Positions 1 to 64,000 of a stretch of DNA of 64,000 nt are shown here, piece after piece. The notes beneath the pieces are model-generated. The model saw only the letters and a program-made list of their open reading frames with translations. It had not been told where the DNA came from and did not search any database. The number at the start of each line of letters is the position of its first letter. Positions within the stretch are counted from its first letter, which is position 1. A program made the position numbers and the translations under genes. Source of the DNA: Porpolomopsis calyptriformis (taxonomy: Eukaryota; Basidiomycota; Agaricomycetes; Agaricales; Hygrophoraceae); NCBI GenBank assembly GCA_951640195.1, contig OX621167.1:310001-374000 (forward strand), read 5' to 3'.

Positions 1-3000
1 AACTGGTTTCAACGATGACGCGCTCAAAGTTTTCTACTGAAACAGCCTGAATCCCGGAATCCTCGAAAAAATCTATGCCCTCAATCCCATCCCCACCACC
101 CTTAACGCTTGGAAGAGAAAAGCTTCCACCTTCGACTGACAATGTCTTGAGCTCGCACTTGAGTGTCATGCCGCTCCCCAGAGTAACTACTATGCTCCCA
201 GGGAAACCATGGCTCAACCAATGACCCGAATTCCCTCCTCTGCTCCTGTCAAACAGGAGACAACTTCCTCTTCATCAATATCGCGCGTTCCGCAAGGCAA
301 CTGCTATTGCTGCGGAGAACCAGGTCATTGGGTGAACAAGTGTCCCAATTCCCCTCTCGCCTCTTCTTTGTCAGTGCGCCCATTGAGTAGTGCCCCTGCT
401 GGATGATGAGGAAGACCAAACACAGGGCAAGGTCAAGGATGGAACATACGAAATATCGAGATGGAATGAGTCAATGAGGTGGTTTCCCTGGCTACTATGG
501 AGGAAACTATTCAAGTGGTGGACAACTGCGGGATCGATCACTGGCCAAAAGAGAGAAAAGCTCAGCTCATCAAGGAACTGAAAGAACAGGGTTTTTAAGG
601 AGTCCGAACGTTTCGCCTGCCATTACGGACGTATCTACTCAAGAATGTATCATCACTCCATGCAATCTATTTCGAATTCTTGGTACTCTTGAAGAAGGCA
701 ATCTTGGACTCATCTTGGACATTTGGATTGAAGCTACCGACACTGGTCGACATGTTCCAGCCACTGCTCTGGTTGATAGTGGAGCCTCTGGAAATTTCGT
801 GGACGAATCTTTCGTAACTCGCCACAATTTTACTCTAACACAATTGGAAACCCCAATCCCCATATGAAATGCCGATGGATCTGAAAACTGAGGTGGACCC
901 ATTGAGAATGATATTGATATTTGGTTAGAGGCTCCTGGAGGACACAATGAACAGATCCAATTGGAAGTGACCGATCTCAGATCTAAGATGGATATTATCC
1001 TCAGCTTCCTGTGGCTCAAAAGGCACAATCCCAACATCGATTGGAAAGAGGCAACACTGGCTCTGGATAGCAAAGAAATCCCTCTTCCACAATGGATAGT
1101 CGGCATATCAAAGTCAGATGAATCCCAAGCCAGCACGGTGGAAGAAGATATGCGAAAGTTTGTACCGGAGGTATACTGGAAAGACTATTCTAGTGTCTTT
1201 GCCAAAGAATCCTTTGACTGCCTTCCACTGCATTCGGAGTTTGACCATGCCATTAAACTAGACGAAACCTTCAAACCAACCAAAGGTGCGAAATATGCAA
1301 TGTCCCCTCTTGAGATGGATCACCTATACAAGTTCATCAATGAAAACTTGTCTACTGGACGAATACAAACTTCCAAGTTGAAACAAGTCTCTCCATTCTT
1401 CTTTGGGAAGAAAGCTGAATCAGTGAACGCTAAAGGCAAAAGCGCTGGCTTACGTCCTATCGAAGATTATCACTACCTTAATAAACACACAGTCCCTGAC
1501 CATTATCCCCTCCCCCTTCTTCACCAAATACTCTAACGACCAAAACTCCTAACAGCATCCTTATTTACAGTCATGGATATCCGATGGGGATTCAACAATG
1601 TCAGGATCAAGGAAGGTGATGAATGGAAAGCCGCTTTCATTACCGAAACAGGCGCCTTTGAACCCACCATAATGTTCTTTGGTTTGCAGAACTCTCCAGC
1701 CACCTTTCAATGGATGATTGACATGAGGTTCAAAGAAGTTCTGGATTCTGGAAACGTTTTTATCTATATTGACGATGTGCTAGTTTGTGGAGATGATTTA
1801 CAGGAACTGCGATACTGGACCTTCAAAACTCTGGATATCATGAAGAAACACGGACTTTCGTGTAAACCTGTCAAATGCCAGTTCAAGAAGGAAGAAGTTA
1901 TTTATCTTGGAGTCATTCTATCCAAAGGACGAATCACCACTAATCCAAAGAAAGTCAACATGATCATGTCCTGGCCTGTTCCAGAAATGTGAAACAACTC
2001 CAATCCTTCTTGGGCAGTGTGAACTTCTGGCAAAGATATATCAAGGGTTTCTCCAAGGTCGCTACTCCTCTCTATGAACTCTTGCACAATGAAACTGTGT
2101 GGGAATGGACCCCTCAAAGACAAGAAGCTTTTGACAACATCAAGTCCCTCTTGATGAACGCGCCCGTCCTTCATATTCCTAATCGTGATCTCCCTTACTG
2201 CCTAGAAACTGACACCTCCATCATCGGAATCGTGGGAATACTCTCCCAGCTTCACGATAGTCACTGGAAACCTGTTGGCTATCACTCAAGATCTACCTCC
2301 CCTGCCGAAAAGAACTACCCTACCCACGATTTAGAGCTCCTGGTGATCATTGACTCTTTCAAACAATGGCACCACCTACTTGAAGGGGCAAGACACAACA
2401 TTCTTATCAGAACAGACAGTTTGGCCTTGCAATATTTCTCCAAGAATCTCCGTTTATCAAACTCATTGGTCTGAATATCTGTCCAGATTCAGGTTCAAAA
2501 TTGAGTATGTTCCAGGGAGGAAGAACAAAGCCAATGGCCTGTCCAGATGCCCAGATTACTTGCCTGGCATCGAGGCCAATGTGGAGAACGAAGTTCTGAT
2601 AGCGCGCAACTAATGGATTAATTCAATTGTCAAGTTGTCGAACCCAAGTTTTCTTTCTAGATTGCGCTTCAAAATCCCACTCCCACAGAAGATCCAAGAT
2701 AAACTCAAGGATGCCTCACTCACTTGGACCCAAGCAGATGGGCTTGTACGCGATGTTGAAGGTTGAATAGTAGTGCTGGAGGAAGTATCTTTGCGCACAG
2801 ACATTATACGACTGTCCCACGCCTACCCTCATGCTGGCCACCCTGGCATTGAGAAGATGAAGGAACTCGTACTTCATAACTTTATTTGGGATGGTGCCCC
2901 ACAAGACATCACCAACTACGTCCGATCCTGTCCAGCTTGTCAACAGAACAAGAATTTCCCTTCAAAGCCATTAGGACTACTCCAACCTATACCCCCTTCT

Positions 3001-4459
3001 ATGGAACCATGGAAAGAGATCACTGTCAATCTTATCATCGAACTCCCCAAGTCACAAGGCTATGACGCTGTGATGGTCGTTGTTGATCGCTTCACTAAAT
3101 GCGCTTATTTCATCCCGACAACCTCCAATCTCTCATCAGAAGGTGCCGCAAAACTCTTTCAGAATCATGTCTGGAAACATCATGGATGGCCCCAAAAGGT
3201 TATATCTGATCGTGGAGTGCAATTTGCATTGAAATTCACAGAAGCTCTCAACAACTCCTTAGGAATCATCTCTGGTCTCTCCACTGCATATCACCCCCAA
3301 ACAAATGGTCAAATGGAACATACCAATCAGGAACTCGAGGTTTACTTGCGTTTCTATACCAACTTCATGCAGGATGATTAGTTAGAATCACTCACTTCTG
3401 CCAAATTCACCTACAACAACCAACAACACTCTGCAACTTCACAATCACCATTCTATATGGAATATGGACATCATCCCCACCTCCCCACGACTATTCCGGA
3501 TCAAAGCAATGTGCCTGCAGCCAACACCTTTCACAAATGCCTTACACATGCACAGTAAAATGCCGAACAATCCTTACTAAAGACAATGGAATTGATGAAG
3601 AAATATGCCGATCACAAACGGAAACTCTCACCCCCCTATTGTTATAAACCGGTCGTTTGGAATGCGTTTTACTTTGGGTGTTCTGTCCCAAGAGATATAG
3701 GGTATGGTTCCAAGTCCTTGTTATGAGTAGCTAACAAGGAATCAGACTTAAGGTCTGATACGTACAAGAGGTACTCTTTATATACTGACTACTTATCTGT
3801 ATGAGTCAGTGTGACATAACATGAGGTAGAGATAAGAATGAGTCATCGTGATCAATGACGAATCATAAGGGGTTGAAACATAATGGAAATGAAAGGTATC
3901 TGCATATGGATAGAGTAATGGGGAATCCCAACGAAGGAATGTGGGGATTCCCAAGATAAGATACAGGTTTGCATGTGATAAGATAAAGGAAAGAAAAGAA
4001 AATTACGACCGTGACACCTATGAAGAAGGAGACCTAGTCTGGTTGGACACCAAGAACATCAAGACAACACGACCTTCAAAGAAACTCGACAATCGACGGA
4101 CCAGACCATTCAAGATCTTGAAAAAGATATTGGACCTTGCCTATCTGATCGACATCCCCAGAACATGGAGACTACACCCAGTCTTTCATGTTTCACTCCT
4201 GAGACCCAACGTCAGAAATAAATCGCTCCACCCTGATGTCATCGACACATCATGACCTCCTCCTGATCTGATTGAAAACGAAGAAGAATATGAGGTCAAA
4301 TCCATATTGCAACATTCCAGAGCCAAACGACGACGAAAATACTTAGTCAAATGGAAAGGCTATCCGATTGAAGAAGCCACTTGGGAAGATCGATCAAACA
4401 TTTTACAACATGCCAAGGAAATTGTGAAGACATACAAAGACTCAATTCAAATGGCGACT
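1..4459 (+). mobile_element. Ty3/Gypsy chromodomain retrotransposon A, degenerate, 5' end outside window
   Basis: Decayed gag-pol of a chromodomain Gypsy element, in the usual order. A gag zinc knuckle of CCHC type lies near 302-343 (CYCCGEPGHWVNKC), the aspartic protease near 770-800 (DSGASGNFVD), reverse transcriptase at about 1240-1990 with the YIDD catalytic box, RNase H at about 1990-2610, the H2C2 integrase zinc region and core at 2773-3381, and an integrase C-terminal region plus chromodomain at 4017-4459. Many frame breaks exist, including TGA stops at 865-867 and 889-891, a stop near 1534 and one near 1990. The integrase segment shows VNLIIELP where the family normally has an Asp, so a catalytic residue also looks lost. 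A solo LTR interrupts the integrase region. No LTR of its own was recognised in the window. Not mobile by itself. Confidence 0.9.
3640..4016 (-). mobile_element. Solo LTR (377 bp) inserted in Gypsy A, with 5-bp target site duplication
   Basis: The segment begins TGTTATAAAC and ends CCGTGACA and is flanked on both sides by CCTAT (3635-3639 and 4017-4021), a perfect 5-bp target duplication. Removing it joins the integrase coding frame on either side. Its minus strand has the TATA box TATATAAAG and matches the LTR at 5371-5746, so the LTR lies on the minus strand. No internal element sequence is left, so this is a solo LTR from LTR-LTR recombination. Confidence 0.9.
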
Positions 4460-5370
4460 TGATTCTATTCATTCATTTGTCATCATATCGTCTGCCAAGA
4501 ATTAACCTCTATTTTTAGAATCACTCCTTATATACTGCGAAGACGTCTCCACTTTCCTTCATGACCCAACAACTTTGTTGCAAACCACTCAACATTGCAA
4601 TAACTTCATCATGCCCGCTACACGATCCACACGATCCCCCTCCCCTCAAGTTGCCATCTGACGTGCTGGACGAATCCCCTCATCTGCCATCCGTTCCCCA
4701 ACCCCCGGTCCCTCTACCATTGCTTCCTCCTCCCAACAACTACATCGACAGGCCCACTCTCGTGCAGAAGACTTCTTCATAGGATGAACTCCTCCTCCTG
4801 AGGATCCTGCCGTCACCATCTCGCATCTCATGGTCCATAGCAACAGCGTCAGCAACTGGAACTGAGAACTTCAAGAAGAGCACGATGCCCTACGAGCCAA
4901 GATCGAATCGTTGCGAAAAAGTGTCGGATTTTGGAAGGACCATTGGGACAGAAGCGAGCTCAAATTCTGGGAGCTCCAATGACAAAAGAAGCGAACATGG
5001 GTAGACTGCTATGATGTTACCACCTGCGCCATCATCGTCAAGCTCATGGAAGAGAGTTGTTGAGCTGAACGGCTCACCAGGGAAGATTTCCTTCAGGCCC
5101 AATGACAGAGATGTTAATCAAGTACAGGAAATCGGTCGAGTACCCAATCGACCTTGATTTGGAATACCCGGACAACAACAATGACATCACGACAGTCCAA
5201 GCCCCTTCCCCCATTGAAGCGGTCTTGGAAGCCAACCCCATCGCTTCCCTCTCAGTGGCCGTCGAGGCCCCCGCCACTGAGGAAATTGTGACCCAGGCCT
5301 CAGAGGACGAAATGACTGACACCGCCCAAGTTTGAAATTCAGGACGAATTTCCTTTGAAGCCAAGGTGTA
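4460..5370 (+). pseudogene. Degenerate retroelement accessory/gag-like remnant upstream of an LTR
   Basis: No intact gene. Short plus-strand stretches look like agaricomycete retroelement coding DNA: a gag-like start near 4611 (MPATRSTRSPSPQ then a stop), a coiled-coil-like piece at 4880-5000, and an acidic stretch at 5102-5335. The last 40 bases, AGGACGAATTTCCTTTG followed by a purine-rich run, resemble the sequence that often precedes the 3' LTR of fungal Gypsy elements. The next base starts an LTR. I infer a mostly deleted plus-strand element whose 3' LTR is 5371-5746. It could also be a composite of more than one remnant. Confidence 0.5.
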
Positions 5371-5746
5371 TGTCACGGTTGTAATTTTTCTTCTTTCCTT
5401 TATCTTATCGTATGCAAACCTGTATCTTATCTTGGGATTCCCCATTACCTTTCTCCGGGATTCCCCATTACTCTATCCATATGCGGACACCTTTCATTTC
5501 TGTTATGTTTCAACCCCTTATGATTCATCATTGGTCATGATGACTCATCCCTTATCTCTTACACATGTTATGTTGCACTGACTCACACAGATAAGTAGTC
5601 AGTATATAAAGGGTACCTTTGTATGTATCAGACCTTAAGTCTGATTCCTCATTAGCTACTCATAACAAGGACTTGGAACCATACCCTATATCTCTTGGGA
5701 CAGAACACCCGAAGTAAAACGCGTTCCGAACAACCAGTTTATAACA
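5371..5746 (+). mobile_element. LTR copy in plus orientation (376 bp)
   Basis: Starts TGTCACGG, ends TTATAACA, and matches the solo LTR at 3640-4016 in the opposite orientation. A TATA box (TATATAAA) lies at 5603-5610 on the plus strand, which fixes the direction. The flanks GTGTA and GAGAA do not match, so there is no target duplication. On the left sits a retroelement 3' remnant, on the right the reverse transcriptase of element B broken off mid-frame. The junction therefore reflects a rearrangement or a truncated element rather than a clean insertion. Confidence 0.8.
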
Positions 5747-8700
5747 GAGAAATGGAAGGGCAAATTTGTCCAGTACGGAGATTTTCTTTGAGGAATTTGT
5801 CAAGTTGCAAACATTCATCCACACTGAGGGGGTAGATCTTGCAGTTGAGCTTCTCTTCAGTTCCTGGGAGTAGTTCGATTGTATGATCCCAAGGGTGAGG
5901 GGGTGGTAGTTCATCAAAGTCTTTCTTAGTGAAGGTAGTTGGGAACAATGTCTTTCCAATCGCAATCCTTCCTTTGGGTCTCAGCAGCCTTGATCGCAAG
6001 TTCCTGCAACTTGGTGGTCATTAACCAGATCTGGATAGCAGGAGTGAGATTGATCATAAGCAAATGATCATCATCCTCCAGAGTGAGGTTGTTGATGTTG
6101 GAGGAGTCAACTGAGGGGTGACAATCTAGGGGACATCGGTTGAAATTGAGAGTGCCAGCTTTCCAATCCACAGAGGGGTTATAGGTCTTAAGCCAATCAT
6201 GTCCAAGGAAGATTTGTCCTTTGCTAAGGTTGGTAATGCTGAAATTGATCCATTCCACATGAGTTCCAACTCATAGTTCAAGGGTGACCATCTCCGAGAT
6301 GGGCCTTCAGTATTGGGTTGACCATTGGTATTGTGCACCAGAATGGGTTAGGCAAGAGGGGTTGTATAGAGATCATGATCTCGAATATACTTGATGTCAA
6401 TGCAAGAGCCTTTGCATCCGCTGTCAATGAGAGCAGTAGCAGTGTGCTCCACACAATTGTCCAATGTGACAAGATGGGCCTTGAGGATGAGTTGACTTCC
6501 TTTAGAACTGCGAATGAAGACGTGGGGTTGTTTGAGTTCATTCAAGGCTTGGATTGCATTCTCTGGGGAAAGGGTGGTGATTTTGTTCGATGGTAGACTG
6601 TACTATCTCGCGTGAGTGTGCTAGATGGGACCAGTGTTGGAGAATAGAGATTGCTGAATCAGCATTGCCTTTAATAGCGTTAACAATGTCCTGGGGAGGT
6701 TGAAAGAGAGTTGACATCAATCAAATCGACAGAAAGAGACAATGGTTTGGGAGTGGGGGTTTCAGGGCATTCAACGTGTCCATCTGACAGAGCAGGTTGC
6801 GGAGGAGAAGAAGAAATGACGGGGGTATTTGATTCGGGTATACTGGGTACTATACATGCCATCATGGTAAATAAAGGAGAAATGTCCAATACAAGGGTGT
6901 TCTGCCAGAGCAAGCAGCTTCCAGCTGAATGAAGGGAACACATCTTCATCAACCATCAACAAAATCCAATTCGTCATCGAGAATGGGGGCTTCGTTCACT
7001 GAGCTATACTCCTCTATAGAAAGGAGGTTCTTCAGCTTATTGAGTTCTGACACAGTCATGTCATAGAAGAGGGCGTGGATGTTTACAGTGGCTTTCTCCT
7101 TGGGACAGTCTCATTGGAAGTGTCTAACTTCTCCACAGTTGAAATAATAGTGGACCTGGTGCATCTTGTCGATGTCCATGGGCTTTCCCTGACTGCCATG
7201 GATGATTCTGGTAGGGACCTGATGATCTCCAGAGGGTTGGGCCTGAGGATGAGATGGGAGGGTCTGGGGGACAAATTGAGAGGAAGGGGGGGCAACCAGA
7301 TGGCGAGTCTGTTCCTGTTGATGGAACTATTCATGGAGTTGTCCAATGGCCATAGCCCTCTTGCAATAGGCTGTCCATGTTGTGGGGAGAGGGGGATTCA
7401 AATAGATTTGGTGAATGATGTTGTGATGGATGTTTTTCTTGAAAATACAGATCTTTTCTTTATCCTGGCTACTGAGGCCAGTGAGTTTTGCCTTCATTTC
7501 ATGCTTGACGACATACTCCACAATGAGGGAGGATCCTTGTGTCATTGTCTCAATTTCCTCACGTGCATATTGCTCCGAGGTGGTATCTTTGAAGCTCCAT
7601 CAAGGCCAAGCTTGAAGTTCACCCAAGAAGGGAAAGGGATTGCATTGCCCTGAGTATTAGTCTGGTCGAGGAAGTTGTTGATGAACTGTTAGGCCCAGAT
7701 GGTGGCAGTTCCTTCCTTCATGTAAGAAAGGGTAACAAGGGTGTGTTCTATAGCATCAGTGATGCCTTGGCTGGCTAGGAATATAATAACCTGTTGGTAC
7801 CAATCCCTGTAGGCCTTAAGGTCACTATTGAAGGTGCCAGGTTCAGTGAGTTTGATTTTGCTTGCAATGGGTGTAGTCATAGGTGGAGCAGGTAGGGGGC
7901 TATTTGGAGGAGTTGGTGTCGGGGGACTTGGATCGGGATCGGGCTTTGGGTTTTCGTTAGGGAGGGGAGCAGATAGCTCTCAAGGAGAAAGACTTGGTTT
8001 TCTTGAGGAAAGAGAAGATAAAGCAGAAGGAGGTGGGTCTGAAGACTCAGGTTTGGGTTCAAATTCCATGGGGGTGATCCATTACTTTCCCTAGGTGGTA
8101 GGTCACAGGAAAGGTGATTTGACTAGTAGAGGAGGGGTTCATCGAGGTCTGAGACCTAGAAAGGAGAATGAGACTGGGGTCTAAGATGGAGACACAGAGG
8201 GTCCAGATATGAGTGAAGAGATGGGAGGTAGAAGAGGAGGAAGGAGTTGTGATGAGAAGGGTGAGTGGATCTCAAGTTGATCCTCAGGCAAGTCTTCATA
8301 CTTAAGTTCCTCTTCAGGTTCTGAAGCACTATAAGAGGGCCTTTGTGATGGATGAGACGTGGTGGTTTAGTGATCAAGTATGAGATGGATTTCTCATATG
8401 TCTTAGGTTCTACGTCGTCGGAAGATGAAAATAACAGGGACAGTAACTTGTTCTGTGAGACAATGGGGATAGTGAATGTGAATGCAGACTTGAAGGTGGA
8501 TAACTAGCTCTACTGCAAGGAGCATGGCTGGATCAGATGGGTTCTCAATCAGGGAGGAAGGGGTGGTATCAAAAGATTCCTCAGATGAGGATGACAAAGG
8601 GGACAAAGGTAGAGATGGGGCAAGGTTGGGTTCATTGAATTCATTAACCAACGGGTTGAGCTGTTCCATGAGGGAATCAAGCTCAAGTGGTGACAAGTAT

Positions 8701-8880
8701 AAGGCGGCTGTGGCAATCAGATGTTTATTGCTAATAAGCTTGGACATCGAGGCCTGGTGAGGTTCAGGGTTGGTAAGAACATAGGGCAGGGGCAGTGATA
8801 GAGAGCGCAAGGCCAGAGTAGTGGTTGACTTGAATACCATGTGGGGATGTCCAGAGGGTCTCCCATGGTTCTTCAATCGA
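5747..8880 (-). mobile_element. Ty3/Gypsy retrotransposon B, 3' truncated and degenerate
   Basis: Minus-strand element read from about 8876 down to 5747. A proline/serine-rich gag start lies at 8403-8876 and a retrotransposon-gag segment at 7689-7880 (KAYRDWYQQVIIFLASQG). A decayed zinc knuckle follows near 7110-7140 (NCGEVRHFQ, stop, DC). The protease at about 6350-6545 has DSGCKGSCID in place of the usual DSGA. The start of reverse transcriptase (FDELPPPHPWDHTIELLPG) runs to 5747, where it is cut off by the LTR. RT catalytic core, RNase H and integrase are absent. Gag is broken into several frames. Confidence 0.85.
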
Positions 8881-9630
8881 AAGAGGATAGCTTCAACGAG
8901 GCGAGTCTGAGTTGGGATTCTAAGGCAATTGCTTGGCTAACACAGTAGTAGAGACAATCAGACAAATCTTGTCTAGGGACTGTTGTGGAGAAAAGCAGAG
9001 GGGGAGGAGAGTTTCAATCTTCTGTTAAGGTGCAGGAGTCTTCTAGTTGGCTTAAGATACTCAACGGAAAGAACCAAGATCTCAGCCAGAGGCTAAGGGG
9101 GGGTGTCTTTGTTGAGATTGAAACTAAGCTTAGGATCCCATGGGATTTTAAGTTTTTTAAGGGAATTTAAGGGATTTCAATATGAAAAATATAATTTTGT
9201 CCAGTAAGGTCCTTCATAGGTCCCTGATGCACAATGCTGCATAATGCCACACAATTATGCATAATTATTATGCACAATGCAAGTGAATCACAACAAGTAG
9301 CTAAGTAAAGCTGCCCTATCAGCTACATATATGTGCATATCTATGCACAATGATGGACAATGATGTATTCTGTGGTACAATGAAAATCTGCATTAAAATG
9401 TAGTGTGCACATATATGCAGAGATGTGCACATATATGCAGAGTCATGCACATCTCTGCACAAGAATTGCAAGCACAACTAATGAAATTTGACCAGTTTGG
9501 TCCTTCATAATATGTTGAAATTTTCTGTCAAGGTCCTTCTTAGCACCGAGGTTGGCTTTCTCCTTGCCCAAGAATATAAGCACATTATATATCCAGAGGA
9601 GGAAGTCTGGGTGGCAACAGGCTTGTAAAC
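8881..9630. repeat. AT-rich intergenic DNA with TGCACATA-type short repeats
   Basis: No gene recognised. Between about 9220 and 9470 the sequence is rich in repeats of TGCACA, ATATGCA and TATGCATA in direct and inverted order, so it is strongly self-complementary. A short phrase close to GTCCTTCATA appears near 9208 and 9498, with a looser copy near 9528, flanking this part. It looks like the core of a small decayed repeat, but no terminal repeats could be fixed. Confidence 0.45.
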
Positions 9631-10129
9631 TCATCCCTCTGTGATAAGAAATGAATGTAAGTAATGACCACCATGATTGACATAAGTAAGAACATACTTA
9701 TCCACCCTGTTTCTATCCATCTCAATTAGCAAGTGTTTGCCTAAACCTCTCTGGATAACCTCTAGGGAATGTCTGAGCATCATGTCCATGGGGCTATATA
9801 GCATATCCTCTGACTGACCTATTACAGCATTTAAGCCAGTGGTGTCTTGCAACACATTCATAATGGTTATGGCAAGCTCACTGCTGTTAATGGGCTCAAA
9901 ATGATTTAACATTAGGGAATGCTAACAAGTGGAAGAGATCAGTGAGGACAATGGAACAGGGACCTCTGAATAAACAAACCTTGAGCTCTATCTTCCTGAA
10001 GAAATAGGGTATCACAGGTATTCTGTTCAGGAGATGAGTTCAAATGAGATGTGCAATCTCAGAGGCATGTCTTGGAATGGAATTGAATGGCTGCACAAGT
10101 TTAAGACAATACTCATCAGTTAGGTCCAT
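9631..10129 (-). pseudogene. Two-exon unknown gene fragment with one nonsense codon
   Basis: Reading the minus strand from an ATG at 10129, exon 1 (10129-9980) and exon 2 (9921-9631) join in phase across a 58-nt GT-AG intron and give about 146 residues. The only break is a TGA at 10042-10040 inside exon 1, which could come from CGA by a C to T change. The product contains NHFEPINSSELAITIMNVLQ and a charged helical part; I do not recognise a domain. It has the size of a leftover end of a larger gene, and its upstream part was not found. Confidence 0.4.
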
Positions 10130-10601
10130 TGCTGTTGAAAGGATCCAAATTGTCAGCTCTGTTGTATGAAAACATCAGAATCAAGCATAGTACCTTCATC
10201 AAATGGCTACTTTGATCCAGTGACTGCAATGGAAAAGGCAGCGGGAGCCATATGGATGCAATGAGGTGATGTTAATAGGAAAAATAACATGATTAGATTG
10301 GGGTGAGGTGAAAGACAAGGGTATCATCGCACCCACAAATCTGATTCACTCTTTTCCAGTTATTCATCATCAACATTTTCTCTTTGTTAAGACTCTCAGT
10401 GAGTGGATCAGATTTTTCCCCCAAACCTTTGAAAATCATAATTAAAATTCTATCACATCACATCTCTTTTAATTACAATTTTCATCACAGTAATTCCAGT
10501 GTAGCATTCTACAAAGCCAGGACCTTCATACTGAAACGCGGTGTATGTTAAGATTCGCTCAATCTAAAGGCATACATTCAATCGCATAGCTCTTTTACAA
10601 C
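10130..10601. other. Intergenic AT-rich stretch
   Basis: No coding exon, RNA gene or repeat was recognised here. It lies between the 5' side of the broken gene at 9631-10129 and the 3' end of the CRN-kinase gene, and would hold the latter's 3' UTR and terminator. Confidence 0.4.
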
Positions 10602-12960
10602 TTAAGATGGTGCCATGTCTGCGGTGATACTACCTAAAGACCTGATATCATCGAGGCCTTCATCTGCCGTGTGTATCTCCCCGTTTATCATTCTCTCTCC
10701 AATAGCGATCATGCCTGCAGACATACCGGGCACAAATCTGCTCTCAAGTATCAGCTTCCCAACACCCCAGATATCCACCTCCGATCCATGGTTATCATGA
10801 AAAACGCTGGGCGGATGAGAATCAGGATCCAAGTGTCTCACTGCACGTGTCGGGGGAGTAGTAGCATCATCCCAGTCAATGAGAAACCATTTTGATTGGT
10901 CACCAGAATCCCGGATGACGTTTGGCCAACGGATGTCTCTGTGAAAAAGAGGAGTCGGTTTTCCATGCAGAACCTGGACAGGTGTGGGCTTGGGTCAATA
11001 TTAGGATGAGACCAGGATATGAATATATATACCGTAAGTGCTTTAAGCACGCACACCACAGCCTCCTGTACTTCCTGCGCCTTAGCTGGATAACGATCTA
11101 TGCCCTTTGGTTGGAGGAACACGAAGGAGCCATGAATTGGGTGGTCCTCATCGGAGTTGAGAATAGCATCAACATTCGGTACACGCTTGGCCTGCAGCAA
11201 GGAATATATATTGCGCAGATGTCGAACGCGTTCCACACGATCGGACCCATTGTATTGCTTTCTGACCAGGTCCGAACCAATTTCAATGACAGTGCCGTTT
11301 TCTCTGCAGCTGACCGTCAATACCGTAAGGGGGAAGCAGACAATAGATTACCTTTTCATTGGAAGAAATTCTGCAGAGTGACGGTCCCCCATGGTCTTCC
11401 GTAGTGATTGAATAACGCAACACATCCTGATTATGCGCATCAGATTCCTTATGCGCTGCGACCTGAATGACAAGTTGATTCTGGCAAGCTCAACAACAGC
11501 CAGCGAAGGTAAAATAGCGACGAGCGCCAGTTCGGGTCCGACAGCGTAATAACCTGAACAAATTGTGATCAATAAAACTGTTGGATTGATTCAAATCAGG
11601 CACACCAGTAATGTAGGGAGCGGGATCGTATGTCCATGTTAGTTTATCTTTCAGTTCGTCTTTAGGATGTCTCCCATTGAATTTTGGGGGTTTCTCCTCC
11701 CCTCTGAAGGGGCAGATTCCTTCAATTAGGAGACCAGAGTCTGGTCTCAAAAGCCCGGTACTCGTGTTCCGATTGCTGTCCCGGATCCATGTACTTGAGA
11801 AGATAATGGTAGAAATAATCTTGCGGATATTGTCATCCCAGAACGAGATGAATGACATCTCAGTACCTGCGGAATCTGGCGCATTTAGGAGAATGGCTGG
11901 CTTCAGGACTGTCCAAATAAGCTCGGCCTCTTGCTCCTCGCTAGATCTGAAGAGCTGCTGGACATTGTCTTCACTACACATGGTGAGGAGATCCACCTGC
12001 GACGTGAGCTTCATCATTTCACCTCGCGACAAAGGGACTTTCTCGTTCTCTTCGAAAGGGGTATCAAGATATGCAGCAAGATTTGGGAGCAATGGAATGA
12101 GGTCGGGTTTGGACCAGCGTTGGAGAAGCGCTGCTGAGATGTCGGCTACAGGACAGTGAGTACGACAGATCAACTGTCAAAATGAAAACGTACTGGGACG
12201 GGGAGAGGAGCTACCTGTCATTCGGATCCATTTTGATAGTCGCTCTAAAGGGACAGATTATGCGAGTCCGGAAGAGAATGGTGAGGTTGGTGAACCACAG
12301 GGACAATGAGTCGCTCTCACTCACCAGTAGGCGGAAGAGTTACGAAAATGTGAAGATAATTCTCAGCAGGACGTTCTGGGAAGCGTTCCGAAACTTTCTC
12401 CGTAGTTCGCAGCTTAGACACGACATCGGCGCCTAGCAACCGGAGGCGTTCAGAAAGAGTTTCATCTGGTTCAACTTCTATCGGTTTTGTGACCTGCAAA
12501 GAAGGTGTGTTAGCTGGGAGTCAGCTTCAAGGTGGAGTCCAGAAGAGTGGGCTCACCTTCGAAACCACAAGATCTGAGGGATCGATACCACTGAGTCTGT
12601 TCTTCTTCTCCACCCAGACACATTTTCGCAAGTCGTTCCCGTTGTCACCTGCACGAGGTTTAATCTGGAACGCAGTAGAGTCGCCATCGATCAAACACCA
12701 AAGTGCATAGACATTCTGAGCTGGGGCTGGGAAAAGATTTTCTTGCGAGACTTTCTTCTTGCCCTTGTCATCGTTCTGCGTGGGTCGAAATATTAGTATT
12801 GGATGTGTAATGAGGACAATGATCTGCGGACTACATCGTCGATCTCCATTGCATCAAGATTGTGGGTGATGGATGATGCAGCAGTTGGGGTCGGCTCGAC
12901 TCGGGGGGCGGATACATGTGTTGATTGCGGGAGGGATAGGCGACGCTTTTTGGGAGGCAT
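10602..12960 (-). CDS. Crinkler N-terminal domain fused to a fungal-type protein kinase
   Basis: Eight exons join in phase: 12960-12835, 12775-12557, 12493-12325, 12244-12215, 12145-11606, 11553-11352, 11303-11033 and 10973-10602 (1,929 nt, 642 residues). All introns are GT-AG, 42-99 nt. The N-terminus MPPKKRR is basic. Residues about 55-170 match the ubiquitin-like Crinkler header (LWCLIDGDSTAFQI, then LSGIDPSDLVVSK and LHIFVTLPP). A middle helical region leads to a kinase domain. The N-lobe part contains GPELALVAI, the catalytic loop is HRDIRWPNV, and IDWDDA takes the place of DFG, as in fungal kinases of the FunK1 type. The catalytic Asp and Asn are present, so activity is possible. CRN proteins are known as host-directed or nuclear effector-like proteins in oomycetes and some fungi; the substrate here is unknown. 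No secretion signal is visible. Confidence 0.8.
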
Positions 12961-12988
12961 TGTCAGACGATTCGCAGTTTGAAACAAC

Positions 12989-15060
12989 ATGCCCGAGTGG
13001 CAAGGGCCGTTGGTCGGGGCATCAGCAAAAGTAGAAAATCAATATAGGTCACAGCTGGCTCCCGTCATGTTTGTCGCTGGCCTGGATATTTCCTCAGAGA
13101 AACAGCAGGATCAATTCACAGTTCTAACCCATCGCCTTCGTGATACTCTCCTTACTCGCAGGCCCGCAATATCAGCCCGAAAAGTCCAAGTCTTTCCATG
13201 TCGTATTCGTTGACAAGTCCGTTCGCTTCCCCCCGCGAAAACTCACCCCAGATGACCCGCAGTACCTTACGGCACACCCTTTGTCCCCAACGTCACCCCC
13301 CTTCCCTGATGGTCCCATCGCCCACCTGGACCCGCAAGCACACTACGCTGGTACCAAGCGTCTTTGTCCTTTTCCTTCGTATATTTGAGCTACCATCTGT
13401 TACTCCTCGTCCACCTCTTGACCCGCCAGATCCAGACCGAGAACGCAAAAGGGCAGGTGAGGAGCGGCGTAAGGACTCTGAACTCAGCGGAGATTGCCTT
13501 GCGCAAGAAGAGCACAAGTGAGCGTGGCATAAAGCTCACAGTTGTTCTTACTGCCACACGACGCATGCTAGGTGAGTTCCTGTTGCTTCTCTTCAATATA
13601 TTCACCTCATTGCCAATAGACGACCGGTTACTGGATGCACGTCTCACTTACATCCGGAGACAGAGCGGCCTTGTTTCACGCGCGGCGCTCTTTGTCCTGA
13701 GCCCAGTAAGCCCGTCAGAACTCGGTGATTTCGTACAGAGGTACGCCTCTTTTCATTTGCAACCATCAATTATGCGACGAAAGTGCACTGTTTCCCTATC
13801 ATGTCACCAAAACTTTTGCGTTTTTATTGTCGGACGATCAGTACAAACCATATTGTAGCTTGCAGCAGGCCTTGTACGAACCCGCACTGGAGTACTACAC
13901 CAATCACTCGAAACGTGTACGCCGGAAACGAAACCGCCACACACAATCAGGATCTAGCCATATCTCAAACTCACCTCTTGGGACAGCAAGGCCGCTACGT
14001 CCTGAGGGGTGGACTGTGCGCTATGAGTACAAGATGGCATGCTTTGCAGAGTTTCAAGGCGAAGACGAGGTTGCACTCAAGTACGTGTTATCTTTTTGTT
14101 CCTTCTCTTCCCCCTTTACCACAGTTCAGACATTACCAGGATGCATACGCAATCCTTATTGTCATGTTTGGCTCCACGGCGATTCTCCCACCTCGCACGA
14201 AACGTTGGGCGGAGGCCAAGGTACTTGCAGATTGTATTAACGTGAAGGTAAATCCCTCTATCTAGCAATCTCGGCCTAAAATTTAGAACGTCCTCGAAAA
14301 TTCTCATCCGATCTCAGGTCTCAAAGCTCTATCTTTATAATAACGAGCACATGCTTGCGCTCTCGCATCACAATACTCACGCCCGCCGCTTTGCCGACTT
14401 TTCGCGTGGTTGGGGGATTGGTGAAGAGACGTACGAGTTTTGGAGCTGGATGGCAAGACAGTTGCGTATCATCCTTTCCTCGTCACTCCTCAAGTTTCAA
14501 ACAGTATTTTCGATACTCCAGATACCGTGTCTTTGCCGAATTACTCGAGCAGGGCACGCAATCCACACTCACCATCCCATCTCATCTCCCCGCCCCTGTA
14601 TCCTAATCCTCCACCTCACGCTCTTCCATACCTTTGACCATCCAAGCCAACGCTGGGATAAATGCGAGTCATGCATTGCAGCATCCTGGGTACTATTATC
14701 ACATGGCAGCTCGGTACACTGAATTGAGAAGGGAACGTTTTCTGGCCGCTCTAAAGATGGAGGTAAGCATGCAAATATCGGACGATGTCTGGTTGATCTG
14801 ATTATGGTGCGGGCCCTGCAGACCTCCCCCGGATTCGTGAACGAGAAGAAGGTGGATCATCTAACGATCATCTTGGAGGTCCGTATCATCCTCTTGGCCA
14901 ACTCATTGCGCAGCCGGTTCAAAGACAATTGCCCCTGTTTTTTTCCTCGTTGTCAACTGCAGCTATACACAAAGTCATACGAGTTATTCAAAAAGTACAG
15001 TCCGATAAACGGGCAGAATCAGAGCCAAGGCCGGCTGTGTTTGAGTGTCTCGAGTGGGAG
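12989..15060 (+). pseudogene. TRAPPC11-like (foie gras domain) gene fragment, frameshifted and 3' truncated
   Basis: Pieces in three frames follow the order of TRAPP complex subunit 11, a tethering factor in ER-Golgi traffic: APVMFVAGLD near 13050, FHVVFVDKSVRFPPRKL near 13195, HTTLVPSVFVLFLRIFE near 13340, RLTYIRRQSGLVSRAALF near 13640, LYEPALEYYTNHSKR near 13870, then FADFSRGWGIGEETYEFW near 14395 and YELFKKYSPINGQNQ near 14980. Some switches are introns, but shifts near 13160, 13320 and 13490 happen inside continuous coding DNA and cannot be spliced away. Homology stops near 15050, where an ERG24-like exon on the other strand begins; the rest of the roughly 1,100-residue protein is missing. 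The first residues after 12989 may not belong to it. Confidence 0.75.
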
Positions 15061-15216
15061 GCGGGGTGGGCAACTGCCTGAATGCTCTGAGCAGGCAAAG
15101 TAGAGGAAGTAGGTTGTGAAGGGGACGGAGAGGGTGACGAAATGGGCGCCCGGAGGACCAAAGAATTCGTAGGATTTTGTGCGTTGATTGAGGAGAGGTT
15201 TGGAATTGGAAGACAT
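15020..15216 (-). pseudogene. ERG24: First exon of a delta(14)-sterol reductase-like gene (ERG24), rest missing
   Basis: From an ATG at 15216 the minus strand reads MSSNSKPLLNQRTKSYEFFG, followed by PPGAHFVTLSVPFTTYFL, ACSEHSGSCPP and LETLKHSRPW. This matches the N-terminus of C14 sterol reductase, an ER membrane enzyme of ergosterol synthesis, including the first hydrophobic segment. After about 65 residues a stop follows and the DNA continues as the TRAPPC11-like fragment, so the other nine-tenths of the enzyme are absent. It starts only about 70 bp from the divergent histidine-kinase fragment, which suggests the two were once neighbours sharing a promoter. Confidence 0.65.
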
Positions 15217-15288
15217 GGTGAGAGATAAGATGAGGAAACGGTTCTGCACGTGTTGAGCTTATTACCCTCCTCCTCGCTGTCGTTGACG

Positions 15289-16818
15289 ATGACCAACATC
15301 GTCGACAATCAATCACCATCGTCTTCAACCTTTCTCCCGTATCCTGTCGCTCTCTTGTCCATCTATGAGCTTGGTCCTTCGGCGGCTCCAATCCTCAGAT
15401 ACGATGGCCCCACAGATAAACAGATGGATATCATCCTCAGGTCGCTCAGTGCAATGGCGAGACGGATGTACACTGCAGAAGACAGGCTTGCTTCCATTAA
15501 AGCGTCCGAGAGCTGGCAATTGAACGGACCAGATACAAAAAAGAGACGAAGTGTGGGTGATATACCCTCCTTCACCAACGAGCTTTCACCGCATTCTATT
15601 TATCATCACATCATCGCCAACGGTGAGTCCCATCCAAGCAACAATAATGGCACCACCGAACAGGACGTCGAAATGGAACCACGAGATGACGACCATCCAT
15701 CCACCATCCCCTGTCCACCCCCAAATGGCCGCCCGGAACATATCTCCCTCGAAAATCTCACAAGCTTTGCCCCAACCAAGCACACCCGATACCTTTACAC
15801 CACAACGGCCTCCGCGCCGGCCTCTTCCCATGGACATCACTCCACCTGCCCGACCTGCGGGAGGGTCACCACCGACGCCACCACCATGAGACATGTGTAC
15901 ACCGACCCTTCTGTCGGTTTGTCTTCCGTTGCGTTCGAGAGCGGGATGAGTGCCGTCGAGGAGCTGCGGTTGCTCAAGGCACAAGTCCAAGATGTCGCTC
16001 GTGTTTGTAACGCCGTCGCTAGGGGTGACTTATCTCAGAAGATAACCGTGCCAGTACAGGGCGTTGTCATGGTCCAACTCAAAGACGTTATCAATACTAT
16101 GGTGCGAATTACTCTATCATAATTCCATTGTACGCTACCGTTATATTGTACATAGGTCGATAAATTGGGACAGTTCGCTAAGGAGGTTACTCGAGTCAGT
16201 CAATAGGTCGGCACGGAAGGGTAAGTGATCTTTTACCACCCCTCGTTGGCTGCAACATGCAGAATTACTATTTAGTAAACTCGGCGGACAAGCTCTTGTC
16301 CTCGACGTCGAAGGAACCTGGCGAGAACTCACAGGCGTAGTCAACAACCTTGCCGCTAATCTCACTAGTCAAGTCCGGTCGATTGCAAAAGTCACCAAGG
16401 CAGTCGCACTAGGAGACTTGTCCAAGCAGATCGAAGTGGATGCCCGCGGCGAGATCTTAGATTTGAAGAACACCGTGAACGGTATGGTCGTGCGACTCCG
16501 TGCGTTGGAGGCGGAAGTGACGAGGGTGACGCTGGAAGTAGGCAGTCAAGGGAAGCTCGGGGGGCAAGCGCATGTTCCAGACGTGGAAGGTGTTTGGTTC
16601 GAGCTTGTCAGGAATGTAAGTGTCTATTTTTGAGTTTTTAAGTGGATGTACGGTTGCCTTATCTCATTCTTATAAAAGGTCAATCGAATGTGCTCAAGTT
16701 TAACCGATCAAGTTCGCTCGATTGCCCATGTCACCACCGCTGTAGCCAAGGGCGACCTTACACAGAAGATTGAGATACTTGTCGAGGGGGAGATGGCAAC
16801 GCTCAAAGGAACTGTGGA
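15289..16818 (+). pseudogene. Group III hybrid histidine kinase (Nik1-type) N-terminal fragment
   Basis: Four exons (15289-16101, 16156-16220, 16276-16615, 16679 onward) splice in phase and encode the N-terminal linker and tandem HAMP repeats typical of the osmosensing group III kinases (Nik1/Bos1). Examples are VARGDLSQKITV, then [18 protein letters not shown] and [12 protein letters not shown]. Exon 2 carries a TAG at 16204-16206 where the repeat pattern (SQEVGTEG) calls for Glu. Homology ends near 16818 in the middle of a HAMP unit; the remaining HAMP repeats, the HisKA and ATPase domains and the receiver domain are all missing. The family is the known target pathway of phenylpyrrole fungicides, but this copy cannot work. 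Confidence 0.85.
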
Positions 16819-16885
16819 TATTACCCTGCTTGAGACAGACCTGCAATAAAAAATTGGATACAATATTAAGAATATTAAAAAAGTA

Positions 16886-17788
16886 TTACTGACTTTGTTG
16901 TTGGAGCAGCCCCTTCAGATATGCCAACTCTTCCTTGTGCTGCTCCTCGCGTCTTGCTACTGCTTCCTCATGCTACCGCTCCACCTCCTCGCATCTCGCT
17001 ACCGCTTCCTCATGCTGCCGCTCCGCCTCCTCGCGTCTCGCTACCTCTTCCTGGAGCTGCCGCTCACGTCTTGCCAACTCTTCCTGGTGCTGCTGCTCCA
17101 CCTGTCCCTCTGCCTCAAGGGTCTTCTTACAAAACCTTTCCCACTCCGCGCGGTACTTTTCAAGGACCTCTGTAACATTGGGAGGTGATTCAGTGACCTG
17201 CACAGACTTGAACCTTCCTGCCTTCACGTTATTCCCATCATCAACAACGTAGCCACCAAACTCGATCTGCAACATCTCACAAACTGCCCCTGCAAACAAA
17301 TAACACTGGGAGGTGAAGAGAACATAATGGGGCCAGTGGTCGTGTAGGACCATCAGCATAACCATCAGTTGCGCAACCGACATCGCCTTGGACAGTCAGA
17401 TGGTCCTGAGTCGTATGTGATCTTTAGCTAGGTAGTCATCGAATGAATATTTATCCCAGGCTTTTGAGCCAGGAAGTAAGAGTGTATCCTTTGCTTTTAT
17501 GGTATTTTCAGACAAGGAAGCAAGCGAGGTGGATGAGCTGGAGGGTGAGTAGTTTCCAACTGGGCCGTCTCCTCCTGCTCGTTCAGCGTGAAAAAAAGTC
17601 TTAGCGATGGGTGATCCATCAATGTCAACAATGTCAATGTCAAGGAGGACTGATTCATGGAAGACTGTCAGGACCAAGGTTCCAAGGGGGTTCTCTGGGC
17701 CTAGCACGACACAATATAGAGCTGATAAGTGATCCAAAGGGACTGTTGGATTCAGGACGGAACCACAGTATGTAGACAAGTAAGTCAA
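16886..17788 (-). pseudogene. Repeat-family hypothetical gene with two in-frame stops
   Basis: One minus-strand frame runs from 17788 to a TAA at 16888-16886 and is broken only by TGA at 17398-17396 and TAG at 16975-16973. The first stop sits where RTIRLSKAMSVAQL would be expected and the second in a glutamine-rich repeat, so both fit C to T changes (CGA to TGA, CAG to TAG). The product has an N-terminal part with FDDYLAKDH, a hydrophobic middle (HDHWPHYVLFTSQCYLFAG), then a long coiled coil built from repeated ARREE and RQHEE units. No function is known to me. Its start lies close to the LTR of element C and it abuts the truncated kinase, so it probably arrived with repeat activity. Confidence 0.6.
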
Positions 17789-18240
17789 AACTAGGGAGTC
17801 TACTATGAAAAAGTGTATCTTTATATATGAAGCAATAAAAGGGAAATCTATGAAGGACTATAAGGGACGAGTGTTTGAAGGTCATAGGGACCTGATATGT
17901 AAGGGATAATGGTCCGTAATATAGTCTTTAAAGGGGGTTCAATAAGAGTACAGAATGAAGTGAAATGAAAGGGTGAAAGGGACCGTCATAGATGATCCGA
18001 GTGCCACAGTGGCTCAGAGTGCGCGAAACGAGTGTGCTCGTTTGGCGCAGCTTTCAAGGAGCCCGATGAACCAAGTTTGGAGTGAATCCAATCACTGGTT
18101 CTTGAGTTACGGTCGCTTTAGTGATTTTGGCATAATCACTATAAAAGGTGCGCGGAACGAGTATGCTCATTTCGCGCAAGGTGTCACAACGTCACCTGAG
18201 AGTGCGCAAAACGAGTGTGCTCGTTTGGCGCAGATATTTC
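17789..18240. repeat. LTR/3' flank of Gypsy C with three copies of a palindromic motif
   Basis: Non-coding. Minus-strand coding of Gypsy C ends just above, and the sequence AGGACGAAGTTCC followed by a purine run then TGTCAG (minus strand, about 18275-18240) marks its polypurine tract and LTR start near 18245. Within the LTR-like DNA are three imperfect 30-bp palindromes, at 18019-18049, 18149-18178 and 18202-18232, each built from a half-site close to TGCGCAAAACGAGCA and its reverse complement. A TATAAAAG box lies near 18141 on the plus strand. The outer end of the LTR could not be fixed. Confidence 0.6.
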
Positions 18241-18245
18241 TGACA

Positions 18246-18632
18246 TCATCCCCGGCCAAAAGGAACTTCGTCCTCGAAGTTTTGAAGGGAAATAGTCATA
18301 GTCGATGGAATGAAGGGAATGGTGGTTTTCATAATGTAGGACAATATCGTGGGCATGTTTGATCAGTTTGGATCGTGGTTCCCAGGTGGCTTCAGAGGTA
18401 GGGTAGCCTTTCCATTTGACAAGGTATTGGGTCTGTCCTCGCATTAATCGTCGTCCTAGAAGATTTTCTACTTCATATTCGTCATGGCCATCAATCACAT
18501 CAGGGGGGGGTCTTCGGATATCATCGTCAGGGTGGAGTTGTTCATCAAGAACAGCAGGTCTCAGGAGTGAGACATGGAAAACAGGGTGTACGCGCCAGCT
18601 AGGGGGCAGAGTTAGGCGATAGGCAGAGTCAC
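18246..18632 (-). mobile_element. Ty3/Gypsy element C, 3' end of pol with chromodomain
   Basis: Minus-strand coding gives the integrase C-terminal motif PSWRVHPVFHVSLLRP followed by a chromodomain (YEVENLLGRR, QYLVKWKGYPTSEATWEP). Chromodomains of this group direct integration toward marked chromatin. The frame is cut at 18632 by the LTR of element D, so C is the older host of a nested insertion. Everything upstream of this point in pol is missing from the window. Confidence 0.85.
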
Positions 18633-19295
18633 TGTCACAACTGTAGTTGCAAGTCTTTTCGTCAATCACAAGGCAGGCCTTGGAGCTTAATAAGTCTAGT
18701 AGGATGTAGAAGAAAGTCCTGACGGGGACATCCTCGTAAAGGGTGATGATTCCTTCTAAGTTAAGTTTTACTTCTACAAAGAAGTTGTTCTGCAAGTTAA
18801 ATCCGTTGCGTGCCTCTGCTGAGAGTTTAGGGAATATGGGCATGAACGATTGGCTCAGTAGTTATGGGTTTATGTTTCTCTTTTCTTGTTCTGGTGGAAA
18901 AGAAGTCTGATGATTCTGATTGCGTTTGTGCTACTACAAGTAATCTCACAGGAGGACGAAGTGATGATCCGCTTCGCCCTCAGGGTTTATATAGTATTTC
19001 TAAAATAGGAGTCACTATGAGTCAGCTTCCGCAGTCACCCCATTTTCTATTGTTCACAGCCTCTGGTTTAAGGTTTGCCATTGTTCTTAGTCATACTGTG
19101 GAAGGCTGTGTTGTTTTGATGACTCAACTCTATTGGGCATAGCCTTCCACAGTATCAGGCTGTGCTGTCTCATGACTGGTTCCTATTGTTCTTCTAGTCA
19201 TGAGATCGCCGCTGTTTCTATCTCTTGTCCAGCGTATCGGGTTTCTCTTCTTTGACTGAGGAACCTCCTTTTGGTCTTCCCTTTGTGTCTGAGCA

Positions 19296-19303
19296 TATAA
19301 AAG
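19296..19303 (+). promoter_or_regulatory. TATA box of the antisense gene in LTR copy 1
   Basis: TATAAAAG lies 56 bp before the ATG at 19352. In LTR copy 2 the same box is 55 bp before the ATG. It faces the opposite way to the retroelement's own TATA box near 18990, so the LTR has two divergent promoters. Confidence 0.55.
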
Positions 19304-19351
19304 GTGTGGGGTTGTATCCCTATGCTTCAGTTCAATCTTTGTCAATTCATC

Positions 19352-20187
19352 ATGACTCCCTCCCACCAAGGCCACTACGTCCGATTCTTCAAGCAGTCTG
19401 GAGTGGTGCACTGCACCGCTCCTGTCTTCCTCGATTGTGATTCATTTCATTACTACCTTCAGCGAATCCCTTCCGACGCCGACCTCTGCTGGTCTTCCTT
19501 CTCCTGTTTTGCTTGCGGTGGCAAGCATAAGGTCAGAAAGTGTCCATATGTTCGCTGGCCGATCCAGCATGTTTGTGGCTTAATGGAGGATCCGCTTGGT
19601 ATGTATTTTGTTTTGTCTTTATTAGTCCGTGTTTATTGATAATAGGCTTTTTCCCTTTTTAGCTTGGGATGATGATGCCCCTCCCCCTACTTCCCAGCTC
19701 CCTTTGGAGGAGCAGGTCAATTGGGGGTCCGACAAGTGGGCTGACTCTCTTCCTTCCATCAAGAAGGAGGCAGTTGACTGGGCTGCCAGTCCCCCTTTCC
19801 GTCCTTGGACGCCTGGTCCATTGAGTGTTTTGTCTAGTGGTAACACTCTCAACTCTCTTGGTCTCTTCGTAGTTGCTGATTTCTTTGCCTTTTTTAGTCG
19901 AAGATTTGTTGTTGTCGTTGACTAACATCAACGTCAAGATCGAGGAGGAAGAAGTTCCTCCCAGTTTGTTGTGGAGTCCCACCAACAATTGGTTGGGTGA
20001 GGAAGCGAGAAAGATAGCGATGGGTTTCGTCGAAGGGAAGGCTGCCGAGTTGCAGGCCTCCAGTGGTGACACCAATGGGGCAATTTACTGGGGTAATAAG
20101 TTGGCCGCATTAGATGGTCAAGTAGTCTCGAGTTTCGTAGAGTTCTTGAGGGACAGTATGGTGCAAGAGATTGCCAAGACGGACTAG
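19352..20187 (+). CDS. Spliced antisense gene inside LTR of Gypsy D, copy 1 (CCHC-like protein)
   Basis: Three exons, 19352-19598, 19663-19839 and 19898-20187, join in phase and encode 237 residues. Introns are 64 and 58 nt with GT and AG ends. Residues about 51-64 contain a Cys/His cluster, CFACGGKHKVRKC, that resembles a zinc knuckle. The C-terminal part has EEARKIAMGFVEGKAAELQ. No known family recognised. The second LTR copy encodes the same protein with identical exon lengths (247, 177, 290 nt), different intron lengths and mostly silent changes in exon 1, so the coding sequence appears to have been kept. It could be a captured host gene, an accessory gene of the retroelement or a regulator of it. 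Confidence 0.65.
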
Positions 20188-20342
20188 TTTAGATAGTTAG
20201 TCGGACATGGACTCCCCCTCTTTGTACAAATAGTTTCTGCTGCCAATAAAGACAGCCCCCTTTCCAAAGAGAACAGGCAAAGAAAAGAAAAGAACGAAGA
20301 AAAGAGAAGAATTTCAAGAGAGTGAACGCCAATTTCATGACA

Positions 20343-22516
20343 TTACCCCCCTCCTAGAGTCCACCGGAGCCAAGTGAGGATGGACCCAAAGCTCTTCTCC
20401 TCTCGAATTTAAAGTCGGGATGCTTGTCATGAAATTCTGAAATCTTCTCCGCCACATTTTCCAGATTTCTCTCTGGCTCCCAGGAGTTTTCCGAAATTGA
20501 GTACCCTTTCCATTGTATCAAATATTGTTTTTGGTTTCTCCAGAGCCTTCCATCCAGGATTTGGTCAACCTCATATTCCTCCTCCCCTTCAACCTCTATT
20601 CCCCCAGGTTCTTCCAATCTTCTCCCTTTTATCTCTGAGTCCTCATAAGTGCTGAGCAAATTTCCATGAAAAACCGGATGTATTCGATACGTTTTTGGTA
20701 ATTTCAATTTGTAGACTTGGTCTGAGAGTTTCCTTTCTATTTCGAAAGGCCCCAATTTCTTATCTGCCAGTTTTTTGCTAGGAGCGGTAGTGTTGATGTT
20801 TGTTGCATCCAGCCAGACCTTATCTCCAACCTCCCTACGTACTCCTTCCATTTTCCTGTCATAATAGTCTTTCATTGTATTCTGGGCTAACCTGATTGAT
20901 GCCTTGATTTCTTCCTGAACTCTTTTTATCTCTTCAGTCAGATCTTGGGCTCTCGGCACTTCAGATTTTCCAGCCTGAGGGATCGCCATCTTCAGATGAT
21001 ACCCCCTTGCAGCGTAGAATGGAGTTCTTTTTGTGGATGAATTTTCATTGTTGTTGTGGGTGAACTCTGCCATTGGTAAGAACTTGGCCCAGTCATTTTG
21101 TCAATAATTGCAAAAGGTTCTGAGGTACTGCTCTAGTTCTTGGTTAATGCGTTCAGTTTGTCCATCAGTTTGAGGGTGATATGCTGTTGAATAGGCTCCT
21201 TCGATCCCTAGTTTCTTGAAAATTCCCCTCATCAGTTTCGATGTGAACTATGTTCCACAGTCTGAAATCATCTTTTCCGGGACCCCGTGTAATCTCCAAA
21301 TATGATTCATATATAGCTTTATCGTCTCCTCTGTGTCCACCGCAGTGGTCGTCGGTACAAAATGAGCTTCTTTTGTTAATTGATCCACCACAACCCAGAT
21401 GGCATCGTAACCTTCCGATTTGGGTAGTTCCATAATGAAGTCATTTGTCACTGTCTCCCATGGTCTTTCTGAAGGCAGTATCGGTACCAACTTTCCTTTG
21501 GTTCTGTGATAGGATCTTTTCTTTCGATTACAGGTGTCGCAGGTTTTCACGTAATGTTTGACATAAGTTGTGATTCCTGGCCACCAGTAATTTCGGGTGA
21601 GTAGTTCCAGCGTTCGGTATTCTCCTTGATGCCCTCCTTCCAGGGTGTCATGATGCAGCTGTACTAAATCCCTCCTTATTTCTTCATCTTTTGGGACATA
21701 GACTTTTCCTTTGAAAAGAATTAGACCATTCTCAGTGTTCCAGTCTTCCAATCCTTTTCTGAGTTTTCTTGGCGTCCCTCCTTTGACTATTTTCAAGGCT
21801 TCTTCGATTTCAGAGTCAAAGGCTTCAGAGGCTCGAATTCTTTGTAGTATAGGGTGATCTTTGACTGTTGTCATATGTCCTCGAAATAAAGCTTTTATTT
21901 TGAAAACTTCTGGCTTCAATAGAATCTGTCCCTGGTTTTCTTCTCCTTCTATCTGGTAATCTGCTTGTCTTGACAATTTATCTGGTTTTCCCCCTAGTCT
22001 TCCAGGCCGATGTTTGATTATATAATCAAATCTCGTTAGGAATAAGCTCCATCTTGCTTGTCGTCTCATTAGGGTTTTTGCTGAGGCAAAATACTGCAGA
22101 TTCTGATGATCTGATAAGATGGTTACTTGATGTTTCGCCCCTTCCAGATAATGTCTCCATTCTTCAAGTGACGCTATTATGGCTAACAGTTCTTTGTCAT
22201 AAATTTCATAATTCCTTTCCGCGTCATTCATTCCTCTTGAGTAAAAGGCTATAGGATGTATCTTTCCATCTTTTCCATATTGTGAAATAATAGACCCAAT
22301 GGCGTAATCTGAGGCATCACATTCTAAGATGTATGGCTCTTCTGGGTTCGCCATTGCCAAAATTGGTGCTGTGGTGAATTTCTTTTTAAGGAGTTGAAAA
22401 GCTTGTTCCTGTCTCTCTCCCCATTCCCATTTCTTCCCTTTCCTTAACAGCTCTGTGATTGGTCTCACTGTTTTGGAAAATTCAGGAATGAAGCGTCTAT
22501 AGAAGTTTGCGAATCA
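20343..22516 (-). mobile_element. Ty3/Gypsy element D, 5' truncated pol
   Basis: Minus-strand pol runs from the end of reverse transcriptase (FYRRFIPEFSKTVRPITELL, near 22510) through RNase H (LECDASDYAIGS, ILSDHQNLQYF), the H2C2 zinc region (HHDTLEGGHQGEYRTLELL, CDTCNRKK), the integrase core (WVVVDQLTKEAHFVPT) and a C-terminal chromodomain (QYLIQWKGYSISENSWEP) to 20354. The frame is continuous except for a TAG at 21250-21248 and a TGA at 21103-21101. Both sit at codons that the family pattern suggests were CAG and TGG, so both are C to T type changes. Gag, protease and the RT core are missing because the sequence breaks at 22516 where the palindromic element begins. Confidence 0.9.
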
Positions 22517-25500
22517 GGGACCCATTATCAACAAAATGACCAAAATGCTGGCACAAAATTAATTCAAAATTCTTTGGGGGATCGTTAGGGCATCCAAATA
22601 CAATCAGTTTAAGCCATAAATTAAAAAAATCGGCGGTCCCATTCTTGAGATATATGTAAAATACTCCATTTATACCATTATGCAGCCCAGCTATTGTATT
22701 GCACTCTATAAATCACAATTTCATGTCCATTCGATAGGCACAGTGAACTAATGGTGGGCCCACAGAAAATTCCGATTTTTAGAGCATTTGGTATGTCGTG
22801 GTGGAAGATAGTAAGGTTTTAGGAGGAGGCATAAGTATAAGTAGCTATAGACTGCTCTAAAAATCGGGGTTTTATATTCAATCGATAGCCCCAGTGTCAT
22901 AGAGGTGGGGAATACAAAAATCCCGATTTATGGACCATTTGGGGTACTGCAATCAGTGATATAAGGGGTATGGGGGGGTATATCTCCAACTTATCACAGA
23001 GCTCTGTAAAAATCAGGATTTTATGTTCAATCAATAGCACTAGTGTCACAGATACTGGGAATACAAAAATCCTGATTTATAGACCATTTGGGGTACCGCA
23101 ATAAGCTATATAAGGGGTATGGGGGGGTATATCTCCAACTTATCACAGAGCTCTTTAAAAATCAGGATTTCATGTTCAATCGATAGCAGTAGTGTCATAG
23201 AGGCTCGGAAAACAAAATCCTGATGTATAGGCAGAATAAGGTACCGCAATAAGCCATATAAGGGGTATGGGGGGGTATATCTCCAACTTATTACAGAGGT
23301 CTTTAAAAACCTGGGTTTTATATTCAATCAATAGCCCCAGTGTCATAGAGGTGGGGAATACAAAAATCCTAAGTTATAGACCATTTGGGGTACCGCAATC
23401 AGTTATATAAGGGGTATGGGGGGGTATATCTCTAACTTATTACAGACATCTTTAAACATCATAATTTCATGTTCAATCAATAGCACTAGTGTCATAGATG
23501 CTCGGAATAACAATATATGGGTAGAATAAGGCACTCCAATAAGGTATATAAAGGGTATGAGGGAGTATATCTCCAACTTATCACAGACCTCTTTAAACAT
23601 CACAATTTCATGTTCAATCAATAGCACCAGTGTCATAGATGCTCGGAATAACAATATATGGTCAGAATGAGGTACTGCAATAAGCTATATAAGGGGTATG
23701 GGGGAGTATATCTCCAACTTATCACAGACCTCTTTAAACATCACAATTTCATGTTCAATCAATAGCACCAGTGTTACAGATGCTCGGAATGACAATATAT
23801 GGACAGAATGAGGCACTGCAATAAGCTATATAAGGGGTATAGGGGGGTATATCTCTAACTTATCACAGAGCTCTCTGAGCATCAGGATTTCATGTTCAAT
23901 CAATAGCACCAGTGTTACAAACATTGGGAATAGTCCAATCATCATGTGTAGATAGACTGGGGTGCCGCAAGAAGTATACAGGAGGTAGGGGGGGGTATAC
24001 CTTCAAGTTATCATAGAGCTCTCTGAGCATCAGGATTTCATGTTCAATCAATAGCATCAGTGTTATAAACATTGGGAATAGTCTAATCCTCATGTATGGA
24101 TTGACTAGGGTGCCGCAATAAGTATATAAGATATCATGGGGTGGTATACCTTTAACTTATCAGAGAGCTCTCTAAGCATCGGGATTTTATGTTAAATCAA
24201 CAGCATTAGTGTTACAAAGGTCAGGAGTAGTCTAATCCTCATGTGTGGAATGATTGGGGTATAGTATGTAAGAAGTATCGGATGATATACCTTCAACTTA
24301 TCACAGAGCTCTCCAAGTATCAGGATTTTATGTTCAATCAATAGCATGAGTATTACAAAGGTTAGGAATAGTTCAATCATCATGTGTGGATTAACTAGGG
24401 TGCCGCAATAAGTATACAACAGGTATGGGAGGGTATACCTTCAACTTATCAGAGAGCCCTCTAAGCATCAGGATTTTATGTTCAATCAATAGCATTGGTG
24501 CTACAAACATCAGGAGTAGTCCAATCCTCATGTGCGGAATAATTGGGGTACCGTAATTAGCATGCAAGAGGTATCAGAGGTTATACCTTCAACTTCTCAC
24601 CGAGCTCTCTAACCATCAGCATGTTATGTTCAATCAATAGCATTAGTGTGATAACATCCCAGAATAACCACATCCCCATGGGCAGACTGATTGGGGTACC
24701 ACAATGAGCAGTGTAACACATATAGGTAGAATAGACCTGTGAATATATAATCTTCAAATCGATACATTAGCTACTAGATTGCTCTGATCCTGGCTCATCT
24801 GTGTACTCTAATGAATCGGAATCGGATATCAGACTCTAAATCTGCCCGTTCCCTAGCAGCCTTGACTCTTGACTGACTTCTACCTACTATATGTCTTCCT
24901 GAACCTAAATCTTCTCTATCCGCATCTTTCCTAGCAGTGTTCATTCTTGACTGAGTCATCCGCACACCACTCACCCCCTTTCTTCCCTCGTCTTTCTGGG
25001 CAGCCTTGGCCTTTGAGCGAGTAACCCTAACCTGTTGCTCTTTCCCGCTCTCTGAACCTGAAGGATTGTTGTCTGCTTTCCGTCTCACAGGAGGCTTTCG
25101 TTTTTGGTAGATTTTGGCAGACTTTCGGCTCCGAATAGGTGGTTTTATCGATCTCCCCAAGGTTTCATCTAGTCGTCTCTGAAGTATATTCTTTGAAGCA
25201 TGAGGCCTTTTTAGGACCTGAGTTCATGGACGCGCAGCCACCTCTTTCCCAATTTCTTCAATCCAATAGAACTTTGAATTCGAAATAAAGTTGATCTTGC
25301 CTGATTTCATCCCCCATATGACTTGTTTCCCCTTTTTATTCGATAGGCCACCTACAGGAAGGCATTGTAACTGGCCAAATATGTTGTCCAATTCACGGCA
25401 GAGCTGATCACCTTCATCCATATCCCAATCCACAAGATATTGGTGGTAAGTGGAGATATATCCTCCAGGCTCGGTGTATGGTTTCCAGACTGAATTCTCT

Positions 25501-27653
25501 GGGATGTGGATAGTTTGTTCAGGGAAGAAGGTTGCCCGACGTGCTGAAAATGATAGATCACGGGAGTGACTCAAAGGAAGCTTTCCTTTAAGGCCACAGC
25601 TCAAAGGAAGGAATCGGCAACGGTCAATGCCTATGATATGCTGAATCGCAGGTACCGTCCAAGTCTCCATTGCTTCCTGAACTGTGGTTGGCTTGGGTAA
25701 AACACCTGCTGATGCAAACTGCTCTGCCAGACTTAGCCACAGCTGATGCATGAACTCAACAAACAACAGCTTCGTGTAAAGCAGTTCAGGAGCTTCCCAG
25801 TCATCATCCAACCCCCATTCCCTAAGGAAAATCTCTGGCTCGGTTTCCAACAGTTTCTGAATTCTTGACCAAGATGGATCGGGACCCCAAGGGCATGCAT
25901 CTTGCTGATACATTTGAATAAGGTGATATGGCTGGTTGGCTTGAGTTGCCTGTGGCTTCTTCAAGGACTGTCCATATGCTTGGATAACCTCAGCTGGATC
26001 CTCCTCCGGTAGTTCTCTTAGAGATAGCACTCCTTTCTTCAACTTGAGGTCGTGAAGAAAGAACATTCCGAACCTCCACATTATCAAACTGAAATGAAGG
26101 TCTCGCAACACATCATTCAAGAATGTGTGCTTTATCCTTGGCGTGACCATGGTGTGCTTAATCAGGTGGATGATAAGTGTAGCCATCATTCCATAGTTGC
26201 TTGGTCGATTTCGTGAAAGGTGTAGTTGGACATTTTGAAACTCTGCTAGCCTTCTTGCCAACAACTTGAAAAAGAGGCTCGACTTGATCCAAATGATAGG
26301 GTCAGACAACATATAGTCTTGTGCCTGGTAATCATTAGACATTTCTAGTTTGCAGTTATTTCGCTGCTTACCTTTTCAGACGCTACATCAAGAAGCTTTA
26401 TAATGGCTAACCCACTCCCTCTAACTTCTTCCCTAACGCCGAATGACTGCATTTGAGAAGATTGAAACAGCTTTTTCCAGTGATCACAACTAGTTATGAA
26501 TCGGTCATTTGTCTTGACTGCATCACAGTCATCACATAGGTAGTTCGTTTGGCCAGGAAGTCGCACCACCTCAAAGCAAAGGTTGTAGCTGGATCGGAAG
26601 CAAAGGTGTACAAGTCGACTTTTCTTCAACTTGGTTTCAGCCTGTCTCCCTCCATAAGCCCCAAACATGGCAGTATAATGGGTCGTTCCTTTTTTCATCC
26701 CCATAAGGTCGTACGAGTCGTCGATCCTATCTAACCTCCACAGCCCCACCAATGGCTCCTGATCCTCCCTAGAAGGAGGATGGTATGAAATCCCAAGATC
26801 AAGCAAGAGTTCTCCATGCGATCGGTCCTTCATATAATCCCAGTCCATGTTAGGAATCATCGAACAGAGTGCCTGATATATATTCTCAGTTGGGTGGTGC
26901 TGCTTAGAGAGCAGTTTGATACCTCGAGCATCTACAACAAAGAAAAAGGACCCGAATCGGCCTAGGAGATCGGGCTGGTTATTTATGATGTCGCAGAGAG
27001 TGGTTCGCATGGAAGAAAATGCTTCAGGTGTGAGGGGAATGGTCTTGGTCGTACGTCTTGTCCCTATTTTCCATTGGAGATTATTGACGCTTGTAGGAAG
27101 ATACTCCATAATTCCGGTGTAGTTGGCTAAAACCACTGGCAGAGCAGGCATGATCACTTGTGAGAACCACAACTCCTGTACCTCCCTTGGCATCAGAGTA
27201 GTCATTCTATGCGTTCCTGGGTCTTTCCTAATCATACGAGGGAAGAAGACGTAGGTGTTAAATTGGCCTGATCCTTGACCCATCTGCCTGAAATGGGTAT
27301 GTGGCAAGGCACTAAGTGGATACCTTTTAGACCTCTGCCTAGGATTTCGAGTGGTAGGTGGTTGTAGAACCTGGACATAGACATGATTGTTGACAGAGAA
27401 TGGAGGTTTGTCGTCTAACAGTGGAAGAAGCTGAATATTGATTAGACCAATGAACTGTGGTTTATGCGTGACCCATATGACGCTGTTGATATCCACCGAC
27501 ACTGACACTTCTTCATCGTCCAGGTTTACTCTATCCTTCTCCAAGTCGAAGTAGATGAATTTGTTGTTGCGTGCTTTACCTTTTACAAACACACCCTGGC
27601 TCTCTGATGTCCCTTCTACCCCTCCTGCCTCATCCAACATATCCTGAGCACCC
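22517..27653 (-). repeat. Left arm of a 15.5-kb inverted-repeat element
   Basis: The outer end AGGGACCCATTATCAAC is repeated in reverse complement at the outer end of the right arm (about 37966-37979). From there inward the two arms match, first through ~340 bp of unique sequence, then the ~145-bp satellite, then coding DNA, as far as about 27653 in the left arm and 30091 in the right. Predicted proteins of the arms are identical over the 372-residue and 121-residue segments. No target duplication is visible: the left flank is pol of Gypsy D and the right flank is unrelated AT-rich DNA. Confidence 0.85.
22860..24720. repeat. ~145-bp tandem satellite, left arm (about 12 units)
   Basis: Units contain CTCCAACTTATCACAGAGCT, TTCATGTTCAATCAATAGCA and ATATAAGGGGTATGGGGG. 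Successive copies of the first phrase start near 22985, 23131, 23279, 23431, 23571, 23711, 23852, 24002, 24150, 24294, 24438 and 24590, a period of 140-152 bp. Outer units are alike, while inner ones drift (TATCTCC becomes TACCTTC). The short open frames in it are repeat artefacts. The same array, inverted, forms the right arm. Confidence 0.85.
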
Positions 27654-30087
27654 ATCATAGTCACATCTGGGTTGTCCATAGCTGGTAGGGAATTCGGCAC
27701 CTCAGAAGAATGAGAAGATAATGAGGATGGGTATGCAACTGGAGATGATGGTAAACATCCACTTGCTTGATCACTTGAATCCCAGTGTGGAAGAAGGTGG
27801 TCATTGAGGAGAACCGGTTCCTGGTTATTGAACATAGAGAAAAAATCGGCCTGCAACCTATAGCCTCTATCCCTCCAGATACTCCAGTGCTTGCCCAATA
27901 CAAGCATTCCATTGGTGTCAAAGGTCCACGTGTTTGGAATGATATCAGCTTGATCCTCAGAGCAAACCAACATAGCTGATTCGTAGTCATCAAAAGGCCA
28001 CTCATCAATGCTTGTTGCTAATGCTTCTTCACCCCCATTCCCATTTAGCTCAACCTCTGGAAGTTGGATTTCAGGTAGAGACCTTCTGGAAGGCTGAGGT
28101 GGTAGGTTGATTACAATGGAATCATCATCGTTGTCATCATTGTCATCGTTATTGTCATTGTCATTGTCATTGTCATTGTGATTGTTGTCGTCATTGCTGG
28201 CATTGCCATCCTTGTCGTGACTATCCAGAAGATGGCCTAGTTGATTAATATAGGTAGCCTCTTTAGATTGATTATCACAGGTAATCAGAATGAGATAATA
28301 CTCACACTTCATATGAGCAGTTGCAAGCGCAAGTGCTATTACCTCGAAACGCTTGAATTTTAAAAGCCCAGCCTTTATATCATTCACAACCTCAGAATTG
28401 GGTTCCATGGAATACCAAAGCAGGGTCTGAGTCTTGTTCCAGAAGTCATATGATTTTTGTACAGTTTGAAGTGCAGTGAGAAATATTCTCTCTCGCATCG
28501 CATGAATGCATTGCAATTTGGGTGCAAGTGGGTGTTGGTTAATGTCTGTGGAATACATCCAACCATTATCAAAGATTTCTTGGCAAAGCGATGCCATCCA
28601 GGAACCAGTGTCAGCCTCACTCTGTTGAAATATGTATATGAATATGCTTCTTCTGTATAGAAACAAGATTTTCACCGTATTCCAATTTGGTTTGATTACT
28701 TGGGGACCTCGCTCATCCAACTCACTACCCAGGATCCACCCAAACACATTAGCAATAGCCCTCCAATAGTAGTTGCCATTCCACTCCATCCAATCTGAGT
28801 ACATATTGGTTTTGAGTGGAGCTCCATGGCTAAAAACAAGAACCTTCTCCTGCTGGTAATCAAATAAAGCTAGCCTTTGGGTTGCAGAAGATTGCCATGA
28901 TAGTGGAGGGAAAAATAACACAGGCTTTTTCGGGATAGCAACGTGAGGTGGAAGAAGGAGAGTTTTATGGATTTCGGTAGATAGGATGTCTTCTTCTTCT
29001 CTTATTACCCTGCTCACCGTTTCCGAGTCTAGATAGTAGGAATATCTCTGAGATAGCATCTGGGGTTGAATGGACATATACCATGATTTCAAAAGGTAAA
29101 TTTCTATGACCGCATGATCCAGGTGGTTTCCAGGCTTAGCAGATCCCAATGATTGACAAGCTGAAGCCCATATCCTTGGATCTGCTAGCTTCATGTCTAA
29201 TATCCTTGATGAGTCTAATCACCACCAATAATATAAGAACATACCTATAAAAAGCTCTTGCTCAGATCGTGGTAGATTCAATCGAATGGCATTTTTTGCT
29301 AGTAAATGAGAATGAGCGCTGTCACTTTCACTGGATCCAATGAAATCTGATCCATTATTGCTAGCTGGCGATGATGATCGGCTTGTTGAGCTTCTAAAAG
29401 TTTAGTATTTAACCTAACATTTCGAATGATAGATTTATTCACCGGTGTCTGGTTTCAAATCGCGAGTTGTTCCTTCTAATATCCACCGAAGGCTCTGAAG
29501 GAGAGCTATAATCACTAAACCTAACCAGTATTAATACGCAAGTATCTTATGATTTCTCTTAAAATACATACCATGCTTTCGCCACCTGGAAAATAAATAA
29601 ATGTAAGTTATTATTGTCATAGGTTAATTGAGACATACAGCATCATTATCCTTTCTACTTATTGCGTTTTGGACCCTTGAAGGACCTGGCTGGGGACCTA
29701 AGGGAGCCAATGGAGGTATCGATATATATTGCTGATCCAAATTCTGGATGTTAAGATGATTTAGGCTAATTAACGTTGTCTGTAATAACGTGAGTACTTT
29801 AACCTTGAAAACAGATATACACTTACTGAGTATACTGGCTTTTTGTTGATTAATATATGTTTTTTGGAAGGCATATGTTTTTCTCCTAGCATCGGTATTG
29901 GCATTGGCATCTTCTCTGCACAAGGCATATTCAGGATATTACGTATATCACTATCATCTGAACCACTAGAAGTCGAATCCCCTTCCTGGTTTATTATGGT
30001 TTTATTAGCCTTGTAATGATTTAATTGTGTGAATCGAATTAGATACATAACTACTAGGGATAGGCTTACCTTGGCTAGTGAGGACAT
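24795..30087 (-). CDS. Large unknown protein of the palindromic element, left copy
   Basis: Eight exons splice in phase: 30087-30070, 30009-29827, 29779-29639, 29585-29572, 29520-29443, 29393-29245, 29196-26372, and 26324 to a TGA at 25226-25224. This gives 1,502 residues. After the TGA the same frame stays open for another 142 residues to 24795, a basic tail with repeated SRVKAARE-like units. The N-terminal third is Ser-rich; near the middle is an Asp/Asn run encoded by a GTCATT-type microsatellite, then conserved-looking parts such as GRFGSFFFVVDARGIKLL and a Cys pair in YLCDDCDAVKTND. The last 370 residues are Trp-rich. I recognise no domain and no transposase catalytic set. The ATG lies only a few bases from the inverted-copy junction, so the true 5' end may be lost. 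Confidence 0.6.
28110..28205. repeat. Trinucleotide/hexanucleotide microsatellite within the large gene
   Basis: Runs of GTCATT and GTTGTCATC units on the plus strand encode an Asp/Asn-rich tract on the minus strand. Such tracts vary in length easily; this one lies in the part of the gene not present in the right arm. Confidence 0.7.
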
Positions 30088-30105
30088 AGCTATGATCCTC
30101 AGGAT

Positions 30106-33100
30106 ATGTTGGATGAGGCGGGAGGGGTGGAAGGGACATCAGAGAGCCAGGGTGTGTTTGTAAAAGGTAAAGCACGCAACAACAAATTCATCTACTTCGA
30201 CTTGGAGAAGGATAGAGTAAACCTGGATGATGAAGAAGTGTCAGTGTCAGTGGATATCAACAGCGTCATATGGGTCACGCATAAACCACAGTTCATTGGT
30301 CCAATCAATATTCAGCTTCTTCCACTGTTAGACGACAAACCTCCATTCTCTATCAACAATCATGTCTATGTCCAGGTTCTACAACCACCTACCACTCGAA
30401 ATCCTAGGCAGAGGTCTAAAAGGTATCCACTTAGTGCCTTGCCACATACCCATTTCAGGCAGATGGGTCAAGGATCAGGCCAATTTAACACCTACGTCTT
30501 CTTCCCTCGTATGATTAGGAAAGACCCAGGAACACATAGAATGACTACTCTGATGCCAAGGGAGGTACAGGAGTTGTGGTTCTCACAAGTGATCATGCCT
30601 GCTCTGCCAGTGGTTTTAGCCAACTACACCGGAATTATGGAGTATCTTCCTACAAGCGTCAATAATCTCCAATGGAAAATAGGGACAAGACGTACGACCA
30701 AGACCATTCCCCTCACACCTGAAGCATTTTCTTCCATGCGAACCACTCTCTGCGACATCATAAATAACCAGCCCGATCTCCTAGGCCGATTCGGGTCCTT
30801 TTTCTTTGTTGTAGATGCTCGAGGTATCAAACTGCTCTCTAAGCAGCACCACCCAACTGAGAATATATATCAGGCACTCTGTTCGATGATTCCTAACATG
30901 GACTGGGATTATATGAAGGACCGATGTCATGATCCCAAACTGATTTGGTATCAAACTTAACCAAAGATCATGCATTCAGCAAGTAGCATCCATAGCTCAA
31001 ATATCCTTTATCTTATCTTATCTTATCTTATCTTAGATAAGATATCACTGTCCCTCACACATTATCTTATCTCAGATAAGATACACCACTATCTTTACTT
31101 ATGCTATCTTATCATGGACAATAGCATTCTTCCCCATTATTCTCTGAGTCAGAATGACTCATATCCCATTTTTCTATTGTTCTGTCATCACTCCATTGTT
31201 CTCTGAGTCACTATGACTCATATTAATCTCCTCCATTGTTCTCCTCATTGTCTGACTCATAGTGAGTCACAATTCAAACTCCTCATTGTTCTTTTATCCA
31301 TTGTTCTTATTTCCTATTGTTCTCACTGCCCATTGTTCTCAAACATATATAAAGGGCCCCCTTTTCACCAGTGAGGAGTTAAGTTCACTTCCAGTTCACT
31401 TTTACCCCACTTTATCCCCCCCCTCCCCCACTCTCCCCTTTCCCTTGAACTCACCCCTAGTACTCAGTACCTAGTACTACCTCTTATTGATACTACTTGT
31501 CTGTAGTCAATACATCCAATCTAGTCTAGTCTATTAAGCTTATACCCTGTGTGATTTCGCCTAAGCCTTCTTACGTTAAGAACCAACTTAGGAATCACCC
31601 CTTGACGTATTTCTGTAAGTTGAAGATAGCCACCGAGGACTATCTTATCTTACTTCAGCCCCTGCTTATTCATCACATTCTCTAAGTCTCAGTCCTTATT
31701 GGAGAGAGACCTCACTGTGATACGTATTCTTCTAAGTCAGCCGTTGACTTCATTCTTGCTCTCCCAGTCAATACTATCCATTAGGTTTGGATAGCCTGCT
31801 CATCTGTACATCCTAGCCAAGGATTACTTAAGCCCCATCAAAGGAGGAAGTGTCCATTACTCAATCAATTCACATCTCCCCCGAACAACTAGGACTTACT
31901 TGATTAACGTACAACTCCAGTAGTTCTAGAAGTGAAGTATTTATATTCCACCTGATACCGATCGCATGGAGAACTCTTGCTTGATCTTGGGATTTCATAC
32001 CATCCTCCTTCTAGGGAGGATCAGGAGCTATTGGTAGGGCTGTGGAGGTTAGATAGGATTGACAACTCGTATGACCTTATGGGGATGAAAAAAGGAACGA
32101 CCCATTATACTGCCATGTTTGGGGCTTATGGAGGGAGACAGGCTGAAACCAAGTTGAAGAAAAGTCGACTTGTACACCTTTGCTTCCGATCCAGCTACAA
32201 CCTTTGCTTTGAGGTGGTGCGACTTCCTGGCCAAACGAACTACCTATGTGATGACTGTGATGCAGTCAAGACAAATGACCGATTCATGACTAGTTGTGAT
32301 CACTGGAAAAAGCTGTTTCAATCTTCTCAAATGCAGTCATTCGGCATTAGGGAAGAAGTTAGAGGGAGTGGGTTAGCCATTATAAAGCTTCTTGATGTAG
32401 CGTCTGAAAAGGTAAGCAGCGAAATAACTGCAAACTAGAAATGTCTAATGATTACCAGGCACAAGACTATATGTTGTCTGACCCTATCATTTGGATCAAG
32501 TCGAGCCTCTTTTTCAAGTTGTTGGCAAGAAGGCTAGCAGAGTTTCAAAATGTCCAACTACACCTTTCACGAAATCGACCAAGCAACTATGGAATGATGG
32601 CTACACTTATCATCCACCTGATTAAGCACACCATGGTCACGCCAAGGATAAAGCACACATTCTTGAATGATGTGTTGCGAGACCTTCATTTCAGTTTGAT
32701 AATGTGGAGGTTCGGAATGTTCTTTCTTCACGACCTCAAGTTGAAGAAAGGAGTGCTATCTCTAAGAGAACTACCGGAGGAGGATCCAGCTGAGGTTATC
32801 CAAGCATATGGACAGTCCTTGAAGAAGCCACAGGCAACTCAAGCCAACCAGCCATATCACCTTATTCAAATGTATCAGCAAGATGCATGCCCTTGGGGTC
32901 CCGATCCATCTTGGTCAAGAATTCAGAAACTGTTGGAAACCGAGCCAGAGATTTTCCTTAGGGAATGGGGGTTGGATGATGACTGGGAAGCTCCTGAACT
33001 GCTTTACACGAAGCTGTTGTTTGTTGAGTTCATGCATCAGCTGTGGCTAAGTCTGGCAGAGCAGTTTGCATCAGCAGGTGTTTTACCCAAGCCAACCACA

Positions 33101-33988
33101 GTTCAGGAAGCAATGGAGACTTGGACGGTACCTGCGATTCAGCATATCATAGGCATTGACCGTTGCCGATTCCTTCCTTTGAGCTGTGGCCTTAAAGGAA
33201 AGCTTCCTTTGAGTCACTCCCGTGATCTATCATTTTCAGCACGTCGGGCAACCTTCTTCCCTGAACAAACTATCCACATCCCAGAGAATTCAGTCTGGAA
33301 ACCATACACCGAGCCTGGAGGATATATCTCCACTTACCACCAATATCTTGTGGATTGGGATATGGATGAAGGTGATCAGCTCTGCCGTGAATTGGACAAC
33401 ATATTTGGCCAGTTACAATGCCTTCCTGTAGGTGGCCTATCGAATAAAAAGGGGAAACAAGTCATATGGGGGATGAAATCAGGCAAGATCAACTTTATTT
33501 CGAATTCAAAGTTCTATTGGATTGAAGAAATTGGGAAAGAGGTGGCTGCGCGTCCATGAACTCAGGTCCTAAAAAGGCCTCATGCTTCAAAGAATATACT
33601 TCAGAGACGACTAGATGAAACCTTGGGGAGATCGATAAAACCACCTATTCGGAGCCGAAAGTCTGCCAAAATCTACCAAAAACGAAAGCCTCCTGTGAGA
33701 CGGAAAGCAGACAACAATCCTTCAGGTTCAGAGAGCGGGAAAGAGCAACAGGTTAGGGTTACTCGCTCAAAGGCCAAGGCTGCCCAGAAAGACGAGGGAA
33801 GAAAGGGGGTGAGTGGTGTGCGGATGACTCAGTCAAGAATGAACACTGCTAGGAAAGATGCGGATAGAGAAGATTTAGGTTCAGGAAGACATATAGTAGG
33901 TAGAAGTCAGTCAAGAGTCAAGGCTGCTAGGGAACGGGCAGATTTAGAGTCTGATATCCGATTCCGATTCATTAGAGTACACAGATGA
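30106..33988 (+). pseudogene. Right-arm copy of the large unknown gene, 5' truncated and interrupted
   Basis: Starts inside the coding region (MLDEAGGVEGTSESQ, about residue 710 of the left protein) and continues in step with the left copy to 33988. A solo LTR at 30925-31956 splits it between WDYMKDR and the next residues. Beyond the LTR, coding resumes near 31962, a 47-nt intron at about 32411-32457 is kept, and the last exon ends at the same TGA (33557-33559), followed by the same open basic tail to 33988. Only a few residue changes separate the copies (Pro/Leu, Asp/Asn, Ile/Met, Val/Ile). The N-terminal half and the promoter are missing, so this copy is dead. Confidence 0.8.
30925..31956 (+). 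mobile_element. Solo LTR (about 1,032 bp) in the right arm
   Basis: Flanked by ACCGA at 30920-30924 and 31957-31961; the uninterrupted left arm has the same site once. It starts TGTCATGATCC, has a TATA box TATATAAA near 31346 on the plus strand, and many CCATTGTTCT and GAGTCATAGTGACTCA-type motifs upstream of it, as enhancer-like repeats in a U3 would. It ends CCACCTGAT; the exact last base is uncertain because the target and the end share bases. No coding frame. Confidence 0.8.
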
Positions 33989-35337
33989 GCCAGGATCAGA
34001 GCAATCTAGTAGCTAATGTATCGATTTGAAGATTATATATTCACAGGTCTATTCTACCTATATGTGTTACACTGCTCATTGTGGTACCCCAATCAGTCTG
34101 CCCATGGGGATGTGGTTATTCTGGGATGTTATCACACTAATGCTATTGATTGAACATAACATGCTGATGGTTAGAGAGCTCGGTGAGAAGTTGAAGGTAT
34201 AACCTCTGATACCTCTTGCATGCTAATTACGGTACCCCAATTATTCCGCACATGAGGATTGGACTACTCCTGATGTTTGTAGCACCAATGCTATTGATTG
34301 AACATAAAATCCTGATGCTTAGAGGGCTCTCTGATAAGTTGAAGGTATACCCTCCCATACCTGTTGTATACTTATTGCGGCACCCTAGTTAATCCACACA
34401 TGATGATTGAACTATTCCTAACCTTTGTAATACTCATGCTATTGATTGAACATAAAATCCTGATACTCGGAGAGCTCTGTGATAAGTTGAAGGTATATCA
34501 TCCGATACTTCTTACATACTATACCCCAATCATTCCACACATGAGGATTAGACTACTCCTGACCTTTGTAACACTAATGCTGTTGATTTAACATAAAATC
34601 CTGATGATTAGAGAGCTCTCTGATAAGTTAAAGGTATACCACCCCATGATATCTTATATACTTATTGCGGCACCTGTCACAACTGTAGTTGCAAGTCTTT
34701 TCGTCAATCACAAGGCAGGCCTTGGAGCTTAATAAGTCTAGTAGGATGTAGAAGAAAGTTCTGACGGGGACGTCCTCGTAAAGGGTGATTATTCCTTCTG
34801 AGTTTAGTTTTACTTCTACAAAGAAGTTGTTCTGCAAGTTAAATCCATTGCGTGCCTCTGCTGAGAGTTTAGGGAATATGGGCATGAACAATTGGCTCAG
34901 TAGTTATGGGTTTATGTTTCTCTTTTCTTGTTCTGATGGAAAAGAAGTCTGATGATTCTGATTGCGTTCGTGCTACTACAAGTAATCTCACAGGAGGACG
35001 AAGTGATGATCCGCTTCGCCCTCAGGGTTTATATAGTATTTCTAAAATGGGAGTCATTTATGAGTCAGCCTCCGCAGTCACCCCATTTTCTATTGTTCAC
35101 AGCCTTCAATTAAGGTTTGCCATTGTTCCTAGTCATTCTGCAAAAGGCTGTGTGCTTCTGATGACTCAATTCTATTGGGCATAGCCTTCCACAGTATGAG
35201 GCTGTGTTATCTCATGACTGGTTTCTATTGTTCTTCTGGTCATGAGATCGCTGTTGTTTCTATCTCTTGCCCGGCGTATCGGGTTTCTCTTCTTTGACTG
35301 AGGAACCTCCTTTTGGTCTTCCCTTTGTGTCTGAGCA

Positions 35338-35345
35338 TATAAAAG
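35338..35345 (+). promoter_or_regulatory. TATA box of the antisense gene in LTR copy 2
   Basis: TATAAAAG, 55 bp before the ATG at 35393, in the same context as in LTR copy 1. Confidence 0.55.
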
Positions 35346-35392
35346 GTGTGGGGTTGTATCCCTACACTTCAGTTCAATCCTTGTCAATCATC

Positions 35393-36224
35393 ATGACTCC
35401 TTCCCACCAAGGCCACTACGTCCAATTCTTCAAGCAGTCTGGAGTGGTGCACCGCACCGCTCCTGTCTTTCTCGATTGCGATTCGTTTCATTACTATCTT
35501 CAGCGCATCCCTTCCGACGCCGACCTCTGCTGGTCTTCCTTCTCTTGTTTTGCTTGCGGTGGCAAGCATAAGGTCAGAAAGTGTCCGTATGTTCGCTGGC
35601 CAATCCAGCATGTTTGTGGCTTGATGGAGGATCCACTTGGTATGTATCTTGTTTTGTCTTTATTAGTCTGTGTTTATTGATAATAGGCTTTCCCTTTTTA
35701 GCTTGGGATGATGATGCCCCTCCTCCCACCTCCAAGCTCCCTTTGGAGGAGCAAGTTGATTGGAGTTCCGACCGTTGGGGGTATCCCCTCCCCTTTGATG
35801 ATGCTAAGCCTGAGGACTTGGCTACCAGCCCCCCTTTCCATCCTTGGACCCCTGGTCCAACAAGTGTTTTGTCTAGTGGTGAGCCTTTAACTCTCTCGCT
35901 CTCTTCATAGTTGCTGATTCCCTGTCTTTTTTAGTCGAAGATTTGTCCTTGTCGTTGACTAATGTCAACGTCAAGATCGAGGAGGAAGAAGTTCCTCCCA
36001 GTTTGTTGTGGAGTCCCACCAACAATTGGTTGGGTGAGGAAGCGAGAAAGATAGCGATGGGTTTTGTCGAAGGGAAGGCTGCCGAGTTGCAGGCCTCCGG
36101 TGGTGACACCAATGGGGCAATTTACTGGGGTAATAAGTTGGCCGCATTAGATGGTCAAGTAGTCTCAAGTTTTGTAGAGTTCTTGAGGGACAGTATGGTG
36201 CAGGAGATTGCCAAGACAGACTAG
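35393..36224 (+). CDS. Spliced antisense gene inside LTR of Gypsy D, copy 2 (CCHC-like protein)
   Basis: Exons 35393-35639, 35702-35878 and 35935-36224 join in phase to 237 residues. Exon lengths equal those of copy 1 exactly, while the introns are 2 nt shorter each (62 and 56 nt). In exon 1 I count about ten silent changes against two amino-acid changes relative to copy 1; in exon 3 about five against three or four. Exon 2 is more divergent but keeps frame and length. The Cys/His cluster CFACGGKHKVRKC is unchanged. Function unknown. Confidence 0.65.
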
Positions 36225-37979
36225 TATAAATAGTTAGTCAGACATGGACTCCTCCCTTTGTACAAGTAGTTTCTGCTGCCAATAAAGACAGCCTCCCTCC
36301 CAAAAGAACCGTCACAAGAAAGAAAAGAAAAGAACAAAGAAAAGAGAGAAATTTTAAGAGAGTGAACGCCAATTTCATGACAGCACCCTAGTCAATCCAT
36401 ACATGAGGATTAGACTATTCCCAATGTTTATAACACTGATGCTATTGATTGAACATGAAATCCTGATGCTCGGAGAGCTCTGTGATAACTTGAAGGTATA
36501 CCCCCCCCTACCTCCTGTATACTTCTTGCGGCACCCCAGTCTATCTACACATGATGATTGGACTATTCCCAATGTTTGTAACACTGGTGCTATTGATTGA
36601 ACATGAAATCCTGATGCTCAGAGAGCTCTGTGATAAGTTAGAGATATACCCCCCTATACCCCTTATATAGCTTATTGCAGTGCCTCATTCTGTCCATATA
36701 TTGTCATTCCGAGCATCTGTAACACTGGTGCTATTGATTGAACATGAAATTGTGATGTTTAAAGAGGTCTGTGATAAGTTGGAGATATACTCCCCCATAC
36801 CCCTTATATAGCTTATTGCAGTACCTCATTCTGACCATATATTGTTATTCCGAGCATCTATGACACTGGTGCTATTGATTGAACATGAAATTGTGATGTT
36901 TAAAGAGGTCTGTGATAAGTTGGAGATATACTCCCTCATACCCTTTATATACCTTATTGGAGTGCCTTATTCTACCCATATATTGTTATTCCGAGCATCT
37001 ATGACACTAGTGCTATTGATTGAACATGAAATTATGATGTTTAAAGATGTCTGTAATAAGTTAGAGATATACCCCCCCATACCCCTTATATAACTGATTG
37101 CGGTACCCCAAATGGTCTATAACTTAGGATTTTTGTATTCCCCACCTCTATGACACTGGGGCTATTGATTGAATATAAAACCCAGGTTTTTAAAGACCTC
37201 TGTAATAAGTTGGAGATATACCCCCCCATACCCCTTATATGGCTTATTGCGGTACCTTATTCTGCCTATACATCAGGATTTTGTTATTCCGAGCCTCTAT
37301 GACACTACTGCTATCAATTGAACATGAAATCCTGATTTTTAAAGAGCTCTGTGATAAGTTGGAGATATACCCCCCCATACCCCTTATATAGCTTATTGCA
37401 GTACCCCAAATGGTCTATAAATCAGGATTTTTGTATTCCCAGTATCTGTGACACTAGTGCTATCGATTGAACATAAAATCCTGATTTTTAAAGAGCTCTG
37501 TGATAAGTTGGAGATATACCCCCCCATACCCCTTATATCACTGATTGCGGTACCCCAAATGGTCCATAAATCGGGATTTTTGTATTCCCCACCTCTATGA
37601 CACTGGGGCTATCGATTGAATATGAAACCCCAATTTTTAGAGCAGTCTATAGCTACTTATACTTATGCCTCCTCCTAAAACCTTACTATCATCCACCACG
37701 ACATACCAAATGCTCTAAAAATCGGAATTTTCTGTGGGCCCACCATTAGTTCACTGTGCCTATCGAATGGACATGAAATTGTGATTTATAGAGTGCAATA
37801 CAATAGCTGGGCTGCATAATGGTATAAATGGAGTATTTTACATATATCTCAAGAATGGGACCACCGATTTTTTTAATTTATGGCTTAAACTGATTGTATT
37901 TGGATGCCCTAACGATCCCCCAAAGAATTTTGAATTAATTTTGTGCCAGCATTTTGGTCATTTTGTTGATAATGGGTCC

Positions 37980-38870
37980 CTGAAGATGGGTCCCTGATGA
38001 ATCACTTCAAAATTCATACAGTATATCTCCTATTATATGCAAATTGGACTACCTAATTACATGTGCTCAGATGTAGTGGTTCATATGCTGTATTTAAGTC
38101 AATCCTATAATGATACTATTGTATTGTCACTGTATTTTCACAATGTTTAATGGTCAAAATCACCTCAGACTTAATCCTGAATGTCCACTAGTATGTACCC
38201 ATTGCCCCACCTAATTTTGTGTGTCTGGCTGTAGTAGTTCTTGTGCTGGACATGTATAAGTCCTATAATGACACCCTAGTATTCTCACCAACCTTTGGCA
38301 ACATCTAATGGCCAGAATCACTTTGAATTTAGTCCCAGATATCTATCATTATATATCCATCACCTGGCCAAATTTTGTGTCTCTGCATTAAGCAGTTCCT
38401 GTGCTGTATTTGAATAAACTTTGTGTTACAGTGGCAGAGGGAGACCATTGTCTCCACATGGTGTAGGAATTCAATGGAATTGCTCCCCAGTCCATACATC
38501 TATGATATGTGAATAGTCACGTTATTGGTCACGTGACACGTGACATGTGACATAGCACCGAAATATCTTTCTCCATAGCTAACCTGTCTATCCTATATCA
38601 CTTAACTTGCATGATACAGTCTATGATAAGTAAATGACCACCTACTAAAGAAGGTCTAATCTATCAAGCATGGGTTGCAAAGTATGCTCAATATGAAGCA
38701 AGTCAATTTGTCAACTATTTTGTTTCATACTGATTATCCAAAGTCTGATTATCCAAAGTCTGTTCCTATCATTTAGTTGAATACTGAAAAGACTATTCAG
38801 TACTCAACATATACTATATCTTAGCTTGTACTTATCAGATTGATTTCAAATTTGATACACATACCCACCC
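37980..38870. other. AT-rich DNA right of the palindromic element
   Basis: No gene recognised. The first bases repeat the element's terminal GGGTCCCT once more. Phrases such as ATTGTCACTGTATTTTCAC and CTAATGGCCAGAATCAC recur loosely near 38120-38170 and 38260-38330, spaced about 150 bp, so this may be a decayed tandem repeat. Confidence 0.4.
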
Positions 38871-38879
38871 TCATATCCC

Positions 38880-40175
38880 ACTTTGATGCCACACCTCGGA
38901 TTGGTCTGATGTGTGCTCCTGACTTGTATTTTGAGTATACTTATCTATATATCCCCCTCCCCTTGCCATCTTTATATCTCAGCTTGTACCAATCAGATTC
39001 ATTTCACATTTGGTAGCCATATACACCCTAATATCCCACTCTGATGGCACACATCGGACCGGTCCGATGTGCACTACTAACTTGCATTTTGAGTCTATGT
39101 ATCTATAGATATCGATATATCCCCCTATACTTACCACCTTAATATCTCAGCTTGTACTGTTTGAATTCATTCCAAAATTGGTATATATACTCACCATAAT
39201 ATCCTACTTTGGTTGCGCACATCAGACCAGTCCAATGTGTGCTACCTATCCTCAATTGATTATCCATACTCTATTGAGTTTATATAGTTGGGACAATAGT
39301 GAAATGAGGATAAGTAGTGCATATTGGACCGGTTCGATGTGCACCATCAAGGTGGGTTATTAGGGTGCGTATGTGTACCAAGTGTGAAATGAGTCTGATT
39401 AGTACAAGCTGAGATATCAAGGTGGCAAGGGAGGGGATATATCAATATTTATAGATACACAGACTCAAAACGCAAGTTAGTAGTGCATATCGGACCGGTC
39501 CGATGTGCGCCATCAAAGTGGGATATCAGGGTGTATATGGGTACCAAATGTGAAATGAATCCGATCAGTACAAGCTGAGATATAAAGATGGCAAGGGGAG
39601 GGGGATATATAGATAAGTATACTCAAAATACAAGTCAGGAGCACACATCAGACCAATCCGAGGTGTGGCATCAAAGTGGGATATGAGGGTGGGTATGTGT
39701 ACCAATTTTGGAATGAATCCAATCAGTACAAGCTGAGATATACATGTAGTAAGTATAGGGGATATATCAATATCTATAAATACAAAGACTCAAAACGCAA
39801 GTTAGTAGCGCACATCGGACCGGTCCGATGTGTGCCATCAGAGTGGGATATTAGGGTGTATATGGCTACCAAATTTGGAATGAATCCAATAAGTACAAGC
39901 TAAGATATAAAGGTGGCAAGGGGAGGGGCATCTATAGACATCTACAGATACAGAGACTCAAAACACAAGTTAGTAGCACACATCGGACCAGTCCGATATG
40001 CGCTACCAAAGTGGGATATCAGGGTGTATATAGCTACCAAATTTGGAATGAATCCAATAAGTACAAGCTGAGATATAAAGATGGCAAGGGGAGGGGGATA
40101 TATAGATAAGTATAGATACAGAGACTTACAATGCAAGTTAGTAGCATACATTGGACTGGTCCGATGTGCGCTACT
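38880..40175. repeat. Tandem array around the palindrome CACATCGGACC/GGTCCGATGTG
   Basis: Nine copies of a 22-bp palindrome (half-site CACATCGGACC) lie near 38893, 39050, 39216, 39320, 39486, 39641, 39808, 39976 and 40144. They sit in units of about 156-168 bp that also contain AGCTTGTAC, CATTTTGAG and TATATCCCCCT. The first three units are in one orientation and the other six are reversed, with the switch near 39270-39310, so the whole array is itself an inverted repeat. Several palindromes are perfect and others differ by one or two bases. The open frames here are artefacts. Confidence 0.8.
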
Positions 40176-40349
40176 TATCATCATTTTCACCTGTTTGTTT
40201 GCTTCTATTCCTTGCTTTGGGGTCAATATACATCCCCTTTTTCATTTCTTAATTATTGCTCTATTTCGAGCCCCTTTTTACAATGCTACCAAAACCCTAG
40301 GGTAACCCTGACCTTGGGGGGATATCGCCTATAATTAATACAATTAATT

Positions 40350-40985
40350 ATTATGCGATAAGTATGCTCCTTTTGGACATGTTATTTTATTATTATTACT
40401 ATCTGTATTTTGCGCGAAACAAGCATGCTTGTTTCCCACATGTTATAAATTAATACAATTAATTATTATGCATGCAACAAGCATGCTTCTTTTGGGCATG
40501 TTATTTTATTATTATTACCATCTTTATTTTGCGCAAAACGAGCATGCTCATTTCGCGCATGGTATTTTATTATTATTATTCAAGTTATTATTGCTAATAT
40601 TATTATTGACTAACTTGATCATTATTTTGCGCAAAACGAGCATGCTCCTTCTGCGCATGTTATTTTATTATTATTACTATTATGTATTATGTTATTGATT
40701 ATTATTATTATTATTACTATTAATTATTATTATGCACAGAACGAGCATACTTGTTTTGCACATGTTATTTATTATTATTACTACTATTAGTTATTATGTG
40801 CAAAACAAGCATGCTCCTTTCGGGCATCTTATTTTACAATTATTATTACAATTATGCATCATTATGCGCAAAATGAGTATACTCGTTTTGCGCATGTTAT
40901 TTATTTATTATTTATTAGTATTAATTATTATGCGCAGAATGAGCATGCTCCTTTCGCGCATGTTAATTTATTATTATTATTATTG
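40350..40985. repeat. Array of nine 30-bp palindromes with AT-rich TTATTA spacers
   Basis: Imperfect copies of a palindrome made of TGCGCAAAACGAGCA and its reverse complement occur near 40352, 40411, 40469, 40530, 40628, 40733, 40797, 40866 and 40931. Spacing varies from about 59 to 105 bp and the spacers are low-complexity TTATTATTA. The same palindrome occurs three times in the LTR-like DNA at 18019-18232. The centre GAGCATGCTC is best conserved, and the outer GCGC is lost in some copies. Confidence 0.8.
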
Positions 40986-41142
40986 TTGTTCAAGTTAATA
41001 TTGTTAGTATTATTTACTAACTTGATCAATTGAGCTTAGTATTATTTACACTCTCTCCAACAAATCCCCTATACTTGCGCTACAAATATACACTTCTGGT
41101 GCACAAGCTATCTTACAAAGCTGGAAATTCACAGCCCTGACC

Positions 41143-43066
41143 CTAACTGATTTGCAAAATATGTCTAACAATCCATGTGATCAAGTAAAGGAAGTTATAG
41201 AACTCGTGAAGAATAGGATGCAAATCAGTCCCAGTGCTAGAGCGGAAGTATTCCTGATAGTGGTCTGCGGCCTCTTGAGCTTCATCAACTACAGTGAAAT
41301 GAGGTGCGTAGGTGGACCCCTTCGGCAAAGGAAAGAGATCTGGTTGCAGAGAGTCCAGCTAGAAGAGCCAGTTTTCAATAGAATCCAGCATGATGCTGGT
41401 GTTAGCATAATGGAGCTTCAGAAGGAGCTGTTTAAATATGTCATAACCTGAAATGTTATCACAGGCAGGCATGGCTTGAAGGAGAACCCATCGCCGCTGA
41501 GCCATCGATACATCTGTCTGGATGGGGAGAGCGCATACAAACTGGTCAAGGATGAAGACACAGACACACAATAACATTACAAAGACATGTTTTGCTGCAT
41601 CTCAATTCTTCTCAATGCCCTCGTGACTTGCACTCTGATTCCAAGTACTCATTGACCCCAACATTTCAACTGCCGCCTCAAAATCCTTAGAGCCGGATAC
41701 GACTCCTTTTTGTTTAGTAGTGCATGAAATATAAAATCCCCAACGATGGCAGAGACCTTTGAGCAAAAGATGGGTTTTGCTAGCACCTGATGTTTCGAAC
41801 ATTTGACTGCAAGAACAGTTAGATGCTATCATGCAGGGATGGTTTAGGATCACGGACATGGTACCAGAGAGAAATAGGCACTCGATTCACTCCTGGTTAG
41901 TAGACTTACTGAGTTCATGCAGGAGAAGGTGTGGGTCAGTTAACATGGTCATTCCAGGAACAACGAACTTGTCTTCATGGTGGATGAAATCAAGGTATCC
42001 ATCCAGTTTCCCCATAGCCAGATATTCTATGTAATGTTCAAATGGCTCGAATGCAAGAGCCATTTCAGATTGCATATCCACTTCAGTTAGCTGCGGTGAT
42101 TCTGCCGAAGAACATTCACAAGCACTGTCAGAAGAACAATGACACAACGTACTTTCAACTGGAGCAGGGATCGCTTCGACATGGGTCATGTTAGATGGAG
42201 GAGTGCGCAGCGGTTGGCTGCTATCCAAATGAGCTCATTTAAATGCAGGCTCATCTGCAAGTAAGATGGGAAATATTGTGCAAGAAGGTGAGTAGGCAAG
42301 CCCAAAAGTCAAAGAGTGGGGACAACATGTGAAGCAGGTGGGAGAAACGGGTGAGCATAAAGGAGAGTGAAATGATAGTAGGATGATGAGGAAGGGGATT
42401 GGAGTGGATCAGTCGGAAATGGAGATGACAATGGTAAGACAAAATGCCACCACAAGAAACATAGTGAGTGAGAAAAAGAGATGTAGGCAACAGGAGGGCC
42501 AACATAGGGAATACGAGTGGATGGGAATGAGGGAGACGATCACGCGAGATCCAAAGACAGTATGGGGGATTGAGAACGCATTCCAAATAATTCAGGGGAT
42601 GTGACAAAGATGTTCTGAAAGGAGAAGATTGGGGTGAGGTGAAAGAGAAGGGCATCAGTGGTTGTCGACATGGGAAAGAATGAGCAAAGTACCAGATTCA
42701 AAAATAGTGGATGCCTGCACAAGGACATGGATGTGGAGATACTTGGGAGGTTCCGGAAAGAGCTGATTCAGCCTAAAAGGGGGAAGCATTGGCTAAGGCT
42801 TGAATTGCGTTGGATCTTGTATTAGCACCTTGATATCGCCGTAAGGGATGGATACCTATTGGGCAACCATAAGCCTGGAACCAGCCAAAGTCAAGACCAC
42901 TCACCAGAGAAAGCCTGAGTGAGTCAGCATCAAGGTGGGCAAATGCATGTTTCTTTTCTTCCTTGATCATTTTTCTCAAAGAGCCGACGGTCTCCCCTTC
43001 ATTAATCTTGAGAGGGAAGGCCCTGTCTGGGGGATCACCCAGATGCAAGCAGTTGAGTTCCAGCAT
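41143..43066 (-). pseudogene. Crinkler (CRN) protein with P-loop NTPase, decayed
   Basis: Exon 1 (43066-42905) encodes a Crinkler header: LNCLHLGDPPDRAFPLKI, GETVGSLRKMIKEEKKHAF, LDADSLRLSL. After a 49-nt intron, exon 2 begins VSIPYGDIKVLIQD and is stopped by TAG at 42795-42793, beyond which LNQLFPEPPKYLHIHVLVQ completes the header in the same frame. A pyrimidine-rich stretch of about 450 bp with no CRN match follows. Further down, HEDKFVVPGMTMLTDPHLLL (near 41930), a Walker A-like SGASKTHLLLKGLCHRWGFY (near 41790) and a Walker B-like VVDEAQEAADHYQEYFRSST (near 41280) follow CRN NTPase order. The Walker A lacks the usual Gly before Lys. The end near 41150 lacks the C-terminal part. Confidence 0.75.
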
Positions 43067-43396
43067 GATGGTGTTCGAGGTAAAGATAGAGTTGGAGTTT
43101 CAGCATTGAGTAACGCAACTTTTATTTATTGCTGTCTGCACATACAGTAGCACTCAGGCTGGTGTGCCGAGGTGAGAACATAGGCATGCTGGTATGCCAA
43201 ATACTCTTGTAAGCTAGCTTGAAATGGGTTGGCGGCACCAAGGTCTCTCATTGGAAGTGAGAGCAAACGTATCGACGTGGGCAACCTTGCCAGTGGTTTT
43301 TGGGACACCCTTTTGCACAGGCTGTGCAGCTGAAATGTCCACCATATGATGTACAAGAATCTAATAATTCATGAATGACTATAAGAGACAGTTGAT

Positions 43397-44904
43397 TCAC
43401 GTAATATTTACAGCTCTGGCAGTGAAAACAATCTTATTTGTCGAAAATGATGGGCCAAATCGCCACTCATCCGGATTGTCTTCATCGGGAGGGTTCATGG
43501 CGGATATACCTAATTGCAAGAGTTAGTAGTGAATTAGGGGTTGCATTCAAGAGTGCTCACTGCGGCCAGTTTCAGAGCCGGAATTATCCTTGTTGGTGTC
43601 TATTGCTGGCGTGTCATCACCAATGGTGCGAGTTGATGAGGCAATCTCCAGATGATCAGACTGTTCGTATTGAGAGCGAACTCCGGGAGGAAACTCTACA
43701 TTCCAGTGCGGTCCGAGAGGCACCGGGAATGAGCGAAGCGCCTCACCGCTTGCGTCTCTGCACTCACCACTGTCCCCAGCCCCGTCCCCACCCGCCACAC
43801 GTCGAGCCTTCTTTTTGCCCCTTTCGGCGGATGGACTACGTTCGCCACTGGCGTTCTTCCTCTTAGACTGCCTCCTCCCACCTTCCCTTGACCCCCCACC
43901 ACCGCCTCTACCACTACCCGGCCCATTGCCTCTACCACAGCGCCCAGAACTTTTCAACGTGAGATGGGCGACAATCCTCCTTGCCAATACGATATCTTCG
44001 CATTCGGACGAATCATTTAGTAGTCGTGCCATCAGCGCAGCAAAGATAGCCCCTGCGGAAACTGGAATCCGCCAGTAACGTTTCTCCTCGAACGCTGGGA
44101 CACCAGGCGCAAGCGGTACTATGCCAAGATTGAAGGGGGTATCCTCTTCAATGTCCAATGAGTCAAAGATGCGAGCGACGTTCTTAGCAGTGGCGGAAGT
44201 GTTGGCAGGGGCTTCTTCGAATTTATTGTTACGAATGATGGAAAGGCCTGGTAGGTATGGGGTAGTCATGATATTTCTAGCTGCTGCAGTTGGATCAAGG
44301 GTCACCAGCGTGAAAAGCCCTATGTATGGGATGATGGCGGCAGGGTTGGGCAATCCCACTGATGTCCCGTCCAAAGCATCCACCAGAAGATCGAAGACCT
44401 GGTCGTCGAAGCCTCAGCTCAGCGCGGAAACCTGAACGGAGAACATGACGCACCTCGTATAGCGGTTTCAGAACAGCCTTGCGAGTAGAGCTGACGTATT
44501 TTTCGAGGTACTTGAGGACGGGGATCGGGAGGGACAGGACAACGCGATTTTGGGTGAAGAGGGCGTGGCAATTCGGGCAGTCTATGATATCCCATCTATC
44601 CGCAAACACAGAATACAGTTATCTTCACTTACGAACAAGGCCATTCATTCCTGCATTCCTTTCAAATCCTTCATGTAAAACGCCAAGTCTGACTGCATCG
44701 CGAAACTAAGGAGCACGGATGTGGATGATGCTATACCATGACTTCGCTACGAACCTGAAGTTTCCCCTGTGTAGCTGCATCAAGTAAATGCGCGCATTGA
44801 GTCGTGTCGGTCCAGGCCAGGCAAATTACACAGCGATATTGGTAGGTCTCGCGAATTTTGTTCCTAACAGACGCCGAGAAAGATGCTTGGGACTCTCCCG
44901 CCAT
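43397..44904 (-). CDS. HNH endonuclease-domain protein with low-complexity C-terminus
   Basis: From ATG 44904: exon 1 (44904-44755) has MAGESQASFSASVRNKIRET, then RCVICLAW and QCAHLLDAA. Exon 2 (44705-44633) has GFERNAGMNGLV, and the next exon has DCPNCHALFTQNRVVLSLP. Together these match the fungal HNH_2 type fold: Cys pair, first His, central Asn and final His. A later intron of 57 nt joins KPLYE to VFDLLVDALDG. The large exon continues into a Gly/Arg/Lys-rich segment (GRGNGPGSGRGGGGG, KRKNASGERS) that could be a nuclear localisation region. The last exon ends FSTNKIVFTARAVNIT at 43397. The phase between exon 2 and exon 3 is off by one in my reading, so either a splice site is misplaced or the gene has a frameshift. 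Role unknown; not obviously mobile. Confidence 0.65.
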
Positions 44905-45412
44905 TGTTAGGGAGATTGATGGAGGTTCTGAGTTCTCAGTACTGACAGTGATGGAGAAAGCGACAAGGGCTTATATGTCGTCAGATGCTGAAAGTGGCAC
45001 AAGGACATCCAGTTGTTTCACTGATGTCGGGTCTGGGGTGGGGATTTGGACGAATGCTACTGCTTCGACTTCGTCAATCGTGAACGCCAGTACTCCGTGG
45101 CAACTGCATTCACCCCGAGCATCCAGGTTCTGTCCATCGAGCAGTCATTGGAAGAGGCGAAGGCAACAACGTTATACTCCCCAACTGGCATCGTCCGTGA
45201 AGGCACCATTCTCGGTATTACGCAGACGAATCACCCGGATCATTTTCTCAACATACCCATGCGAATCCCTAAGGATGCCACTCTGGTTCTCCAGCCCTGG
45301 TGAGCGTGTAAGTGCCATAGATAGGGAGCTAAGTCGCATTATATCCCTGGATGAGAACGCCCTCAGATCAAATTTACATGAGATTTCCTCAATGGTGAGT
45401 GCAATAGTCTAT
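44905..45412. other. Intergenic spacer between HNH gene start and Nup53-like gene end
   Basis: Upstream region of the HNH gene and 3' UTR of the Nup53-like gene. A plus-strand open frame crosses it (44858-45514) but overlaps both genes antisense and has no recognisable product, so I leave it out as a gene. Confidence 0.4.
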
Positions 45413-46768
45413 CTACCAACCAAATATGAGATCCGACACCCGCCCAATCACTCCCTTACTCGGTGGCTGCTGACCACTGTTGGGAGAACCCGTCGCTTCG
45501 GTCGTGCTCGGTAGGTGAGTACCATGCTGTTGCTGTCGATCCATCAGCGTACCAAGTACCCGGAACGCAGATGTCGATGGCGCAAGCTGGATGGGTGTCC
45601 CGACAGCTGAATTCGCCGTTCGAGCGATCTGAGACGAAGGAGAAGCATTTACAGACGTGGCGTCAGGGGACGTTGACGAGCCGGTGTCATCCTGTTGTGC
45701 TGCACCAAAGAGAGTTCCGCGCACAGCCAATTGGCCCAGTAAGGCTTCTGCTTGTGCGATGTCCTACCGCGCATGTGTATGTTATCATCCTCTGCTGAGT
45801 ACGGATAATTATCAGATAGACTCACGGCCCATTTCGCACCGATCATACAGCTACCCCCAATTACCTCCCCATTCTTCCGTACCGCTCTTATAGCGTCTGT
45901 GGGATTGAAGTACCCGATTTTGAAACAGTTGGTGATTTCGGTATTTGGGTTCGGTTCGGTTGACTGGCCAAGAGACTTGAAGTACTCAACGGCGAGGGTG
46001 TACCTGTCCTGTGGGTATCCAAATACGATGACATAAAGGGCGGGTGATGGCCGAGAGATGGAAGGTGGAGTCCGGGGTTGGCGTCTCTGGAGTTGAGGAC
46101 TATCGGGAGGAGAATGCTTCCAGTCGTGCGGAAATATTGAATATACAGGAGGAAATTTAAGACGAGAACGCTTACTTACCCCGAGCTGGAAGCGGGAGGA
46201 ATGTGGCTCAACGCGAAGTTCGGTCGGGATGTCGGTAACAGAAGTAGATGGAGGGGCATCCTCGTCTGCCAAGATTTGCAGTTGTCTCTGTCTATAATAT
46301 CCAACGCGGCCGTTAACATGGAGCGACGGAACAGAAAACGACGATAAATGGAAAGGAACCGTTTTCACCTGGGACTTTCGAACATGGAATCCATCCCGAA
46401 ATCTGACGCTGATCCTCTCAAAAGCAAGTGGTTGATCTTTGCCTTCGTCTGTACCAAGGGAGCGTCGTCGAGACGTTGACTGCCACGCCCCAAGCCCTGC
46501 GTCGAAAAATGAACGTGCGATTCCTTTGGTTGAATCGAAGTATCTACTCACGTTTTCTGGAGATGAGGACTGCGCAAGCCGTTTCAGTACCAGCACGCAC
46601 TACCAATAAGCGAGCACTGACCATCATGTAACCGGGCTGGTATTGTGGTCTGGATTGCGAGAGGGAGTCACCCAGGGATGCTGCCAGCGGGTTAATGCTG
46701 CCGTGACCACCCCACATACTTGGCCCATGGGTATAGTGAGAATTTGTGGAACCAGAGAAAGAGTACAT
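45413..46768 (-). CDS. NUP53: Nup53/Nup35-type nucleoporin (MPPN RRM domain)
   Basis: Starts at ATG 46768 with MYSFSGSTNSHYTHGPSMWG, then LAASLGDSLSQSRPQYQPGY. Exons 46768-46622, 46569-46369 and 46287 onward join in phase, giving RQLQILADEDAPPSTSVTDI. The RRM of Nup35 type follows (ALYVIVFGYPQDRYTLAVEY, CFKIGYFNPTDAIRAVRKNG, CMIGAKWA), and a final exon, after an intron ending near 45755, encodes DIAQAEALLGQLAVRG and a Ser/Thr-rich tail to VSDLIFGW at 45413. The C-terminal helix fits the membrane-binding amphipathic end of Nup53. It works in the inner ring of the nuclear pore. One further intron near 46190-46120 is likely but not needed to keep the frame open. Confidence 0.85.
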
Positions 46769-46887
46769 GTTTGAAGCGTTGAGGGAGCGCTGAGGGTGTC
46801 GAACGTGTATCACGTGATGTTAGGAAAACGCGCTTCAGTTCAAGTATGCTAGGTAACTTTGAGTAAATGAAGTGGAAAAATCATGCA

Positions 46888-48118
46888 TTACTCGTCGTGA
46901 TAAGTGTCGAAAAGCATTTCTTGTCCAGCAACAAGGCCGCCAAAATAACACGTCAACGCTTTCAACTTTGACCCCATCCACTCTTCCTCGACTTCCACCC
47001 TTTCTGGCGCAGACTTTTCCTCGTCAAATTTATGAAGAGTTTCATCCATACCCGGAGCCTTTTTCTCTTCCTTTCGTATCAAGGTTGATATTTCCTCGAG
47101 ATTGGTATTGCGAGGCAAATAATACGATATATTTGGAGTGAGCTGCCTAGAGAGTTTGAAAAGTTCAGCACCATGGATCGGTTGTATGGATGCGAGGTTA
47201 AATTCCGGGTGGGGGTTTGTATTAGAAGTTGCCGATGATGGGAGGCGTTCGTTTGCCTGAGATTCTGATGTGGCCGTCATAGATTCCGGCGAATCAAACA
47301 GATACGATGGACCCCCCCAAGGTGGACTCAGAAACACCACATCGATTTTGCGTACTCGCTGTTGCGAAGGGAGAGAAAGGAAAGAACGGGCAAACGAGAT
47401 GAAGTCAGTGAGGATAAATTCGATACGGTCAGCGACCCCATAGATAGACGCGTTGTGGCGAGCGAGTGCCAACCGTGTCGGCGAGGTGTCTAAAGCGATT
47501 ACTGACAATAGAAGTAAGGTTGTGGATGACCAACAAGGACATTAATACCAATCACCTCGTTCACATGTTTTGGCAAAAGCGATGGCATTTCCTCCAACCC
47601 CGCAAAATGCGTCCAGGACTGTATCACAACGACAGCGTTCTGCAATCTGACCCGCTATAGCTTCAGGTGTAACACTGTACCATCCTACTTCATCCAACAG
47701 ACACCCTTCCTCATAGCGAGAGAAATATCGTTTCCGTTGAGAGAAGTCTGCATTGAGTGGCGTCGGTCATTCTAAATAAACGTGATAAAAAAAATTGTTA
47801 CCCACATTTTTTGAGGTGATCTGGCACCTCATGAGCGTGTTTGAAGTAGGGGACAAGACCGGTCGCATCGTATCTCTCCTTTAATCCTGTTATAGAGCCG
47901 GTTTGACTTATGTTCGTCTTTCGCCGCTTCTTGGGTCGCTCCAAGTCAGTCTTTGTGACTGGTCGGGTCGCGATGCTCGCTAAACTCGATGCTACGCGGG
48001 CGATCTTGTCTTTTGAAGGCTGGTCCTCGGTTTCGTCCGTGGTGGGATCTAGGTTGGAATCCTTGAATATCTGGAGAGCCAGGCGAGATATGCCTGTTAA
48101 TCCTGTTCTCTTGCCCAT
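46888..48118 (-). CDS. TGS1: Trimethylguanosine synthase (snRNA cap hypermethylase)
   Basis: Exons 48118-47806, 47747-47556 and 47501-46888 (1,119 nt, 372 residues) join in phase. The N-terminal 100 residues are variable with a basic patch (KKRRK). The methyltransferase core shows VLDAFCGVGGNAIAFAK (SAM motif I), VIALDTSPTRLALARHN (motif II), DVVFLSPPWGGPSYL (the TGS1 catalytic SPPWGGP motif IV) and a C-terminal TCYFGGL. The enzyme converts m7G caps of snRNA and snoRNA to trimethylguanosine in the nucleus. Its start is 88 bp from that of the divergent kinase-like gene, so they probably share a promoter region. Confidence 0.92.
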
Positions 48119-48206
48119 GTTGAAGATAGTGGAGCAGTCTGAGTGCTTATCCAACAAGAACGAACATGCGACTCCTCAATTGTACGGTCAATGTTTCCCA
48201 CCAAAA

Positions 48207-49635
48207 ATGCAGACCAACCTTCCCAATCTCCCATTCCCTTACACTGGAATTGAATTACTTGAACCGAGGAGTTCGGCCTATACTACCCCGCGAGCATACC
48301 CTCGGACTGACCTTAGAATCCTCTCTCCATGGACTACTTTTACGAACGAGATCGATGAAGCGATTCATACCGCGATGAACCTCAAAAAGCTGCCTGAAGG
48401 ATACCAATTGAAAGTTGGGAACTCACTTTCTGAGAGGACTCCTGTGTCGAACGAAGAGGGTCTTCGCGCACACGCAGCCGTTGAGTTACATGCAGCAGTC
48501 ACCGGAACGGCCAAGGTGCTCGGAGTGCAAGGAAAATTCCTTTTTCCTCAGTCTGGGAATGTTGGGATTGTCAATGATCCCGACTTTTCATGGGTTCAGG
48601 ACACTCACCCCAAGATCATCGTATGTACATCAACTTTACTTCAATGATTTTATAAACCAGTTTCATCGATAGGTCGAGTACAAGACAGACTGGGTCGCCG
48701 ACCTTAGTGACTTGTTCGCTTTCTTTCTAACCCAGCATCGTAATGTCAACGAGAGACAATCGATTGGAGCACTTGAACAGCTATACGGCTACATGACTTT
48801 TAACAATAACAAGTACGGCATCCTCACCAACTGGACACGTGCATGGTGTCTACGGCGCATGGAAACAAGAGATCGTAAAACTTTGGAGTGTGCTGGCCCA
48901 TTCGATTTGGGAGGTCCTACGCAGTCGCCATCAATGCTGAAGGTGTTTGTTGGAATGGTTTTACTCTCACAGAAGGATTGGTTCTATGCCTCTCCAACAT
49001 TATGCTCTCCTCCTCCAAATCGCTTCTTCACCCCCGCGATTACATCCCAAAAAGCGCAACGGGACGCCCTTGCGGCTGCTGGAAGCTACGATAACTCCGT
49101 CATTAATGGGGAATACCCATGCCAGAATCTCGATTTCCGCCTCTGCAATTTTCAGCTGAGCTCAGTTCGGCGGTCAGCGCTTGGCTGTATCGTGATCACC
49201 AATTTGTATCAAGAATCTCTGGCAAAGCTCCCCTTGTCTGTCGTCTGTAAAGTTGTGGATGTTGTGCACAGTCCCGAAAGCGGTACCCGGCTCTTATCTG
49301 AAGCTCGCGCATATGCATCCTTGCAGAACCTTCAAGGCCAAGTCATTCCCAAATTCTACGGATATTATAAGATCTGGGGAATCTTAAACATCCTTGCTTT
49401 AGAAGCAGTTGGCGACTCGATACCAGAAGACCAGACAATCTCCAGCAAATTACGCCAGAAGATGAAGGCCGCTCTTGGTCGTATACATGATGCTGGATAC
49501 TTGCATGGTGACATCGCTCGTCGCAATTTTTGTGAGAGAAATGGCAAGGTTTTTTTGATTGACCTTGAAATGTGCGGGGTAGCTAGGAGCCAGGTGCAGA
49601 AGGATGCCGAGAAACGAATGATTGATTCGCTCTAG
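48207..49635 (+). CDS. Fungal kinase-like protein of an agaricomycete family
   Basis: Two exons, 48207-48620 and 48673-49635, give 458 residues with a 52-nt intron. The N-terminal half has EGLRAHAAVELHAAVTGTAK and VEYKTDWVADLSDLFAFF, a part found before kinase-like domains in many mushroom proteins. The C-terminal half has the N-lobe VVCKVVDVVHSPESGTRLLS with an apparent Lys, EARAYASLQNLQG, the catalytic loop LHGDIARRNFC and VFLIDLEMC in place of DFG. Asp and Asn of the loop are present, so catalysis is possible, but the glycine-rich loop is not clear. Substrate unknown; closer to small-molecule or lipopolysaccharide-type kinases than to classical protein kinases in the HGD(I)ARRN loop. Confidence 0.75.
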
Positions 49636-49932
49636 GCTGACTAGACCATCACGCCATGTTATTTCTGCAACTATTTTCTTATCATTATAGTTGCAAGCTC
49701 CCTGAAAATTTGTGTACGTTGCCTGATTCGCCTTGTCTGTAGCATCGTCTACTGAAACACTCCTCATCGAATAGAACAATTATTTTGCCAGCGACAAAAA
49801 TTCAACCATAGTTATGTGTACAGAGATTCGCTCATTTTGGCTAAGACAGTTAAACTTGGTATTGTGGGTAGCAACCATGAGCTTGAATACACACATGGCG
49901 TCTAAACCTCGTCATTTCAACCCGCTCCACCC
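49636..49932. other. Convergent 3' region between kinase-like and UEV genes
   Basis: Both neighbours end into this 297-bp spacer, so it should hold two 3' UTRs and terminators. Nothing else was recognised. Confidence 0.4.
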
Positions 49933-50517
49933 TTAAAACGTGCTTCCTTCGGGAGGTTGGGGAAGCTTGCGATTGTTTGCGGATGCCATCTCCCTGTCAG
50001 TGAAGGGCGAGTGAGATTCCATATGAATACCAGACGTCCAACGAACCGTCGGATCTCTACAAGAATCGTCTCAATGCTGTTATTCCTGTTCCAGTTGGCG
50101 AGTACATGTAGCTTGGCTACATCGACTTGACCAGTCAATTGATTCACGAATGGCAGGTTGACTTTGGAGATAAACTGAACGCTTGGAGGGGCGTCGGGAT
50201 AGGTATCCCCACAGGTGATTTTAAGACTGTATATCCGGTTTTCATGTACCGTCTGCGATCAAAGGCTGTCAGACAAATACATAAACGGACTGATCTGATG
50301 AAGAGAGGACGACTTGCGTGTCCGGGGCCAATGATAGTGCCATTCCAGTTGGTCATCATAATGTCGTCGCTGTCCTCTAACCCGTAAGAACATGAACCAT
50401 CACCGATGCCTTTCTCGCCTTTCTCGAGCTCCTCAAGAAGACGAAAGTTGCGCGGAACTGAAGGGAGAGTATCAGATTCGCCAGTCTTTGGAGTGAAAGC
50501 CTGATACCTTTAGCCAT
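49933..50517 (-). CDS. MMS2: Ubiquitin-conjugating enzyme variant Mms2/Uev1
   Basis: Exons 50517-50508, 50457-50318, 50252-50047 and 49993-49933 sum to 417 nt, 138 residues, the usual length of the family. The protein starts [20 protein letters not shown], continues [28 protein letters not shown] and [19 protein letters not shown], and ends [13 protein letters not shown]. The active-site Cys of E2 enzymes is absent, as expected for a UEV. With Ubc13 it builds K63-linked chains for post-replication repair and signalling. Intron 2 begins GCAAGT, a GC-AG intron, and is needed to keep GPGH joined to TVHENR. Confidence 0.93.
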
Positions 50518-50654
50518 TGAATAAGTGTGTTTGTGTCGGAGTTAGAAGGGAAATGCACAGCCACATCATTCGGAATTACTGACTGAACTAATACCGCAGC
50601 TCTCTATCGTCCTTCTCCAATACTTGCTATATCGACGGCTGAATACCACAGGGC
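50518..50654. promoter_or_regulatory. Divergent promoter region between MMS2-like and HSE1-like genes
   Basis: The two start codons lie 137 bp apart on opposite strands, so this short stretch must serve both. No clear TATA box was seen. Confidence 0.4.
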
Positions 50655-53600
50655 ATGTTCAAAGGAAGTCAACCAAATCCATACGATGAGGTCGTCAGTG
50701 AGTCCCCTGCAATATCACACTACCGCCTAGGCCCGTAATCTACCTTTGTCCTAGACAAGACAACCGATGAGAATCTCACAAGCGAGAATTGGGAACTTAT
50801 CCTAAACCTTTGTGACAAGGTACAGGACGAGGGTCAAGAAGGGTATGAAGTACTTTTTAGCACCTTTTTGTCCTCGTTCTCAATTTCACTCGTCTATCAG
50901 CGCTCATAACGTCATCGCTTCCGTTCTAAAACGCCTCGCTCATCGCAATCCCAATGTCCAATTATATGCTCTCTCGCTAGCCGAAGCCTTATCGAAGAAT
51001 TGCACAATCGAGCTTCATCGAGAGATCGCCTCTCGTGCATTCACTCAAGGCTTAGAGAAGATCATTACAGATCGCGTACGTCCAATTGACTTTTCGCCCC
51101 ACTTTATCGTTTATCGATGTGATCACGACAGACCACACACGACAAGGTGAAGCGTAGGGCTCTGGGGTTGATAGCGGCCTGGACAGCTGAATTTCAGAAG
51201 GATTCCACTCTCGGGGTGATGGAAGATTGTTACAACAATTTAAAAGCGAAAAGTACGCCCTGAATTTAGGCACCCTACGCATTCATCCACATTGCTTTCA
51301 TCTAGACTACAAATTCGAGTTGCCAGAAGAAGCACCGCCACCCGCTGTCGACGATGAGGTCCGCCGTCGCGAGGAGGAGGAACTTCAACGTGTCCTAGAA
51401 ATGTCGATGCAGGACAAAGGCGGGCGAAATCAATGGAATTATTCTTCCGGGTCGTCTAGCGGTGCGGGCGGCTCTGGGTTACATCCCAAATCGCCTCAGG
51501 CGTCCACATCCGGATCTTCATCCATCCCTCAGCCCGCTGCTCCTAGTTTGGAACCTGATTTTGCACCACCCAGTTATAGCGCAGGCTATGTTCGTGCTGT
51601 CACTCCTCCCAGGGCTCAGACTCCGGCAGCAGTAGTGTCGGTCACCCCCCCCGCTGCCACTCAACCAATCATGACTGCCCCTGCCTCTGAATTAGAGGTT
51701 TCGTTATCAGTGACTGAAAGTATCACTGTGATTACTCGCGTTCGCGCTTTGCATACTTTTGAGCCTACGGAACCTGGAGAACTGGCCTTTGAAAGAGGAG
51801 ATATCATCAAGGTCGTCGATCGTGGGTACAAGGACTGGTGGCGCGGTCAACTCAAAGGACGGACTGGGATTTTCCCGGTCAACTATGTGGTACATATACC
51901 GATTCTTTCTAACGGGTGAACTATTTGTTCATCTACCTTCCATTCTTAGGAACCTATGCCTGAACCCACGGCAGCTGAACTTGCCAAGGAGGCTGAAAAA
52001 GAGGCGGCTGTATTTTCACAAGCAGCGAACGTGGACAGGTTACTTTCGATGCTCCGTTCGCTGGATCCTGCTAAAGACAATCTTGCGGACAATGAGGAGA
52101 TTCAAGTATGTTCCTTGATGGCTGATTATCCTGAATTGAACACTCACTTGTCGTTGTTGCAGGAGTTGTACAGGTCTAGCATGGCCTTGAGACCCAAGAT
52201 CGTAAAATTGATTGACAAATACAGCCAGAAGAGGGGTAAGTACCTCGATTTAAATCACATCTGTTCTTACATTGCTCCTATAGCCGATCTGGTTTCCATG
52301 AACGAGACCTTCGTGAGAGCGAAAACTATCTTTGATAGGATGATGGAAGAAAGTCTTGCCAGGCACACCGGAGGTAAGCTCCATCGTCAACTCGGGTGAG
52401 AATGTGGATATTCATGACTTCCTTGGAAGTCTACGAGTCACAGCCAGGATTTCGTGCTCCTCAGTATCAAGGCGGGCCAGAAGCCCGCTCTCGCCCCGAG
52501 TACGCTGGTTCACCACCATCTCAGCCATACGGATGGCAAGCTTCGTCATACGATCAAGCCCCTTATTTCCCAACGCCAGCAACTGGTTACCCGCCTGCTG
52601 CTGAGGGTATTTATCCGAGTCAAACTTCCCAATACGTCGACCCTGCAACCTTTGCCCAGCTGCAGCAGAAGCAGGCTCTCTACGCTCAGGCATATGTTCA
52701 AGCTGCATATGGGCCCCAGGGTCCCACGCCGTACCCCGCACAGGCTCAACAGCCAATACAACCAGAGGCGACTGTTTCGCCGCAATTGCAGCCGCAGCCT
52801 CAGCAGCCAGCTCAGCAACAGCCCCAAATGAGTCCAGAGACTCAAACCACTCAACAGCAGCAACAACAAACAGCTACTGCTCAACCACAATCGGGCCCTC
52901 CCTATGTATATGACCCAAATGGCACGTACGCGGATCCTAACGTCCAAGCTTGGGCAAGATATTATGCTCAGGGAGGCAAAGATCTTGCCGGAGCCGTGTA
53001 CTTTACGTCTATACCTGGTGTGACGGATGGTGTTGCTCAACCTGGAACTAGTCCCACGCAAAATTCTCAATCGGGGCAGGCCACTCAGTCCTCTCAACCG
53101 CAGCAAGCACACTCACAACCCACACCCGGGCAGTCAGCTTTGAGCGAGGCAATGTATACAAACCAGCTATCCCAATCAGGCCCCTTGTCTCAACCAAACC
53201 CTTTGGTGCAAACACCTCAGACAGTGGGCGGATACGGAGCCACCGGGCCGACTTCGCCCTCCTCCGTGAATCCACCATCTGTTCCTTGGGGACAAACCTC
53301 AAGTCCCGTCCCTGCCTCACCGACTCAATCGAATCCGATGTCCACCTTTCAACAACAGGCGACTTCCGGAAGCCTTCCACCATCGACGCTGCCCACCCAG
53401 GGTATCGCACCTTTGCAACCTCACCACTCTGCCACTTCTCAGTCACAGCTACCTGCCGCTGAGGCTTACAGTGAACTGGCATCGGGTAACACAAATGCCC
53501 CTCCGCCTACATCTCTTCATCCCGCCAGAAGCCTGAGTGACGGCCATGAGGCGGGTGGAGAGTCAAATTCTGCAGGATACCCCCAATATTATTCACGGCC

Positions 53601-53706
53601 AACCCAGTTTGCTGGAATGAAAGTTGGAGAAGATGAGAATCAAGCGTTGCATACGGGGCAGCAGCAGGTGCATCAAGCTCCTCAAGGCGTCGGAACCCCT
53701 GCTTGA
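50655..53706 (+). CDS. HSE1: ESCRT-0 subunit Hse1/STAM-like (VHS, UIM, SH3, GAT)
   Basis: Nine exons join in phase: 50655-50697, 50755-50842, 50901-51075, 51132-51252, 51306-51889, 51950-52105, 52163-52235, 52284-52373 and 52430-53706 (2,607 nt, 868 residues). Residues 1-145 form the VHS domain (TTDENLTSENWELILNLCD, LAHRNPNVQLYALSLAEALS). A ubiquitin-interacting motif follows (EEEELQRVLEMSMQD), then an SH3 domain (ALHTFEPTEPGELAFERGD, WWRGQLKGRTGIFPVNYV) and a GAT-like helical region (AANVDRLLSMLRSLDP, ELYRSSMALRPKIVKLIDKY). The last 430 residues are a Gln/Pro/Ser-rich low-complexity tail, longer than in yeast Hse1. With Vps27 it sorts ubiquitinated membrane proteins at endosomes. Confidence 0.93.
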
Positions 53707-54190
53707 TCGTGACTGTGGTCGCAGGAACCGGAGTAAAGAGAAGAAAACGGTGAATGGGGATGATGCCGTTTGATCCTTCAATAAAGTCACTGTATTTTCC
53801 TCTTACTATAATCATATATGTATGAGTGCTCCCGTTCTCGAAACTTTGCAGGAGATGATGCAGGATTCGTGCGACCACATAGTGGTCCTGCATCCCAGAC
53901 CATTGCCAATGCCCCATGACTCGTCCCACACAAAATTGGTTAAGAACACGAATGTATGATAGGTAGTTGTGTGTCTGTCATCCGATATCTACGATTTCTT
54001 TTCTGTTTTTTTTTTTTCTTTGTCCAAACAAAAATGATTAATATATCAACTCGACGAACACGTTGCTCGTCGCATAAGTATGTACACATCACTATATATA
54101 AAACGTGTATTCCACAGCAGCTACACATTAGACAAACGACATAATTATGAACTCAGCACCGCAACCAATTTCTCTCACATACACACTAAA
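53707..54190. other. Convergent 3' spacer with a T run
   Basis: Lies between two converging genes. Contains a run of about 15 T with flanking TTCTTTT near 54000-54020 and a TATATATA stretch near 54091, otherwise nothing recognised. Confidence 0.4.
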
Positions 54191-56729
54191 TCATCGGGAC
54201 TCCTCATTCCTTGCGCCAGCTTTGTTAATTTGATGTCGCAGATCCTCGGCAAGAATCCGAAGTTGCATCACTTCGTTTTCCCTTTGCTCGAGCCGTTGTT
54301 GGGCCGCAACCAACTCTCTCTCAACTTGAGCCAAAGTAGGGAGCTGTTTTATAGGTGTGTTGAAAGAGCGAAGTCGTGGGGACTGTGAGCTGTAATAGGG
54401 GAGAGGAGATAATGGAGGAGGTGACGGCGATAGGAATGGCACAGACGATCGATCAACGGGATGGTTTTGGGTGGCGTTGGAAGGAAATGCAAGCAGAGGA
54501 GCTGCAGGGAGGAGTGGCGTTGCAAGTTCCATCGATGATTCACTATCGCATTCTTCAATGAGTAGTGATTTTTCTCCCCCCGCAGATCCTTGGCTGACAC
54601 AATCCTGCAATAGAAGAGGGTTGAGAATAGAAAATGATGACCCATCGTGGTGTCCTACAGTCGATAGTTCTTTTCTCGCCATTTTCAATCTCTCTATTTC
54701 TTCCAGAAGTTCTTGTTCGCGTGCTATTGCCGCTTTTTTGGTCTCTGTCAGTTCGTATTGTAAAGTCTGCTCCGACTGCGCAAACCTATACCGAAGAGGA
54801 ACTTAGCTACCGGAACAGCAAGACATTTCGCATGTCTCGTACCGTGCGCGTTCATCCTCTATGAGTTGTTTAATGCTCGTTGTTTCATCTAGAGACTGTT
54901 CCTATAGGTCAAATTTGGCATAAGCGAGACTCCCAAGGAAGTAGTATACGTCACAACCTGCCGTTCCCTCGCTATGACTTGAGTAAGAATCTCTCTCTCT
55001 TCCCTGAAGGCATCTACTTTCGCCGCTAATGCCATGACTTGGTGCTCGAGATCCAAGATAGCAGATGAGGAGTACATGTGGAGAGGAAGAATTGACTGGC
55101 CTGTGGCGGCATTGTCATCCCGTTGAGATGTCGAGGGATCCCTAAGGGTAGCACGAGAAGGTGAAGGTGAATTGATGATTAGGTGTGAGCTTGAGAGTGA
55201 ACCGTGACTCGAATAAAATGGGTAGGATTCTCCGCGATGGTGAGAAGGGGAACGAGAAAGAGACGGTCCTGTGAGAGCTGGTATGTTGGGTGACACAGAG
55301 AGCATATGGATACAACGTGGAGAAGAGGATGGTGGTGTCTGCGGAGATCGATTGACTACCGAACTTGATGCCACCGGTGCAAACAAATTAAGGTCTACAT
55401 CTGTAGAACCGTCCTGATCTTTGGAGACATGATGCCCTTGGGTAGAAACAGGTGACGAAGCACTGGATTGAGCTGTTTTGAGCTGACAAGAGGTACATAG
55501 ACCTTGAAATGTGGTAATAAAAATGCATTGACAACAGGAAAACCTACTCGCTCAAATAAACTTTTGACTTCGGTCACCAAAGCCCTCTTTGTCCTGTTCT
55601 TTGTCGTGGGTTGCAACACGCTCTCTCGTGATGTTGTGAGATACGAAAGATGGTTGTGACGAGATGCATTGGGATGGCTTCCTGAGGACAAGTGACGATG
55701 AGATAGGTGAAATGAGTCGCGCTCGGATGTTTGAGAGTATGCGTCGGGGTCTGTAAGCGACAGATAAGCCTCAAGCTCCGCTTCGCGGTTGGAGACTTGA
55801 GCTTCAAGAGCAGCGATTCGATCATCATCCATGCGACGTGTAGATTCATGTGCGGCACGTTCAGCATCACGTTCCAACCGCAAGGAAGCAATTAGAGCAG
55901 AAGCGTAAGAAAGTTGTTGCTTATCAGAATCAATCATCGGAAGATTCTGGTTCGGCACGATGGGATCTGTGGTGGAAGGAAATACGCAAGAAGGTCTTGC
56001 GATCGTGAGAGCAGTTACGAATGACTTCGGGGAGAGCTACCAACCAAGGGGACCTGCAACTTGCATGCGACTGTGTGGCCACAGACCGTAATCATTGGTT
56101 AACTCGACTACAAAGGGTATGCAATGCCTACATGAGTAAGAGAAGTCGTTCGTTGTACCCATGCCCGACTAAAAAATCCGGGACCCACCTTTCTCGATCA
56201 GCTCAAGAACGGCATCCTTCATGTCGTCTCTTTCAATCTCTGCCTGTTTGACGACGTTGATGTACGCCTCGAGCCTGTTGCTTAGTTCCTCCTTTGCTTG
56301 AGTTTCCAAGCTGATCTCTTGGGCATGGGAGCGAACCAAGCCGTCAATTGTATCAAGTGTCGCGTGAAGACGAGTCTGGAGATGAGATGTTCGCGCTGAA
56401 TGAGCCTCAACCAAGGATTCTAGGTATTCAATCTATATGCGAGGTGTTCAGGTAAGTTGAATGATTCAAAATCAGGGTAAAGCGCGTACATGTCTGTCTT
56501 TTTCCGCAAGGAGGGCAGATGTGTGATCCTTCCGATTCAGAGATCCCATTAATCCAAGGTAGAAACATATGAAAAACAACACAAGAAAGAAAGCAATAAG
56601 ATAGCGAGAAAGCGGGAGAGCCGAATTACGTAAATTCTGGAGGATCCTCCGTTTCTCAACCATCGTTCCTCCCCAGGAGGACCGTAGCTGCGGCATGAAG
56701 AGTTGATCTGCAGAAGGAGTGTACTTCAT
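54191..56729 (-). CDS. Conserved basidiomycete coiled-coil protein, function unknown
   Basis: Start ATG at 56729 gives MKYTPSADQLFMPQLRSSWG, then MVEKRRILQNLRNSALPLSR. Later exons encode LLAEKDRH joined to IEYLESLVEAHSARTSHLQT, KQAEIERDDMKDAVLELIEK, VELTNDYGLWPHSRM, then DKQQLSYASALIASLRLERD and DRIAALEAQVSNREAELEAY. After a Ser/Pro-rich middle the coiled coil returns (AILDLEHQVMALAAKVDAFR, FAQSEQTLQYELTETKKAAI, LAQVERELVAAQQRLEQREN) and ends ARNEESR at 54191. At least eight introns are needed. A hydrophobic stretch near 56545-56610 could be a membrane segment or unspliced intron; I favour intron because the flanking coding is helical and the stretch is T-rich. Likely a scaffold or cytoskeletal linker, but this is only inferred from the coiled coil. 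Confidence 0.65.
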
Positions 56730-57334
56730 GAAAAGCAAGGCTGGCCTGCTCGTAAAACCTGTCAATCTCCAACAAGCCTTCCTAAGAGACCTCGAATGCA
56801 CACAACAGAAAGCAGGTCTTTTCATCGAACCTCCCTGGTCATCACCATACACCTCCCAACGATTGCTATTTTCACTCCTCTTGTTACAGACCCCAAGACA
56901 TTACAATCTGACAGAGCAGGCCCAGGCATTCATAACAGCAGGCCCAGTACTTCAAGTCCTCCCCTGGATCTTAACTTTGGGGGCTCGGAACAGAGTTCAG
57001 CCACCATCCTCTTGAGGAACAAAGCCGCATACAAGGATCAAAGAACCAAGCCAGGTAGCTTTGGAAGTCAATCGCCAAACTCAACAGTATATTCAGTTCC
57101 ATATTTCTTCAAAGACGAGTCTAAGAAGCCTTTAACAGGCGCTTTGATGATGCACTAAAGATTCTTCCGGTAAACTTATTAATAATTTGAGGGCGGCTGT
57201 GCGCAAATTTAATCAAATATCTTTTTTAATTTTCCATAAGCATCTACCAGCAAGGGGAAGTAAGTCTGCTAGACATCAGCAACTGATTGGGTTACACCAT
57301 ACCGTTCTTACATATCCCCTCAGAGTTACAGGCA
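56730..57334. other. Intergenic region upstream of coiled-coil gene and downstream of thiolase
   Basis: Holds the promoter of the minus-strand coiled-coil gene on its left and the 3' UTR of the thiolase on its right. Plus-strand open frames cross it (56703-57158) with no recognised product. One may be a small unknown gene, but nothing in it supports that. Confidence 0.35.
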
Positions 57335-58779
57335 TCAATGCTCACTAACAAGCACCGCTGCCATGCCCATACCAGACCCTATGCACATGCTAGTGACGAA
57401 GACATTGGTGTTTGTCTGCTTCGCGATATTGAGGCCAGTAGCGATCTGACGGGCACCAGCTAATCCAAAAGAACCAATACGTTATGCTGACGGAGATGGA
57501 GCACGAAATACGCACTGCAACCAAGAGGATGTCCAAGGGCGATAGCTCCACCGTTCAGATTCACCTTTTCAATGGGAATGCCAAGCTTCTGGACAGAGTA
57601 AACTGCCTGCGAGGCAAATGCTTCGTTGATCTCGTAAAAGTCAACGTCGTTCTTAGTGAGACCAGTTCGTTCAAGGACCTTCGGGATAGCGTAGGCAGGT
57701 CCGATACCCATGATCCTGGGGGGAACGCCGACGACGGCTGCTGCAATCCATTTTCCAATGACGGGGAGGCCGAGGCGTTTAGCAACGGACCGTCGAGTGA
57801 GAACCACAGCTGCGGCACCGTCAGAGACTTGCGAGGCGTTGCCTGTGATATAAGGATTAGAAAAGAATTCGAAAAGTCCGCGACCAAAAAATATACCTGC
57901 ATGAGTAGATCCTGTCTTGGTAAACGCTGGTTTAAGCTTGGCCAAGCTCTGCGCAGTGACGCCGTCCCTGATACCATCATCAGCATCCACAACGACTTCG
58001 TGCTCTTGCTCTGTCTTGGGGTCCCTGATCTTCACTTTGACGGGAACAATTTCCTCCCTAAACTTGCCGGCTTTCTGAGCTGCCGCAGCTTTTTGGAAGG
58101 AGTGAGCAGCGAAATTGTCCTGCACTTCGCGTGAGATACCAAACTCTTGCGCTACATTCTCAGAGGTGAAACCCATAGGGATAAGGCAATCTTCCGCCTC
58201 TTTGAGGCTAAGGACGGTATCTGACCAACCGTCGGGCTGGCTCGCCGGGCCGTACCCGAACGTCATAGACTCAACACCTGCACCTAATTGGAAACATACG
58301 ATGAAGTTTGTCTGGGAAAACAAGGTTAGTCGGTACGTACCAATTCCGATGTCAATTTGACCGGCGATAATCTGGTTGGCTATTTGCGCGACCGCTGTCA
58401 AGCCGGAAGAACATTGCCTGTTCACGGTGTTGATAGAAGTAGTATTAGGAATGCCTGCGTAGAGAGCGGCCATACGTGCGGCGGTAGCACCGCCGGCTGG
58501 AGGTAGAACGTTTCCAACTGCAATGTCCTCAATCAAAGACGGGTTGAGACCGGCTCTTTGGTAAGCAGCACGAAGAACGGCAGAAAGAATCTCTTCAGGG
58601 CGAGTGTCCTTGAAACCTCCTTTCTTTCCCTTCAAAAGAACATGAGCCGGAGAAAACTTGACCAATGTGGAGTTACCAGTAACCTTGGTCATGGCTGAGC
58701 GGACTGCAGCGACGATCACGACGTCGTTGTCATGCTTTTGAAGAAGTTTAGCCTTTGAGGAGCTCGCTTGTGTCAACAT
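57335..58779 (-). CDS. POT1: 3-ketoacyl-CoA thiolase (peroxisomal beta-oxidation)
   Basis: Exons 58779-58684, 58629-58341, 58283-57897, 57842-57516 and 57459-57335 give 1,224 nt, 407 residues. Thiolase signatures are all present: the nucleophile Cys in [50 protein letters not shown] and the second catalytic Cys in [13 protein letters not shown]. It cleaves 3-ketoacyl-CoA to acetyl-CoA and a shortened acyl-CoA, the last step of beta-oxidation. The C-terminus SEH is not a PTS1 signal, and the expected N-terminal PTS2 is not clear in the first 20 residues, so targeting is unproven. Intron 1 is 54 nt with no stop and a multiple of three, so a retained form would still be in frame. A cytosolic acetoacetyl-CoA thiolase is less likely from the length and sequence. 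Confidence 0.9.
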
Positions 58780-59474
58780 GGTGGTGGAGGACAAGAAGAG
58801 GATGAGAAACGACGACTATTTATTCACCGATAATTTATCACATGCCCAATAACTTGAACCGTGACGATATGCGGGCACTTTTAGTTGGACACACACTTTC
58901 CGAGCCACGGATGATATGACACTCGTCGGCTTAGTAAAACACCGACGGAGAAGATTTCACGAGGGGTGCAACAAAATGCCTGCAAGGTGTAGTGAGAACC
59001 TCATCAAATTGACCCATGCTCTCCACTCAAGCGAATTTATATCAGCCAAAACCTCGAAGCACTATAATGCTACCCTAATGGCGGTGAGTTGGCCATACAT
59101 CTTGTCATAATCGCGAGAAAGGCAGCATATCCATTGACGTCTTGCAATAAAGGAACCAGGTCGAAACAACATTTTCGCCGCTCTGTGCCATTAACGGTTC
59201 ACCAAATGTACGAGCCGAAAGAGAAGGCTCTTGTTCATGGTGAGTTTCTAACCCTCTCACATTCATGGAAGGGCCATCGAATAAGCCCCCCACTTTCTTG
59301 CATCACTTTGTGTTGTACATCAAGTATCAGGACTGTGATCATCCTCTCTCAGCGCAAGCTCATCACGTCGTCGCCTTTTTTGACTCCGTCCATCACACAC
59401 CAATACTCTCTCACAACTCTTGGAATACACAACTAAGAGAAAAAACACTTCTCTAGAGTATAATAGAACTAACC
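58780..59474. other. Promoter of thiolase gene and 5' region of the LINE
   Basis: The first 150 bp or so should hold the thiolase promoter. The LINE 5' UTR must begin somewhere before 59475, but no target duplication or 5' junction could be identified. No other gene recognised. Confidence 0.4.
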
Positions 59475-61349
59475 ATGGGACCCAACACTCCGGGCCAACG
59501 CCCATATACCCCAAGTATCACCACCAGACGCACGACACGGAAAAACCCAACCCCACAAAAACCCAACAGCACAGCACCGCCCGGCACCCCCAGAGCGCAC
59601 ACCTCCAACAAAAGACCATCGGAGGACGTACTCGACAAGAAGGCCTCCCCCCAAAAGAACAGACCGCGAAAGAATATCCGAACGCTCCAATCACCTACGC
59701 CCTCCCCTACCCTGGAAGTAACAACCCAAAATCCATACCGCCACGCGGACGAGGAAGAGGAAGAAGGCATAATTGCCGATGACCTACGCGCCCCCAACAA
59801 CCAATCAACCACCGAACTTCAACAAAACCTCCGCCAAAAAGTCCAAGACATAGCCGAGATACTCAACTACCTACCCACCAACGCGACAATAGACCCCTTC
59901 ACCCAAAGCGCATGCCGAGACCTCTTTCTCAGGATCTTAGGAGAAGACCCACCAACGATTACAGAAGACGTAGAAACAGTCCAAGTAATGGTAGCAAAAC
60001 AAATGGGGGACTTCGGAAAAATGATCCAAACGATAGAAACCCAAATTGCCGAGATCACCAAACACATGCCTGGAACCACCCCCACCCCCACCAACTCCTC
60101 GAGGACCCCCTCCCCCAACACAACTCCCCCTACCCCCAATAACCAACAACCCAAACCAGCCTACGGAACCAAACCCCCAGCCAACCCCCTCAATGCCCAC
60201 CACCCAACGCGCCTCTTAGTCCAGATCCTCCCAAATGGACTAGAACCAAGTGCACGACCACAAGCGAATGTACTGATTGAAAACATCAACAGAACGCTCA
60301 GCGAACACGAAAACTCCAAACACCTACGAGTAGTATCAGTCAAGTGGAATGCCAACGGAAACTGCGTACTGTTCACCCGCGCAGACCAAACAGCTGCAGA
60401 ACTTGTAAAGTTCAAGAACAGATTTACCCACCACATTGCCGACCCGCAAGACACGATAGTACGAGAGGACAAACGCTGGATAAAAATCCAAGTAAACGGC
60501 ATTCGGACAGGCGCCTTCGACACAATGCCTGGTGTCTACGAGCCAGAGACCATCCATAACGAACTCCTCGCCAACAACCCGATATACTCAGAACTCAAGA
60601 TCACTGCCCCCCCACGCTGGATGAGGACGAAAGAGGAGCTTGCATCCCAAGCATACTCATCAATCGTCTTTGCTGCAGAAGAATCGGAACAAGCCAACTA
60701 CTTGCTAAAAGAAGTACGAACCCTAGCGGCCTTCGGCCGTAATGCCTACCTCCGCCAATACGCTGAACGCCCACCCCTTGTCCAATGCAAGAAATGCTGG
60801 AAATTTGACCACGTCGCAACGTCCTGCGAGTCCCCGACCAACCGCTGCAGACTATGTGGTGAAAACCACACGGAGGAGGATCATCGTGCAACCTGCACAC
60901 TATGCCCCCCCCACTCTGACTGCGACATGGGCGATACAACCCCCACCTGCCTACACAAACTACGATGCCTACACTGCAAAAACAACCCAGACCACCACCA
61001 CCCAGCCGACTCCCGCCGCTGCCCAGAACGGATCCTACGATACGGCACAGCCCGAGCCAACGAGAGGCACAAACCACACACCAACCCCCCAACAACCGCT
61101 ACCAACCCCCCCACCAGTGATTGGCAAACTATCAACCCTAAACGGAAAGGGAAGCAGCCGGCTCGAAACCCACCAACCACCCAATCCCAACCACAGCCCA
61201 TAACAAACCGATTTGAGATGCCCGACATACAACCCAATATAGATGCCATGCTGAGGATAGCCCCCCAGGGAACCACCCGTGAGCAAATAGAAAGGATCCT
61301 CCGCCAAAACCCCAGACCCACGGCCCCCCCACCACACCTAAATGAATAG
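59475..61349 (+). CDS. LINE ORF1 (Gag-like, zinc knuckle RNA-binding protein)
   Basis: One ORF of 624 residues starting in a good context (ACCATGG). The first 90 residues are Pro/Thr/Arg-rich and basic, followed by a helical part (TELQQNLRQKVQDIAEIL, near residue 115) and a second Pro-rich linker. A nucleic-acid binding core with LLVQILPNGLEPSARPQANV follows (near residue 245). The C-terminal third has CCHC-type knuckles: CKKCWKFDHVATSC and CRLCGENHTEEDHRATC, plus more Cys/His pairs to CLHCKNNPDHHH. ORF1 proteins bind the element RNA and form the transposition particle. Its stop overlaps the start of ORF2. Confidence 0.9.
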   Translation: MGPNTPGQRPYTPSITTRRTTRKNPTPQKPNSTAPPGTPRAHTSNKRPSEDVLDKKASPQKNRPRKNIRTLQSPTPSPTLEVTTQNPYRHADEEEEEGIIADDLRAPNNQSTTELQQNLRQKVQDIAEILNYLPTNATIDPFTQSACRDLFLRILGEDPPTITEDVETVQVMVAKQMGDFGKMIQTIETQIAEITKHMPGTTPTPTNSSRTPSPNTTPPTPNNQQPKPAYGTKPPANPLNAHHPTRLLVQILPNGLEPSARPQANVLIENINRTLSEHENSKHLRVVSVKWNANGNCVLFTRADQTAAELVKFKNRFTHHIADPQDTIVREDKRWIKIQVNGIRTGAFDTMPGVYEPETIHNELLANNPIYSELKITAPPRWMRTKEELASQAYSSIVFAAEESEQANYLLKEVRTLAAFGRNAYLRQYAERPPLVQCKKCWKFDHVATSCESPTNRCRLCGENHTEEDHRATCTLCPPHSDCDMGDTTPTCLHKLRCLHCKNNPDHHHPADSRRCPERILRYGTARANERHKPHTNPPTTATNPPTSDWQTINPKRKGKQPARNPPTTQSQPQPITNRFEMPDIQPNIDAMLRIAPQGTTREQIERILRQNPRPTAPPPHLNE

Positions 61350-64000
61350 AAACGGTAACGGCACACCTACCACCAACCCTATACGCATCATTCAACTCAA
61401 TATCAATCGACAACCAGAGGCTACTCATGCAATACTAAATGAAAAAGTAAGAGACACGGACCTAATCCTACTACAAGAACCCCGGTGGGCACGAATAGGG
61501 ACCGGACCAACAGGCGACCCCATCATTGGCCCGATAGGCCACCCAGCCTGGTCACCCATCCTACCGCTACCCACCATAAATGAGGGTACGACCCCCAGGG
61601 TCATGGCCTACTACCGCAAGCGCCCCGACTTCAACGTCACCCTGAGATCAGACCTAATGCAAGACCTCGACGCCCAAATCCTCGACATAACGCAACCAAA
61701 CCACCCCACTGTAACCATCATAAATATATACAACGACCCACGAAAGCGTGCAGAGTCCAGCGCCAATCAAGTACAACGACTGAACCTCCCGCAAAATACC
61801 CCGACCATTATCACTGGCGACTGGAACCTACACCACCCACTCTGGTCAGAAGGAACAACCCGCAACAATGACCAAACCAACGCCACTGTAAACTGGCTTG
61901 CTGAACAAGGCTTCACCCTGCTCAACCAAAAAGGCGTGATCACCTATACCCCCCATGGCTCCAGAGGGAAAAGCTCCACCATCGACCTCACCTTCGCAAA
62001 TGCCCAAGCCCACAACCACAACGTAATTAAAGACTGGGCGGTAAACCCCAGCCTATCCTTTGGCTCAGACCACTGCGCGATCCAATGGACAATCGACCAA
62101 GGCCGTAACGTAATCGAAAACGTAGCGGGCACAAGATACAACTTCAAAGAGGCAAAAGAAGAAGACTGGTCCCGAGCCTTCCATGCTGCTATAGCAAACC
62201 GCCAAGAAGCCCTCAACATACTTCTCAACGATAACCTTCAGCTAACCCCACAAGACCTAGACGCCACGTCCACGCTACTTACTGATGCTATGCAAGAGGC
62301 AACAGAAAACACGGTACCAGCCAGAATCTCAAGCCCTAAAGCACGACCATGGTGGAACGAGGAACTATCAGCAGCTACCCGAAACCTAAACAAACTGCAA
62401 GAGGACGAACGAACCCTAGAAGAGATACTGGGCCAACGCAACCACGTAATCCAAGCAGAAATAGCCCGAGCCCGAAACTTCTTCAAAAGGCTCTGCAAAC
62501 ACGCCAAGGCAAGTTGGGCCAACCAAATAACAGAAGAGGCCACAAATAAAGATATATGGGGCCTCCGAAACTGGTCCAAAGGAACCCGCAACTACCCCAC
62601 ACCAGCCATATCAAGAGGCCCAAACCTCCCGCCAGCAACAACACATACCGACAAATGCGATGCGATACGCAACGAACTCTTCCAAGCACCCCCCCCCCTA
62701 GATGTCACCTATACCCCCAACCTCACCCAGGAAGACCCAAACGACATACCCTTCTATGACATCACCCGAGAAGAAATTCACGAGGCAATCGTAGACACTA
62801 GCACGAAAACGGCACCAGGCTGGAGCCAAATGAACTACAAGATAATCCGCTGGGCCTGGCAAGGGGCGGAAGACCTAATAACAGCACTACTCCGTAAGTG
62901 CCTCCAGTTAGGCTACCACCCCAAAGCCTGGCGCCGAGCGATCGCAGTGGTCTTACCCAAACCAAGAAGACCCGACTACTCCAACCCAAGAGCCTACAGG
63001 CTCATCCAACTACTAGAATGCCTTGGGAAAATACTAGAGAAAATCGTAGCCCGCCGCCTCACGTACCTAGTCGGACGACACAACCTAGTACCAGGCAGCC
63101 AATTTGGCGGCCGCTCAAATTATTCCACATCAGATGCCACCCTCTCTTTCACAAATGATATCCAAACGGCCTGGGCCAATGGAAAGGTCACAACAGCCCT
63201 AACGTTTGACATCAAGGGATACTTCGACTTCGTTAACCACGACCGACTACTCCATGAACTACGAGGAAAACACGTCCCACTCCAAATTGTCAAATGGGTA
63301 GCATCCTTCCTCACGGACTGGGAAGCTGCCGTATGCCTGGATGGAATAAGAGGCGAGATGAAAAATGTCGAAAATGGAATCCCACAAGGATCACCCGTCT
63401 CACCCATTCTAGCCTCCTTCTATAGTGCAGAACTTCTGGAAATATTCGAAGAACAAGCTCTCCCAGAAAACAACACCCTCCCCCTACCAGACAACCCCAC
63501 CCCAGTCACACTATTCATCTACGTCGACGATGGAAAACTATTCGTCTCATCAAACTCGCTAGATACAAACATCACCATCCTCACCGCAGCATACCGCAAA
63601 ACAGACATCTGGCTGCGCAGGGCAGGCCTAGCACCTGACCTTGCGAAACGCGAACTAATGCACTACACAAGACGCCCCAAGGACGGATCCCCATCAATTC
63701 GACTACAAGAATATGACAACTCATACTCCACTATAACACCAGCTGCAACAGTAAAATGGCTTGGTGTATACTTCGACCGAAAACTCCTCTTCAACCACCA
63801 TGTCAAAAACCTAGCCTCCCAAGCAGAAACCTCTGTGAACGGCCTGACCATGCTGGCAAACACGGTACGAGGCCTGTCACCAACACACCTCCGACAACTC
63901 TACAAATCATGCGTCATCCCAGTAATGACCTATGCCAGTGCTACCTGGTGGACAGGCAAGAAGTGTCACATAAAGGAACTGGCACGCATACAGCACCGAG
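61342..64000 (+). CDS. LINE ORF2 (endonuclease and reverse transcriptase), partial
   Basis: ATG 61342 overlaps the ORF1 stop in ATGAATAG, and the frame is open for 886 codons to the last base. The N-terminal AP-like endonuclease shows IRIIQLNINRQPEAT, LILLQEPRW, IINIYNDPRKR, IITGDWNLHHPLW and SFGSDHCAIQW (residues about 15-250). The reverse transcriptase starts near residue 490 (IAVVLPKPRRPDYSNPRAYR), with LTFDIKGYFDFVNHDRLL, NGIPQGSPVSPILASFYSAE and the catalytic YVDDGKLF. The copy looks catalytically complete; the rest of ORF2, possibly an RNase H domain, lies outside. It was not listed as a closed ORF because no stop occurs before the window end. Confidence 0.92.
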   Translation, partial: MNRNGNGTPTTNPIRIIQLNINRQPEATHAILNEKVRDTDLILLQEPRWARIGTGPTGDPIIGPIGHPAWSPILPLPTINEGTTPRVMAYYRKRPDFNVTLRSDLMQDLDAQILDITQPNHPTVTIINIYNDPRKRAESSANQVQRLNLPQNTPTIITGDWNLHHPLWSEGTTRNNDQTNATVNWLAEQGFTLLNQKGVITYTPHGSRGKSSTIDLTFANAQAHNHNVIKDWAVNPSLSFGSDHCAIQWTIDQGRNVIENVAGTRYNFKEAKEEDWSRAFHAAIANRQEALNILLNDNLQLTPQDLDATSTLLTDAMQEATENTVPARISSPKARPWWNEELSAATRNLNKLQEDERTLEEILGQRNHVIQAEIARARNFFKRLCKHAKASWANQITEEATNKDIWGLRNWSKGTRNYPTPAISRGPNLPPATTHTDKCDAIRNELFQAPPPLDVTYTPNLTQEDPNDIPFYDITREEIHEAIVDTSTKTAPGWSQMNYKIIRWAWQGAEDLITALLRKCLQLGYHPKAWRRAIAVVLPKPRRPDYSNPRAYRLIQLLECLGKILEKIVARRLTYLVGRHNLVPGSQFGGRSNYSTSDATLSFTNDIQTAWANGKVTTALTFDIKGYFDFVNHDRLLHELRGKHVPLQIVKWVASFLTDWEAAVCLDGIRGEMKNVENGIPQGSPVSPILASFYSAELLEIFEEQALPENNTLPLPDNPTPVTLFIYVDDGKLFVSSNSLDTNITILTAAYRKTDIWLRRAGLAPDLAKRELMHYTRRPKDGSPSIRLQEYDNSYSTITPAATVKWLGVYFDRKLLFNHHVKNLASQAETSVNGLTMLANTVRGLSPTHLRQLYKSCVIPVMTYASATWWTGKKCHIKELARIQHR

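What the first reader, a model, noticed from the sequence alone, without database searches (positions are those of the whole stretch)
19352..20187. An antisense, intron-containing gene is carried inside a retrotransposon LTR and kept under selection in two copies
The 1.7-kb LTR of Gypsy D holds a three-exon gene on the strand opposite to the retroelement, with its own TATA box 55-56 bp before the ATG. Copies at 19352-20187 and 35393-36224 have identical exon lengths (247, 177, 290 nt) while both introns differ by 2 nt. In exon 1 I count about ten silent against two replacement differences. An LTR should carry no selected protein gene, least of all one with introns in antisense: introns survive retrotransposition only if they are not spliced from the element's genomic RNA, which antisense placement guarantees. 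A Cys/His knuckle suggests nucleic-acid binding. It could be a captured host gene, a self-regulator or a helper, and may be a new type of retroelement cargo.
Basis: partly seen in the sequence, partly recalled or inferred. Interest (0 to 1): 0.88.

Follow-up and report, generated by a model that had tools for sequence, protein, structure and literature searches.

The report
Antisense spliced gene inside retrotransposon LTRs
A fungal jumping gene appears to carry, inside its repeated ends and on the opposite strand, a complete small gene with two introns whose protein evolution has preserved; it looks like an accessory gene of the jumping element itself, and its role is not known.

Summary
Both window copies lie in 1.7-kb LTRs of a Ty3/gypsy chromovirus (18633-20342; 34675-36382, a solo LTR). 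The genome (33.5 Mb) holds about 250 LTR copies or pieces. In 50 gene copies read, exon lengths are 247/177/290 in 49 (one lacks 3 nt in frame), while introns vary (62-65, 53-58) and keep GT-AG. In 40 full-length LTRs there are no exon gap blocks, against 40 in introns and flanks. dN/dS falls from 0.735 between near-identical copies to 0.11 between divergent ones, and in element pairs is close to that of pol (gene 0.07-0.15, pol 0.08-0.12). Seven exon-1 Cys/His are invariant in 50 of 50. The antisense TATA region is among the two best-conserved stretches of the LTR; AATAAA follows the gene, so the whole predicted transcription unit lies in U3 and persists in solo LTRs. No homologue was found; 80 of 80 exact exon-1 sites on five contigs are in or beside LTR sequence. 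Best reading: an element-selected accessory gene, perhaps for a zinc-binding nuclear regulator. Transcription and splicing are untested. New variant of antisense accessory genes of LTR retroelements.

The parts
18633..20342 (-). LTR copy 1 (3' LTR of a 5'-truncated Ty3/gypsy chromovirus on the minus strand), 1710 bp
   Evidence: full-length match to the LTRs of complete elements; right side joins the internal 3' end
19352..19598 (+). exon 1 (247 nt) of the antisense gene, copy 1; codes for the Cys/His region
19599..19662 (+). intron 1 (64 nt), GTATGT...TTTTAG, with a TTGAT branch-point-like site
19663..19839 (+). exon 2 (177 nt); acidic, Pro-rich, fastest-evolving exon
19840..19897 (+). intron 2 (58 nt), GTAACA...TTTTAG, with a CTGAT branch-point-like site
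19898..20187 (+). exon 3 (290 nt) with stop; acidic, helical in a low-confidence model
19296..19301 (+). antisense TATA box (TATAAA), 56 nt before the ATG, in one of the two best-conserved stretches of the LTR
   Evidence: (TATAAA in 40 of 40 full LTRs)
20245..20250 (+). AATAAA poly(A)-like signal for the antisense gene, inside the LTR
   Evidence: AATAAA after the stop in 39 of 40 full LTRs
18986..18993 (-). sense TATA box of the retroelement
   Evidence: 40 of 40 full LTRs
18953..18963 (-). expected start of R: 11 nt complementary to the primer-binding site (Tf1-like self-priming), about 30 nt after the sense TATA
   Evidence: exact in 19 of 40 full LTRs
19093..19155 (.). imperfect dyad between the divergent TATA boxes (18-nt arms)
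   Evidence: 88% Watson-Crick over 40 copies, 16-32% when slid
19168..19205 (.). second dyad (10-nt arms)
   Evidence: 93% Watson-Crick over 40 copies, 3-30% when slid
20354..22513 (-). 3' part of pol (RNase H, integrase zinc domain, SH3_Tf2-1, chromodomain), in two separate open frames
34675..36382 (-). LTR copy 2, solo, target duplication GCACC
35393..35639 (+). exon 1, copy 2
35702..35878 (+). exon 2, copy 2
35935..36224 (+). exon 3, copy 2
35338..35343 (+). antisense TATA box, copy 2, 55 nt before the ATG

Best explanation
The U3 part of this self-priming Ty3/gypsy chromovirus contains a complete antisense gene: its own TATA box, three exons, two introns and an AATAAA. Shown by sequence: reading frame, splice sites and antisense core promoter are conserved across the copies read, and lineages that left descendants kept the protein about as strictly as pol, so selection acts on the element. 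Inferred: the antisense strand is transcribed from LTRs, solo LTRs included, spliced, and translated into a 237-residue protein with a zinc-binding Cys/His N-terminus and an acidic helical C-terminus. Because the introns lie antisense to the genomic RNA, they are not spliced out during retrotransposition, and each new copy inherits the gene twice, once per LTR. Most likely role (inferred, weaker): an accessory regulator acting in the nucleus on the element's own LTR, promoting or protecting its expression, comparable in role to retroviral antisense regulators or transposon anti-silencing proteins.
For: Exon lengths 247/177/290 in 49 of 50 copies; introns of variable length with GT-AG ends in 50 of 50. 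0 exon gap blocks in 40 full LTRs. dN/dS 0.126 over 1225 non-independent pairs, from 0.735 (21 pairs with dS under 0.03) to 0.11 (656 pairs with dS over 0.3). Internal branches 0.117 with 0 stop-involving changes, terminal 0.265 with 20 (50 copies); 0.145 with 2 and 0.233 with 16 in the 42 copies not chosen by protein. Neutral N/S expectation 2.69. Constraint close to that of pol. Annotated frame alone strongly constrained. C46, C52, C55, H59, C64, H73, C75 in 50 of 50. Antisense TATAAA 40 of 40; its region is the top 45-mer by invariant positions (43 of 45, the best R/U5 window 42) and second of 38 fixed bins by diversity (0.0240 against 0.0225 in R/U5). AATAAA 39 of 40. The host has Piwi, RdRP and DNA-methylase family matches, so silencing that such a protein could oppose is plausible.
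Against: No RNA data: transcription and splicing are unproven. No homologue or fold names a function; the models are too poor to compare (mean pLDDT 39.8 and 53.2). A trans-acting protein with many gene copies (32 of 42 unselected copies intact) should come under weak selection per copy, so the constraint needs most copies to be silent or selection in genomes with few copies. The shortest terminal branches still show dN/dS below 1 (0.41, 0.48), which simple neutral decay does not fully explain. Frequency classes of variants are not monotonic. Nuclear location and zinc binding are untested.
Confidence: 0.6

Rival explanations
1. Self-limiting factor: each insertion, even after collapse to a solo LTR, adds a gene dose, and the protein (or the antisense RNA with it) restrains transposition, in the way Ty1 p22 does.
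For: The whole gene lies in the LTR, and 29 of 44 full LTRs sit singly between target duplications, so solo LTRs keep it; about 250 copies or pieces; the antisense mRNA would be complementary to the U3 end of genomic RNA.
Against: Selection on element lineages should not strictly preserve a factor that lowers their own spread. Ty1 p22 is part of Gag (PMC4599808, listing), whereas this protein shows no similarity to a 432-residue Gag piece.
Confidence: 0.2
2. Structural or life-cycle helper (nucleocapsid-like chaperone, nuclear import or integration factor) supplied from the antisense strand.
For: Knuckle-like C-x2-C-x3-H-x4-C; constraint close to that of pol.
Against: The element's Gag already has a canonical C-x2-C-x4-H-x4-C knuckle (by eye); no similarity to Gag; a separate promoter in every LTR is not needed for such a role.
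Confidence: 0.2
3. Captured host gene now evolving as cargo, possibly useful to the host.
For: Introns and a promoter-to-terminator structure look like a cellular gene.
Against: No non-LTR copy: of 80 exact exon-1 sites on contigs C1-C5, 71 have an exact R/U5 site within 670 nt and the other 9 lie in LTRs or LTR pieces. No homologue among 5.8 billion proteins at the tool's sensitivity. Copies accumulate stops on terminal branches, so the host does not keep them one by one.
Confidence: 0.08
4. Not a gene: frame and exon-length conservation come from recent common descent and from constraint on the sense RNA.
For: All copies share descent; the sense strand must also work as U3.
Against: Divergent pairs have dS 0.41 with dN 0.045; only the annotated spliced frame is strongly constrained; introns and flanks gained gaps where exons did not.
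Confidence: 0.03

Closest known systems
Antisense additional ORFs of LTR retrotransposons (Grande gene23, RIRE2, Retand, PvRetro13; Boty brtn in a fungus) - PMC7264820, parts 1 and 2 of 3 read
   Same: Antisense, present in most copies, conserved like other element proteins, own promoter in Grande, mostly orphan proteins, function unknown
   Different: Those lie between pol and the 3' LTR, one per element; here the gene is wholly within the LTR, twice per element and once per solo LTR, with two predicted introns
HTLV-1 HBZ and APH proteins - PMC10186651, passages read
   Same: Antisense gene with promoter activity in the 3' LTR, spliced transcript; suppression of sense transcription for APH-3/4
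   Different: TATA-less promoter; coding part largely outside the LTR (recalled); no sequence comparison was made here
HIV-1 antisense LTR gene (HAP) - PMC1654176, abstract read
   Same: Claimed antisense gene inside the U3-R regions of an LTR, with protein products
   Different: Initiator element instead of a TATA box; no introns mentioned in the abstract; here selection on the protein is shown from many copies
MMTV sag in U3 (recalled, from no call)
   Same: Protein gene contained in the U3 of an LTR
   Different: Sense strand
VANC anti-silencing proteins of VANDAL transposons - PMC10398659, abstract read
   Same: Works-like model: element-encoded protein acting on its own noncoding DNA against silencing
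   Different: Arabidopsis VANDAL elements, another kind of transposon; no sequence relation tested
Ty1 p22 copy-number control - PMC4599808, search listing only
   Same: Element-encoded, dose-dependent regulator (model for the first rival)
   Different: Sense-strand part of Gag
Tf1/sushi-type self-primed chromoviruses (class recalled; SH3_Tf2-1 and Chromo domain names)
   Same: The carrier: chromodomain, 11-nt self-complementary primer site, 5-bp target duplications
   Different: Its LTR holds the antisense gene

Membership tests
Ty3/gypsy chromovirus (carrier) | Paired LTRs with TG...CA ends and short target duplication | tested here: met
Ty3/gypsy chromovirus (carrier) | RT/RNase H before integrase, chromodomain at the end | tested here: met
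   RNase H, integrase zinc domain, SH3_Tf2-1, Chromo in that order in the window; the RT domain is cut off in the window and was not scanned in the complete elements; the integrase core had no match over 0.001 in the window piece
Self-primed (Tf1-like) element | Primer site complementary to the 5' end of its own transcript | tested here: met
   11 of 11 nt in the C6 element, 30 nt after the start of the sense TATA; the 11-mer is exact in 19 of 40 LTRs; transcript start not measured
Antisense additional gene of LTR retrotransposons | Opposite strand to gag-pol, in most copies, conserved as protein | tested here: met
Antisense additional gene of LTR retrotransposons | Lies between pol and the 3' LTR | tested here: not met
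   whole gene inside the LTR
HBZ-like antisense retroviral gene | Spliced antisense transcript from the LTR | not testable with these tools
   splice sites conserved, no RNA data
Retroviral CCHC zinc knuckle | C-x2-C-x4-H-x4-C | tested here: not met
   spacing is x2-x3-x4; no Pfam match; that it works like one remains open
VANC-like anti-silencing protein | Binds own noncoding DNA and removes silent marks | not testable with these tools
   only conserved dyads and a conserved promoter are seen

The most novel reading that the evidence does not exclude
The LTR itself is a portable intron-bearing gene. LTR-LTR recombination, which normally kills an element, here leaves a complete gene, so a genome accumulates hundreds of solo-LTR genes whose joint product regulates or shields the family: a retroelement that counts or protects itself through its own fossils.
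Probability: 0.25. Interest if true: 0.9.

Novelty: new variant of a known kind. Interest (0 to 1): 0.78.

Why it matters
LTRs are usually treated as regulatory DNA and solo LTRs as inert remains. Here each intact LTR holds a self-contained protein gene kept by selection, with introns that survive retrotransposition because they are antisense. It gives a natural test of element-level selection (internal against terminal branches), predicts many spliced antisense transcripts in one fungal genome, and makes the open question of what antisense genes of LTR elements do directly testable, since promoter, protein and possible target all fit in 1.7 kb.

Tried and rejected
Homology: whole protein against 5.8 billion proteins, none at E 0.001; exon-1 profile of 11 copies, none at E 0.1; Pfam, none at E 10; PDB sequences, none at E 10. 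The same database does hold fungal elements (pol query: 4575 hits among 7991 scored candidates, 120 listed, names among them Grifola, Lyophyllum, Moniliophthora, Ganoderma, but also Morchella and a fish); unspliced gene calls in metagenomes could miss this gene. Structure: exon 1 and exon 3 folded apart with two sequences each, pLDDT 39.8 and 53.2; no fold search was run, as it would be meaningless. Derivation from Gag: no similarity.

Frequency classes: replacement/silent per site 0.23 for singletons, 0.44 for minor counts 2 and 3-5, 0.11 above 5. Not monotonic, I think because singletons include long branches of lone subfamilies; the tree counts were used instead. In one search the L013 pol piece (82.7% identity) may belong to another element, so its four pairs are not used; one very close pair (C5 and window) has pol 0.31 and gene 0.21. 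Copies seen but left out of the 50: L027 (partial LTR), the second, interrupted LTR of L013, a partial LTR in L005, and L054-L061, fetched later only to look for LTRs. L049 has lost its ATG. Protein search of the own genome gave 337 matches from 150 of 567 candidates; only the best are listed, so diverged relatives at the tail were not seen. A dyad-covariation idea found one pair with two Watson-Crick types in arm set 1 and none in set 2: weak. The species was not identified.

Literature: (titles and abstract starts of the 20, 15, 10, 20 and 15 papers listed out of 127, 20, 40, 54 and 41) showed no report of an intron-containing antisense gene inside an LTR; the library lacks most subscription papers, among them the Boty brtn paper, known here only from PMC7264820 and a passage of PMC8365987. 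Passages of PMC5408684 and abstract and passages of PMC10787394 (crapaud, an element with a variable LTR half) were read and gave no antisense gene. Searches served to name the VANC and Ty1 p22 models.

Full report
What was checked. Of 894 and 647 two-intron models that stay open in the two copies, 141 exon-length combinations are shared; the stated one (247/177/290) has consensus-like donors (GTATGT; GTAACA or GTGAGC) and TAG acceptors and gives the most identical residues of the 141 (214 of 237, plus the stop). Between the two window copies dS is 0.28 and dN 0.057; exon 1 has 11 silent and 2 replacement differences.

The carrier. The window lies on contig C5 (310001-374000) of a 33.5-Mb, 17-contig genome, G000. 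The closest named pol relative is from the basidiomycete Grifola, and I take the host to be a basidiomycete (inference). Three complete elements (on C5, C6, C12) have two LTRs of about 1.71 kb, 7.05 kb apart, 98.3-98.6% alike, between matching 5-bp flanks. Of 44 full-length LTRs in the loci held, 29 sit singly between perfect 5-bp duplications, 9 join internal sequence, 6 have neither. On the minus strand the window shows RNase H, integrase zinc domain, SH3_Tf2-1 and chromodomain. The primer site after the 5' LTR is an exact 11-nt complement of a site in the same LTR that starts 30 nt after the start of the sense TATA, as in self-primed Tf1-type elements (class recalled). This fixes the element's direction independently and puts the gene in U3, antisense.

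Copies. Own-genome pattern searches with up to 3 mismatches count 246 exon-1 sites, 250 R/U5 sites and 177 antisense-promoter sites, with 0 for the reversed control patterns; pieces of LTRs count as well. By eye, 71 of the 80 exact exon-1 sites listed on C1-C5 have an exact R/U5 site within 670 nt; one of the rest was already held as a full LTR (L016), and the other eight, fetched, are five full LTRs and three LTR pieces. No free-standing parent gene was seen; a diverged one would not be found this way.

Selection. I read 50 gene copies: 42 came from a DNA search, its flanks or the window, 8 from a protein search. Exon lengths are 247/177/290 in 49 and 247/177/287 in one; introns range over 62-65 and 53-58 nt; both introns keep GT and AG in all 50. 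In 40 full-length LTRs the exons (714 nt) have no gap block, the introns (122 nt) 14 and the rest of the LTR (874 nt) 26. Over 1225 pairs, which are not independent, dS is 0.291, dN 0.037, ratio 0.126; with rising dS the ratio runs 0.735 (21 pairs), 0.433, 0.251, 0.169, 0.121, 0.121, 0.135, 0.111. That is what selection on the element followed by decay after insertion predicts. On a tree of the 50, internal branches have 218 silent, 94 replacement and 0 stop-involving changes; terminal branches 248, 242 and 20; short terminal against long internal branches gives Fisher p 2e-8, with classes that I chose by branch length. With only the 42 copies not chosen by protein: internal 159, 85 and 2; terminal 215, 185 and 16, a smaller contrast. 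The spectrum of 144 noncoding singletons predicts N/S 2.69 without selection; N/S is 0.43 on internal and 1.5 on the shortest terminal branches. So terminal branches are relaxed but not free. Intact copies: 37 of 50, or 32 of 42. In five element pairs pol has dN/dS 0.08-0.12 and the antisense gene 0.07-0.15; a sixth, very close pair has 0.31 and 0.21. Of six frames, on every sixth pair, the annotated one has 0.12, the others 0.39-1.71.

Anatomy. TATAAA lies 55-56 nt before the ATG in the window and in that stretch in 40 of 40 full LTRs; AATAAA follows the stop in 39 of 40; the sense TATA is present in 40 of 40. The 45-mer around the antisense TATA has the most invariant positions of any in the LTR (43 of 45; best R/U5 window 42); by diversity in fixed 45-nt bins it is second (0.0240) after a bin in R/U5 (0.0225). 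Branch-point-like YTRAY sites occur in 49 of 50 first and 50 of 50 second introns. The two TATA boxes are divergent, about 300 bp apart, with two dyads between them kept at 88% and 93% Watson-Crick over 40 copies. Promoter, exons, introns and poly(A)-like signal all fit in one LTR, so a solo LTR keeps the whole gene.

Protein. Exon 1 holds an invariant Cys/His set (C46, C52, C55, H59, C64, H73, C75, also H20 and H33; 50 of 50), consistent with zinc binding; exon 2 is acidic, Pro-rich and evolves fastest (ratio 0.24 against 0.11 and 0.09 for exons 1 and 3); exon 3 is acidic and modelled as helices at low confidence. A V-K-I-E-E stretch that fits a SUMO-type consensus (recalled) is kept in 42 of 50 copies. 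No family, fold or homologue was found.

How it probably works. Shown: a conserved spliced-frame gene with its own conserved core promoter, selected along transposing lineages. Inferred: expression, splicing, zinc binding, nuclear action. A trans-acting product from so many copies would not by itself put strong selection on each copy; the strictness therefore suggests that most copies are silent when one is active, or that selection acts mainly when an element enters a genome with few copies. Both fit a protein that helps its own LTR stay active in a host with Piwi, RdRP and DNA-methylase family genes, so I put that role first, and self-limitation and a life-cycle helper next.

Against known kinds. 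Antisense additional genes are known in plant elements and in fungal Boty, between pol and the 3' LTR (PMC7264820); HTLV-1 hbz is a spliced antisense gene driven from the 3' LTR (PMC10186651, passages); an antisense gene within the HIV-1 LTR has been claimed (PMC1654176, abstract). The present gene differs in lying entirely in the LTR with introns and in persisting in solo LTRs. I saw no such report in the listings, in an open-access library only.

Noticed in passing
22514-27648 and 30098-37983: Very long inverted repeat, matched arms 98.9-99.6% alike, with 141-149-nt tandem repeats in its outer parts; it begins where the Gypsy pol is cut (about 22514), and solo LTR copy 2 sits in its right arm.
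   Followed up: partly
25224-26375, 32408-33559 and 26345-29218: Open frames of 383 aa (one in each arm) and 957 aa in the inverted repeat; the two minus-strand ones have no Pfam match at E 0.001, the third was not scanned; possibly a separate mobile element.
   Followed up: partly
18184-18861 and 2767-3381: Pieces of other Gypsy elements: a chromodomain end of pol beside LTR 1, and an integrase piece.
   Followed up: partly
18633-19351: The noncoding R/U5 and promoter part of the LTR diverges far less (0.055) than silent sites of the gene (0.29) or introns (0.17): constraint, or exchange between subfamilies.
   Followed up: partly
19093-19155 and 19168-19205: Two conserved dyads between the divergent TATA boxes; possible operator sites.
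   Followed up: partly
59457-64000: Strong strand asymmetry (AT skew 0.40, GC skew -0.34 at 60-62 kb); a 630-aa open frame at 59457-61349 without Pfam match.
   Followed up: no
57463-58815: Thiolase gene on the minus strand, probably a host gene.
   Followed up: no
38778-41028: Further arrays of repeats spaced 119-168 nt in direct and inverted order.
   Followed up: no
G000 C1:644086-644616 and C9:1284293-1284793: More diverged or altered gene copies (71% identity with stops; residues 82-237 matched in one stretch) that were not read.
   Followed up: no
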